From assembly GCA_033558025.1 (NCBI GenBank), contig JAUCEF010000012.1:992001-1056000 (forward strand): 64,000 bases of DNA, read 5' to 3'. Positions 1 to 64,000 of the stretch are shown here, piece by piece; within the stretch, counting starts at the first letter, position 1, and each line of letters opens with the position of its first letter. Source of the DNA: Phytophthora sp. 'mugwort' (Eukaryota > Oomycota > Peronosporomycetes > Peronosporales > Peronosporaceae). A model generated the notes under the pieces. That model searched no databases. It was not told the origin of the DNA and worked only from the letters and a program-made list of their open reading frames with translations. The position numbers were made by a program, and so were the translations under genes.

Positions 1-760
1 ACTGGGTTTGATAAGATATGTGCACTATTCTATACAGCGCTTCTGGACTGTGTGCATCTTGATGATACTGATCGTGACCTATGCCATCAAGCGCCTTACT
101 ATACTGTCGGTGCTGACTACGATGTTGACACGTCGGGCTACACCCCGGGGATTGAAGCTCGAATCAACGGTAAGATTTGCTCCTTCTCTAATGGCAGTAT
201 AAAGGCAGTCAAATCGGCGTTTGCGCTTCCCGATTCTCCTGTCGAACTTTCGTTTGGCACAGACGCCGACATCCTCCCAGTGCACGACAACACGGTGATT
301 TCCCTGAATCTGCTTTTCAGCTCATGCCTCTAACTGGCCTACCGACTCAAGACCTTGTCGCTCTCCTACCATTCACGGTGTTATCGTGAACATTGGCCCC
401 CAAAGGTCTATCATCACTCGCAAAGGTACCGAGACTCAAAGCGCGAGTTCCTGCTCTTGACGGCTGCGACCCAGAAATTTTATGCACCGCCTGGGGCCAG
501 ACTACTACGGAAATCGAGATATCCCTAAGGACCGTCTGCTCTGATCACCCGCGGTCAGATCTCAGACTACATAAGCGTGTGATCTCTGAACATTGGGATC
601 GGTACCGTTGTTCTACACGAACCCGCGCTTTCCCCCTCCATCCACCTGAAGGACTGGTTCACAGCCGTCGCTCCAGGACATCAGTTCAAGTCGCTCCACG
701 GATAATTTCAACGACACCTTCACCCCTAGTGTTTCGTTTACCACCTCTTTTAATCACAGG
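1..760 (+). pseudogene. Decayed ORF remnant, family not recognised
   Basis: An open frame enters from the left edge and runs to a stop near 333. After a frame change, protein-like sequence resumes at about 340-740, for example a Pro/Gly/Tyr-rich stretch near 480-530 and an Ala-Val-Ala-Pro-Gly-His stretch near 670, broken by stops and frame changes. This pattern suggests a degraded repeat-derived protein. I cannot name the family. No start codon is visible because the sequence begins outside the window. Confidence 0.3.
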
Positions 761-840
761 CATAACCACCACCACACCTAAAAACAAACAGCACTATCAG
801 CCCAAGCCTCTAGTTCCATCCCTGGTGCTGCAAGGGTAAG

Positions 841-3262
841 GCCTTACGGTAGGTAGCATACCATATTTCACGCTTGTCGATAAAGCCATAACGTAGGAAA
901 ATCAATGCGTGCGGAATCAATATCTTTAATCCACGATTGAACAGATTAACCAATCAAATATATTTTTTTAGATTCGAAATGGAGTGCATTTATTGGTTGA
1001 AGATTTAAGAATTGATTTGTGCAAAATGAGTTTAAAGTGGAAGTATCAGAACTCTAGCCAGTACAATCCTGGCGTATTAAATCGAACAAAGGCTTCCAAA
1101 TGGCCTTAATTTAAATAATTTACCTTGAAATAGCTAAAACTTTATTGACGGCATCATTTTAGCTTTTGGTCAAACGACTTTACTGAAAACAAATTTAATT
1201 GCGTCGTGCACTGAAATGACCACTCTTGAAAGTTATTGAACACGTAACTTTCTTGCACCATCGTCCTAACTCATCAGCTTACTTTCTTCTAAATCGTCCC
1301 TATATTTCATTCAGCTAGTTAACACTGCTATTTATGAGCTGTTACGGTATATGTGTATACTATACACTGTAAGTGTCACAGTAAAAAAAAAACGTGCAGT
1401 CAATTTATTTTGTCACCGCAATTTCGTCCGAGTACGATGCCTCACCAGGCCTGATCCTAGTGCGTCGCTTGTGCTTGGTACATGTAAAGGTCGTGATACC
1501 GTATCGTGACTCACGATTCGTGAATGGGTCGACGGGGCCCGCATGAAACAGCTTGCATCGCTAAACTGCAAGCCCCTACCTAGATGTCTGTCGAAACCAT
1601 ATACAGGACAACGACTAAAAAAGCCGTTAGCGAAAAAAAAAACTCGGCAGTTTGACGATCCATGTCCACAACTCCCATAGTAAAATCGAACATAAATTAG
1701 CCAATAGAATGCTGGAGCACGTAATTTAAACCAATTGAACAACGAGATCTATATAATTATCTAACAAATCAGTCCTTTTGTTTCCAACTGGACGTCATTC
1801 CATCCAATCCAATCCTGTACTACCCTACTACATTACGCAGCGAATAATTAGCTGGAGATGCTCCGCATCGGTTTCCGGCGTTGGCGTTTTAGATAATTCC
1901 GCTGCAAACCGAGCGGCAGAGGCGGAGCGAGCACTGCTAGCCACAAAGACCCCTTGACCAGTTTGCCACCATCAGGCGATCGCATCGCTGACAGCGATTC
2001 GCTGTGCATCCATGGCCGATGGCGATCTGCCTGCAGTGCGAGGTACGTATTTAAGCCGAAATTCTCCCACCCAGCTTGATTCGTACATTTTGCAGCTCTG
2101 GTTAAGAAAATCCATTACGGGCGATACGTCCTCAGCTGTCGTAGTCGTCTCACGTCGCATGCCATACGTGCACATCCGCGCCACTAGGCGTCCTCTTGGC
2201 GGAGCGTGACCCGCCTGAGCTATCCAGGGCCGGCTCTCCACGACAATGCGTTTTCAAAACAGATTCGTTGATAGTCGACAGCAACCATCCATCGAATATG
2301 TATTTTCGAAGTTTACAGTACTCGACGGCGTGACCAGTGAAAAATCTTCTACAGTATGCACCGGGCGACCTACACAATTCTCTCCCGCGATCTTTGGCAG
2401 CCCAGAAGGTACTTCAACCATGCAAACCCCGGGTTTAACCCGTGGGCTTCCAACGATGGAGGGCGGCCGTGCACCGAGAATGCACCAACGGCAAGTGGCC
2501 CGTCACGTTGACGACCACAGTCCGTTCGAAACGGGTAGTGCCGGGTTGTGCTGAACTCTACCGAGGAGCCATCAACAAATCGCGCCACGCGTGTTTCTGC
2601 TGTAGAGTGCCTGTGTCGCCGAGCTGTGTATTAATAACAGCAGGCTCCGGGTCAACGGGCAGTCCAGCCGCTGCGTACATACACATCTTGCCCCGTGTGC
2701 CAGCCCACCGAGCGAGCTCACCACCGCCTGCTTCGCAAGTCTCAAGTGCAATATACCGCCGATTGAAGCTCGCAAATCAGATAAAAGCCCGCGACAGGAA
2801 GCTACACCCGAGGCTCTACTATTAATAGCCCAGCCACCCGCGAGTAAGCCATGTACGCACAGGATTAGCTAGCGTGCGTTGCCTTCAGCGAAGTGAATTG
2901 GTTTCGAGGAGCCTCTGCCCGTGTACCGTACACGTACGTGTGCGTGTAGCATGGATCGATAGCCTTGAAAGCGACGGTTTCGTGTCGTTTCGGGCACCGC
3001 AGGACGCTCCGGCTAATCAGTTTATAGGTGTAGGTAGGGTTTTAAAATAACAGGTCACATTGTATCAAAGTATCAGTCCAATAACATATCTATCTGAACC
3101 AATCTCGCCGGTTATTAAGCTTAACAGGTCTGGGCTGCCCCGGCTGGACCGCGGTCTGACACGCAAAAAGGCGCCTCGAGATGCTCGTCTGCGCCGATCG
3201 TGCGCTCGCCTGCTTTTCCCAGGCACGACGGCTCGCCATCAAGTTCCCCTCGACGCCATTAT
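841..3262. other. No supportable gene
   Basis: The first part (841-1800) is AT-rich and has no convincing coding signal. From about 1850 to 2950 the composition is more GC-rich and small overlapping frames occur on both strands, but none shows a recognisable domain. One GTACGT...TTTTGCAG pair at about 2042-2096 looks like a short intron, but its flanking exons do not form a convincing protein. Confidence 0.4.
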
Positions 3263-3269
3263 CCATTTC
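3263..3269 (+). promoter_or_regulatory. Oomycete initiator-like motif
   Basis: CCATTTC fits the oomycete initiator core YCATTYY and is followed by CGCAGTTGTTTTT, which resembles the flanking promoter region. It lies about 120 bp before the PDZ-protein start codon at 3386. The assignment rests on motif and spacing only. Confidence 0.35.
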
Positions 3270-3385
3270 TCGCAGTTGTTTTTAGGGCAAATCGTGTACG
3301 TGCGTGACACCAGCCACCACATACTCCACCAAGTGGCTAACCACTCGAAGAACGACAGACTTTTCTAACAGTAAAACACAAGACG

Positions 3386-4183
3386 ATGAGCCTCAAGCGA
3401 CCGCAGCATTCGATGGAGGAGCTGCAAGCCAGCAGCGCATCGGCACCTGCCCGTCCAGCTAGGACCAAGAGCAAGAGCCGCCGCAGTCGACGCACACTAC
3501 ACTTGTCTGAGTCGTCTTGCTCATCCTCTTCGTCCTCCTCCGAGGCGTCGCTCCCGCTCGCGTCGGCGCCGCGCACCGTCGAGATCATGTGGGGCGCCCG
3601 CACAGCGCCGGGCTTCACGCTCAAGCGCAAGCGCACAGGTGCTATCCTCGTCAGCACCGTGACGCGCGAGACACAGGTGGCCACAACGCTTAAGGTCGGC
3701 AGTGTGCTCAAGCTCGTAGGTGGCTTCCCGGTCAATCGCCTCACGCTGCAGGACGTCAAGAAGGTCATGCTCATGGCCCCCAAGCCTGTGAGCCTTGTGT
3801 TCGTGAACGCAGACGACGTGGTCATCGGCAACGTGGACAACGGTCTCGATATCGACAAGGTCACGACCGAGAGGAAGTTCTCGTCCGCTTCGTCCTTCGC
3901 AGACCGATCGCTAGCGTCCACGACGCTCTCGACGGCCAGTTTGCGACGCAGCATGAGTATGGACGTGAACAACCTGAAGGAGGACAACGGAGAGGAAAGC
4001 GACAGCGGCAAGTCCACGGTCTCGGCACCGGCATTCTACAGCAGGCCATCCGAGAGCAACAAGTCCAAGAAGCGCAAAGTCTCCAAGCTGCAAGTGGCCT
4101 TGGATCGAGTCAACCAGCTGTTAAACCGTCCGGTGCGGCAGGCTGGCTTGCACATCGCCGCCGGCAAGAGCATCGTCGTGTAG
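3386..4183 (+). CDS. PDZ-domain protein
   Basis: 265-residue single-exon protein. Residues ~1-60 are Ser/Arg-rich, with a basic SKSRRSRR stretch and a poly-Ser run. Residues ~66-140 read as a PDZ domain: a carboxylate-loop-like GFTLKRKRTGAI, then the strand and helix pattern TTLKVGSVLKLVGGFPV and LTLQDVKKVML, and a terminal LVFVN strand. The C-terminal part is acidic and Ser-rich with a basic NKSKKRKVSK patch that could be a nuclear localisation signal. PDZ domains bind C-terminal peptides, so an adaptor role is likely; partners are unknown. It is convergent with the kinase gene downstream (346 bp apart). The start is the first Met after the upstream initiator-like motif. Confidence 0.8.
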   Translation: MSLKRPQHSMEELQASSASAPARPARTKSKSRRSRRTLHLSESSCSSSSSSSEASLPLASAPRTVEIMWGARTAPGFTLKRKRTGAILVSTVTRETQVATTLKVGSVLKLVGGFPVNRLTLQDVKKVMLMAPKPVSLVFVNADDVVIGNVDNGLDIDKVTTERKFSSASSFADRSLASTTLSTASLRRSMSMDVNNLKEDNGEESDSGKSTVSAPAFYSRPSESNKSKKRKVSKLQVALDRVNQLLNRPVRQAGLHIAAGKSIVV

Positions 4184-4245
4184 ATAGATTCCTGTCCGTC
4201 CACTTGTTCATTCGTCATTCGTCATTCTTCTTCAACCACATGCTA

Positions 4246-4263
4246 CCCCCCCCCCCCCCCCCC
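4246..4263 (+). repeat. Poly-C homopolymer (18 C)
   Basis: An uninterrupted run of 18 C lies in the gap between the convergent PDZ and kinase genes. It follows a small tandem array of ATTCGTC (about 4209-4226). The length is likely polymorphic or prone to sequencing error. Confidence 0.85.
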
Positions 4264-4529
4264 TCCCGTTCTCCAACAAGAACTCGCAACTTCATCCCCC
4301 CGATAGACGGAGAAACAGCACAAGCCGAAGCAGAGCGAGCAGTGCGCGAGCCGTTTGGAAGCTCCGTCGCTCTGCTTACCTCTCAAGAAAATGCTTATGT
4401 ATTTATGTCATCAGCCAAACGGCTAGACCAATGATCTACGGTCGCTGCAAAGAGAGAAAAAAATACACCACTGAAATTGTCAATGTGCTCATCACGGAAG
4501 AGTTCCAATCTAAATATCACGTGGTTTAC

Positions 4530-6377
4530 TCAAAGCCTGAGCCTCCTGGGGAAATGGCCGTATGCGCCAGCTGGAATGCGCAGCATGTATTGGAAATCTT
4601 CCATGTCGATGCTTCCTCCGCCCACTCGATCCGTGTATTGGAAGCAGCGATCCAGGTCATTTCGGAAAGAGTGCGAGTACTTCCCGCTTTCCTGGAATGG
4701 AGTAAACTCGGCCACATGTTCAAGTTTCAACAGCCCATCTTTGTCCTGGTCCACCATGTCGAAAACTTGGCTCGCGCATTTGGCGAATTCGCCGTGGTGT
4801 TGGTTTTGAAGGTGCGGCCAATCCAGCAACGCAGCGCAGAATTCGTCACGGGACAACAGGCCGTCCCCATCTAGATCCAGATTGCGCAAAAAGCCCTTCG
4901 CTTCACCCCTTGTCAGGCGGTAGCCACCGGCTGCCACGTACGCTGCAAACTCCTCAAGCCCTACGCTTTCGCTGCCGTCGCGGGATACTTCACTGAAAAG
5001 TACTAATACATCTTGCTTTAGCGCAAGAGGCAGCAGCCGCGTAACCTCGTTCAGTACCGCATGCTGCAAACTGTTGAGTGATCGGTAGAGCTGCAGCCTT
5101 TGGACAAGTGTTCCGTTCAGAACCGGCCCTGAAATACCCTTGGTAGACTCCTTGGCGGCAGCCCAAGCTGTCGTTAGCGCACCAGGAGACAGAGGAGCAC
5201 TCGGAGCAAGCCATGGGTGCTTAAGCGCCTGCTCTGAAGTGAGTCTTTTGGACACGTCGTGCTCCAATAGCTGACGCACGAGATCTTTGGCTTCGTTCGA
5301 TATGCCAGTCCACGGCGGACTCTCCAGGTCTATCTCCTCATGCAAAATGCGTTCATCCAGCAGCGGTCCCGACTCGAATGGGAAACGTCCACTCAGTAAA
5401 CGATACAAAATCACTCCACAACTCCAGAGGTCCGATGGGAAAGCGTACTTGTGCTTGAGCACTTCGGGTGCAGTGTACAGCGGTGTACCGTGGATATCGC
5501 GCAAGAACTCGCCTTCGCCCAAGAAAGCTGCTCCGCCGAAATCAGTCAGCTTCAGCGGGCTGTCGTCCTTAGTATCTGCAAAGAGGAAGTTTTCGAGCTT
5601 CAGGTCTCTGTGTAGAATGCCTAGCAAATGGCACTGCCATACCACATGGAGAATGTCTCTCATATATACCTTTGCTCGTTCCTCCTGCTTGGGGTTGGCA
5701 GTCAGATCCAGCTCCTTCTCACCAGACAGCCTTGCCGATGCGTCTCCGCCAACACAGCGCTCCATTACCAGGTAAACATTCGCGTCGTCTTCATATGCTC
5801 CGAAGAAGTGCACGACATTGAGCGTGCCACCCAGCAGCACCATCATGCGTCCCTCCTGTTTCAACGCCGCATAGTCCACGCGACTCACGACACGAGACTT
5901 GGGTACGATCTTCACCGCCAGATCCAGCTGCAGATCACTCCCACGCGTCTCCTGGCGCGTCGGCAGGGCGCAATACACTTCTCCAAAGGCTCCTTCACCC
6001 AATCTGTCTCCAAGTTTGTACTTGGTGTGGAAATTCCTGGGTAAATTGAATTCAAGCTCCTCCGGTTTCGTGAAAAAGCTCGCCGCTTCGAGCGCTATTT
6101 GCTGTAGCTTGGGGAACGCCGCTAGTTTATCCATGTATCCTCTCCAGCTCTTGCGGACGCTGCCATAGTTAAGCCCCGGTGGCCTGCGCGACGCCGATGT
6201 TTGGCTGTGGTTGTTCACGAACGCCGAGGCGCCAGGCGTCAAGGCAGCGTCTGCTTGTTGCTGAGGTGGATGCTGGTCTGAAACAGCCAAAAAGTATCGG
6301 GTTTTGTTGCCAGAAGTGTCGGGACGCGTGCGAACGTGTGCCGCCGAGCGACGTAAAGCGGATGGTATCGCCTTCAT
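4530..6377 (-). CDS. Calcium-dependent protein kinase (CDPK-like) with EF-hands
   Basis: 615-residue intronless Ser/Thr kinase. After a variable N-terminal region of ~115 residues come the Gly-rich loop GEGAFGEVY, the ATP-anchoring Lys in LAVKIV, the catalytic loop HRDLKLENF, DFG and the APE motif (TAPEVLKHKY). The kinase domain ends near residue 395 with the usual HPWL. A junction region (~400-460) follows, then EF-hands: two with good calcium-loop ligands (DLDGDGLLSRDEF and DQDKDGLLKLEHV), a weaker one before them, and a degenerate one at the C-terminus (DRVGGGSIDMEDF). This order matches CDPK-type kinases of protists and plants, which are activated directly by calcium. No N-terminal Gly2 myristoylation signal is seen. 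Confidence 0.92.
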   Translation of the reverse strand: MKAIPSALRRSAAHVRTRPDTSGNKTRYFLAVSDQHPPQQQADAALTPGASAFVNNHSQTSASRRPPGLNYGSVRKSWRGYMDKLAAFPKLQQIALEAASFFTKPEELEFNLPRNFHTKYKLGDRLGEGAFGEVYCALPTRQETRGSDLQLDLAVKIVPKSRVVSRVDYAALKQEGRMMVLLGGTLNVVHFFGAYEDDANVYLVMERCVGGDASARLSGEKELDLTANPKQEERAKVYMRDILHVVWQCHLLGILHRDLKLENFLFADTKDDSPLKLTDFGGAAFLGEGEFLRDIHGTPLYTAPEVLKHKYAFPSDLWSCGVILYRLLSGRFPFESGPLLDERILHEEIDLESPPWTGISNEAKDLVRQLLEHDVSKRLTSEQALKHPWLAPSAPLSPGALTTAWAAAKESTKGISGPVLNGTLVQRLQLYRSLNSLQHAVLNEVTRLLPLALKQDVLVLFSEVSRDGSESVGLEEFAAYVAAGGYRLTRGEAKGFLRNLDLDGDGLLSRDEFCAALLDWPHLQNQHHGEFAKCASQVFDMVDQDKDGLLKLEHVAEFTPFQESGKYSHSFRNDLDRCFQYTDRVGGGSIDMEDFQYMLRIPAGAYGHFPRRLRL

Positions 6378-6887
6378 GGTCTTGATGATCGTATGAATTC
6401 TAGAGCGCGGTTAGCGACGCAACAAGCATGTACGGATGCACGGAAGAGAGAGGATCAAGCAACTGCGCAGTAGATGAGCGAGGAGCCCTGCACAGTAGCA
6501 GAGCAGGAGGTGGCGGCGAAGCACGAGCGTATTCGTAGCGATCGTCCGTCAGTTTACCACCGAGATTTTGCGTTACGCAAACGCGTCATATCTCAGGGCC
6601 ACACCACTGGAACGTCAGTGTACCGGGTAATCGGTACACATCGTTTAACGGCCGCATGACAGTGTTCAGTGACACTGCAATGATCAGCAGGACCAGCCGC
6701 CGGCTCTGTGCAACAACAATATTGTCTGGTCGCTGGTGACGTGACCGCAAGTGCGTGCGCGGCGAGTTCGCTTCGCTTTCCGCTTAACACGCATCAAGGG
6801 CAGCATGCGCCGCGATTGAGCTGGCGTTTGATGACGACATTGGTGGATGAATGGACAAATACCCAACTACATGTAAGTTACACAAAC
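6378..6887. other. Intergenic, no gene seen
   Basis: This is the upstream region of the kinase gene and the downstream region of the zinc-finger/dehydrogenase gene, both on the minus strand. A short inverted repeat (TGTACCG with CGGTACA, about 6619-6640) is present. No protein with a recognisable domain was found. Confidence 0.5.
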
Positions 6888-8857
6888 TTAAATTGAATTC
6901 GTGTCCATAACATCAGCGGAGGCGGCCTCGGCCGTGGATGGTGGCACTTCCGCTCTCCTGTCTGCTGCTTGCGATTGTACCTTGTCCTCTTGCAGCCGCA
7001 GCACGCTGCCTGACAGTAGCCGGCTCAATGGCGACAGCAGGAACATAATCGAGTGCGTAAGCGTGGCTGTGCCATCGAAAGTATCAACTTCTGCAGTGTC
7101 GGCGGACTGTCGCGATGGCAGCAGCACGCAATTTATCTTCACGTTGCGGGGCTGAAACTTGGCGGCTAACGATTTGATCAGCGGCTCGATGGCAACATCG
7201 TCCACTGCCGACGCAATGCTCACGATTGTTCCCGTGCTAGGTGCTAGCCACCCGTCCTCATTCGAGGATGGGTCCGGAAAGCAGCTCGACGACATCGACT
7301 CGCTAAAAGCTTCGATGAGGGCCCTACATTGGCACAGCATGCACATACACACGTCAATCTATTTGGCGTTCAGAATCGATAGATATGCAGAGTGATATTT
7401 GCTCGTACAAGCTGGAGGCGATCGACTCGCTTTTCTTGGCTTCGCTGCTGCCATCAGATTGATTCTTTTCCCCTGACAGCGCCTTCAGCACCTCGGAACC
7501 AGCATAATTAATCAGGAAATCCACGCGCTGGTATTTCGTGGCAATTGAGCTGCACCACCCAGCAATGTCTTTTTGTGTTCTGAACGACCCCAGCACGGAT
7601 AGCATCACGCCGCGCGGGTTCTCCTCGTCTTCGGACGGGTCCGGGAAACGCCCGATATGCTTCGTGTTGAATTCGTCCAATGCGGACATGTTGCTATACG
7701 ATGTTATCATCAAGACCGAGTCAACATAACGCGAAACAAGCCAGCGCAAATAAATACAAAAGCTGACCTGAAGGTGAGCAGCACGTTCGCTCCCAACAGC
7801 CAAAGCTGCGTTGCTACTGACGCCATGGCATTGTTTTCTCCGCCGGTGACCACCACCTACCACAAGGACAGCAACGTAGCATATTTAGCGTGCTGTTCAA
7901 ATACCTACACACTTTTCTCATCCACACCCGCACCAATTTGTTATAAAACACTGCCTGCCACTGCGCAGACATAGTCGCATCTTGATAAAGAGCACTAGAA
8001 GCCAAACCGTCCACACCAACTGCAGCTTCTGAACCGGGCGGAAGTGCTCCATTCGTGCGCAGCATCACACTTCCAGCGGAATACGCAGATGCATCCATTG
8101 GAGCCTCCTTTGCATTCAATGGAGAGCCCGAAAGCTTTGTACGTTTACGGTTGCTCTCAAATTCATCTCGAAATTCACCAAGAGCGCGTTTCTGAAGCTC
8201 GGCATGATCCGCAGCAGTGCCAACCGCTGTAGGACTCGCGTGCGCAGCAATGCCGACCGTCAGCTGGCTGTACAGTCCGTTGTTGATCTCCGTGCGTGCG
8301 TTACAACGGCCTTCACGCAGGTTCTGCAAAAAGATCTGCACGGCCAGGTCGCCTTCTGCCTCGCGCTTGTGCTTGAGCAGCCGCATAAACTCCGGGTGCT
8401 TGCTTAGCAAGTGGTTCTCGATGCGTCCTCGACGACAGTTAAGACGACTCCAGACCTTGGTCAGCTCGCGCTTGGACGCCGGGTCATCGCACAGCATACA
8501 GACGATCACATCCTTCTGCTTGTCGGCACCCGCAGCTGCTGCTGCAGCGACTGCAGCGGCCGCCGAAGCTCCACCAGCTGTCCGCACCGCCTTGAGCACT
8601 CGGCCGTCCATATCCGCCTCGGGTAGCGAACGCTCTACGATCGGCAGCGAGTGCAGCCACCGCTTCTGAAAGGTGAAGACTCGTTTGCGAGACACGGAGC
8701 TGGGCGCGGTCTTGGACGTCTGCTGTAAGGAAGAAGCAACAGTGGGCGCTGCTGAGAGCTCCAAAGCTTCCGAAGACCCTTGTGGAGGCGAATCACGCAT
8801 GGACGGGGTCGCGAAGGATGCCGCTGAGGTGGGGGAGCCCGCGGCGCTGACCGCCAT
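6888..8857 (-). CDS. Zinc-finger region joined to a divergent SDR (Rossmann) domain, four exons
   Basis: My model is exons 8857-7913, 7856-7768, 7693-7409 and 7323-6888. The three introns are 56, 74 and 85 bp and the coding length is 1755 nt (584 residues), with all phases consistent. Exon 1 encodes an Ala/Ser-rich N-terminus, a C-x2-C...H-x4-H zinc-finger-like region (CMLCDDP ... ENHLLSKHPEF, residues ~140-180) and a basic SNRKRTKLS patch. Exon 2 begins VVVTGGENN and continues into an alpha/beta unit, as in SDR nucleotide-binding folds. Exons 3-4 give DFLINYAGSEV (like the SDR NNAG motif) and GTIVSIASA ... VKINCVLLP. The Gly-rich loop is degenerate and the YxxxK pair is not obvious, so catalysis is doubtful. 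A stop codon directly before exon 2 means the SDR part cannot start on its own there. The alternative is two separate genes with an unseen start. Confidence 0.65.
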
Positions 8858-9298
8858 GAGGTGTCAAGACGAGCGTGCGAGATTTGTTTGTGGCGCTTTG
8901 TACGCCCGGGAATGGTACAACTTGAATGGTGCGCTGGTACTCAGTACCGAAGCCTAGGTACGATAAAGTTGGGCAAATTCTAGTTAGTCATAAATGCCTG
9001 TCTAAAGGGTCCATACAATAGTTTTGAGTACATTTCAATAGTCCATAGTCTCTTATCTACTGAATGTGACGGCATTACAAATATATTCTTTTATAGTGGA
9101 CAATGAAGTTGAGTGCAAGAGTGATGGTGCGGAAGTTGCTGTGTCAAGGCAATATCTCAAGCATTCCATGTCCTTTCACAGTATATGCATTTATAGGTCT
9201 GTTGGAATCTAAATAATACAAGACATAGTTTAGTTCCAATGTGTTTTCGCAGGTTGCTCCACTGACGAAGGTTTCGCATACTTCGAAGTTCCACTTCA
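8858..9298. other. Divergent promoter region
   Basis: This gap separates the minus-strand zinc-finger/SDR gene from the plus-strand nuclear-protein gene. It is AT-richer than the flanking genes. No ORF with a recognisable domain was found. Confidence 0.4.
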
Positions 9299-9305
9299 TC
9301 ATTCC
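9299..9305 (+). promoter_or_regulatory. Oomycete initiator-like motif
   Basis: TCATTCC fits the YCATTYY initiator core and precedes the in-frame ATG codons at 9346 and 9403. If used, it rules out the more upstream in-frame ATG at 9241 as the start. Confidence 0.35.
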
Positions 9306-9345
9306 CCCTCTCCACGTCTCGCGCGCACAGCCCCTCGCCGTCCGC

Positions 9346-10926
9346 ATGCGCGTCGGAGCGTGCCCCCCAGCGCCTCGCAGCCCATATCCGACGTCTACGT
9401 GCATGGTGAACGCGCCGTCAGTTCTGCAGTACGTGACGGCGTCGGCGTCATCGCTCTGCAGCCTCCAGGCTGACAAACAGCAACAGCCAGCACGGAGACC
9501 GACGCCGGCGATCAAACCCAGCGCGACCCCCTCCGTCACGATCCTCCCATCGCCCGTCACCTACGCATCCGTCGTCTCGTCACTCTCTTCACTACCTGCG
9601 CAGACCCCAGCGAGTCCTACAACCCCCAATAACGACGGATACACCACGCCTAAGTCGAAGCTGGACAAGGAGAACCAGATTCCGATCCAGCAGCTTCAGG
9701 AGATACCGTCGCCGTCTCCAATGAGTTCTACGGGCAAGAGGAAGAGATTGGACATGGACGACGAGCTGACGTCATTCATAACACCCACGCCCTCTAAGCG
9801 TAAGGCCAGCAGCGATTTCCTCCGGAAGGGTCAATGGACCAGCACTGAGGAGCGACTCGCCCGCCTACTGATTGAAGCTTTCGAAGAAGGGTATCTGCCC
9901 ATCTACACGGGTATCCGGCTCCGTGGCTACTTGGCCGTGCAGCTACAGTGCGATCCCATGCGGGTATCCAAGAAACTCTGTGCGGGCGCTATTGATGGCA
10001 AGCAGGTGCCCAAGAACTACGGCCAGAAAAAATTCAAGCTTCGTAAGAAGAATCTCTGGGACTCGGATGAAGCGGCTTGTCGGATTGTAGAGCTGGAGAA
10101 GCTCACCAAGGCGATGTGGAGTGAGGCGCGCATGAGGAAACCCTCGTTTCTCACGCTCTCGAGCACTCGCAATTTGAAGAAGAGGCGGGGATCTGACGAG
10201 GATGACGATTCGATGTCGTCGCCCCCCAGCCCAGCTAGGGGCCGCATCCCATCGTCAACGCCCAGGTTGAAGAAGCAAAAGGTGTTCCCTATCATTTATT
10301 TAAACCTGTCTAAGCTCAAGCGCTATTCGGGTAGCGGCGACAGCAGTGATAGCGACCTTGCAGCGCCGTCCAAGGACTCCGATTCAGACAGCGATCCCGT
10401 GAGGCTTGACGGCGAGTCACTGCAGGCTGCGTATGATCTGCTGACTCTGTGTAGCCCGCGGGGAACCTCTACTAAGGGAAAGGCCAAAAGGGGCAAGTTG
10501 AAGAAGGACACTCTTAAGCAAAAGGCCGATAAGACTCTTGACAAGACGGCCGACGGTGGCAAATCAAGCACTGTAGGCTCCAACGAGGATAAGTTCAGCA
10601 TGGGTAACGTGATTGACGGCATCTCGGTCAAGGAGGAACCCACTGAAATTCCCGGCCAGGACAAATATAATGAGGGCAAATCGAGCAAGGACCCATCCAG
10701 CCAGGACACAGCCAGTGAGCCTATCAATGATGCCTCTATCGCGGATTCCCCCGGCGAGAACGCTTTTACCAAGGAAACTACTGTGGAGGACACTACTATG
10801 GAGGACGCATTTATCAAGGGAAGCTCCAGTGAAGACCTTTCCACTAGGGACACCCTTATTGAGGACAACTCCAACCCGGACGACTCCATTAAGAGTGAGT
10901 CCTCGTTTTCGACGCCGTCGGCGTAA
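9346..10926 (+). CDS. Conserved nuclear-type protein with a GxWT..EE..A..L domain
   Basis: The open frame extends upstream to an ATG at 9241, but an initiator-like motif at 9299 favours the ATG at 9346 or, perhaps better, 9403. The N-terminal half is Pro/Ser/Thr-rich with basic clusters (GKRKRLDMDD, PSKRKASSDF). A compact domain then runs GQWTSTEERLARLLIEAF ... RLRGYLAVQLQCDP ... RVSKKLCAG. From memory it resembles an uncharacterised domain common in stramenopile proteins, where a LxCxPMRISKK-type core is conserved. The C-terminal ~200 residues are acidic and low-complexity, with repeated short D/E/T/S blocks. A DNA- or chromatin-associated role is only an inference. Confidence 0.65.
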   Translation: MRVGACPPAPRSPYPTSTCMVNAPSVLQYVTASASSLCSLQADKQQQPARRPTPAIKPSATPSVTILPSPVTYASVVSSLSSLPAQTPASPTTPNNDGYTTPKSKLDKENQIPIQQLQEIPSPSPMSSTGKRKRLDMDDELTSFITPTPSKRKASSDFLRKGQWTSTEERLARLLIEAFEEGYLPIYTGIRLRGYLAVQLQCDPMRVSKKLCAGAIDGKQVPKNYGQKKFKLRKKNLWDSDEAACRIVELEKLTKAMWSEARMRKPSFLTLSSTRNLKKRRGSDEDDDSMSSPPSPARGRIPSSTPRLKKQKVFPIIYLNLSKLKRYSGSGDSSDSDLAAPSKDSDSDSDPVRLDGESLQAAYDLLTLCSPRGTSTKGKAKRGKLKKDTLKQKADKTLDKTADGGKSSTVGSNEDKFSMGNVIDGISVKEEPTEIPGQDKYNEGKSSKDPSSQDTASEPINDASIADSPGENAFTKETTVEDTTMEDAFIKGSSSEDLSTRDTLIEDNSNPDDSIKSESSFSTPSA

Positions 10927-11649
10927 TATGCACCGCCGCAGTCGATGTTAACGCACTGCTGTGCTGCCGAACTGGTTGCTAAGAGATTTACTTGTAGCAG
11001 CAACCCCATGTCGTTTTGTAATAAATCGAGTGCCACTGAATCGCGTAGCGGAGCTCTAAATGTTGCAGTCCTGAAAAATATACTATAAAAATATAATTGA
11101 TATTTTTCTATTTCATTGAATAAATACTGTCGCTTGACAGCGTAGCGTATCAATAATATTCGCAGACATTCAATACTACAACCAAGAACAGCTTCAATTT
11201 AATCCTACCAACAATTTTGTAATCAATAGTGGACCCAAATCTTTTCTGTTGGGTTCTTGACGTTCAAAATCTTCGAAGCTACCGCTAGACAGCGAGTCCT
11301 TTTTTTCTATCCCATACATTTGATGTCAATCAAATGAATGGGTTGACAAAAGAACTGACGAACTAGAGCAGTGAAGGCAAAATACTATACATGTATGTTT
11401 TTGTCATTTATTATTGCTTTTCTTAAATCATGTGCTACCGTATGATCGTAGTCCTAAGCGTCGTTTAGTTTTAAGGGTTAGCGAGCAGACATCCAATGGT
11501 AGACGTCTATTTTTGAACATATGGCTCCATTGCTGCCTATTTTATCTCATCTAATTTATGCGCTAGTACTGGTAAAAGAAGGCTTGCACTCACTGGCTAA
11601 TAATCGCGCAGGAGCACTCGTCATAGGACGGCCACGAGAGGAAAGAAGA
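10927..11649. other. AT-rich intergenic region
   Basis: No gene is supported. It contains the hairpin at 11311-11342 and leads into the decayed pogo-type transposase. Confidence 0.45.
11311..11342. repeat. Hairpin with 14-bp arms
   Basis: Arms 11311-11324 and 11329-11342 are complementary except for one mismatch, around a GTCA loop. It could be a transposon end or a structured element; its role is unknown. Confidence 0.6.
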
Positions 11650-13160
11650 GGAAAAGTTCCAGCTCATGACGGTGGAGTACTCACACAAGATAGACGTCCT
11701 CTACTACAGACACGACGGCTATGACCCTCGATGGGACGATTGCGCACTTCTACGGAGACTTGACTGATAACGAAGTCAGAGCCAAGAAGAAGCAAATAAA
11801 TAAGTGGATTAAGCAAAGCAAGCCATTCGGGAAACATGCGACAGCGGGCGAGGACGTCACCGAAATCTGAGAAGATTGGCCGACGCAAATGTAGTTTCTC
11901 GAGAAGCAGAAGCCTATACTGTGCAGCGGATAAATTCTCTCCGTAAAGACGGCCCCCAGTGTCCAGATTGATGCTGCAACACCAAGCAAAGGATATTGCC
12001 CTTCGCGCTCGGACTAGGCAAGGCCAAATTACACCTGGAGACGCTCTCGTTGTAGCTCAAAAGTTTATGGCGATGGTTCGAAGAACCATTGTGGACAAAC
12101 AATGCACCCAGGTGTATAATGCTGATCAGACAGGTATGTCCATTATTTCTTGATAGTTCTACCAAATCTCTAACGTCCAGTAGCTGTATTTGTTGAGTAT
12201 TTATCTAAGCAGACAATTTCAAAACGAGGTGTGAAGACCGTGTGGGTAAAGTGCGCGAAATAAAGCGAAAGCAAGGCAACTGCAATGCTTTTAGCTGATT
12301 GGAAAGGTTACTAAATACCGGGCCTTTCTTCTCTTTAAAAGCACCCCGGCACAAACAAAAGAAAAACAAACGGAAAACAATGAGCTGCGCCATGACTTTG
12401 GAGCAACCGTTTGAAGACGCGAAGTTAAAGTTTTGCAGGACCAGAACGACTGTGAAATTTACGGCAATAAATGTCCATGATGGAACGTCAAACTTTCGCT
12501 AAAGTTCCGCTTTGACGACCGACACAGTGGTGATGATAACTTGTTGCTCTTATGGGACAATTTCGGCGGGTATTGGACCGAGGACGTCGTCAATTACGCA
12601 GCTACGACAAATGTCATCCTACTCAAAATCTCCCGGCGCTACACGTACGTCTGCCAACCGGCAGACGTTTCATGGAACAAACCGTTCAAATCTGGACTTC
12701 GATCGCTTTGAATCATGTACCTCCGCGAACAACTCGGCGCGAACCTCGCTGAGGCTATGAGACGTGAAGAAAAGCGTACTGAATTGGAGAAAGTCATTCT
12801 AAAGCACGGAAAGAACCTGCATAAGCTGATGCTGATGCCGAGGCTGCCAGGATACACGGTAACTACACAAAAGAAACGTTCAAGAAGAAGCCACCGAGCC
12901 GTACCGTCATTACGCAGTGGTGTCGAAATGCTGGGCAGCGTTGAAAAAGAAGACGATCATCAGCGGCTTTAGCCAAGTCGGAATACTAAACGATACTCGT
13001 GTGACGGAAGACGGAGCTGACTTCCAGCAGATTGAAAACGGTATGTAGAGGACCTGGAAAGCTGCGATCTTGCTAGTGGAGAAGCTATGTCGGATGACGA
13101 TATCGGATTCGGCGACGATGTCACCAGTGATAGCGAAGACGATACAGATAGGTAAAACAC
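11650..13160 (+). pseudogene. Pogo/Tigger-type (DDE_1) transposase, decayed
   Basis: Reading across frames recovers a CENP-B/pogo-type protein. The N-terminal helix-turn-helix region starts near 11660 (FQLMTVEYSHKIDVLYY). A second DNA-binding segment (REAEAYTVQRINSLRKDG ... VSRLMLQHQ) lies near 11905-12000. The first catalytic Asp is in YNADQT (~12120), followed by a 47-bp GT-AG intron-like gap (12134-12180) and VFVEYLSKQTISKRG. The second is in LLLWDNFGGYWTEDVV (~12550) and the third in VCQPADVSWNKP (~12655). Stops and frameshifts occur throughout, so it is not functional. Confidence 0.75.
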
Positions 13161-13189
13161 ACTGCTATATTCACTACAGATTCCCGCCC

Positions 13190-14409
13190 TTCTCGCGGAG
13201 AATACATAGCATGCAGCTCTGCAGCGTCATGAAGATGTTGTCCAGCTTGTCAGGACCCATGCTCTCGAACGCATCTTCAACGGCGCCTATGAGGCTGTGA
13301 ATTCCGTGGATGGATACACGGTTTTGGATGCTCTGAATCGCGTTGAAGAGACCAAAATCTCAGATGTTGAGGTCGGACGAGTTGGGGGGCTGGAACAGCA
13401 GGCGGATGGACCAGCCGCCTTCGGAACCCGCTGCCACAGTCAGGGTCAAGAGGAGAGATGTGGGTCTTCGCGTTGTCCTGCTAGATCAAGATTGAGCGTC
13501 ACCCGATCTCCTCGTGGCGACTGTTTCTTGATAGCAGGGATAGCAAACCGCAGCAGGTAGTCTTTGTAGACAGCACGATTGACTACTTCGATGTTCCGTT
13601 TGCAGACGGTGCCTCTGGGGCGATTTGGACTACTACGCTGCGCTACATAGGCTTCCGTCAGTGGTCACAGTCCCAACTTGCCGTTCCATCTGCACTTTCA
13701 GTGGGGATCGTACCTGCAACATAAATAAAAGTGTTAAGAGACAAAAAGGATATAAAATACATAAAAACATTGGAGGTATTACCGCGGTCGTGCAACAGTG
13801 ACCAAGATCATGGTCTTGGGGATGTACCGCTTGCTTTTCCTGATTCGGTGTGGAGGTTCCTCGCTGGGAGACAGCAAATAGTTGCGCTTATCCTTATCCT
13901 CATAGAACGACTTTTCGCCCACGCGGACGACGTTGTCCATCGTCTCGAATTCAAGTGAGACATCGTCGATGAAGGTGAGAACATGCTCAGCCCGGGCCAG
14001 CTTGTTTTCGATTGTAAGCGTAGGTCGCATGCGTGCTGTCACACTCGCGAGCTCATCCTCAGCCAACAGAGAGCGCACAATGTGGCGGGAGACGCCTGCC
14101 CTGGCAGCGGCACGTCGTTCCACCTAGGAATCTTCAATCGAAAGCACTTGCAGCTTGGCGACGACTTCGGCTCGGTCCTTCCCCCTTCCTTCCAGAGCGT
14201 TTCTTGATGTGGCTCTGCCACTCGCCTCCCACAACACCTGACTCGACGCTTAGGCAATAGCGGACCCATATATTACCGATAGCGGAGGTGTTCCACTCGA
14301 TACGGCGGGCGACGACTGTCTTGGCTCCGTGGGGCAGATCGCCTTCGCTACTTCGCTTGAGCAGCTTGTCGATTATGCTGTGGCGCTCTTGATCGGCGAG
14401 GTTGGGCAT
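13190..14409 (-). pseudogene. Mariner-like transposase, decayed
   Basis: The minus strand starts with MPNLADQERHSIIDKLLKRS at 14409 and continues through the DNA-binding region GAKTVVARRI. From about 14120 it reads ARAGVSRHIVRSLLAEDEL, then the core with TFIDDVSLEF. The block that should hold the first catalytic Asp reads VVRVGEKSFYEDK, so the expected VDEKWF Asp is Gly here. A distal part (QDNAK-like near 13440, then PPNSSDLN near 13390) is recovered after frame changes. The intact piece 14123-13779 is followed by stops. The element is dead. Confidence 0.72.
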
Positions 14410-14949
14410 GGCGAGGAGGCAGAGGGCTAGTGGTGTTTGATGTGGACTGGGCGGGGAGTTAGAAAATGAGGAAGAGAAGTTGGCTTACACGAGGACGCGT
14501 AGCTCCTCATTGTGATGGCGTTCGGAGCCAACCAAACCAGCAACCAATAGCTGAAGCTCCCGAGGTTTATTACAGCCAATAATATGTATATAATCCCGTT
14601 TGTATGCCTCTTGGTGATTATCTTTGTGCAAACAATCTATCATTTCCGACCGCAGGTAGTATATATTTATTGGTGTGTGAACCAACAGGCTATACATATT
14701 ACGACGAAATGATGTGACGGACGTATTGATGTGACACTTAAGGTTTTTATGAAGGTATGCTAAATTCTTATATATATATTTCGACCAATTAGAATTAGAT
14801 TATATGGGCATTGCGCGCGCCGAGCAGTCCACAATTCATGGCTACGACTCGAAGAGACGGCGATGCTGAAATTCGCTTGCGCTCATGGGGCGTTAGAGAC
14901 AACATGGTTTCTAGCATTGTTCTCGGAGAAGAAGAAGGAGGCGCCGGTG
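14410..14949. other. AT-rich intergenic region, no gene seen
   Basis: This lies between the mariner remnant and the next fragment and includes a (TA)n stretch near 14770. No supportable coding region. Confidence 0.4.
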
Positions 14950-15390
14950 CGAAGAAGGTGCATCTGGGAACAAAGGGAGCAGCGCTACTGAGAGGGCTGT
15001 ATTATCCGATGGTAACCAACGCTCCGTCTCCCGCCGGATGGCGTTTAGCGACGTGTTCAAGGTGCAAGTGCTCAACGAGCTGAAGAGAGGATGCGTAATC
15101 GCGGCGCTGGCCGAGCGGTACGGCATTAAATCCGGCGGGCAATCTACCAATGAGGAAAAACAGAAAGCCAAGTTGTGTGTGGCCTGCGACAATAAGATGG
15201 CTTCAAAATTATGTTTGGGCGGGCGAGGGCGGCCATGATCCTTTCTGCATTCTGAAGAACTGGTCCAATGGATTAAATCAATGCGCCGCGACGATTTTCC
15301 TCTAGGATGAGCCTGTTGTTGCATTCGTTAAGGAAGAGTATGATGAATGGGTACAAACTATCTTGCCTCAAGCTTATTGGCAAGCCTCTG
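14950..15390 (+). pseudogene. Helix-turn-helix part of a pogo-like transposase, fragment
   Basis: A frame at 15038-15238 gives FSDVFKVQVLNELKRG ... IAALAERYGIKSG, a helix-turn-helix pattern, and ends at GGRGRP. After a stop, the next frame gives SEELVQWIKSMRRDDFPL and VVAFVKEEYDEWVQ, as in oomycete pogo/CENP-B-type proteins. No DDE core follows; Copia sequence begins instead. Confidence 0.5.
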
Positions 15391-16260
15391 GTGAATTTAA
15401 GAGCGATGCGTGAATACTGTGAGGAGCATGATATTACCCGACAGTACACGAACGCCTACTCATCGCAGGAAAACGGAATCGTGGCACGAGCCAATGGTAT
15501 CGTGATGCCCAGAGTGCGATATATGCTGTCAGCGGTTCAGTTACAGCACATCCTACATGACGAGGCATCGTTGCATATGGTGACGACACTGAACTAGCTG
15601 CGACGAAGCTGATGGGCTTGAGCTGTCATTTCATAAGTCGAGATCGGCACCCATGTTGGATGCCTTGCGAGCCTGGCGATGTATTGCGCATGAGCGAGTT
15701 CCTTATTAATCAAACAAATGATGGAGGAACTGGAGTCGAGGGCAAATCTGTCTTATGGTTACAGAATTGATACGCCTGGTTACAAGTTCCTGGACTTGCA
15801 GACAGCTCAGGTGGAGGTTACGCCATCACGAAGAATATACCGCTGATGTGAATTACGGACGACAGTTGCTGGAGAATGCCTTGAAACGCAGTTGGGACAA
15901 CTCCATAGCAACTTTGCAATCCACGTTACATGAATGGTCCGATCGACACTGTGCAGCCTCGTCCCATCTGTTCTATGCTGGAATCACGGAGCATTGGCAG
16001 TGTTAGTCTTGCACTACGTTGTAAATTGCCGCGCTCAACCCACGAGCACTTTCCTGCATATACTGAGAGAGTCATATTCGTGGGGTTATTCCCTAACCAG
16101 TACCGATTTGCCATCATCGTCTCGGAGCCAGGACCTGTTCCAGAACCACACATGGATGATCTTACGGACAGCCGTATGCTGAACGCGGAAGCGCCCAACA
16201 CGGCAAACTCTTGAACCAGCTGCGCACTTTGAGCGAATAACAAACGCATAGGAACTTTTA
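15370..16260 (+). pseudogene. Ty1/Copia polyprotein fragment (integrase region)
   Basis: The frame at 15307-15597 contains LRAMREYCEEHDITRQYTN followed by YSSQENGIVARANG, the typical Copia integrase segment that holds the last catalytic residue (E in QENG). Downstream, after frame changes, GYKFLDLQTAQVEVT (about 15770-15815) matches the post-integrase Copia segment. Gag, protease and most of RT are missing. I saw no LTRs. Confidence 0.65.
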
Positions 16261-16829
16261 GCTTACATACAGCTGAAAATGACTTCCTCATCTCGCACGC
16301 TCATGAATCTGCGAGCGCGGCAGCGAGCAAATGGAAGATCCCGACACAGCGTTCGCTTAAAAACCCTCGTCGGCCGCGCGATAATGAGTGCCGACACACG
16401 CGCCTTTTTCGCTTGGTCAGAGATCTCAGGCTTCGTCACGCAGAACGTTGGACTTCATGTTGGTCACACCCGACGATGGATCGGCGTCTTCCGAATAACG
16501 ACGCTCTCCTCTTTCCTGCTTCTCAGAACTCGTATCTCTCTCCTCCTCGTCCTTCTTCGTGATAGAGTTCTCCTCCCCGTCCTTCATCTTCTGCTCCTGC
16601 GGCTGTACGTCCTGCGTATCCTGCTTCACCAGCCTGGACGCCACGGCTGCGAACATTTTTGGGCTGAACTCAATTCTGTCCCCCACTAGAAGCAGCCATG
16701 ATCTCCGAAGCAACCGCATTCTAGCATACACACGTCCGGCGCCGATAGCGACCCGAAGTTCAGTAGGAGCGTCTAGCCCAGAAGCGAGCCCAGCGACGAG
16801 GCCAGTCAGCCGCGCCCAGCCTCCACGAG
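16261..16829. other. Low-complexity charged region, origin unclear
   Basis: A minus-strand open frame (16878-16426) encodes a Lys/Glu-rich C-terminal part that looks gag-like, but its family is unknown. By the inversion model, the right end of this block (around 16.8 kb) is the left breakpoint next to the Polinton fibre fragment. Confidence 0.3.
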
Positions 16830-17530
16830 TCCGACACCGATAATGCGGCGGGAGCCACGGATACACTTGGGGTCTCAATGGGCACCTATACGGCTGATCC
16901 GGTCAGATGGATGGTGAATGGTACCAATCGGATGATGCTAAGCGCATCAGGTAGGTTATCGGTTGATCGGGTCTCTCCGGAAGCCACAATCCGTTCTGGT
17001 GGCCAAATTTGGGCTGACGAGCAGATTCATGTCAAAAGCAACCTAGCAGATAAGGCGATGTACCGTTGGAATTGGATCCAATCGAATTATCCCGCGATCG
17101 GAAATCATGTCAGTCCATCGACTATCCGAATTTGCATTTGTGATTCTAATTATGCATGGGGACAGGGTATGCTGCTATTATATGGAGGATCGTATACAAA
17201 TGGATCAGATAGAGATTACAAGAAGGATTTCAACGATATCCCATATGGTTTAGAGTTTGTGATGCGCCCTCGCGCCTTCACTTGGAAGCAGGACAATCGA
17301 CGCTCTATTGGTTTTATAGCCCAGGTGATGTTGGATGTACGTCCGATACCTGTTAGTGGCGATCCGGGTCATCCGATAAACCCCGATACAGGCATGCTTA
17401 ACGATGGGATGGGCATTGACCTAGGATCGCTGACGGCGGTACTATGCAAGGCGACCCAAGCGCTCAAAGCCGAATTGGATCAATTAAAAAATAGTCTTGA
17501 TCACCCTTATAGCACGAATGTACGTGTTTT
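16830..17530 (+). pseudogene. Fibre protein C-terminal part with peptidase S74-type chaperone domain
   Basis: The open frame at 16878-17648 extends in frame upstream without a Met (…DNAAGATDTLGVSMGTYT…). It reads like virus fibre proteins: NGTNRMMLSASGRLSVD, then SDRDYKKDFNDIPYGLEFVM ... PRAFTWKQDNRRSIGFIAQ, which matches the S74 intramolecular-chaperone pattern (SDxxxK ... GFIAQ) with Ser-Asp present. A short coiled coil (KATQALKAELDQLKN) closes the domain near 17500. It has no N-terminal fibre region of its own. That part lies at 29257-30618 on the other strand, so this is half of a broken gene. Sequence after ~17530 is not fibre-like. Confidence 0.72.
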
Positions 17531-17722
17531 TTTGGGATTTATTGTGAGCCCATACGCTGGTGCCCGATCTGGTTGCCCTAATCACGGAATCATTCCTTGG
17601 TGGAGTTCTAACTACGAGCTTCTCCATGAGGGCTTTCAGCTCCGTTAGGTTGCTCTTGGCCTCGCGCTGGCTACGCGTTGCGGGTGTCGATTAGTCGAGT
17701 GTTGATGAACATAACCATGTTG

Positions 17723-19835
17723 CTATACGATGGCGAGCAAAACTTCTTTGAACTCATCGTCAGAAAATAGTTTTGCAGAGTACATATCCACGAGCACTCG
17801 CTTGAGGTCACGAATCATGACGGGATTATCGTTTCCGAGCATGAGCTCTCCCTTCAGCTTCAGGTACTCTTGCGTGAGTACATCGCGTGGATCCTTGATC
17901 GGATCGCGTAGCGCGTGCTGAATATGCGTGATACGAAGCAACTCATAGAAAGACTCATTTGTCATCCATGGACAGTGATTCATACAGCTGCTGGTTGATG
18001 GAGCCATTGAATACCAGAGTCTTGATCAGCTCCGACAAATCCTTACTAATTTCGCGCTGTGCTCCGTCTGTCGAGCGATTGGGATAAACTACTTTTAGGA
18101 TACCCTCGTTGAGCTTCGGGAGATGGACAAATATAGTCCCAATCCGTTGTATGCCAGCGCTGAGTAAGTACCGGTGCCCTCCAGCTGCGTGAGATTATAG
18201 CCCCGGTTGGAGTGATACTTGATCGGGTTCCCATCCTTATCAACGAGCTTTTTATTAACGTATCCGGCTCCATGAAGACCCCGCTCTCTTACGGCTGGTT
18301 TCATCTCAAGATTCATATCAATCGATGGACCATCGCTCGGGATAACTTTCTCAAACGTGGATTTGCTGAGCTGAGGTCCGAGTCGATGCTCTCTGATCTT
18401 GTCAGGATTGTCGTTGTAGTATGTCACAGCCTGAATGAGATATTCGATAACACCTTGAAAGGTTAGAGGACAGCTAAGATTCATACGTGTCAACGCTTCC
18501 GCCGTAGCAAGCGGATCCTCCGTCAGATTCGGCACCGGCGTGCTGTCTCTGGTTTTGGCTTTGATCCGACGAATACCGCCAAATAGATCGAGGTAGTATC
18601 CACTCGGATGGTATCGCTTATTCAGCTTCGATACTGCCGGAGGTAAATATTCTCGAAGCAACCAAGGATTATCTGTGTATAGATCTTGAACGAGCTTCTT
18701 ATAATCACCAGCGGCATAGACCATATCAAAATTGCTCCAACCGATCGACTCAGCTCGTTGAGGTTCGGTCGCTTCTGATCGATGTTCAAGCCAGATACAG
18801 CGCTATCCTCGAGTGGTCGTTTTGTTGCTGATTTTATCGCTGCTCCAGTGGTATCCAGTACGATGTCTCGGTTCTGAGCGCTTTGGAAGAGAAACCAAAG
18901 AGTGTTGGGCCACGACAGAAGAGAACGCTCTTTCTTATCGGATTGACGATGATTCGAGATTTGACGGAGCTTAAAATCGTTTGGATCGATGTAATATTCA
19001 CTGAGTGGCTCGGGCAAGCCTCGAAGACTATCTGAACGCCCCACCGCACAGAACCCAGATTTGCCATTGAAGCTATGCAAGAGCTTACTCTTGACGACCT
19101 CTCTGTTGTTTCCTATGACTTTGATCAATTTGTTTTCGATTCTTGAGCGATATCATCAGTTCGCGAGTCTTTTGACATATTCTCATCAATAGCTTGATTG
19201 ATGATCGAGTTTAGAGCGGAGCGACTCTCACCCAGTCTCTCACTACCAACGTTTTCCTTCAGTGTGTTGAACGTAGGGCGTAGAGCACACGATTTCTCTC
19301 GTAGCTCTCGAGCTCGAACATGACCATCCACTAATCTACTTGGGGTGAGGATGTACTCGAGAGTAGCTTCCCAGTCGATGATACCGACAAGTTCACTTTG
19401 CTTATCGTTTCGAACGGCAATCCGAGACGAGCGGTGATAAAGCCTAGCGTCAGGGCCAGGAAGTACATATCTCGTTTCGCTTTAGCATCAGATACCAGTA
19501 ACGGATCAAACATTGGATGAAGATCCCATGCTGCGAGGTCAGGCTGGGGTTTGAACAAATCGACTATTGCCTCGTAAGTCTTCCTCTGGCGATCTCATCC
19601 TCACCCGAGGTAGATGTAGTCGCCTGAGCTGAATTGTTCTCTGATGTAGTTGTTTGAGTTTCAGTCGATACCATGCTTGATGCTATCGGAATTATGCTCG
19701 CTTCGCTATTGGTGGCCCACACCGTCTCCGCATATCGTTGCTTTAGATGATTACGATAGATATCTTGCGCTCAGCATCGTGGAGTAGTTCTTGTCGCTTA
19801 CGTCGCGCTGTGATAGAGTAGAGAATGACGAACAT
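17723..19835 (-). pseudogene. Large Polinton protein of unknown function, frameshifted
   Basis: A run of consecutive minus-strand frames in one direction fits a single ~700-residue protein: a start Met at 19835 (MFVILYSITARRKRQELLHD), then a Thr/Ser-rich part, and frames at 19558-19331, 19331-19125, 19128-18622, 18724-18095 and 18007-17723. Identifiable stretches include YYIDPNDFKLRQISNHRQ and WLLREYLPPAVSKLNKRYHP. I recognise no catalytic motif. Its place inside the element suggests a virion or element-specific protein. Confidence 0.5.
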
Positions 19836-19842
19836 CGTTTGA

Positions 19843-20317
19843 TTATACAACAGCAGAGATAGTATTGACTAAAATATTAAATATAATTTTAGTAAGAATA
19901 CTGGTTGGTGGTAAATTTATGGAATCTCCATCGATCGCAAGTATGTGATGGACGAGAGCGTTTCGCCTCGTGAGCAATCGATCGTACTCATCTCGAGCCT
20001 CCACGGCTGTCATATCAAATAGTTTCTTAATATGCCCTCGAAAGAACGGATTATCGATGATTGCTCGATATGAATGATTATCTCCACCAATTTTGATCAG
20101 TTCCGATTTGATGTAGTCGAGTCTCTATATGACATCAATCTTTTCTTTCCGATCATTGCTTATCTCAATGTATCACCTGATTCGCTGATGCATCTTCGCG
20201 AGCTCCTTGCGGTACATAACGATTTGTTCATCTTTATCGTGCTGAAAGCAATACCCTGATTTGAGAGCATTGCGAGCACGGGACGTTGCTTTTAGTGGTT
20301 GCTTGACATTTACTCAT
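19843..20317 (-). pseudogene. Small protein with CxxxTKS...GYCFQHD zinc-binding-like N-terminus, frameshifted
   Basis: The minus strand starts MSKCQATTKS at 20317. After frame changes it gives ALKSGYCFQHDKDEQ, which resembles a short Cys/His zinc-binding module seen in many phage and virus proteins (DUF5763-like, by memory). A helical region follows (MYRKELAKMHQRI, then VEARDEYDRLLTRRNALVHH), with two internal stops. The stop at 19843 is 7 bp from the start of the next minus-strand gene, a compact virus-like spacing. Confidence 0.5.
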
Positions 20318-20361
20318 ATCAAATTTATCGCTATCTATATATATTACCAAATAGTTTTGCA

Positions 20362-20466
20362 ATGGATGAGATCTAGTACATCGATTACGATGCTCTTGAT
20401 GCCGCTGCAGTCTATGACAATACTGGTGATGAGGAAGAAGCTGAAATTATTGTAAAAAATATGTAG
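20362..20466 (+). pseudogene. Tiny acidic ORF with one stop
   Basis: ATG at 20362 gives four codons, a TAG, and then an in-frame acidic stretch (YIDYDALDAAAVYDNTGDEE) to a stop at 20466. It may be a small element gene with one nonsense mutation, or chance. Confidence 0.25.
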
Positions 20467-20528
20467 AGCTCAGGAGACGAGCTGAGATAGCAAGAATTGA
20501 GCTTGCGCCATTGGCGCCTCCGAGACCG

Positions 20529-21415
20529 GTCAGATGCCCGTCTCCGGCGAAGCTTGATCTGTACCCCAGTACTGCTTCTCCAGCGTGCTCATCTCATTTT
20601 TGTTGATTAGTCGGAGATTGTCCTGACTCTCCCATGACGGCTCATCATACCCTTTCCGCTAAATAAAATACGTGTATATGCCGTTGCGCATTTGTTTTTA
20701 TGATTCAGAATCGCCTCCGCTTCATATATCTTACCAGGTTCAACATCCGTATCCGTGATAGCAAACTTGACGTGTTTGAGCTCGTTGGGGGACTTATAAA
20801 GAACGTGGCCGTTCTTGGAGCGTATTTGGATGCGATATCCATCCATTCCTGCAACTTCATAGACGAGAGTACTTCACTTCGCAGTTTCCTTACCAAACTG
20901 TTTCGATTTGAGACGACAAGCAACTGTCTCACCCGTAGTGAATTCATTGTCGACCTCTCGTAGTAGTTTTTTTATTTTGATCGAGCTCCGCTTGAATGAC
21001 GCTTCCTCTCGCTTCGTTTGGAGTCATGCCAATGGCGCTATGCTTAGTTGAATTGTAGTTCTCAATCAAGTCGGATACTAATCGCTTGCATAGAGTAAGC
21101 TTTGAACGCAGCAACCGTTGCTTGATCGTTCGATTGTATCGCTTGATTTTCCCATCGTTGAGCGTTCTCCAGGCTCATTGTAGAAATGAGTAATTTTCGA
21201 CTTCTTGAATAGCTTTGGACTTTTTGATTCATGAATTCAGATCCGTTGTCGCTCGTCATGATGCTCGGTTTGTGAAGTTTTACGAAACGTTTGAGAGCTC
21301 TCAGAATGGTGTCTGCTTGTTTGTTAGGGGTTAGCTTTACGTACCCAATCGAATATTGATATTGACGGCTGCGAGTAGCGTTCACCCTTCCCAGTAATCT
21401 GTCGATATTACGAGA
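20529..21415 (-). pseudogene. Polinton integrase: catalytic core C-part plus chromodomain
   Basis: Minus-strand frames give AAVNINIRLG and GYVKLTPNKQADTILRAL, then the second catalytic Asp in MTSDNGSEFMN. After a frame change comes YNEPGE and GK-IER with the catalytic Glu. Further on, FTTGETVACRLKSKQFGK resembles the SH3-like region. A chromodomain follows: IYEAEAILNHK, then, after a frameshift, KGYDEPSWESQDNLRL, ending near 20529. The N-terminal part with the first catalytic Asp is absent here; it sits on the plus strand at 25785-26006. Chromodomains at integrase C-termini are known in Polintons and chromoviruses and are thought to guide insertion. Confidence 0.8.
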
Positions 21416-21499
21416 TACGTAAATAATCGAGATCATTTTATTTTACCTATCTTAACAAATAATTACTTAGTATATAGATACTATCAAGAATCTACAGAA

Positions 21500-21691
21500 A
21501 TGGCCTACTCACCCGAGAAGTATCAATCCAACAAGGCAACCATCGCAGCTGCGAAGAAGCGATATTACGAAAAGAACCGCGAACGGATTCTCGCTCGTCA
21601 GAAAGCGTACGATGAGAAGCATCGTGAGGAGATAAGCGAACGCCAGAAGAAATACTACGCTAAACGCGCTGGAAGGATTGTTCTCGACTAA
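21500..21691 (+). CDS. Small basic Lys/Arg/Tyr-repeat protein of the Polinton
   Basis: 63 residues, intact. It is built from repeats of a charged helix-forming unit around K-x-Y-x-E-K-x-R-E: KKRYYEKNRERILARQK, then YDEKHREEISERQKKYYAK. Highly basic, probably one long helix or coiled coil. Similar small proteins occur in large DNA viruses and Polintons; a nucleic-acid-binding role is inferred from charge only. It lies ~110 bp before the polymerase gene on the same strand. Confidence 0.6.
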   Translation: MAYSPEKYQSNKATIAAAKKRYYEKNRERILARQKAYDEKHREEISERQKKYYAKRAGRIVLD

Positions 21692-21804
21692 ATTCTAACT
21701 TTCTTTTATTGGTAGATGGAAGAGTTTTCTATTTAAAGCAAACCCTGATACAATATACCAAGTAGATAAAATAATATTTTTATCTTTTACCTCATATACT
21801 CGCC

Positions 21805-24800
21805 ATGTTGTTCTACGAACTCGATGCTCTCAAGCGCCTTAATATCCCAGTCAAGCGATGGGGCTCCTCCTTCCATGTCAAGGTGAAGAACCGAAACGGT
21901 CGCGTCGTAAATATCTCATCATTCGAAAAGGGTAAGAAGCGCGAGCTTCTGTCGAAGCTGTACAAGCTCTCTAAGTCTCGTATCTCGAAACACTTCACCC
22001 CCCAACTACAAGGAGCCTTCCAGCTTCAGCTTTCGTAAGACCAAAGTCTATGATGAATACCTGTACCAGAATTACTCGCGTAAGGACATCATGTTCAACA
22101 TCCGTTCTGTACTGGCTAAGGAGAAAAAAGCCTTCAAGGCTCAAGTACAGCTCGGCTACAAGCTGGTCGACCGAATCACCGGTCTGGAGAGAAACTACCA
22201 GCCATCGACGAATACGGGTGTATTCAACAAGTTGGTTCCAATCAATTCTAAGGCTGATATTGAGAAGAAGATCATGTCTGAGATGGAATCGAAGGATTTT
22301 ACGGAGAGGATCAGCTTTCCTTCTTCGAGCTATCAGCTCAAAGAGATTACCATGGCTAAGATCATAATCTACAAGCGCGACCACACCCTCGGAGATTCGG
22401 AGATATTGTCTCGGCTATTAAGAAAAACAACTTCATCACCAATTTTCCTAAGACAAACAACAATTGTGTATTTTACTGTATCGCCGACCATCTTGAGAAT
22501 GATGCTCGCGCCGATCGAATGATTGGACCGGTCCAAGACCGTATTAAGGAGTATCGTTCATACAAGGTGATCAAGTACGCTACCAAGTTCTTCAAGGAGA
22601 TGCAATCTATCGGTATCATGCAGTTCGATGAGCTGGAAGAATATTTCCAACTCTCGATCAACGTGTTTGAGATGAATCAGAGAACTCTCGAGATTTCGGA
22701 GATTCGTGAATCTGAGAAGAGCTACGAAAACATGATCAACATCCTCGACTACAAGGGACACGCCATGTATATCAAGAACATTGGCACAGTTCTCTCTAAG
22801 TATCCATGCAACGTGTGTGATGCTATCTTCACTACGTATGAGAAGCTTTGGAGCCACAAGAAGACGAAGTGTGAATTTGAGGTCCTCGAATCATTCCTGG
22901 AGGAACCAACCATCTACCAGCCTCAGAAGAACCAAGTGAAGAATCTCCTTACCAAGTATCGAGTCAAGGATGTCGACCATTACATCGACCACTTCATCGT
23001 ATATGATTTTGAAGCTATCTTGATGCCGACAGCTACTCAGCGTAGAGAGAGCAATATCTACACTAATAAGCATATTCCTGTCTCGGTGAGTGTATGAGGC
23101 AGTCGTACAAACGAGGTTCGATGCTTTATCAATGTATCACCTATCCAACTACTTAAGGATATGTTCAATTATATTAGTGGAGTGAGCGATAGGATCGGAC
23201 TATACAACGGACACAAGTTCATGCCTCTCATCGAAGCTATCGATGGTAAGATTAATTATCTGGCAAAGATGAACCCTGGGATCATGGATGGAGTTGATTT
23301 CGGCAACATTAAGAAGATGCGTAAGGAGAAGCCGAAGCTGAAAGCATTTCTCGATAATAACTCACGCTTTGCGAGAGATGAGCCGATCGAGAACATTATC
23401 TATCAAGTCCCAATCGTTGGCTTCAACAGCGGTAGCTATGATATTAACCTCATCAATAATGATCTATTCACCGTTCTGGGTGTTCAGAATATCAAGAACG
23501 TTATCAAGAATCCAAGCTACATGTGTATCTCAGCTAATTCTTACAAGATCCTCGATATCTGCAACTATCTTCCACCAGGAAGGAGCTATGAAAAATATCT
23601 CGAAACGTATCTTGGAGCATGTGATTGCGATGACAAGATTCGTTGCATCTGCGGTTTTAGCAAGGGGATTTTCCCATACGAGCTCATTTCCTTATTCAAA
23701 GTATTTAGTCAGACTTCCATCCCATCAAAGAGAGATTTTGATAACGAGTTTCGAGAAACAGTCATCAGTGAAGATGACTACGAGCGAGTCAAATTCGTTT
23801 GGGAACACTATGAGATGAAGTCAGTGGAAGAGCTATTGATTTGGTACAACAATCTCGATGTCCCGCCATTTGTGAAGGCTTTCCAAGCTCAACGTGAGTT
23901 GTTTAAACGATTTGACCTCGACACCTTCACTGACGGTGTCAGTCTCCCTGGTCTATCCGAAAAGGTTATGTATCAAACCTCCTTCAAGAACCTTGAGAAG
24001 CCACCATTGATTGCAGCGGCACCGTTTAACTCCCTTGAGCAGCGGTACAACGGATACTGTGACCAAGACAAGAAGGCTAAGCGCGAGTTTGGAATGACTA
24101 TGCAGCACGTCGATAAGATACTGAAGAAGCAGAAGTTTCTTCGCGACTCTGTTACTGCCAGCTAACGCCTGAGACCGCATCTGCTGATTGAATCAACAAC
24201 AAGCTTGGACATGAAGATGGCAATGTCCTCATCAGTTGCGTTGCTTGCAACGTAGCATGTAAGGATATGCCTCTGAAAGCGTTCAGATACAAGAAGTTAC
24301 TCGACTTCAGCAACGACAAGCTTATTTACCCAATCGACGCGGAAGAGAAGGAGATCTACCACAAGATGAAGGTTAACATCGCTGGCGGCCCATCAACCAT
24401 ATTCAGTCGATACGCTGCGCAACGAGACGAAGATTCGTGGCGGAAAACTCTGTAAGAAGATCATCGGATGATGCTAATGCCCTTTACCTTTGGGCTCTCG
24501 GGAATGAAATGCCATGCGGACGTCTCACAACGATCGAGGCCTATGAAGGAATCATCGATGATATCAAGGCTGACAAGATCTTTGGGTTTCTCGAGTGTGA
24601 TATCAGAACACCAGAGCACCTCAAAGACTACTTTTCAGAGATGACTCCCATCTTCAAGAATGTTGAGACCGACTGCAACGATCATATCGGATCTCACATG
24701 TACGAGTACAACCAATCCCGTGAGTCAGGTCGCGCAAACCGTCTCGCAAGCTGATTGGAAGCTACTTCGACGAGAAGATCCTGATCTACACAACTCTATC

Positions 24801-25755
24801 AAGTGGTATCTGGAGCATGGCATTGAGATCAACAATACCCTACAGCTTCATCAGGGTAAGCTCTCACCAAGACTTCAAACCATTCCTGGAGGAAGTCTCA
24901 AACGCTTGTCGCGAAGGTGATGTTGATAAGAACAAGGCAATGATTGCTGAGATGGTGAAGCTGGTCGGTAACACGCTTTCGGTCGCTCTGATATGGACAA
25001 GAGCAAACACAAGAGGTTAAGTATGAAAGCTCTGACGCAAAGGTTAGAGCCATCATTGAGAAGCAAAATTTCACAATGTTGAGGAGCTGACTGGCTCATA
25101 CCACGTCAGTCTCAAGAAGCACTGCATCAAGCTCAACAATCCGATCCATCCCTCGATCGCAATCTATCAATTAGCTAAGCTGCGTATGCTCCAGTTCTAC
25201 TACGACTGCATCGACAAATATTTCGATCGCTCTGACTTCCAGTATAAATAAATGGACAGTGATAGTGCTTACATCGCCTTCAGCTGTGAAAATCCTTTCA
25301 GCGAGGCAGTCAAGCCGGAGCTCCAGGATCACTTCAAGCAACACAAGTACGAATGGTTTCCTCGCGATCAGAACTCGGAAGTATCCAAGTTCGACCGTCT
25401 TACACCTGGCCTGTTCAAGGATGAGTGGTAGGGTGATGCTGTGATTTCGCTATCATCCAAGAACTACATCTGCTACATGCCAAATGAGACGTACAAGGTT
25501 AAGGTCTCTGCCAGGGTGTTCAGCAGGGTCACGGTCGCAACAGTGATGTGTTGAACCCTGCTGGATTCGAGTCTGTTGTCAATGATCATATCACTCTCAC
25601 GGGAACCAACAAGGGCTTTCGCATCTGTAAGGAAGCAGAGGTATTATCACCTACACACAGCAGAAGACTGCTCTGAATTATTCGTACGACAGGCGGCAAG
25701 TGCTCTCGGATGGGCTTTCAACGATTTCTCTAGATCTAAAAAGTGTTATAAACAC
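21805..25755 (+). pseudogene. Polinton protein-primed family-B DNA polymerase, frameshifted
   Basis: About 1,300 residues in several frames. The N-terminal region (21805-22990) includes a Cys/His finger-like stretch (YPCNVCDAIFTTYEKLWSHK). Exonuclease motifs follow: I, VYDFEAIL (~23010); II, GFNSGSYDINL (~23420); III, WYNNLDVPPF (~23840). Polymerase motifs: A, DDANALYLWAL (~24470); B, KLVGNT (~24960); C, MDSDSAY (25252). The TGA at 23095 keeps the frame open on both sides, so it is a single nonsense mutation; frameshifts are seen near 22010, 22400, 24160, 24430, 24740, 24980 and 25530. The order matches DNA_pol_B_2 enzymes that start synthesis from a protein primer. Confidence 0.85.
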
Positions 25756-25784
25756 ATATCTTTTTTTATATATAGGTGGTTACG

Positions 25785-26006
25785 ATGGAACTACTCTCCG
25801 AACTCTACAATGATCCCAAAACATGTTTCGTCGGTGTCTAGGGCCTGTATGAGAAGGCTAAAAGCATTGACAGCTCAATCCGTCTCAAGGATGTGAAAAC
25901 ATGGTACGCGAGCAACGCTGATACTCAACAGTTTCAGGATCAACGACGCCGCTTCGATCAGTTCCACATCGCAAGCAACAGTCCAGATTCATGGCAGATG
26001 GACTTA
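25785..26006 (+). pseudogene. Polinton integrase N-terminal part with first catalytic Asp
   Basis: ATG at 25785 gives MELLSELYNDPKTCFVGV, one TAG (near 25839), then LYEKAKSIDSSIRLKDVKTW and FDQFHIASNSPDSWQMDL. The Trp-Gln-x-Asp block is the first catalytic motif of retrovirus-type integrases. Integrase similarity then stops, exactly where the minus-strand integrase core at 21415 begins. The two fragments do not overlap and together give one integrase. It lies only ~30 bp after the polymerase end. Confidence 0.72.
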
Positions 26007-26131
26007 AATCGACATTTATACTCCAAAGCGGTTGTGTAGCAACAGCTCTTGTCGGGACGACACCAAGTCCTATCGGAAGGTACATAACATTCTATCTTCT
26101 CATTACCTCTGATAAGATCACCTTCACATTT

Positions 26132-26558
26132 CTAATGACCTAATTTTCTCCGAACGATCGGGTATTCCCTCTGATCCTTGAACCAAGTAAATTCCATCAA
26201 TCTAATACAATATGTCCGATCCTTAAGCATGTCTTCGATGGATGCATACTTTGAGTTGAACGATAGCTGAACCATGATTAATTCGAGTGCTATATATGGG
26301 ATCTTTTCCGTCTTATACCACAAGATCTCGAGAAAAAAAGGATTGGTTGAATGATTACGCATTTCATTTGTAGCTCTCTATCTTCTGAAGAGCTGGAGAT
26401 CTCCAAGCATGACCGTTCTCCGATTCTGGCATCGATGAAGACCATGGTGTATGTCTTTTTGTCTTACAATGATGAGCGTAACTCCACCCTTTTCCGATAT
26501 AACCGCAAGGACATGAGACCTCCTCACAGAGGTCAGCTTTGAAAATATTGAACATCAT
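26132..26558 (-). pseudogene. Small zinc-finger-like Polinton protein, frameshifted
   Basis: Starts MMFNIFKADLCEEVSCPCGY at 26558, with CPCGYIGKGWSYAHHCKTKR giving a C-x-C ... HH/H pattern like a single zinc finger. After a frame change, a downstream frame at 26362-26132 reads YIALELIMVQLSFNSKYASI and could be its C-terminal part or a neighbour. This is the gene nearest the 26851-27058 terminus. Confidence 0.4.
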
Positions 26559-26743
26559 CTTCTCAGCTTTCTCAGCATTTCAAACATTTGGAGCAGACAT
26601 TACCATTCTTGAGAATGAAATTATACATTTCTGCTTGTTCAGTAGTCGAAGTGGTAGTAATATATTATATCTTTAACATTCATCTGTTTAAATAGGATGG
26701 AAAAAGTTATTCAAATATTGTTCCTCATTTGTGCTATATGATC

Positions 26744-26956
26744 GGTGCTCTACCTCCTTCACAGTGATAAAATATTTTCCTCTTGATATTGACTATGTTA
26801 TAGGTGCTTTAACTCCTTCACAGCTTTTTTTTTAGGGTACTCCCTTTTGATGTGAGAGCTCGAGAATATTTTTTGATTGTGTCAGATGCTATAAAATTCT
26901 CAAAAATAGCTCATATGAATATTAGCAATAGGAATGGTGCTCTGTCTCTTCCACAG
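26744..26956 (+). repeat. Three copies of a GGTGCTYTRNCTCYTYCACAG motif
   Basis: Copies at 26744-26764, 26803-26823 and 26936-26956, the last inside the terminal repeat. A fourth copy is in the other terminal repeat near 35312-35332. Recurrence next to the ends suggests a protein-binding site, such as for integrase or the terminal protein, but this is not shown. Confidence 0.6.
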
Positions 26957-27058
26957 CGAAAAGGTGAAACTTTGTTGTGATGGTATAGACGGGGCTATTG
27001 GGCGGGTTTATGCTCGATGTGTTAAAAACGGTAGGATAAACGGTTGTTACGCACTACT
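26851..27058 (+). repeat. Polinton terminal repeat, now in direct orientation
   Basis: This ~208-bp sequence matches 35229-35438, including TAGCTCATATGAATATTAGC and AAACGGTAGGATAAACGGTT, and ends in CACTACT. Polinton ends normally start AG and end CT, as here. It reads in the same direction as the copy at 35438, which is abnormal for terminal inverted repeats. Confidence 0.88.
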
Positions 27059-27064
27059 GATGAT
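27059..27064. repeat. Target-site duplication, copy 1 (GATGAT)
   Basis: The six bases immediately outside the terminus. They are the reverse complement of ATCATC at 35439-35444, as expected if this end was flipped after a 6-bp duplicating insertion. Six bp is the usual Polinton duplication length. Confidence 0.75.
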
Positions 27065-29256
27065 TGTCAAATGTCGTTCAGCCCGTAAAACGGACCGTAA
27101 ACACCTGCTCCTCCTCGTTCCATGTTATGGCGGTCTTAGTGGCAGCCTTGCACTCTGTATACTTGTTGAATAAAACAATGCTCTGCGCAGACCCGTACTA
27201 AGACACTTCCGTCACCATTCTTGGGTGCAGATCGGCTTGACCCCAAAGGTCTTGGAGCTCATGTGCCGAGCTAGCGCCAACTTGAGCGCGGATTTCTGTG
27301 TTTTCACCGGTTTGGAGTCAATCGAGGTGTAGCTGTATCTACTGTCAAGCCTCTGGAACCACCTGCGGTGATCAAGGAGGCGAAGAAGCGACGGAAGCAC
27401 CGTACGAAAAACAACGTTGGAGTGGAGAAAGAGAGTTGTCACTTCGAGGTTCCTCCATCTGTTGAACATTGCCCCGAGAGACCAAGGCGAGTTCGGCTCC
27501 CCAAGGCTTGTCGCCGGGATTACGTCGCTAACATCTGTAGCTACAAGTCGCAAGGTATGAAAATTTATCATGTCGACGAAATAACACTGACACAAGACAC
27601 TCAGTAATATCATACTGAACAAGATTGATATGGTTCGATCTTACTTCGATATCTTAATGGAATTTTTTTCGACATTTCGACATTTCGAAAACCTAAAACA
27701 TGAACTTGGCACCCTTTCCCTCCCTTCTTCCGTTCTTGCAAGATTCACTGGCTCTCATATGGAGATTCGCGTTTGGACCTCAAGTGACGTATTGAACTGT
27801 TGCCGATGTACGTGCAATCGATAGCGACGCTTCCCGTGTATATTTGACACTAAATGAGTTGCTGCATAATCCTGTTACGCTCTCGACGCAACGTTTAGTG
27901 CATTGCGTTCAATAGCCGCGTAACCAGAATCAATCTCTTCACCCTCAAATACTTCACCAAGAAATTCGCTTCACAGCGATGAAGTCGGAGCACAATCAAC
28001 ACCATCCCCGGGGTCTCCATTGTCGCTAACCTCATCTGCATCCACCGCTCCGCACAGTTGAGGTGACGGGTGAATATACTAGAGCTGATTGCTGCATCAA
28101 GAATTATTTCTCTCTCACATGGAGATATCATGATTTTGTTGCCGAATCATGAGATGCATCAGCATCCGTTTTGGCGCGTTGGCGAAAATGCTTAGCGAAA
28201 ATCAAGCGCCTTGCTTGCAGCCATGCGGTTATGTTTTACCGTGTGGATGATTCCAAGTTCGTCAAAGTACGAGGCCGTATTTACTGCATTAGATAACACT
28301 CTCATTGCGAGTTTCGGAAGCTGGCTCTTCGGACGTTCCGTCGCAATGCACTCCCAATATGGATATGGGTTTCGAGAAACTCGCTGGGTTCCGTTCGCGT
28401 AAATCTTCCCTTCGTCCAGGATAGCATGTCACGCCTAATCTCGTCGATGTCGTCTGTATTGAATAACTTACGATAGTGGTAAACGACAATCTTGCACAGC
28501 GTTGCCAATCCGTAAGACGACCATATCGGGCACTTTCTTCGAATGCTCCAGATTACCAGGATGCAATGCAAACCCCGCATGAAAAAGGGTTGTCCGCACT
28601 GCACCCAACGACCCTTAATACAATTAAACAGGTTTCACGGTGGACGAGATGTCGCTGTAATCCTCCGTGTATGTCGCGAAAAAAAAGACGACATCGCCAA
28701 CCGTATTTTGGTCGCACTGTAGTCAATACGGTGGAACCGACAGTAATGCAAACACTGCTTCAGCTTCTTGATCCTTAGTGAGCGTTGTGCACGCATCTGG
28801 CGATGTGACTAACATAGCTGCGCGGTCTGCCAACGATAGCGTTCGGTGGAGTCGCGGTTACCTCATTATCATAATCAGCCCTGCATTATCGATATTTGCA
28901 GCCACCTACCGTCCTTTCCATACCCGTCCGTTGTTTGAAGTGTCTTGCTTCTGGGCAAGGTGAAAGCCCGCCCGCTGTATCGTGATTTTACTTTGATATA
29001 GGGTAGCTTGACTCGTCGGCGCTGGACTTGACTCTTTGTCGGCTCGCCCCGACGTTCAACCTGGTGCAGCTGCCAGCCTTGGTGCCGCTGTCGGAAGTGG
29101 ACGCAGATCATGTGCCGATGCTACTCCTGACCCCGACGCTGTTGCCAGGCTCGACGCTGGTCGGACCTGGCGCGGCTGCTGGACTCCGTGCCGCAGTACA
29201 CCGACGATGATACCAAATTTGATTGGTGTGGCATTATCATTCCACACCTCCATGCT
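27065..29256. other. Inverted left flank of the Polinton insertion; repeat debris
   Basis: By the inversion model this is host DNA that originally lay left of the element. It holds partial frames (for example minus 28604-28302 with SYGLATLCKIVVYHYRKLF, and plus 27368-27607, Arg/Lys-rich) that look like decayed repeat proteins, but I recognise no family. The end at 29,000-29,230 is GC-rich. Confidence 0.45.
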
Positions 29257-30618
29257 TCACCGCCATGAACCAAATAGAGCACTGCTGTTATCTACGATAT
29301 GAAACAGACTCGTTGGAGACGTCGCGTTTAATCTTAGGCGGGCATGATAGGTAGTGCGTATTTGTTCATCGACCGATCCGTTTTGAGCATTAATGTTTTT
29401 TGTGGCGAATATCAGATTACCACCAGCTGCTGGGGCGGCAGCGCCTCGCTCAAAGCAGATAGCCGCACCGGTTGAATATACAGTGTCTGCATCAGCAATG
29501 GCTGAACATACATGACAAGGTAACATTGGAACTTTAACAGCAAATGAGAAAAAAGAAGCTAAGAAATAAAAAATTTCATATGAAAAATTAAAATTAATAT
29601 CTGATAATCAGTAATTCCAATGCTCATTCCTGTAGTAGAGATATCACGAGATCTACTTGTGGAGCGTCTGCGTTCCTAAGAGAGATACAGTCGAGTTTGA
29701 CTTCAGTCGGATATTAGCAATTCCGCTAATGCCGGAAGCGCTATTCAGAACCAGGGCCTTGCTCGGTTCAGCTACTCCAGGACTCATTACGTTGATATCG
29801 GCAATCACCCGACCATTAATACATAGGCTCGAACAGTTGAAAGCTCCATTGACGTCAAGCTTGTAGCTTGTGGATACTCCAATCTTATTGATCGAAATAT
29901 TGCCTGACGCATCCATGAGCAATCGATCAGAGTTTCCGTATCACCAAAAATAGCAATTTGCTGTGGTTGCACTCGAACTACCGCGAACCTCCTGCTTCAT
30001 CTGATAGTAGCTGACGATGTTCATAGAGACTGAAAATGTCATATTATCATTTGGATCACGAGAGCTTTGCTAGTGCTTCCTCCTGAAAACGAGAGGTGCC
30101 GAAGACCAGTGATATCATAGCCGGCATCAGACACCAGAGGTTTGCTTGGTTCAACTACACCAAGTGTTGTCAGCGATAATTGAGGAACGAGCGATAGATC
30201 AGCTTGGGTAACATTGACGTATAGGCTCGTGCAATTGAACGCTCCATTAACGGTATCAGCGCCCAGAGCCTTGCTTGGTTCGACTATACCTAAACTGGTC
30301 GAGTACCGGCTGATATCATAAGCAACGCCATCCTGCTTGTACGAGATAGAATCGATGCTATTGAGAGTCGCGATCTCTTTGTTAGAATTCAATATGATAG
30401 CATTACATGGTGTTGCTTGACCGGGTGAGGCTGATAGCAAAGATAAAATTGCTTAGGTCGACGCTTGTACCGTTGAGAGTTAGTAATACACAATCGAGAG
30501 AATTGATACCTCCAATGTCTCGATTTGAATCAACGACGAGAGCTGACATGGGCGTTGCTTCTCCCACAGTGATCCCAGAAATATTACTTAACATATCATC
30601 GCCCGCGATCCTGATCAA
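29257..30618 (-). pseudogene. Fibre protein N-terminal repeat region, frameshifted and cut
   Basis: Minus-strand frames 30618-30403, 30440-30039, 29922-29653 and 29526-29257 share a repeated unit of ~60-70 residues with the signature GxxxPSKALVxDxxxDIxG, e.g. LGVVEPSKPLVSDAGYDITG, GVAEPSKALVLNSASGISG and LGIVEPSKALGADT. The last segment, GAAICFERGAAAP ... DEQIRTTYHARLRLNATSPT, is the pre-S74 region of virus fibres. The gene stops at 29257 without an S74 domain, which is found at 16830-17530 on the plus strand. Fibre repeats of this kind are known from large DNA virus and phage tail fibres. Confidence 0.68.
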
Positions 30619-30629
30619 GAGCTATACAA

Positions 30630-31084
30630 TTATATGAAGGACAAATTGAATGGCTTCATAACGCTGTATGAGCCATCAGCTGCACCTCGGTTGATGATAT
30701 TCAGAAAGATTCCAGAGGTGGCATCCAGCTCGTCATCATTGATGACTACGCTCGGATAAGAAGCTTCAGAAGGATCTATTCAGTCATTACTTCATCCGCG
30801 GTCGCCACAAACGGTTCTCAACACTATTTCTGACGCATTCGTGGTTCAGCATGGACAAGCTTATTAGGCTCAACTCAGAGTACCTCTGGATCCTCAAGGC
30901 AAACAGCAGACGAGACTTAAGAATGGTTATCAGCGACTTCAGTCTCCCAGGAATTACGCTTGAGAAGCTAATTAGCGCTTACAATGAAGCCACTAAAGAA
31001 AAAGGTCAAGCATTGTTGACCGACAATGTTAGAGGCGTATTGAGATATAATTTTAGCGAACATGAAATTAGTTTCAATGATTGA
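30630..31084 (+). pseudogene. Polinton FtsK/HerA-type packaging ATPase, C-terminal part
   Basis: The Walker B segment LVIIDDY (~30730) is followed after a frameshift by a virus ATPase C-terminal region: YFIRGRHKRFSTLFLTHSWF, then MDKLIRLNSEYLWILKANSR and a closing ALLTDNVRGVLRYNFSEHE. The P-loop (Walker A) part is not found upstream, where the opposite-strand fibre gene lies, so the gene has lost its N-terminal part. The family pumps the genome into the capsid. Confidence 0.68.
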
Positions 31085-31097
31085 ATATACAAAATTC

Positions 31098-31894
31098 ATG
31101 TCGAATATCATTACCCTATCTACCCGCCATCTCATTTCCAATGGATTCAACAACATGCTCCGATACGAGTTCCCTGGCAGCTCTGTCGAGTTCGTCAATA
31201 CCGAAATTGCTATCCACAGCATCAACGTGTATAATTCTCAAACCAATATCGACTCCACTTCATATGGCAATAATTCTTTCAAGATTTTGATGCCAACCGG
31301 CACTGACTACTCGACGATCCAGATCGTACTTTGTGACGGATATTACAGCTATGCCAATATCAATGCATCTGTTCAAGCAGCGATGATGAGCGCCGGAGCG
31401 TACCTGATCAATGCTGATGGCGACAATGTGTTTTATTTTAAGTTGTCTGAGAACCCTACATTCTACTCCTGCCAGGCTGATCTCTCGCCGTGCCGACGAC
31501 CCTTCCTTCGGGCTAGTCTCGACCGCCTACTGGGCTATACTCGGACAGCAGCTCTGGATTACCGCTTGAGTTCTTGTGCGTTCCCAAGATCGATATTGAT
31601 AGCGAGTTCGGAAAGGTCATTGGATTCGAGCTTGGTACGTTCCCAACTCAGAGCTTATATGCATTACAGTCGATCCTATCGCCGATCGCGCCTCAAATCA
31701 ATCCCGTATCAAGCTATCAGCTGCGATGCTCGCTCGTTTCCAACCCCTGCTGCGTCCTTGATGATGTATTAACTACCTTCAACACAGCAGGCACCACAAT
31801 TGGTCGGCTTGTAAGCTATCAACCTAACGAGTTCAACTGGGCTAATATCCCGAATGGAAGCTACGCCTCGGTGACGCTGACGATTGTAGATTAG
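31098..31894 (+). pseudogene. Polinton minor capsid (penton-like) protein, frameshifted
   Basis: Starts MSNIITLSTRHLISNGFNNM at 31098. Beta-rich sequence such as SVEFVNTEIAIHSINVYNSQ and YYSYANINASVQAAMM fits the single-jelly-roll minor capsid protein of Polintons (the strand that ends in N, then a phi-x-I-N pattern). A frameshift near 31480 moves the C-terminal half to the frame ending at 31894 (IGFELGTFPTQSLYAL ... SYQLRCSLV ... YASVTLTIVD). It follows the ATPase directly on the same strand, and its family neighbours agree. Confidence 0.6.
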
Positions 31895-31967
31895 GACGAA
31901 CGATTTGCTCGACTGAACGAAACGAACATGCTGATCAACTTAATTATTCGACAAAAAAGTAAAGCAT

Positions 31968-31985
31968 TATATATATATATATATA
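31968..31985. repeat. (TA)n microsatellite
   Basis: About nine TA units between the convergent minor capsid gene and the small minus-strand gene. Confidence 0.8.
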
Positions 31986-32029
31986 ATCTAAAACTCCCCC
32001 CTGAGCCACCAGAGCTCTTAGAGCTACCA

Positions 32030-32302
32030 CTACTCTTGCGCATCGCGGAGTCGCGCCATCTTCGCCTTCATTTCCGGATAACCCTTGGCGAGGCTCAAGC
32101 GTCGCGAGGGCTTAGCCTCGGCAACTCCGACTCCTGTAAATTTCTTCAACGCTTGGCGAGCAATGCCAACGAGAGCCGGTTCGCGACCCGTCAATGCTAC
32201 GTAGGCAGATCCCATGCTGGCGAGTCCGTCTGCGGCAGCCGATAGAGCAGGATTGATTACTGGTTTCCAAGCACTCTTGAGTCCAGCCCAGATCTTTTCC
32301 AT
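32030..32302 (-). CDS. Small Ala/Lys-rich Polinton protein with amphipathic N-terminus
   Basis: 90 residues starting MEKIWAGLKSAWKPVINPAL, with an Ala/Gly-rich middle and a basic helix (KPSRRLSLAKG). An amphipathic N-terminus plus basic tail is reminiscent of adenovirus pVI-type membrane-active cement proteins, but I see no direct similarity. It overlaps the upstream gene by about 46 bp in another frame. A Ser/Gly-rich segment in another frame just after the stop suggests the original C-terminus was longer. Confidence 0.4.
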   Translation of the reverse strand: MEKIWAGLKSAWKPVINPALSAAADGLASMGSAYVALTGREPALVGIARQALKKFTGVGVAEAKPSRRLSLAKGYPEMKAKMARLRDAQE

Positions 32303-32555
32303 ACAGACGAACCTTGAACACTGCCCACAATAGTTTCCATTGGGTAATCAATTCCGTGCGGAGTAATAGTGATGCGAACGCCTCTGTTAGCTTTCTTAGC
32401 TTTCACAACCTTAGCGTACGATCCTGGGTGTAAATGTAAGTTGCGCCAGAGCTAGCCAGATCAGCTTTGGTCAGCTGCAGGTTGCCGGACTGGGCAGCCT
32501 TAATGAGGCAAGCCGCTGGGATAGCATCGGAAATGGATAGTTCGTTGTAAAGCAT
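32257..32555 (-). pseudogene. Small basic Polinton protein, frameshifted
   Basis: ATG at 32555 (MLYNELSISDAIPAACLIKA). A frameshift near 32415 is followed by YAKVVKAKKANRGVRITITP and a stop at 32257. The Lys-rich middle could bind DNA, as core proteins do. Family not recognised. Same strand and close spacing as the protease gene upstream. Confidence 0.45.
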
Positions 32556-32632
32556 GATTGATATATTAGCTTGAGAGTTAAAAACCTTAAAAAATTAAAT
32601 AACATCAATATCCAAATCCATGAACCTATCCA

Positions 32633-32983
32633 TTAGATGCATTTTTTGTGCTGGCGACAATAGAGCCACAAGAGGCACCAGACTCCACAATATTCCGCTG
32701 TGGAAGCTTAAGTCTGCCTGTCAAAATACGGGGGATTTCCTAACGCGGTCGGAGGTGGGACGCCCATGCTATCGAAGTAGCTACCATCACATACAGCGAC
32801 CCAATGTCCGACTCCAGGGCTCGTTCTAAGCAGTACCAGATGGCTTCCCTTCGCGGGGAGCAGGCGTTCGATCTCGGAAAGCTCGACTATGCCATCAATC
32901 CTTACTCCGATGCGCTTGCTCAGCTCGATTAGATCGTGATCAGAGGTGACACCTTTGACTAACTCCATTAAGTATTTTCTCAC
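32633..32983 (-). pseudogene. Polinton adenain-like cysteine protease, one nonsense codon
   Basis: 116 codons starting MRKYLMELVKGV. The His block is GVGHWVAVCDGSYFDSMG, as in adenovirus-type (C5/Ulp1-like) proteases where HW and an FDSxG segment follow each other. A TAA at 32708-32710 then interrupts. The same frame continues to AEYCGVWCLLWLYC, which holds the catalytic Cys (CG), and ends at 32633. Only this one stop breaks it. These enzymes mature capsid proteins. Confidence 0.72.
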
Positions 32984-33015
32984 CAGAATATATCAGCCGC
33001 AATATACTTCCAGCC

Positions 33016-34839
33016 ATGTCCGACACTACCCAATTAGCGGACGCCTATCTACTGAAATCAGCCCTCAAATCCGAGGCACCGTCAATGTATTTAAGGTTAA
33101 GTCCGTACCAGTCATCCATGATGGCAACCAGGGATCGTATGACTCGGGATTGATCGCGACTGATGCTACCTCGCAGCTAACAGGCTCGCAAGGATATGAT
33201 AGCGTAAAGGATGGCTACCTTCTACTACCGTATGTTATCACTGCTAAGAGCACCGGCAGTGCTGACCTCAACAAGAGCACTATCTCTAGATTTGCGTGTG
33301 CGCTCAAATGTAACGTCACCAATGTCGTCGACTCTCTGACTGTCGAGCTCAACGGTAAAGCAAAATTGTCACGGAATCTGAATACAAAGGCTTTTGGAAC
33401 AAGCTACGAGCGATGAGTGAACTTTCTCAGGATGAGGTGGCGAAGCATGAGGCTGACATGCGTTTATATCCTGGTGCGCGGTCTGGCATCAAATTTAGTG
33501 GTTCTGCTTCAGCGACGGTCGATGGCTACTTGAACAATCAGATTGGTGCGACATCGCCACTCGACACAACGTTATCTCAGGCCCAGGAGCCGTGGGCGTA
33601 CAACAGTGGGTTCTTCAAACGTCTGACGAACACTCCCGCTCCCATCGACTCTACTGAGGCCTATGGAGCCTTCTCGTCGGCCTCGTTTGGTACTACAGCT
33701 ACCAAACAGATCCTTCAGCAGAACGGGCGCGGCTGTTTTAAGGAGACGGATGTAACCTCGCTCGGCAACGACAATTTGTTGGTCGCTGGTTTCATATGCT
33801 AAAAATCAAGCTCGTAGATCTACACCCCATTTTCAAGAAAATCGATCATTGCGCTAATCCATAGTTAGAGCTCCGCTTGCGTATTAATGCTGGTACGGTT
33901 GCTCTATCAGGTACGACTTCGACTATGAAGCTCGACTCGACTACGATGACCACCGGCCAGACTGTTCCTATCATGATTGCCCCGGCTACAGCTGCTGCTA
34001 AGACTGCGGCTAGTGACACGATCACTCCAGCCGCGCCAATGAACGATGTACTGACGATGTCGGTTCTCAGCTTTCATTCTCGTTCGGCCCAATTGGCAAC
34101 GCATTCACGTCTACCAGCCAGATTGGCGAGTATTTCCCATTCACAACCAGCCGTTTAATGACCCCCTTCTATCATTTATGCAATCCGACTCTATCATCCA
34201 GAAGACGGTGAAGACCCTTCGCTACCAGGACTGTTTCACCCAGTGTTTTGCAAGGGCCTGGTACGTCTCCTGCGTCGCCTACTGGCCAGTTAAATGCTCC
34301 TTCCGATCTCAACATTTCTGGATACAAGAAAAAGTCAAATACGTGGCTCTTATCCCGTTCGCTAAGACGAGCGCTGGCCACTTCGCCAACCAGCACGGCA
34401 CGCCGCAGTATCCGAGTCTCTAGATAGTGCTCCCTGGACTTTCACGCCTGAGGCTAGCATCCGAAATGTCCAGGTAACCATCGGTAACACAAACGTGCTC
34501 GAAAAGAGCCAGGAGTATGCTTTCGAATCCTTCCGCCACGAGTTCAGCAAACTGGGAGCCATTAATGGAGATCTCAGCGGTGAGATCTCGAACGGATTGA
34601 TTGACTCACAGCAGTGGTCGATAGCTCAACGCATCCTCGTAGCTGACTGCTCGCGTATCATACGGAAGGAGGTGCCTCAGGTCATTCAGGTATCGGGAAT
34701 CAACGGCTCGACGACCGGCATGGATATTCTCGTGCTCGCTATGTACGAGCGAGAACTTGAGATCGACCGTTCACAGGAGAAGTTCGTAGAACTGATTGAA
34801 CACCTCACGTTGAATGCTAATTCATTTAATTTAAAATAG
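33016..34839 (+). pseudogene. Polinton major capsid protein, frameshifted
   Basis: Starts MSDTTQLADAYLLKSALKSE at 33016. After a frame change it reads SVPVIHDGNQGSYDSGLIAT and LLLPYVITAKSTG. Frames at 33413-33802, about 33800-34160, about 34200-34430 and 34495-34839 continue it, giving ~600 residues. The C-terminal block (HEFSKLGAINGDLSGEISNG, then RILVADCSRIIRKEVPQVIQ) matches double-jelly-roll capsid proteins of Polintons, where NG, a SR-phi and a terminal ERELE stretch recur. At least four frameshifts are needed, so it is dead. It is the last large gene before the right terminus. Confidence 0.75.
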
Positions 34840-34870
34840 AAATGATCTGGCTACCTATCTACAGAGCATC

Positions 34871-35182
34871 ATGAGTACATTAAATTTTGGAAAACATAAG
34901 TCAAAGACTATTGAGGAGGTATATGCCTTTGATCCAGGATACTGCCGCTGGTTATCGAATCAAAAGAGTCTCGTTGAAGACAGCAGTGATATTGGCAAGT
35001 TCCTGGATCAGAAATAGCAATGATGATGGATCATACATCATGTCGTGGGGAAAATATCGCAATAAGACGATTAAACAGATCCAACCATTGACCCTGATTA
35101 CCTTGATTGGTTGAGTAAAAACAACCTCGTTAAGTCGAAGATTCCGAAGCTGAAGATTGAGGTCGATGAACTCCTGAAGTAA
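34871..35182 (+). pseudogene. Protein with two FGKHK...DPGY..WL repeats (ExoX C-terminal/DUF3820-like), frameshifted
   Basis: MSTLNFGKHKSKTIEEVYAF then DPGYCRWLSNQ forms repeat 1. MSWGKYRNKTIKQI and DPDYLDWLSKNNL (after a frame change) forms repeat 2. The G-K-x(3)-K-T-I-x(2)-[IV] ... DPxYxxWL pattern is the small domain found at the C-terminus of exonuclease X and in DUF3820-type proteins, often alone in phages. Its role is unknown. It ends 46 bp before the terminal repeat. Confidence 0.6.
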
Positions 35183-35228
35183 GCGTGTTGATATTTTTTT
35201 ATTAACAGCAAATATTGTTCTTCTGGGT

Positions 35229-35438
35229 ATGAGGGTTCGAGATTATGTGGTGATTGTGTTAGATGCTATGAAATTCTCGAAAATAGCTCATATGAATATT
35301 AGCAATAGGAATGGTGCTCTGTCTCTTCCACAGCGAAGGATAAAACATAAGTGTGTAATGGTATAGACGGGGCTCTTGGGTGGGTTTATGTTCGATGTGT
35401 CAAAAACGGTAGGATAAACGGTTGTTTTACCCACTACT
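35229..35438 (+). repeat. Polinton terminal repeat, right end
   Basis: ~210 bp, diverged copy of 26851-27058 with the same end CACTACT. It shares TAGCTCATATGAATATTAGC and AAACGGTAGGATAAACGGTT. Confidence 0.88.
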
Positions 35439-35444
35439 ATCATC
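35439..35444. repeat. Target-site duplication, copy 2 (ATCATC)
   Basis: Six bases directly outside the right terminus. Reverse complement of GATGAT at 27059-27064. Confidence 0.75.
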
Positions 35445-38407
35445 GCGTTGTTGACGCTGTGTATGAGAACCGTCCGTCCGTCCGGCGAGCTGAAAGTTCT
35501 GTGCATCTCGCCTTCATGGACGTGCTATAGTCAACTGACTCGAAGCAAAATAGGATCATGCGGTTCTGCTTGAGGAGATTGGTAAGGCGCTGCAGGTTCT
35601 CAGTTTGCCAGTGAGGTGATTCTTACATGTTGAATAATCGTTTAAGCAAGGGCGTGGCGCTTCGTGATGTTTACAGCATGATCGGAAGATCGCAAGAAGA
35701 ACACAGTGGCAGTGATACCGTGGAACATCGTCTGGAAACGCTCTTGCGGGGATTTCTCTAGCGGCGAAGAAACCGTGATTCTGTGTATGTCGTCGGCGAC
35801 CCCTTGGGTCATTTGACCACGGCTCCGCCTCGCTAGATGCGTCGGTGGCTCAAAGCTTTTCCAAAAGGTGTTACTACTAGACGCAACGCATAATCCTTTG
35901 TCACTTCAATCTGAAGATATTCATCCGCTCGGAAATGGCGAAAAGGGAATACGGCGTCCAAGCGGATTTGACAGGGACCGAGTCGAAGACGCGGTTGACA
36001 TGATGAGGTTGGCGCCTATGATTGAAGACTACACGAATTAGTGTCGGCCAGTAGACCATGAATCCTCGGCATCGCCAAAATGAGCGGTGCACCATACTAA
36101 CAAGCGCCAATGCCTCTTGGGATCTTCTTTTATAAAATAGACTTACTAGATGACTGGAGGACATTGACATCGGTCAATATACAAGTTCCCAGGGGTTCCA
36201 TCATATAAGACCAAATGGAAACCTTGCCAGCATCTGACCCCCCACCCCTCCCCCACAATCACGCGGATAGCATCCTTCAAAGAACACATCGCAAAACTCA
36301 CTATCGTCTTTTTGGACGCATGGACAGTGTGTGGAGCGGATCCGCTGAAATTCAGTAGGATCCCAACTCACACACACTGCGCCCAGACACCGACTAACGG
36401 AGGGGGTACTCCGACGGCCGTGTTGTTGCTGAGTGGTTCACCTTGTGTACCCGTCGGAGGGCTGGAACTGCTCTCTCGATGACACGAAACGCGCACTTGG
36501 CGGGCGTTGGACGTCCTTGCGGGGACTTGGGAGGGGTGGATCTGCGCGGGTATTCCTGCGCACGAGATCCGGTATCGATTTGGTCTTGAGCTCTTGCGTA
36601 GACCTTGTGGATCAATAATAGAAATACGGGTCCGGGGTTTCCTTGCTGAGGGTGTAACTTCGGCGTTGGCATGACAGTTTGCCGCCAGGACCACGTCTTC
36701 CAGTGGCGTAGCAGTCTTAATATGGGTGAGGAGGCGACGGATGGAGTCCTCATACGCAAGTCCGTCCTCCGAGATGCAGGCAATGATGCGAAATACTGGA
36801 TCCCTTGCTAGCAGTGTTGCGGTGAGCCGAGTGCTTTCCCTTGAGGCTACGGCCGCGTCGACGTGAACATTAAGAGCATTAAGAGGGGTACTAGATGGTG
36901 GCGACGGATCCACGTCTACGAAGCTATCGCCCCCGAGTTATGTTACAAGTAGGACTCGCGTTACGGCATATTTAGTGACGACAACACAACAATCTTACAA
37001 CACCGATAACGAGCGCACGGCGGCGTTCGCTATCTGCGCTTTACCAGCGCACCTTTATCGCGAAATCTCTAAAGTTGTAGACTCAAAGATTAACCCAATA
37101 GCCTCTGCTGTGCTGTCCTGGTGCTCAAGGCTCTTCGTCTCCTCCTAAGGACCTCGAGCACACAAACACTGTTGGGCTGTAATAAGAAGTGTCATTGAAC
37201 TGTTTGGTGCTATCTTCACCAGCGACCTACGAATGCGGCAGAGTGTGTGAAAATGTTTGATTGCTTGCATATTTTGGTGGTTGGATTCAACCGAAATACT
37301 TCAGAAGTCGGTCGTGTGTCTTTGAGACTCTCCCGCCGCTCAGGAGGAAGGTCTTTCTCACTGGAGTAACACAGCGCCACCACAGCGTTTGCAATCACAT
37401 AAATCTGATGGAGGGTACAGGTACATTTCGCATTGCGTTGAACCGTGTGAGTCCATTAAGATTTGCGAACGCTTGACCTAAGATCATCAGGCCGCAGCTT
37501 ACTCCATCGGGTTGTTTGGGCTCATCTTCTGCACCTTGGGAAACTTCCAGACCGGAAGAAGGGGCTGATTGCTTGCTTCACAGTCTTTATTCCACGCATT
37601 TTGCTGCTTGATCCAAATTTTATGCCATTGATGAATAAATGGGAGCATTCCGTTATCATTCGCTCTCGGTTTCCAACCCGTAGTGGCCAAGGGCTTCGCT
37701 CAAATACACAGAAATCCCTTCAACGTTGTTGATTTTTGCAACAATCAGGGTCCAATGTTCGCCGGTCACATTGCACGGCTAAACGAGGTACTTGATGAGC
37801 GACAAGTCATCAAAAATCATGTTGGAGTTATCTACCGAGGAATAACCGGCATGGCTGTCCATGCATTCCCTTAGACCAACGGAGAAGGTCGGAAACTAGA
37901 ACAAAAATGGCAGATAAGATTACAGTTGATGTTTGATGGGCGAGAAGCAACTAAGTCTGCCTTAGCGCTTTGCGAGTTGTGTTTCCTTTTTTTGCGCATG
38001 GGGAGATTCAGGAAATCGACAGCTCCCGTTGATAACATTGAGCTGTTGCATTTCGATGCTTGGATGAGAGCACTCTTGCCGGGGTCCCCGCGTGCACAAT
38101 AGCCATCTTGTTCAGGAGTGGCTACCGACAGAACTTTGGAGGAGATTGTTTCCCTTCGTCTAGCGTCTGGACGGGTGCACTCGCACCGGTGATATACCGA
38201 GGGTTCCTGTCTACATCCACCTCGCAGGCTACGGCTGCTGCACAGGTCTTGCAGGTCGTGCAGGCCGTCTCGCAACGTCCGTCCGCTTTATCCTGCTCCA
38301 GAATTTTAAGAAATGAAAGGCTGGCGTGGGCAACCCTAGCCGAATTTACAATTTTTGAATTTTATCTGGCCATCGTGTAAGTGTGCGTTAATTGACTTTG
38401 TTACAAG
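35445..38407. other. Host flank with unrecognised repeat debris
   Basis: Several broken frames on both strands (e.g. minus 36913-36368, minus 38275-37871, minus 37398-37216) lack recognisable motifs. A minus-strand RVVTPFG-like stretch near 35860 hints at a reverse transcriptase remnant but is too weak to call. No host gene is supported. Confidence 0.35.
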
Positions 38408-38450
38408 TAGGCCTGTCAACGCTTTGCTCTAAAATGAAACAGCTGAACTA

Positions 38451-38470
38451 AACTGACAACGTTGTCAGTT
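38451..38470. repeat. 20-bp perfect palindrome near the left hAT end
   Basis: AACTGACAACGTTGTCAGTT is its own reverse complement; the flanks extend it imperfectly to ~32 bp. It lies ~20 bp inside the left terminal repeat and shares GACAACGTT with the right end. Confidence 0.8.
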
Positions 38471-39309
38471 CAGTTTCTGCGCGCGAAAACTGACACTAAA
38501 ATATATAATAATATATATTTCTGATCGGGGATGAAGCGGTTGTGAAATGCCCTCTCCTCACACCAGCATTTCCCAAGATGGGGGTGATCGAAGCGATTGT
38601 GCACGTTATCGACGTTGATGATTTTTATTGCTACACCACCCGCTGCGCACCTGCAACAGAACCGCTCTCGGCGCCCCCCTACAGGACCACAGGAGCCACA
38701 GCAGGAACCGTCAACACTGAGCTCACGGCAGCAACAGCAACAAGGGACATCGGCGCTGCTGGAGCAGTAGCTTTCAACGCCTCTGGGGCCACCATTGCGG
38801 CATTCGCCGGCAACAGCAATAGCTTTCCACGCCAGAGGGGGGGCATGCCTTAATCGCACCAGCAGCATACTGCGCTTTGGGGGCGCCAGAAGCACCCCTC
38901 GCGGTAAGTGCAAAACAGCTAGTGGTATCCGTCTGAGGCATATTTCCGGGTACTTAAGACACCATACAAATGTCAAGAATAAGATAGGGTGTTTAATAAT
39001 CGTGGTGCATATGTCCGGTCACTATTGAAGCATACAGAAACCAAGATTGGCATATAATATTCAAGATAGAATATGATCGTTGATGATATAAGTAAGCTCT
39101 AGCTCACAAAAACAAATGGGGGTTGATCTATAATTAATCTATATGCTCCTTGATATTGGTAAAAACTTTCAAGGCTATCTGAAGTGGGCAGGTTCCCTTT
39201 GCAAGGCTTTTCTGTTACTGTTCTATCCAATTCGTTTAATTAATTCAATTTATGATGACGGCTGCGTTTTGGGACCAATTAACATGCAGAACAGCTCAGA
39301 TATAAGCGA

Positions 39310-39351
39310 AAAGCCTCATTATTGCTCCCGAAAGCCTCATTATTGCTCCCG
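39310..39351 (+). repeat. Two perfect 21-bp tandem copies
   Basis: Unit AAAGCCTCATTATTGCTCCCG repeated exactly twice (39310-39330 and 39331-39351). Confidence 0.9.
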
Positions 39352-39939
39352 AAAGTTTGAGGAAAATTGAAGCAAAATTGGGTCCATGAGGTGAGATTAA
39401 AAAGTATAATGCGTTGGCTTCACCGGAAGTGTGCACTGACCGGAAATCTGCCCCAAGCGGATAGCTGAATAGTTTACGTCAGCTTGTATCAGTTTGGGCT
39501 AAACGACAACTGCACTAGGTCGTCTGCAACTTACGCTGGGAATAAGATATTTTTATTTTGGTTGCTTTGCTATGCATGACAGGTGGCTTCTGCTTTCGAT
39601 CAGACCGGTATTTCCGCATTCGATCATAATGACGCTGTCTTTTTTTTTTTTTCAGCTCTCTACTTGCGCCATCCATAACCGAATCCTCCGTTGCATCCTT
39701 TCCTCCATTGCGGCTGTTCAGTTGTACCGACTTGGTCCTTCGGCACCGTTATTTCCTCAGAAAGCGAATCGGTGTTCCGCTTCCATGGGAGCCGAAATGT
39801 TGCGATCAAACCCGATTTTGGCGGCCTCCAGGGCCATTCAACTTGCCTGGCCGTCCGTGGCCATCGTGCGTGCTCTTCCTGCCGTCTACCGTGTCCCTGG
39901 GATTGCCTCTTTCATTCTACAGCTCTTTTCAATCTTGAT

Positions 39940-41490
39940 TTCACCATGGCCATCACCAACCGTCTCATCGTCCGCGTCCTCACCATGTTGCAGTCCCCAG
40001 GACACTTCAAGTGCAACTCCTGCTCGAAAAGACCATCAAGGCCGCCAACGGCTATTCGAATGTCATTAACCATCTCAAGCGCTTCCATCCTGCCTACGAA
40101 TGAGGCCGCCGCCGCGCTGCGTAACCCAAATCTCCTTTCGCTCCGACTGGTGGACCAGCGGACCAGCGACATTTACCGCTGGATCGAGTGAATCGTGATC
40201 GAGGGTCTGCCTCTGTCAATCTGTGAGAGTACCCTCGTGCGCCACAACTCTAAGCTGTCGCGTCTGAGCATCGAGACACTGAAGCGGTACCTCGATGGTA
40301 TGTGCGAGTTTGTCGTGGAGCGCATCAAAGAGATGCGCCCCACGCCGTTCGGGATTGTCCTGGATGGGTGGACGAGTAACATCCGCCACTACGTCGCGAT
40401 CTTCGCTGTGTTCAACGACCCAGACATGCCCCATCCCATCGTCACCCGCTTCAGTGATGACCTCGCGTGCCATTCACGCCATTTCCTGCTGTTGGCGTTT
40501 GTCCAATGGAGGACGAGGAGGATCTGAGCGCTCAAAGTCTGTTCGACCTGGTCGCCGATACGCTCTCGCGCTTTGATCAACCGTGGGAACGCGTTGCGTT
40601 CATGGGACAACTGCAGTGTGAATCAGTACATTGGGCGCCGTGAAGGTGCTGTGCCGTTTATTGGCTGCGCCAGCCACCGCTTCGCCTTAGCGGTCCGTGA
40701 CTTCATCGACAGTGATGACGAGCGCATCGTGAACGTGCATGTGGTTACGAAACGGCTGAGCACTATAAGGGGGCGCGCGATTCTGCGCCGGGTGAGCGAT
40801 CTCGCGCCCGTCATGAAAAATGATACTCGCTGATCGAGTGCTTCCAACCCGCTTTGGCATCCCTGGATCACGGCACTGTAGCTGCATTCGACTTGCAAGA
40901 GCTACTCCCGACCAGATCTGAGAATCTCAGAATCAGTGAAATGATCATTGATTTGGAGAATTTCCAGTCTGTAACGGCCGAACTGCAACGACCGACACTC
41001 ACGTTTTCGGCGGTTCGACGTTCCTTCGACCACACGCTAGATCAGTACCCGCAATTGAAGGCTCGACTGCTGCCGTCGGCCACCATCGTGAACTACCCAG
41101 CGCTCGAGAGTGGACTGGTGAAACTTCAGCGCAACGAGCAGCTGACCGGTGCAGTGCGCACGGCGTGTGCTCGGTTCCGTCGCCAAAGCGACGACGACGA
41201 CGAGATCAAGCGCAACGAGGAGGAGGAGGAGTCGTTTGCCGCACGTGCGCTAAAGAAGCACCAGGTAGTTCGTCAGCCAGCGTTCATCAACGTGGACTTT
41301 GTGCCGTCCACGTCGAACGTGCGAGCGTTTCTTCTCGCGCGCGAAACTCGTCTACAGCGACTTGCGTAAGCCGATGGATCCAGTTACGTTAGAGAGTCTC
41401 ATGTTCTTGCACTGCAACCGGGAGCTCTGGGATTCTATGCGGCTGAGTCGGTCCGCAATGGACTTGGCCGCAATGATTCCAATTAATTGA
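39940..41490 (+). pseudogene. hAT transposase, decayed
   Basis: A BED-finger-like start is recovered across frames at ~39990-40100 (CNSC ... VINHLKRFHPAYE). The core follows: LSRLSIETLKRYLDGMCEFV, FGIVLDGWTSNIRHYVAIFA (first catalytic region), DNCSVNQYIG (near 40610) and PFIGCASHRFALAVRDFI. The C-terminal dimerisation segment near 41300-41480 reads VPSTSN then CERFFSRAKLVYSDLRKPM and MFLHCNRELWDSM. At least four frame changes or stops break it. Confidence 0.75.
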
Positions 41491-41603
41491 ATTATTCATT
41501 GTGTCCGTTTTTTTGCAGACCTATTATTAATCCAACATTTATTTTTCAGCAGCCCTGTCCGCTTCACCATCACCGTAAAAATCTGTGAATGAAGATACTA
41601 CTA

Positions 41604-41707
41604 CGTTCCAATCACAGCCAGAACCAAACCGAGAGGTCAACTTCTATCATGCTGCGATTCCAACCACAGTCAAAACCAAACTGAGGGGTCGACTTCTATC
41701 GTGCTGC
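41604..41707 (+). repeat. ~52-bp tandem duplication, diverged
   Basis: Copy 1 from 41604 (GTTCCAATCACAGCC...) and copy 2 from ~41656 (GATTCCAACCACAGTC...) agree over most positions and both end ...ACTTCTATC[AG]TGCTG. Located between the hAT coding region and its right end. Confidence 0.75.
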
Positions 41708-41884
41708 TCTGCCCATTGCCCAAGTAACACGAATGTTGCTTGAAGCCTCATGTTGACCGAGGTTACGCGCACGCAGTACCGTGGAATTAATCCGTTGAGG
41801 GCTGTCCATCCCTCAATCTTCGGTATTCCCAGTATAAAACGGTTTCTGTCAGTTGCTAGTTAAAGCAAAACGTTGTCAGGCATA

Positions 41885-42180
41885 GCTACAGTGTGCTCGG
41901 CCCACGGTGAAGTTTTACGCATCTGCGATCCAGATGGAGGATACATGTACAGACAACGACGGTGAAAGACCCCCGATCCCAAACACGCCATTTTGACGTA
42001 GACAGGCGGAGAAGGTGGTAACAAAAGCCATCCTGCTTCAGTACATTAGCTCTTTATATTGCCCAAATGGCTACAATATATTTTTCTACCAGTAAAATCG
42101 ATACTTGTTTGGCGCCAAAGTGAATGGATTGTGCAGCGACTGCAGCGATCTGCGCGCTTCCTTTTGAAATTGAGACCGCC
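41885..42180. other. Short gap, no gene seen
   Basis: Lies between the hAT right end and the start of the second pogo-type transposase. An in-frame upstream ATG at 42124 exists, but the Met at 42181 fits the family better. Confidence 0.4.
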
Positions 42181-43588
42181 ATGATCTCAATTCCGCCCAA
42201 GCGACGCTCGTACACGATGGCCCAGAAGCGCTATGCGCTGGAGCTTATCGAAACTCTCGGCGAAGCTACCGCCGGACGCCAGCTGGGGCACCCCCGCCAC
42301 AATCTCCGCGATTGGGTCGCCAAAAAGCCAAGATTATGATCTTTCCGGCGTCCAGACCAGCAAAATACTGAGGGGGCAAGGTAAGAAGGAGGTTATTCCT
42401 TTTTCACACGCGCTTGTTACGTTTATGAAGGATCTCCGCCGAGATAAAGAGGTTTGATGAAATTGTTTAAGTTAATTTCATGTTTTGTGCAATCTTTAAC
42501 ATTTATTTTAAGCCGCTTTGCATGCAGTACATGCTCGAATACATACATCAAGCTAAACTACCACCCGTGGTTGCAAGTTATTGATAATTACGTTGACCTT
42601 TCTGCGTGTAGTCATGGTTTTTCAATGCAGACAGCTCTTGTTACGAAGAGGAATGAGGCCGAAATGGAAGAAACGCATGTGAAATTCGCCCTAGAATTTT
42701 GGGAAAAGTACGAGATAAAGCACACGGCGGCTGAAATTTACAACCTAGATCAAACTGCGATCTATTACGACACCCCGCAAAGAAATTTTCGGCAATCCGA
42801 GGTCGGAAGCGCTCGGCCAAAATCCGACAGGCAGAGAAGCACAGCGCCGGAATAACAGCGGTGCTTACGACTCGCGCGGACGGTAAGGAGTGATGTTTTT
42901 AAGCTGGTTTCATCTCAATTTTTACGAATAATCTAACTTTTTGTGATTTTTACAGGAAAAAGCTTCCTATTCTGTCCATTGTGCGTGCTGAACCAGGGGG
43001 TAGAATCGAAGAAGAAAAGGGCTTAAGTCATATCCTCCACGACATGTGTACGCCGTCCAAGAAAGCGGCTGGATGGGCCGTCATGTATGGGTAAAGTATG
43101 CAAAAGAATTCCAGAAATTTGAGATTGACGCACCCTCTGTCCTTTTGCTAGATAATTTTGATTGTCATGTTTCTGACGAGGGACAGAGGGTGACAGTAGA
43201 AGAGACGATTGCCACGGTGGTGCCGCTCCCAGCGAATAGCACCGCAGTGTGTCAGCCCCTTGGCGTCGGTGCTATGGGGCCTCTCAAGAAAAATTTGCTC
43301 GTCGTTTGGCTCATTGAGCAGTCTTCGAAGAGGAAGGACAAGGTGGCGAAAGGCAACGAGGAAGGTAAGAAGAAGCAGAAGGGAAGGAAGGGCGCGAAGG
43401 GCAGCACAAACAAGGAGAGTAAGGCGAGCAAGAAGGGCAAGGAAGACGATGAAGACAAAGAGACGGCCAAGGAAAAGCGCTTGGCGTTGATTAAGCGAAC
43501 AATAGCTACTTGGGGGTTGATTTCAGCAGAAACTGTTGTCGGGGCGTTCGACAAAGCCATCCCGCAATACCCGACGATGCGGGTATAA
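42181..43588 (+). pseudogene. Pogo-type (DDE_1) transposase with Lys-rich insertion, catalytic Asp lost
   Basis: The HTH start MISIPPKRRSYTMAQKRYAL ... HNLRDWVAKKP is followed by a stop and gap. The frame at 42454-42855 holds the first catalytic Asp (IYNLDQTAIYYDTP). An intron-like gap (~42883-42955) follows, and 43046-43588 gives SVLLLDNFDCHVSDEGQRV (second Asp) and AVCQPLGVGAMGPLKKNL. In the family the third Asp sits in CQPLDVG; here it is Gly. After it comes a Lys/Gly/Glu-rich low-complexity run of ~50 residues, unusual for this place, then a normal tail (IKRTIATWGLISAETVVGAF). Likely inactive. Confidence 0.7.
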
Positions 43589-44056
43589 TCACAATACAGA
43601 CGCAGACACTTTCTTGCTCATCACATGTTTTTTTGCCTGTCTATAGCTGCATTTACCGATGGTGCGTTTTCATGTCGTCTGCTACACGCTCATAATTACC
43701 ATACTAACTCCCTCCAACGCGTGGCGTCTTTCACCGTCGTTGTCTGTATGCCTCTTGGTCAGTAAGGCGATATAACAGTAAATAAATGCTTCTGTCACGT
43801 CACTATTCATGTCGTACGTTACTCTTCCTTTTTTTTTTTTCATTTTTGCCACTTTGAAGCTACTTATCTTCACCGGTACCTTGTACCGGTACAAACTGGT
43901 GTGCGTCACGCAGTACTGGCACAACCCGTTTTTCTTTGCGGCAGACAGACTCGGAAGCGAATAGGGCCTGCACGCCCCGCGCGCCCCGCACGTAATAACC
44001 TGTGAACCCGGCTCGCTCCCGACGTGTAGGAGCTCCTCCCCCGGACGGTCGATAAC
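43589..44056. other. Upstream region of the SNF1/AMPK gene
   Basis: No gene is seen. It contains a T10 run (~43830) and an ACCGGTAC direct repeat pair (~43873-43891). The GC-rich last 100 bp directly precede the kinase start codon. Confidence 0.4.
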
Positions 44057-46258
<2,202 letters not shown>

Positions 46259-46348
46259 GCGTCAACACGGTTTTGCAGACTGACATGGAAGGGGTCGAGC
46301 GCGGAACAGGTTAAAACAAGGCATTTTCAACACTTTTTATATCTCGTT

Positions 46349-47164
46349 TTAGTCGCATTCTGACAATGTTCGAAGCTCGATATTGACAGCAAGCAGGTCG
46401 CGACGTGCACACTTGGCTTGACGGAAGAGACACTCGTTCCCGTAGAGTTGGCCGTTGGAAGCGCATACTGGGCTGTGTGTTTCTGTGCAGGTGGCTGGAC
46501 AGATGGGTAATACATTCGAGTCTTCGCATGAGCCTGTGTGGATCAGCGTCACTGAAGTCTGACTGCAGCGTTGTTCCCGTTGCAAGTAGCACAGATTACG
46601 CATGGTGCCTATACTAGTACACACCGGATCCAGTACATTAGCGCATGAAATAGCAGCCAAACAATGCTCTTTGGCGGTCGTGGGACTGTCTGAAGATGGT
46701 GGTGGATTGTACGCGACATTCAAGGCCTTTTCACCGTCGCATAACCCGCGAGAAGCTACGACAAGACCCAAGTTTCCAGTTAAGCATAGAGTTTCCTTGA
46801 GAAAACACGAGTTTGCATACGAAACACCGTCGGAGCCGCAGACTGGGGAGCTCACGAGTTGACAATTCCGTTGGCACGAAGATGTTGACACGTCAGTCAC
46901 GAGCGAAGATTGTCGAGGTTCACACACAGCTTCGGGCAAACATGGCTCACTTGGACACGGTACCACACCACGAAGAAGACACGTTTTGCTCTCGTCACAC
47001 CGACCTGGCGCGCACAATGGTGCACAATACTCCGCACCGTTGTACACAAAACACTGTTCATACTCGCCACAAACACGTGAACAAGTTGCTGCCAAAGTGG
47101 CTGCATCTGCATGACACACCATACGTAGCAGGAGACATTCAAGCAGCAGGAAGTAGCTCTTCAT
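46349..47164 (-). CDS. Secreted Kazal-type serine protease inhibitor, three Kazal-like domains
   Basis: 271 residues from ATG at 47164; an earlier in-frame ATG at 47188 adds 8 residues before the hydrophobic signal peptide MKSYFLLLECLLLRM, so the later start is preferred. After the signal, a Cys-rich region of ~60 residues (EYEQCFVYNGAEYCAPLC) precedes three Kazal units: CQRNCQLVSSPVCGSDGVSY, a diverged middle unit (CANVLDPVCTSIGT), and CPATCTETHSPVCASNGQLY. By the usual position (second residue after Cys2), the P1 residues are Leu, Asn and Glu, suggesting different targets. Oomycetes secrete such inhibitors (EPI family) against host or own proteases. It lies only 54 bp downstream of the CENP-B-like gene on the same strand. 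Confidence 0.88.
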   Translation of the reverse strand: MKSYFLLLECLLLRMVCHADAATLAATCSRVCGEYEQCFVYNGAEYCAPLCAPGRCDESKTCLLRGVVPCPSEPCLPEAVCEPRQSSLVTDVSTSSCQRNCQLVSSPVCGSDGVSYANSCFLKETLCLTGNLGLVVASRGLCDGEKALNVAYNPPPSSDSPTTAKEHCLAAISCANVLDPVCTSIGTMRNLCYLQREQRCSQTSVTLIHTGSCEDSNVLPICPATCTETHSPVCASNGQLYGNECLFRQAKCARRDLLAVNIELRTLSECD

Positions 47165-47218
47165 TGACACATACAAAAGATCGCACACTTTGTCAATGAA
47201 ACGGACGTGTTTGTGCAG

Positions 47219-48559
47219 CTAAAGAGTCGGCGACTGCTTGGTGCTCTCATTATTTTGTTTCCGTGCAGCAATAATGGAAATCACCTTGTCTGAGGCACAC
47301 AATTGTTGAAGCATTTCAAGTTGCTGGCGCTGCATCTCTTCCAACCGCTTGTTGGACTGCATAATCGCATCAAGCTTGTCGACATTTGTGGCTTGTAGAC
47401 TCCGTCGTCGCTCAGCCAAAATGGAGCCGCGACGCGTACTCAAATGAGCAGCTCTCAATGCTGTGGAGCTATGAATTTTCCCCTCTGTCTTATGTCTCTT
47501 TGGCGACGCGGCAGGTTCTAGAGCCTCTCGCCTAGCAACCTCTGGTCGTTTCTGTTGAGATTCGCGCTTCTCTTCGCCTTCACCAGTCCGTGCCACGTCC
47601 TGCTGCGTATTTCTTGACTGTTTTTTACTCAACAACTCGTTATTCCTAAATGGAATCTTCTCTTCTTCTGTGCGTGAGTCGTCTTCCTTCTGACACTCAG
47701 TGACTGGAGCTCGACCTGATAACACGGGATGTCTCTCTTTAAACCTACGCAGCCACCCCTCTTTAAGCCGATTCTCACCATTTTCACCTCCTGTCAATGC
47801 CCGATATTGTTCATTCGCTCGTACTAGAATATCCTGTTTGGTGACTTTTGTGCCTTGACTCTGCATATCCAGAATCCACGCCACTAACTCGTGCTCCGGC
47901 TGCCCTTCCAGCAAAGGTCTCGGTCCTCTCCTCTTATCAACTTCTCCTCGCTGTACACGCAACACTCGACGACGAATTGTCCGTTGATGGAGCAGTGGGA
48001 ACCGCTGTGTCACTTCACTCATAGGCTTCCCGGCCAAATACATCGCGACAGCCGCCTCCATGTGCTTACGATTGTACTTCCGCGTCTTGATTGGCTGCAT
48101 GGCTGCCGCGGCTTCGCTCGGCATAGTCTTCGACTGCTTCAGCGTGTCAGGAGCCTTGAAATGCGGCTTTTCTTGACCATTTATTGGCAAAGCGCCACGT
48201 AACGTAACATTTACAATAGCTGCCACATTAAGAGCTGTTTGTGGAGATGGTACAGCGTTACTGGAGCGCAAACTGAGCTCTGGATGCCTCGCCACTAAGC
48301 GGTTGCACCAGCCCAAGCCCAACGTTTGCCCCGGCTTGGCCTCCTTGTTGTCGTCCTGGTTCGACGTCGCGTCCTGTCGTAGTAGTTCTTGGGCGTGCGC
48401 GATGACGTCGTCCCGCGAGACGCGCCGGCCCGCACTCTGCTGTACTAGCGCCCATTGGACTAGTCGCGACTCCTGCTCCATCGAGACCAGCGGCTTGGGT
48501 CCGCGCCGGCGCGTGGGACTGTCAACAGCGACGTCCACGACGGACTCCTTTCGTGGCAT
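47219..48559 (-). CDS. Protein with two CENP-B/pogo-type DNA-binding regions, no transposase core
   Basis: 446 residues from ATG at 48559 (MPRKESVVDV). The open frame extends to 48703, but an initiator-like motif at 48581-48587 favours the inner start. Two similar blocks occur: GPKPLVSMEQESRLVQWAL ... GWCNRLVARHPEL (residues ~20-110) and GPRPLLEGQPEHELVAWILD ... GWLRRFKERHPVLSG (~225-310). Each reads like the CENP-B second HTH. A psq-like HTH lies between (KYNRKHMEAAVAMYLAGKPM). The C-terminus is charged with a Gln/Leu-rich helix (LEEMQRQQLEMLQQL) that could dimerise. It lacks the DDE core, has no stops, and looks like a domesticated transposase DNA-binding protein, probably nuclear. Confidence 0.78.
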   Translation of the reverse strand: MPRKESVVDVAVDSPTRRRGPKPLVSMEQESRLVQWALVQQSAGRRVSRDDVIAHAQELLRQDATSNQDDNKEAKPGQTLGLGWCNRLVARHPELSLRSSNAVPSPQTALNVAAIVNVTLRGALPINGQEKPHFKAPDTLKQSKTMPSEAAAAMQPIKTRKYNRKHMEAAVAMYLAGKPMSEVTQRFPLLHQRTIRRRVLRVQRGEVDKRRGPRPLLEGQPEHELVAWILDMQSQGTKVTKQDILVRANEQYRALTGGENGENRLKEGWLRRFKERHPVLSGRAPVTECQKEDDSRTEEEKIPFRNNELLSKKQSRNTQQDVARTGEGEEKRESQQKRPEVARREALEPAASPKRHKTEGKIHSSTALRAAHLSTRRGSILAERRRSLQATNVDKLDAIMQSNKRLEEMQRQQLEMLQQLCASDKVISIIAARKQNNESTKQSPTL

Positions 48560-48580
48560 GATGGTCTCGGTATTTAATTT

Positions 48581-48587
48581 GAATGAT
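48581..48587 (-). promoter_or_regulatory. Oomycete initiator-like motif
   Basis: On the minus strand AATCATTCAAATTAAA matches the oomycete initiator plus flanking AT-rich region. It lies ~25 bp upstream of the ATG at 48559. Confidence 0.45.
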
Positions 48588-48703
48588 TTCCTATTGTCAC
48601 ATTTGACTAATGGCGGATAGGGCATAATAATCGGCCTCCGAAAATAGCATTGGCAATAAAATGATTTTAGAAAATAGCTATTAAATACCATTTCGACAGA
48701 CAC

Positions 48704-50116
48704 AGATTAAGAGGATATTTTATTCTCTGGACAAACTGGAATGCATAACTTATAAGCTTATAGACTTTCATGTGCAACTCTCAGTTTTCAATTATCCTGC
48801 TTGTGCGCCGTGAATAATAGCTATATGGCATAGACATATCTTTACACGAAAAAATCATTTTACCGCTTTTGTTTGTGCAATTACCAAACCGAAACTGAAA
48901 AATAACATACATTCTATATTTATGTGAATTGCTCATGCCATAATTTATAAAATGAGTTTAGATAATCACTGTCATTATTTATTCCAGATAAGAGGCTTCA
49001 TAAAAAAAATAAAATGCCATAATCGGCTATTGAGCCGTTTGGGCTAACTTTTGATAGCAAATGAACTCGGAGCAGCACTTAACGATTTGTGTGGTTGACA
49101 CTGGACATCTTCACTATTGAGGCGAGGTTGCGTCCACGCAGGTGGCGTATTTGGAGCCGTCGCGGCCAAACATTGGCGAGCACGCTGTCAGGAACCCTAA
49201 CTTACATCAACCCGACGGAGCTGCAATTGATCGGGAACAAAAAGAAAGAAAAAAGTGTGGTGAAGTCGTACGGTGAGGGTGTATCACATCGGGGCCATCA
49301 ACTGTACTGCTTTCGTTGGACTCACAAATGACATCACTTCAAGCGGTCCTAGGGTTTGAAATCCGTAAATTAGAAAATAATGGTCTACAAAATACGGGAA
49401 ATAATTTATTGATGAAGCCGCAACGTTCTCACATTTTTGGACATCAGTAAATAAATAATGATCAATAATAAACTACGAGAAATGAGTTGTTGACCTCATC
49501 TTGGGGATTAATTTTATTTTACGGTATTTTTCCAAACCATGACCCACCTGGAGTCGGTTACAACTTCTGGTCTTACGACATTATTAAGGTAAATGTCGTG
49601 GGTATCGCCTTCCATGACAAATCTCTCCAAGACTGGAACGACGACACGCTCAGCAAGATTTACTCTGTTAAAGTGGACAAAGACGGCTCGCCTTAGTGCC
49701 CCGAGAGCTGCTATTGTGAAGTAAATGGTCGGGGTCGATGACGATGGTAAGCTATTCGACATTCGCCCTGACCGAAGAAATATCCTGGGGGAGCTGCAGA
49801 CGAACCTCGAGACATGTTGGAGGATGTATGGACGCGGATTCGGACTCCCGGCAAAACCTAAAGCCTGACAACCTCTAAGCCTTGCCTTATGAATGGTCGA
49901 CTATGAGGGACATGAGGGGAACGTATGGCTGGTTTCTACGTCACGTGCCTTAAGAACAATAAGCCGTCTACAATAATTGTAGACGATATTACGATCAATT
50001 ATTTATGCTTTCTTTTCATTTCGTTCGTGATCAATTGTGTTTCTGGAAACTCCAGAAATTTACAGTAGGAAGCGATTTGTTGAGTCAACGTCCACATTTC
50101 CCGTTAAGCTTGAGAG
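48704..50116. other. Intergenic with an unrecognised ORF remnant and a hairpin
   Basis: Frames at 49487-49696 (VGYNFWSYDIIKVNVVGIAF) and, after a frame change, ~49735-49870 (DGKLFDIRPDRRNILGELQT) look like one decayed protein of unknown family. A perfect 9-bp inverted repeat (CGTCTACAA with TTGTAGACG, 49965-49985) follows. The upstream 48704-49085 stretch is AT-rich and empty. Confidence 0.35.
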
Positions 50117-51553
50117 ATGCGGGTGCCGAGTGCACGGCGCTTCGTGACGGCGCTGTGCGTCCTGCTGCTGGCCGGCAAGGGCGCACAGAAGCTGCGTCTG
50201 TTTCTGGTATCAGTGATGGCCAAGTTTCGCGCGCTCACGGCGGTTGCAGCGCCTGCTGCTTCGTCCTGGAGGCTGTTCAGCGCCTTCTTGGGTGATCTGA
50301 GGGACCGCCGCGTGGGAAAAGTGCTGCTGGCGGGGGACCACTGCATCGTACAGGCCAAAGACGGGGTAGCGACATATAGGTAAGGAGTAACACACTGATC
50401 TATGGTGATTTGGCGTCGGTCTGAGCTCTAGAAGAGAAAATAGGGAGATGTAAATAGTGTAAGATGGCGGTGGTATAATATTTTATGATCTCTGTTGGTT
50501 TGCAGAGTGTTGGTGCCGCCAAGGACAGAGAACACGTATATCCTGGATGCTTTAGTGCAGTCGGGAGTGGAATTTGGCTCCGTGACGCCATCCACGTCAA
50601 GCAGACTGGTGCCGGTAGCTCTGGCACTGTTGCCCTTCCTGTACTTGGGGCTTACGTACAAAATGATGCGCGGCATGTTCGGCACCGACGCTGGGGCCGT
50701 GGGCAAGGACGGCACCAAGAAGGTGCACAAGCAGCAGATTATGCAGCGGATCTCGTTCGATGACGTGGCGGGCATTGATGGAGCTAGGAAGGAGCTGGAG
50801 GAGGTTGTGGACTTCTTGAGACACCCAACCAGGTACCAAGCTATTGGAGCCAAGGTCCCCAAGGGGGTGCTGCTTTGTGGACCTTCGGGGACGGGCAAGA
50901 CGCTGCTGGCTAGAGCTGTGGCTTCGGAGGCTGGAGTAGCTTTTCTGTTTTGCTCGGCCTCGGATTTTGTGGAAATGCTGGTGGGGCGAGGTGCTGCTCG
51001 AGTGCGAGATCTCTTCACGCAGGCCTCGCAGTATCCGCAGTGCATCATCTTTATCGACGAAATCGATGCGTTGGCTAAGGCACGTGGTGGATTTAACTCG
51101 AACGACGAGCGGGAGCAGACTCTGAACCAGTTGCTGACGGAGATGGACGGGTTTGAAGGCAATACCAACGGCGTCATCGTCATTGCCGCTACGAACCGCC
51201 CGGAGGTTTTGGATCGGGCACTATGTCGCCCGGGACGCTTCGACCGCCATGTATATGTGGGTCTGCCCGATGCCAAGGGACGTCAGGAGATTCTGGAAGT
51301 CCACTGCCGCAACGTTCGTCTCGATAGTGAGGTGGATCTTTCAGTTATCGCAGAGGAATGCGGTCCGATGGGTCAACACTCGGGAGCCCAGCTTGCAAGC
51401 CTCGTCAACGAAGCTGCGTTGCTGGCAGTACGTCACGGTGATACAAGTATTAAATACGAACACTTCGAGTTGGCCATGAACCGGGCTTTCGCATCGCAGA
51501 CGCGCAGCTTTGCCGGATCTTCTTTCGAGTTCGCGATGGAGGACAATTCGTAG
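50117..51553 (+). CDS. FtsH-like AAA ATPase without protease domain, two exons
   Basis: Exons 50117-50379 and 50506-51553 (intron 126 bp), 436 residues, phases consistent. The N-terminus is hydrophobic and basic (possible organelle or membrane targeting), and a membrane-like segment [17 protein letters not shown] lies near residues 125-145. The AAA module is FtsH-like: [16 protein letters not shown], Walker A GPSGTGKT, Walker [18 protein letters not shown] region [12 protein letters not shown] ... [12 protein letters not shown], and the AAA lid to about residue 420. FtsH enzymes continue with an M41 metalloprotease (HEAGH) of ~200 residues; here the gene ends at TAG 51551 right after the lid. 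It may act as a pseudoprotease or chaperone partner. Confidence 0.85.
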
Positions 51554-52237
51554 ACTATAAATTCGTAGGCTAACTGGTCATCCGGTCGATATACCAGCTA
51601 TCGTTTGCGCGAGTGTGTTCAAAATACGGAACTTTCCTGACTCTCGAATGTGGTCAAATCAACTTTTAGTTACATGTCCTGTACTGTCAATAGGGGGCTA
51701 GCGAACGGTTTATTTCTTGGCCAATTTCTTACTGAAATCAAACTCAATTGGTCACGGTGATTTACCGTAATTATTGCGCATTTGTCGCTTCGCTACAGAG
51801 CTTCATGGTGTTGCTAGTTTCGGCCATTAATGGGGTGATGCGATATCGCAGCTTTTGTGGTGCTTCGTCGGTGTGGATTGGATATTCAGAAGGAGTACGC
51901 GCCATTTGCGTTGGTTCAAAATAAGCTGAAAAAATAAGCAATAAGGAAAAGCTCAAATAAGCAGATATTCGTCAGATAAATAACCCACTACTGTTTCCCT
52001 TGCGTGAAATGAGCTCTCGAGGTGGATGATATTAGAAATCGATATAAGCAAAAAATTGTCCAGGATATTAGTTAGAAGATGGCCAAGAAATAAGCTTGTA
52101 TATCGCTAGGTTCGACTCCCCATATTAAGTACTTAGTATGCGGTTTTGCACGAAATAGCGTAAATAGATAGGCTCCTAATATTTAAATACTTTTGGCATC
52201 TTTTTCTCTACTCCCAGAAAATAAATAATAAATATTC
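51554..52237. other. No gene seen
   Basis: AT-rich spacer. A small minus-strand frame at 51956-51771 has no recognisable feature. Confidence 0.4.
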
Positions 52238-52555
52238 TTAAGTATCCCAAAACATATTTCCGCATTTTTGCGATCTCATTTGATGTTGGTGTCGGACGCG
52301 GCGTTTCTGAATAATGTGCTCATTGCAGAGTAGCGAAGGCATCACAGTGTCCTCGAGGATCGTCTTCATTAGGCTCTGCTGGAGCCATGAGTACGTGAGT
52401 TTCGCCGCGAAGAAGAAACGCTCACACTCGTTTGTCGTAGGTGGCACGAAGCGAGTGTCAATGCATATCTGCATTCCAGGAGGCCAGAACAGCTCCCGGG
52501 GACTTAGCTTGGACGAGCTTGGGAGCTGGCTGGAATATTGGGTTGTGAGTGCCAT
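52238..52555 (-). pseudogene. hAT transposase C-terminal fragment
   Basis: The frame contains FVPPTTNECERFFFAAKLTY followed by MPSLLCNEHII, the hAT dimerisation-domain pattern (PPTSN-x-CER-x-FS). No core upstream. It is a different copy from the 39.9-41.5 kb element. Confidence 0.6.
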
Positions 52556-53012
52556 ACATGGCCGGTGCCCTGCCCCTTCGCTCGGCTTGTATTATACTAT
52601 ACGCAGACTAATATGTTTCAAACAGTTATGTAACAGTTGTGGCGAGCCACCTCCATTTCATGCGATCAGGTACGTTCTCCAACACTCTCAATTGGCGCGT
52701 CACGTCTGCACACTTCATCTTGCTAACCCCACCAGTATGTAGCTGCCGCAATGGACCCCATCAGCACGCTCCTGGTGCTGGCCTAGCTCGAGGGATCCGG
52801 CGTCGTCATGTTGGATCTTTCAACATCTCGCACATGCTGCAGTCCAAGTCGTCATTCGACCTTCCAGCACTCCGCTTGCTGTCCTTGGATCTTAAGTCGT
52901 CTTATTAGACCTTCCAATATCTCGCACACGCGCCGCTGTGAAACTTTTACGCGCGCTTCCTCGTCAGCGACTTCTTAGCGTAGGGTAGGCCATATATGTT
53001 GCGCACATGTAT
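52556..53012. other. No gene seen
   Basis: Short GC-mixed stretch between the hAT fragment and the Copia remnant; nothing recognisable. Confidence 0.35.
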
Positions 53013-54708
53013 CTAATACATTGCCGCATTGGGTTCGTGTGATCCCTCGTACTTGTCAATCTCTATGTCTGATGCCCCCACTGACTGACCATTGTGTGGC
53101 TCAATTTCTGCTGCGTGCGCCTTGGCCTTTTCGAACATTCCCCGCGACACCACGCCCAGTAGTTCACGAAACTTCTCGAACTTCACCCGCGCGAGTCCCT
53201 TCGTCATCCTGTCTGCGATCATATGGTCGGTTCCCACATGATTGATGCGTAGCTCTCCTTGCATAGTGAGTAATCAAATGGTTCTTGTTGTCAATGTTCT
53301 TCGACTTGCGATGCTTGCGTGGCTTGTTGTAAGCACGATCGCTGCTTGTTGGCACACATCACCAGCACGTGCATTGAAATGCGTAGCTCGTTGCATAGGC
53401 GTAGCCACAGGATATTTCGAACGCCGTTACTCATAGCAATATACTCTGCTTCCATGGTGCTTAACGCGTTGATTCCTTGTTCGCGTGAGCCATACGATAA
53501 TGTTGCTTATTCAGCAGCCTGACATGGTCGCTGATACTGCGTCGATCTTCTGTATCATTTGCGTAGTCGGCATCAGTGTATACCATTAATTCCAGTGGTT
53601 CCACTGCACGATCTCCGGTCATCACTACTACTAGTCCGTAGTCTGTCGTCTTCCGTAGATAACGTAATACTCGCTTCTCTTGCCCGTAAAGCGGCGCAGT
53701 GTATAAGCTCATGTACTGTCCTACGCGTCGTACCAGATGCGCCAAGTGTTGTCTACATCCGAAACCAATACTGCAATTTTCCCACTATGTCGCGATACTG
53801 CATGTCTCGCGGGTCTTCCTTCGACTCCACTTTAATAAACACTCTTGCTTCTTGTGTTGCAACGACGTGGCTCTTCTGCATCCCGAACCGATTAAGTACC
53901 TCTTAATATATGTTTCTTGCGAGAAGAACACTGTCCGTGTAGGTCTGTCAATGACCACCTCTACCCCGAGTAGGTATTTCACTGGCAACAGGTCAACGAG
54001 GTTTTAAACGCTGATTGAAGTTTTAGCGCTGTCTTCTTGCACATGTCTTGCGGACACATGAGCAGTAGGGTCGTCGACGTATACCGTCAGTAGCCTTGTA
54101 ACCCCCCTCCCCCTTTGGATTCTGGCATAGAGACCGTAGTCAGCTTCAATTCTCGTGAACCCCATCACCACGAAATCATCGTGAAGTGTTTGGTTTCGCA
54201 CCACCGGTGATTGCTTGAGTCCGTACAGCGACCTGATCAAGTCGACAGATTGTGACTCCGCCGTTTGCTTCAAACCCATAGGCTGCTCCATGTACACCGT
54301 CTCGCCTAACGCCCGTGCAGGAATACTGTCTTGACATCGGACTGCAGTATCTTCCAACGGCGTTGGATGAAGAGGTATATAGCCACACGAATCGTCTCGA
54401 ATCTGATAACTAGCGCGTAGGTCTCGAAATAATAAACACCGAAAAGCTGCTTGAATCCATGCAGGACCAACCTTGCTTTGAATCGTTTCACTATGCCGTG
54501 CTCGTCTTTCGTGACTGTATGGACTCATCTGTTCGTATAAAGGACTTCTTGCTCTCTGCTCTCTGCACTTCCACGTATCAAAAGAACCGCCACACCGTGG
54601 CGCTTTAGCGACTCTATCTCTTCCTCCATGGCGGCCCACCAATGCGAGACGTAGTGCGCGTCTTTCATGGCTTCTTTGTATGTCTTGGGCACCTTGATGT
54701 CTACGCAT
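53013..54708 (-). pseudogene. Ty1/Copia reverse transcriptase/RNase H remnant
   Basis: From 54708 downwards on the minus strand: KARLVLHGFKQ, VYMEQPMGLKQ, then IRSLYGLKQSPVVRNQTLHD and LLTVYVDDP (YVDD is the RT active site). Across frameshifts come MPVKYLLGVEVVIDRPTRTV and the RNase H part (KRVLRYLRKTTDYGLVVVMT, MVYTDADYANDTEDRRS, STMEAEY near 53455). It closes with INHVGTDHMIADRMTKGLAR, typical of the Copia C-terminus. No LTRs identified. Many stops. Confidence 0.78.
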
Positions 54709-57670
54709 AAATGGCTAGGCTTCTACATGTAGATAACAAAACAAAACAAAAAACATTGTGTCGTGTTAGCAATGGAAAGCACACACCAAATGCGAGTTTT
54801 GATGACATCTCACAGACTAACAATCTCCGAGACATCCGTTATTGGAGGTCCTATAAATTACCGTATTTTTTATTGGCCAGACCCAAGGATTCACGCCCTA
54901 CCCCCTAAGAGGGGACAACAAATGAAACTTTTGATGAATAGTATTTTTGCCACACCTATAACTCTGCCCCTATATGTCTTCATGCACCGCATTTCGTCCA
55001 ATAACCAATCTCTCAGCGAGGTTTCAGCAAGGAAAACCGCATCGAAAAATACGGCTTCGATGATAAGTTATGCCAGCGCGAAGTGGTGACCGATCCCATT
55101 CTGCCCACACAATAGTGCACGCCATTTGTTTCCCTACAGCATCCAACCATTAGCAGCAAGGTAATTGTAATACATGCCACTCATATCCTTACCTGTTCGC
55201 CTACTTAAAACATTATGATTAACTTCTTGCAGCTTATCAATAATCGATGAGTCTCTGGATCGTCAATACGGCGAACGGCAGGGAGGTTGTGGTACGGATG
55301 CTGATCCAGGGTATGGTTGTGAGCAGTAACCTGCTGGGAAACCTTTAATTGGAAGCCATATCATATCCCGACCCGACCGTAAGAGATACCTGACCTTCGT
55401 ACTGCGTCGATTTCGCGAATTAGTTCTCGCGCTTGCCTGTCGATTAACTCGCCTAGGCCCAAGGCCTAACCGTGCGCACAAATCAACCTCCGGTAGTACT
55501 TGTCAAACGATGAAGGGTATTAGTTGAATATGTGAGCTTGCCACACTCGACGACGTCCTTGTTCCTTGGTAGACGTAATCTTGCGGAAGACTTGGTTGAT
55601 ACATTCTCAAGATACTCGAAAAACTATGTCCAAGAGGCGAAATAGTGCTTATCCATTGATGGGTCATGGAAAGAGCCATCGGTGCCTAGAGTGTGCGTAT
55701 CAGGCTTCCTGAATCCCATGTGTCCATCATCGTCGTCGGACAGCGCACTTGGGCACAATCCCGTATTACGCCCACGGTATGGTGATCTTCGGTTCGGGCT
55801 GGAATTCTAAATGAAAGACTAGGACGAGTTTGGATGGAAGAAGGGTGGTGTTTTCTGTAATATGAAGCTTTTGAAATGTAAAGAAGTTTTATCCGGTATT
55901 ACGTATTTATTCGGGTAAAATACGGTTCCCAAAGTGTGACTTTATCTACTTTCATAAAAATACATATTTTGGGTAACGTTAAAGTTCGAGAAATGTATAT
56001 TACGACTGTGTAAGAAACAAATTTCAAGGATTTTTCTAAGGAAAACGGTACTTGAAATAACATATGTCTGGTTTCTGCTAACGATCGTTTAGATCTGACT
56101 TCTTCCGTCACCGGCTTTTATTTATTCTGCACTTCAGATTGAGTCCATCGGCTTCTCATACCCCCTAGTACTGATCCTCCACCTGATTTTAAACGATTTA
56201 TGAATTTCGAAAGTTATTATAGGCAGCACGTATCGCATTCTTCAACACTATGCGTTTGCTGCTCGCTGTAATTGTTCCTGGGGGGCGGAGATCAGGAACG
56301 TAAGTGCTCTGGAAAAATTAAGGCTCTATATACCAGGTTCCATCGGAGAATAGGTGCGGAAACAAGGAGCGGGTGACGCGGAGGATATAACACTGCCAAT
56401 GCTTTCCAGATCCCCCATTTTGTGGGACACAGTATTTACCGTTATTCAAGGCAGCATTCCTATCAGGAGGAGCTCGTCTCCATCTTCTTCACTCTTCCAT
56501 TAATGAGATGACATACAACTTGAAAAAGCTCACGACGCTTGACTACAAGTGCTCTGCATTATCTTAAGAACACCTTAAGCAACATTAAAGTAGATCAACC
56601 TTGTCCCCCCATGATTAATAATGATGATGCTAGGCTGGACAGGTTGCTGATGACTCATCAGTGGTGAGTTCATGCACTTGGTGTACAGGTCGTTTAATCA
56701 GGCCTTCTACCTGGACAAAATGAAGGAAAAAAATGGAATGTGAAAGTGCTATTTGTTTTCATTCAAGTTGCTAGCCAGTATCTTGCTTAATTGTTGGAAT
56801 ACAAACTATGGCTTACGAAGAAAAGACTCAGAAATCTTTAAGCGCCAATGCGCGGACCGAGCGTCAGTAGAAGAGGTAACCAGGCATGGGTGCACTCAGT
56901 TCCTGCAAGTGATGTCGGCTATAGTCGCGACTTCCGGGCTCAGAGTAATAAACTGAATTCATGATTGTCCGGAGTCTCCTACTTCTCTTGGTCTTCGTCA
57001 GGAAGTGCACCTGCTTACGCTTCCTTCTTAGTCGATCGCTGATAACTTCCTAGGCTCTAAGGTACGTCTCTTGCGCGGGCTGTTGATGAGTGGCCTCTCT
57101 TCTTCTTTGCTTGTGAACCGCACTCGTTTTGTATTTGTAATTGGACCCTCCAATGCCCCTTGTGCTTCGTAGGTACCATGCCGACAACGTCACGAAAGAA
57201 AGACTCAGCACTGTCGGGACAAAAGTGGAGGCAAAATAGTCTGCATAAGCTTGGATTGGCGCCTTTGAGGTCTGCAGTCCTCCACGAGACGAATGATTTG
57301 ACTCAGTGCCGTGTCATTGTCCACACTGGCCGGCGACTGGAACCTCTCACACTTGCATGTTTCGTAATCGTAATTGGAACCTCCAACTCTTCTTCCTTTG
57401 CAAATGAAACTTCCAGTGTCCTTGCATGCTTGGTACCACCTGTAGCTGGACCGTCCAGCGCTCCCATTCATAAAAGCGAGTTCATTGCGCAGTTCCACAG
57501 CCGGCGGCTTGCACCTCGCTGGCCTGGTTAGGTCCTCAATCCCACCAGGCACCGATTTTTATAGATTAAAATAGGGCATTTCCTTATCTTCGTTGCCGAA
57601 TATAAGCAGTTACACATTCGTGTAACATATAGCGCAACATTATTGTAACAGCCGAGTGTCGTGAAGGGTC
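54709..57670. other. Repeat-like region, no gene assigned
   Basis: A minus-strand remnant at about 55480-55100 (GLGPRRVNRQA ... then, in other frames, VRRIDDPETHRLLI) looks like an oomycete repeat protein I cannot name. A GTAATTGGA[CA]CCTCCAA motif recurs near 57139 and 57370. Otherwise AT-rich and empty. Confidence 0.35.
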
Positions 57671-59904
57671 ATGTACGAAGCAAAACAAGCAGTTCAGAAG
57701 ATGGTGGACGGCGTCGACGCTGATGTCGCCGCAATAGTGGACTTAATGGAGAGTGGACTCGGCCCTTCTTCCAAGAAGCAAGACGCATTAGCCAGCGCAA
57801 AATTCAATATCTTTCTGAGCACGCACGTATGCAAACATTTAACTTCGGCGAAGCCGAATACTGAACACGTGACAAAGGAGATGTTGGCAAACTTCTGTCC
57901 TTCTTGTTTAAAGATCCTGGCATTCATTGGCAGACATCAACGAGCTACCTCAGCTCTATCAAGAGACAACTAGAGGAGAAAACAGGAACAGATCTGCTTC
58001 GCACAGGTCCGGAATGGTATCGACGCTACTGACGTCACCTACAGAAGCAGTCCCTCATGATCGCTATATGGACGGGCAAAAAACAAATTCAAAATGCAAG
58101 CGCCTCCAATAAATGATCTGCGGTCAATTTCTACCATACCCTTTCTCAGGAACGACGATAAAGCCCTACTCGATCGCACTCTACTGAACAAGCAGTGGCT
58201 CGCAATTGTACGAAGCTCCGACGTGGGAATTATACAATTCTCGGACTTGCATTGATACGGTAACTTTTTCGTGATTAACGTAACTCATTTTGAGCGCTGT
58301 CATCTTTGTTGGATTGATAATTCAGAATCGTATTGACTCGTGTATTTTTACAATAGCATTAAGGTGCGCCAGCATCAGAGTATCTCGAGTTTTTGCTCGC
58401 CCAACTTGCTGGAGCGTTGATTCGTATCATGCATTGGCATCCCAATTAGTTGTTGATCCCTACCACGCATCACCAAGAGTGTTTTCACAAGTAGCAGCTA
58501 CCAATACCGATGCGCACGTCGCATCATACATTAACCGATTGCTGACGTCCCTGTACGATAACGATAAAGATTCTACATTAACGAAAACCTCCAGTCGCAC
58601 TTTGCTCGACGAGGTGGTACTGCTTATGTCAGCTCTAATCCCAGCGTCAATTTTTCCGACTTGGCTCACCGCGGTCTCTGGTCTATGGATGGGTTCGCGA
58701 CCCTGCTGGAGTATATATCGCCGACATCCGCAAGGGACCAGAACGTTGCAAAGGTTCTTGGCGGGTGGACGGATACAAAGCAGGTTGGTCATCCGCCTAC
58801 GCTAGACTGTTTCGATAAGGAGCCACATCGAACATTCACAAGGGTCAGGGAGTTTGTCCAGGCTCTACGACTTCTACACTTCGCGAAGATCGCCCCAAAA
58901 GGCTTCGCAGACTACCTTACCGCAGCATTTTTGATGTACTTCCGAGATACGTTAGATGTAGCTCCTCAGCATATTCTCCATCAAGAGCTTTAGCGTGTGC
59001 ACGCTACGCTGCCACCGATTCACCAGTATCATGGAGAGCTTCTCGACTAGGGCAACAAGATCCGCGAACGATTTGTCATGTACAATATCTTATCACTTCC
59101 ACTTCAGCACATTAAAGACAGCCTCGCCACAGACGAGCAAGCAACACAGTTCGCTGGAATGACTACCTTTGGGGATACGCTTGAGCGTCTGCTTATTGGT
59201 CATCAACAGCTAATCGTTCCGAATAAGGAACTCAAGAACATGATACTTCCCATTCTCGACCGGATTGGACACCCACCAGTTTTGTCGGCACCAGTGTGTA
59301 GCTCATGCTGTGGGCGCTCCTCTACCAGTGCTACAGAACCAAGCGACAGCACTGTAGGAGCTGCAGCACTATCGCTGCGTCCCGCCATACTTGGCCAGGC
59401 TTGGCCCCAGAGCTTGGCGACCTTGAAGGGTAAGCGTCTCTCCGACTTCTTGATTCAGTTCTTCATGGAAGGTCTCGACTCGTTTCCAAAGCCACCAGGG
59501 AATTGCGGCCAGAAGGACTGCCTGCGGGCTGTCGAGATTGTAGCATACGTCGCAGATCTTGGCAGCATACCGTCACCCCTGCTTTTTCGCAAGAGTCCGA
59601 GAGAATGCTTTGGATATCTGCAATGAAGGACATGGCACGTCAATGCGAGGCCGTATTAGTAAATGGATTTACAAAGAAACAGCAGGGGTTCAAGGGAAGC
59701 ACCGCCGATCCGAAAATCGTACAGACATAGTCAAGCCGTGGAGTGAGCTGACCAATCCGCAGAGGGCAGCATTTCGCTCGATGCCGCGCATCCGGTTTCA
59801 TCGACCCATACAGCTCCGACGTAATGCCGGTCTTTCACTTGAGTGGCGTGACAATAGCATAATAGTAATGGGGCGGCATTCACGTGAGCTCGCTTGGAAT
59901 TAGT
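57671..59904 (+). pseudogene. Decayed multi-frame repeat protein, family not recognised
   Basis: Plus-strand frames 57671-57973, 58290-58805, 58661-58993, 59078-59626 and 59559-59903 follow one another and read as protein, e.g. DAVAAIV-like helices, LAHRGLWSMDGFATLLEYIS, RDQNVAKVLGGW and MTTFGDTLERLLIGHQQLIV. Frame changes and stops separate them. The HRG ... KVLxGW arrangement recalls a repeated oomycete protein, but I have no firm name. Confidence 0.4.
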
Positions 59905-60104
59905 CCATTACATTCCATACACATTTGGACAACCATACCCTTGAACTAGTCAAAGTGCACCGGCAAGTTGATGTCGTCACCGGGGACAAGAATCGCACCT
60001 CGTCAGTGTCCACCATACCTCCGAGCATCAAGCTGAAGACCTCCACCAACTTCCACATGCGCGAGCACGAGACCTCTTTAAAGGCCGAGGCCACCAACGA
60101 GTCC

Positions 60105-60155
60105 GAGTCCACCGCCGAGCCCGATCTCACCGCCACGCATGAGTCCACCGCCGAG
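60105..60155 (+). repeat. 36-bp period repeat (Glu-Ser-Thr-Ala rich)
   Basis: GAGTCCACCGCCGAG at 60105 and again at 60141, with related units around it, inside an open frame 59925-60332. The encoded stretch alternates E-S-T-A-E and P-x-T-A. Confidence 0.6.
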
Positions 60156-60649
60156 TCCGAGCCCACCGCCGATGAGTCCAGGACGAAAGTGAGCCCGCCG
60201 ACGTGCTGGCGCACACATCCAAGGCAGTGTTCACGAGCCCACCTCTTAGTTATGCCGCTCGCCATCAACAATTCACCGTCGAGTCCACGCCGAGCCATGT
60301 TCGCTGGTCCGGTCCCGAGAATACGCCACTGACCAGTCTGGTACGCCACCCGCTTATTTTTACCCAATCCGGCGCCTTGGACGAAGTTAGTGGTGGTACA
60401 TTATTTTTCAGTGGCGCAGGCAAGTGTAAATGACCGGCCGGAATTATTCGCTATCTTCGGCCACGGTTTGATAGACTTCGAGGGCCAAAGATAAGCCGAC
60501 GATAAGCGGTACAGCTACTGTAAAGGGTAATCTGAAAATAGTCTGTATCCCATTGCACGCTATCGGTAGCTGGTTTGAACGACAGCTTGCTGCTTAAGAG
60601 CTCACTTCCAGTCAATTATCCCCGAACCATCTACTATAAAGACACATTG

Positions 60650-60868
60650 ATGCGTCGTTCCTTCTTTCTGGTCCTGGTCGTGATCATATTCGTCGCGAGC
60701 AGCATTGCGCCCCAGCACCAAAAACGTTCAAAAACACCGACAATGAGGCTTGGCGCCTTCGACTGATAACCGAAGTCCAAGAAGAACGAGGTGCCGGCAA
60801 CGTCGGGAGGTTATTCTCGACAACTAGAACGAGGAGCCGATAACATCGGGAGGTTATTCGCGACAACC
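60650..60868 (+). pseudogene. Possible broken secreted effector (signal peptide, then frameshift to an EER-like stretch)
   Basis: ATG at 60650 opens a 38-codon frame with a strong signal-peptide-like start (MRRSFFLVLVVIIFVASSIA) and stops at 60766. Directly at the stop, another frame reads an Arg/Leu-rich stretch followed within a few residues by EER. A signal peptide followed by Arg-Leu-rich and EER motifs is the layout of oomycete RXLR effectors. The frame break and the tandem repeat that follows mean it cannot work as such. Chance is possible. Confidence 0.3.
60783..60868 (+). repeat. Two 43-bp tandem copies
   Basis: Copies 60783-60825 and 60826-60868 (GAACGAGGNGCCG...CGGGAGGTTATTC...) differ at a few positions. 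The 43-bp period is not a multiple of three, so it shifts any reading frame. Confidence 0.85.
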
Positions 60869-60959
60869 AGAACAAACAAACGAACAATAATGTTGTTTCC
60901 AGAAATTTAATGTTGTTCTTGTTGTTTGTTCTTAACGTTGGAAAATGAAGACTAACCTG

Positions 60960-61417
60960 AGACGACGGCAGCCTTGCCTCCGCGCTATCCTACAAAACGC
61001 AAGACCATTTTGCCCCTCGAGCACGTCAGGAGGTCCAAAACCGTTGACCTACCACTTACCGTGGACTGTGCCATCAATTCAGGATGCGATGGCTACGAAG
61101 ACACGATGAAGTTGAACTTGAAACGCATGAGGTGGTCCGGAACCAGGTGCACGGCATTCTGTCTCCAACGCATACATCTTGCCGATGCACTCTGCCAATA
61201 TTTGGCCAACCCGTCGTTTGGCTGAGGACCGCGACAAGTGGCTTCCCGTCCGGAAATTGCACCAGGGTGCAATACCAAATGTCTCCTCCAAGCGAAAGGT
61301 TTTGCTTACTTGACGATCCCACCAATGTAAGTGGTCGTCTATACTGTCGACAGTATTTGTGCGGGCTAACGCTTTTGCGTTTACAAACACTTAGTAACGG
61401 ATGAGCTAATCCACCAG
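60960..61417. other. No gene seen
   Basis: Overlapping short frames on both strands with no recognisable domain precede the coiled-coil gene. Confidence 0.3.
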
Positions 61418-62080
61418 GTGGATGCGAAAATGATGCAGCTCACTTCCGTGTCAGTGCCACGAAGTATCCCTGAGACTGCTGCTGTGGCGAATGAAGATGA
61501 AGTGAAGGGTACAACTCCAATTACCACAGGTGCCAGTTACAGGGGTACTGCACGCGCTGCTAGCGAAGCTGCTGCAGCTGTGGAGGTTTATCGACAGCAC
61601 CGAGCTGAAGCTAAACTCGCAGAAGCGAAATCCACAGCCCAAGCCAAAGATCGCGAGCGTTTGGATGCTCAGCTCCAAGCAAAACAAGATGCGCAGCGAG
61701 CACAGGAGCTTGAATTGGCGCGAAACGAGCAGGTTTACGCACGGTTGTTACTGGAGAAGGAGTTGGCTGACCGGAAACATCAAAACCAGGAACTGACGCA
61801 AGTCCGCAAGCAGCTGGAGGACCAGCTTCAAGCTACAAATGAGAGTGCCCAGCGCTTTCAGACCAATATCACCTCCACGGACCAAGCTCTCGAGGTATTT
61901 GCAATACTGCGGCGGTTGTTGTGTGCTGTATAAATTTTAACTTTTTATTCGCGACAGATGATCAAGCAACGCGCTGTAAGTGATGCCAAAGAGCGTGACG
62001 AGCTTCAGCGACGACTGCGCATTCCCGAAGAGGAGAAACTAGCTTTGCAGAGTAAAAGTCGTGCATGCATGATTCAATGA
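61418..62080 (+). CDS. Coiled-coil protein, two exons
   Basis: Exons 61418-61894 and 61958-62080, intron 63 bp (GTATTTG...GCGACAG), 199 residues, phase 0. Residues ~55-150 form a long Ala/Gln/Glu/Lys-rich coiled coil (AKDRERLDAQLQAKQDAQRA, ELADRKHQNQELTQVRKQLE), which continues after the intron (AKERDELQRRLRIPEEEKLA). Without splicing the frame stops at 61933. No functional motif. It may be a host gene or part of a nearby element. Confidence 0.5.
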
Positions 62081-62155
62081 TATTATGCGAATTGAAATCA
62101 ACGTTACTATCTTTTTGCATTTGCTTTATCGTTTTTTTTTTTTTTCTTCTTCTGC

Positions 62156-62223
62156 TTAACCCCTTGGCCCCCGACGTCGTAACTTACGACATGACAAAAA
62201 ATATATGTCGTAAGTTACGACAT
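62156..62223. repeat. Candidate piggyBac 5' end with 17-bp inverted repeat
   Basis: TTAA at 62156-62159 is followed by CCCCTTGGCCCCCGACG, as in piggyBac elements (TTAA target, CCC-rich end). Just inside, GTCGTAACTTACGACAT (62176-62192) and its exact reverse complement (62205-62221) form an inverted repeat. Confidence 0.5.
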
Positions 62224-62694
62224 ACAGAGCTCAACAATAGGAAATGGCTCGAAATCAGAAATTAAATACTTTAATCAAGTCATTCTTTAAGAATTATGTC
62301 CAAGAGATAATTGAGGATTTTACAAAAACGGGACAGATTTGGGAAGAGAGCGGGAAAAGATGGGATGCGAAGGAAAATTTTGCCATGACCTGCGGTCACT
62401 CATTCTTGATTTCTCCGAATGGGACGCATATGGTCGGGGACACGAGCGAAATCAGCCGCCGTTGACGCGGTCGCCCGCGACATCGATTTTGGCCACATGC
62501 GGCGGCAAATGGCGGCGGGTTGGGTGGGCTTACAAACGCCAAACCGGGCTATCTAACGAGCGGAGGTACTTGATCCCTGATGGCCCCAACGTGTTGGTTG
62601 GAGAAGGAGCAGTTGTTGCTTATGCACTCTAGTCTGGATTACTAGAGAGCGTGGGGACTACATGTGAGGGCGAACGAGTTGCGGGCAAAGGCGC

Positions 62695-62855
62695 GAACAC
62701 GACGGACGTGCGCGTGGAAGCTGCGAGCGGGAGAGCCGAAGCTTCGAGCGTGGACGTGGGGGCTGTGAGCGTGGGCTTGGCTTCGAGCGTGGGTGTGGAG
62801 GCTTCGTGTGTGTGCGTGGTGGGCGTGGGCGTGGGGTGTTGGGTATGGGAACGAG
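62695..62855 (+). repeat. Degenerate GT-rich repeat tract
   Basis: Irregular copies of AGCGTGGG/GGCTTCGAGCGTGG units, giving a Val/Ser/Gly-rich frame on plus and a Pro/His/Thr-rich frame on minus. Low-complexity, probably non-coding. Confidence 0.6.
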
Positions 62856-62899
62856 GAAGAAGCATGTGGTGATATTAGAGCGTCCCAGATCGACACAAG

Positions 62900-64000
62900 A
62901 GCGCAGCTCTCTCAGAATGCACTCAACGAGTGTCTGGGACTTCGAGTGATTCTGAGGAGGTACTCTCGCAGTTTGCTGTATCCAGATCTTTTTTTTTTGG
63001 ATTATTACATGGAGATATTAACGAGTCGCAACGAGATGCTGCCGCAAGCCTACAGATCCTATCGGAGGTGTCGTAGTGGATAGCGATGAAGAAGAAAAGA
63101 ACCTTCCGTGTGGGCTGATGCGACCTTGGCCTAGCGTGAATAAGAATATAAATTTTGTACCTGACGAAGAACAACGGAGTGCATATGAGAGTTTAGCTCG
63201 GGTGACAGTGACGACGATGTAGGCGGCGACAATGCGGAAAAAAGAAAATGACACCCCAGACCGCTGTGATCCTGATGATGATGTCGTGTCGGAAGAAGAT
63301 GTTAGTTGATGGACGAGGCTTTCATCCAGTCACTTCAATTCGGAAGTGGCAAACCTGACAAGTCCTCTGAAAAGAGGCGAACGGATGTATTACGTGGCAT
63401 GGCGTGGAGTACTGTTTCGTCCGAGTTTGAAAGAGGTGTGGCAGCATACCCCGGCTTGGGCGTGGAAGAGGCGCAGCCGTGCCTGGGTTGCGTGACCTAT
63501 GTTACTCACCTTTACTCACTTTATTTTACTTCATGCCGAAGTCACTATGGGTAATTATCAATATGGAGACGAATCGGTACAGCCTGCTGCAAGTTCGCAG
63601 AAGTGCAGAAGGTATTCACGCAACGCAAGTCGGAAATCGGCGGGAGACCGTCAAGCAAACCGGTCGGCGGTTGTAGGCGAAACTTGTGCACGAAATTCTA
63701 CAAGCAATTGGCTTACTTGTTGCGCGTATCCTGTGGCCCAGAAGCGATGCTTTGCAGCACACCGGCCGATGGTTGAAGATGGAGCGGTTCCTGCTGGAAA
63801 GTTTTGGCGATTCATGGGGCGCAAAATATCTTGTAACAGGTGTCAAGGTATTTTGAGTGACTTGCACGTTGTAGATAACGAAGCCGAGCGACGCGTGACA
63901 AACTCTAGAAGCTGCGGCTGGTGCGATCAAGATTCAGCATCGCTTCCTGGATGGATGGACCCTATTTGCGGTGTTTTCGTTTGACGTTGGTGTTCTACCT
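62900..64000 (+). pseudogene. PiggyBac-like transposase, decayed and cut by the window end
   Basis: Near 63680-63990, two frames together read the piggyBac transposase N-terminal core: LVHEILQAIGLLVARILWPR, VPAGKFWRFMGRK, ILSDLHVVDNEAERR and FLDGWTLFAVFSFD. Upstream, an acidic region (EEEKNLPCG, DPDDDVVSEED near 63080-63300) fits the variable N-terminus. Several stops and frame changes; the catalytic DDD part would lie beyond 64000. The TTAA end at 62156 probably belongs to it. Confidence 0.65.

What the first reader, a model, noticed from the sequence alone, without database searches (positions are those of the whole stretch)
16830..35444. One Polinton whose terminal repeats were turned into direct repeats by a ~12.4-kb inversion
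Seen: ~210-bp repeats at 26851-27058 and 35229-35438 lie in the same orientation and both end CACTACT. The six bases outside are GATGAT (27059-27064) and ATCATC (35439-35444), exact reverse complements. Known: Polintons have terminal inverted repeats starting AG/ending CT and make 6-bp target duplications. Inferred: the element inserted once (duplicating ATCATC), then a segment from about 16.83 to 29.26 kb flipped, taking the left terminus, half of the element and ~2.2 kb of left flank with it. Undoing the flip gives proper inverted termini, matching duplications and a ~16.4-kb element with a full gene set. Three independent facts (repeat orientation, duplication, split fibre gene) agree.
Basis: partly seen in the sequence, partly recalled or inferred. 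Interest (0 to 1): 0.9.

Follow-up and report, generated by a model that had tools for sequence, protein, structure and literature searches.

The report
Polinton relic scrambled by nested inversions
A decayed virus-like transposon in a Phytophthora-like genome seems to have inserted once and later been flipped by a 12.4-kb inversion with a second 4.6-kb flip nested in it; it looks like ordinary transposon decay rather than a new kind of element.

Summary
In detail: two 88%-identical ~210-bp terminal repeats lie in direct orientation, flanked by GATGAT and ATCATC. Host DNA joined as rc(27065 onward) + ATCATC + 35445 onward aligns in one piece to a diverged empty-site paralogue on C5. Host 16838 joined to rc(29198) aligns across the join to hAT-like paralogues on C7 and C10, with little on the left side. 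The segment is 16839-29198 (12,360 bp) and cuts a Peptidase_S74 fibre gene.

Block 21400-26007 (polB-like region) is inverted against its neighbours compared with 9 of 11 sibling copies, all those where this can be judged. So a 4.6-kb inversion is nested in the 12.4-kb one; undoing the big flip alone does not restore the usual order. No long inverted repeats sit at the breaks, which suggests breakage and end joining. Assembly error is unlikely but not excluded without reads. Two copia fragments in the flanks remain unexplained. The element is an oomycete Polinton relic with broken frames.

The parts
16839..21398 (.). Block C of the element, flipped by the big inversion. It begins with the C-terminal part of the fibre gene (open frame to 17648 on +, Peptidase_S74). 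Its 21-kb end corresponds to the sibling piece with a weak rve integrase match (about 20760-21390, minus strand, by interpolation)
21400..26007 (.). Block B, 4.6 kb, holding the polB-like region (a sibling piece equivalent to about 24110-24775, by interpolation). It is inverted relative to blocks A and C compared with every sibling that can be judged
26010..26850 (.). Block A, between the polB block and the left terminal repeat
26851..27058 (+). Terminal repeat, originally the left end, ending CACTACT
27059..27064 (+). GATGAT, the inverted copy of the target-site duplication
27065..29198 (.). 2,134 bp of host flank carried by the inversion: a relic whose paralogue has a sub-threshold ZSWIM3/FAR1-like match, a copia fragment (27312-27500) and a hAT-like relic (27868-29197)
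29199..35228 (.). Block D, not moved. Holds the other part of the fibre gene at its left end (minus strand) and the major capsid gene pieces (33413-33802 and 34366-34839, plus strand)
35229..35438 (+). Terminal repeat, right end
35439..35444 (+). ATCATC, target-site duplication

Best explanation
One ~16.46-kb Polinton (Maverick) of the oomycete type inserted into old transposon-derived DNA and duplicated ATCATC. Later two inversions scrambled it: 16839-29198 (12,360 bp, taking 2,134 bp of left flank and the 6-bp duplication along) and, nested inside it, 21400-26007 (4.6 kb, the polB-like block). Their order is unknown and they may be one event. I infer that both arose by chromosome breakage and end joining, because the breaks are tight (about 1 bp of overlap at the big inversion, a few bp changed at the small one) and no long inverted repeats sit at the breakpoints. 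The copy is a relic with broken frames and no sign of present function. Shown by sequence comparison: the terminal repeats, the duplication, both host joins (by diverged paralogues, the second more weakly), the block order of siblings and the split fibre gene. Inferred: the mechanism and the order of events.
For: Repeats and TSD. Host-only empty site aligns to L042 as one HSP across the insertion point: 545 bp, 69%, E 5e-53 with default scoring; 653 bp, 68%, E 3e-83 with relaxed scoring. It spans in 1 of 7 paralogue loci tried; four other joins of host flanks span in 0 of 7. Host join 16838|rc 29198 aligns across the junction to L032 (341 bp, 79%) and L031 (330 bp, 73%); as they stand, the two sides end and start at the same base of L032, 1501. 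Block order in 11 sibling groups, with C and D joined base to base in five. Neither junction of the 4.6-kb block is found elsewhere: of 11 and 12 other matches listed, none covers both sides (one runs about 8 bases past). Best inverted match within 500 bp of each breakpoint pair is 22.9 and 20.2 bits, against a mean of 20.3 (sd 2.1, maximum 29.2) for 100 control pairs.
Against: Two copia fragments, 15401-15881 and 27312-27500, lie in the same orientation now, as in copia copies elsewhere, but would face opposite ways before the big inversion; unexplained. A ~190-bp piece (27603-27789) also sits inverted relative to the C5 paralogue. The left side of the 16838|29198 join contributes only about 28 bp to the spanning alignment, in a locally repetitive hAT end; in L031 its best match is to another repeat unit; and the 200 random host joins (0 spanning) were mostly unrelated to these loci, so a weak control. 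In the C14 copy part of block B lies opposite to D, although canonical next to A and the repeat. No reads and no second allele were available. A 10-base inverted word lies 20-32 bp from the big breaks and a 7-base one at the small breaks, so short homology is not excluded.
Confidence: 0.83

Rival explanations
1. One reading: a single 12.4-kb inversion and nothing else.
For: Explains the direct repeats, the TSD and the split fibre gene.
Against: Leaves the 21400-26007 block inverted against the 9 of 11 siblings that can be judged; no other match listed in the genome holds either junction of that block.
Confidence: 0.04
2. One complex event: three pieces (A plus flank, B, C) broke at four points and were rejoined with the two outer pieces swapped and flipped, rather than two successive inversions.
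For: Four breakpoints, all without long homology; B keeps its orientation relative to block D, as in a reshuffle.
Against: No direct evidence; two ordinary inversions give the same order.
Confidence: 0.25
3. Assembly error: the contig is wrongly ordered in this repeat-rich region.
For: Many similar copies exist in the genome (18 terminal-repeat matches, a lower bound), and no reads could be checked.
Against: No N runs. No long inverted repeats at the junctions that would mislead an assembler. No other listed match holds the junctions of the small inversion; the two big-inversion junctions were not searched genome-wide as such.
Confidence: 0.08
4. Two separate or truncated Polinton insertions side by side.
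For: Two right-facing termini.
Against: The two six-base flanks are exact reverse complements, the blocks on the two sides do not overlap and together make one element, and the outer flanks join into an empty-site paralogue.
Confidence: 0.01
5. Programmed or site-specific inversion by a recombinase of the element.
For: A second copy on C14 appears to have its terminal ~1.1 kb inverted; a 7-base inverted word lies at the breaks of the small inversion; one sibling piece has a very weak Flp_N match, E 0.11, 13 bits against a cut-off of 25.
Against: Breakpoints are not shared between the two rearranged copies; no tyrosine or serine recombinase match above a Pfam cut-off in the pieces scanned.
Confidence: 0.02

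Closest known systems
Polintons (Mavericks) and the Gossevirus (GKS1) group of Polinton-like viruses in oomycete genomes
   Same: About 16 kb, ~210-bp terminal repeats starting AGTAGT, 6-bp target duplication, capsid protein family with a double jelly-roll-like model, S74 fibre domain, weak integrase and polymerase-B matches. Integrated elements, mostly of oomycetes, some with RVE and pPolB, some with terminal repeats and 5-7-bp duplications, are described in PMC7805220 (passages seen).
   Different: This copy is decayed and carries two inversions not seen in its siblings. Assignment of its capsid to the Gossevirus clade was not tested by a tree.
S74 (endosialidase chaperone) fibre proteins of Polinton-like viruses
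   Same: PF13884 in the C-terminal part of a fibre-like gene; reported as ubiquitous in PLVs from most eukaryotic groups in PMC12220804 (passages seen).
   Different: Cut in two here by the inversion.
Inversions by breakage and end joining
   Same: Nearly clean reciprocal breaks, no long inverted repeats.
   Different: Two nested inversions within one transposon copy; the general model is recalled, not read here.

Membership tests
Polinton/Maverick | Long terminal inverted repeats with AG...CT ends (the end rule is recalled) | tested here: met
   Inverted orientation in four siblings with both repeats in place: C12, C4 (two), C11 (right-end matches of both C4 copies stop short). Left ends AGTAGT in the 4 siblings read; right ends ACTACT, TCTACT and ATTACT in the 3 read. 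In the window the repeats are direct because of the inversion.
Polinton/Maverick | 6-bp target-site duplication | tested here: met
   ATCATC in the window, CATAAC on C11, TGCGAG/TGCGAA on C12; a single related ACCATC in the empty-site paralogue. Other siblings were read at one end only or not at all.
Polinton/Maverick | Retroviral-type (RVE) integrase | tested here: inconclusive
   Sibling piece L009:7849-8481 matches PF00665 at E 0.0019, 18.9 bits against a cut-off of 32.6, and a PHROG transposase family at E 3e-4.
[quoted passage not shown]
   Sibling piece L020:4077-4748 matches DNA_pol_B_2 at E 2.7e-4, 20.4 bits against a cut-off of 25.8, and L016:8490-9488 at E 0.023; no window piece scanned matched, and the 20 genome hits listed include none in the window's copy.
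Polinton/Maverick | Double jelly-roll major capsid protein | tested here: met
Polinton/Maverick | FtsK-like ATPase and cysteine protease | tested here: inconclusive
   No Pfam match to either in the window and sibling pieces scanned; frames are broken, so absence is not shown.

The most novel reading that the evidence does not exclude
The polB-bearing middle block is a module that is rearranged more readily than the rest: it is flipped at its edges here, and about 2.4 kb of its centre exists in two strongly diverged versions among otherwise similar copies, as if oomycete Polintons swap and reorient their replication block. The edges of the exchanged part do not coincide with the inversion breaks.
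Probability: 0.05. Interest if true: 0.5.

Novelty: new member of a known kind. Interest (0 to 1): 0.24.

Why it matters
It shows that an apparently abnormal Polinton with direct terminal repeats can be explained without a new element type, and that sibling copies plus diverged empty-site paralogues inside one genome can test an inversion and reveal a second one. It also suggests that scans for Polintons which require inverted terminal repeats will miss rearranged copies. Biologically it looks like ordinary decay.

Tried and rejected
Direct-host model (27065 onward continuing from the left host DNA without inversion), suggested by copia fragments lying in one orientation on C5, C17 and other contigs. 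My one test of it, the join 16838 + GATGAT + 27065 onward, is spanned in 0 of 7 paralogue loci, but that is not a fair test, because the copia match ends at 15881 and resumes at 27312. I set the model aside because the two joins of the inversion model are each spanned by paralogues; the copia orientation stays unexplained.

Inverted repeats as cause: none beyond control level.

Pfam and PHROG scans of broken pieces gave few matches. A profile of the capsid family found no capsid among PDB chains by sequence, only weak ribosomal S18 rows. Species: a calcium-dependent protein kinase at 4530-6377 is 90% identical to Phytophthora pseudosyringae and P. lilii proteins, so the genome is Phytophthora-like, species not resolved.

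Literature (listings only unless said): Polinton + Phytophthora + inversion gave 2 papers; Maverick, Polinton, nested inversion, rearranged, target site duplication, inverted orientation, at least 4 of 6, gave 6. Other searches: 62 papers, 15 listed; 2; 1; 166, 20 listed. I opened none of the papers listed, so I can say only that no title or abstract start there reports this. The words inversion and rearrange have 0 occurrences in the main texts of PMC10120064, PMC12220804 and PMC4028283 (term counts and passages); PMC7805220 was not asked for them (passages).

Full report
Setting. The window is C12:992001-1056000 of an unnamed 86.26-Mb, 154-contig genome. A kinase in it is 90% identical to Phytophthora proteins, and the fibre piece's only two relatives at E 1e-3 among 197 candidates are P. 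nicotianae proteins, so the genome is Phytophthora-like; the species is not resolved.

The two repeats are 88% identical over 210 bp in direct orientation, both end CACTACT, and the adjacent six bases are exact reverse complements. No third terminus was found in the window. The terminal repeat has 18 matches in the genome (a lower bound), two of them in the window. I fetched the surroundings of all 16 others; they form 11 sibling groups.

Sibling order. The usual order is repeat - A - B - C - D - repeat, where in window coordinates A is 26010-26850, B 21400-26007, C 16839-21398 and D 29199-35228. In the window it is C - B - A - repeat - host - D - repeat. B's direction can be judged from a neighbouring block or repeat in 9 of the 11 groups, and is canonical next to those neighbours in all 9. 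D itself is present in 6 of the 9; in one of these, C14 at 2.18 Mb, one part of B follows D as usual and another part, next to A and a repeat, lies opposite to D, either because this copy is itself rearranged or because a second element adjoins it. In the C7 copy only the repeat serves as neighbour. The other two groups (C13, C11 at 0.31 Mb) show only D and a repeat. Searches with each junction of B listed 11 and 12 other matches, none covering both sides. So B is inverted within the inverted segment: two nested inversions at least. The C-D junction, which the big inversion breaks, is intact base to base in five groups and has a deletion in a sixth.

Host joins. (1) The reverse complement of 27065 onward, one ATCATC, then 35445 onward should be an empty site. 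It aligns to C5 locus L042 as one HSP: 545 bp, 69%, E 5e-53 with default scoring, or 653 bp, 68%, E 3e-83 with relaxed scoring, where it is ungapped at the site; about 190 bp lie on the left and over 340 bp on the right. It spans in 1 of 7 paralogue loci; four other joins of host flanks span in 0 of 7. (2) 16838 should continue into the reverse complement of 29198. That join aligns across the junction to L032 (C7, 341 bp, 79%) and L031 (C10, 330 bp, 73%), which are related to a hAT-like element (Dimer_Tnp_hAT in the overlapping locus L030). As they stand, the left and right pieces end and start at the same base of L032. The second test is weaker: the left side adds only about 28 bp, the region is locally repetitive, in L031 the left piece matches another repeat unit better, and the 200 random host joins that gave 0 spanning HSPs came from host DNA mostly unrelated to these loci.

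Against. Copia paralogues on C5 and C17 have 15401-15881 followed about 200-320 bp later by 27312-27500 (or part of it) in one orientation. The window shows the same relative orientation now, so before the big inversion they would have been opposed. One ~190-bp piece at 27603-27789 is also inverted relative to L042. An older small rearrangement of the flank could explain this, but I could not show it.

Breakpoints. At the big inversion the junctions agree with siblings and host paralogues to within about 1 bp (one shared C); at the small one a few bases are changed. The best inverted match within 500 bp of each breakpoint pair is 22.9 and 20.2 bits; 100 control pairs average 20.3 (sd 2.1, maximum 29.2). 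A 10-base inverted word lies 20-32 bp from the big breaks and a 7-base one at the small breaks; neither is striking. Breakage with end joining is the simplest inference.

Genes. The C-terminal fibre piece (16878-17648) has Peptidase_S74 at E 4e-7. In L012 one 335-codon open stretch with the S74 domain (E 4e-11) crosses the C-D junction, and in L010 a 289-codon one does; in three other siblings the longest stretch over the junction is 119-140 codons. So the inversion cuts this gene. In the window the frame happens to run on into host DNA for 24 codons before 16839, so an open frame alone would not show the cut. The capsid gene is in D, in pieces 73% and 75% identical to a P. lilii protein whose moderate-confidence model matches mavirus and Sputnik capsid proteins, with low global TM-score in Foldseek. 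Integrase and polymerase-B matches are weak and from sibling pieces. ATPase and protease were not found in the pieces scanned. In print, integrated oomycete elements with RVE and pPolB are described (PMC7805220, passages), oomycete MCPs fall in the Gossevirus group (PMC10120064, passages), and S74 fibres are common in PLVs (PMC12220804, passages).

Verdict. The object is a decayed member of a known family with two inversions not seen in its siblings. A specialist would find it tidy rather than surprising.

Noticed in passing
L015 (C14:2178308-2179409 and onward): Another sibling copy appears to have its terminal ~1.1 kb (window 34737-35409 equivalent, with the repeat) inverted in place, joined next to the 34734 equivalent; so at least 2 of 12 copies, the window included, look inverted in part.
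   Followed up: partly
window about 21900-24260 (L009 3650-6000): The centre of the polB block is 59-77% identical to the C12 copy in five sibling copies (where aligned) but 87-97% in three siblings and the window, while flanking parts are mostly 76-94%: looks like two subfamilies with an exchanged ~2.4-kb cassette.
   Followed up: partly
L016:8490-9488 (C14): One open stretch holds a weak polymerase-B C-terminal match (E 0.023) followed by a helicase C-terminal match above the cut-off (Herpes_Helicase, E 3e-8): a possible polymerase-helicase neighbour or fusion in this family.
   Followed up: no
window 15401-15881 and 27312-27500: Two fragments of one low-copy copia family (8 other places listed for each) flank the element in the same orientation, which the restored host order does not explain.
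   Followed up: partly
window 16076-16652: Looks like a fragment of a DNA transposon of about 2.6-3.2 kb with short inverted ends on C7 and C4.
   Followed up: no
window 36327-36655: A ~330-bp repeat with at least 39 other copies at 88-91% identity in the genome; only 40 of 411 candidates were scored.
   Followed up: no
window 46349-47188 and 47219-48703, minus strand: A Kazal-type protease inhibitor gene next to a frame with a Tc5 transposase DNA-binding domain.
   Followed up: no
L023:1825-5778 (C13): An open stretch of 1318 codons lies inside block D of the C13 copy, between the window 34149 and 34145 equivalents: looks like a later insertion into that Polinton, not identified.
   Followed up: no
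L024 (C14:2043729-2044136) and L017 (C4:2703003-2704764): Extra block-B fragments: one between block A and the repeat in the C14 2.04-Mb copy, others outside the left repeat of the C4 2.70-Mb copy, perhaps from neighbouring elements.
   Followed up: no
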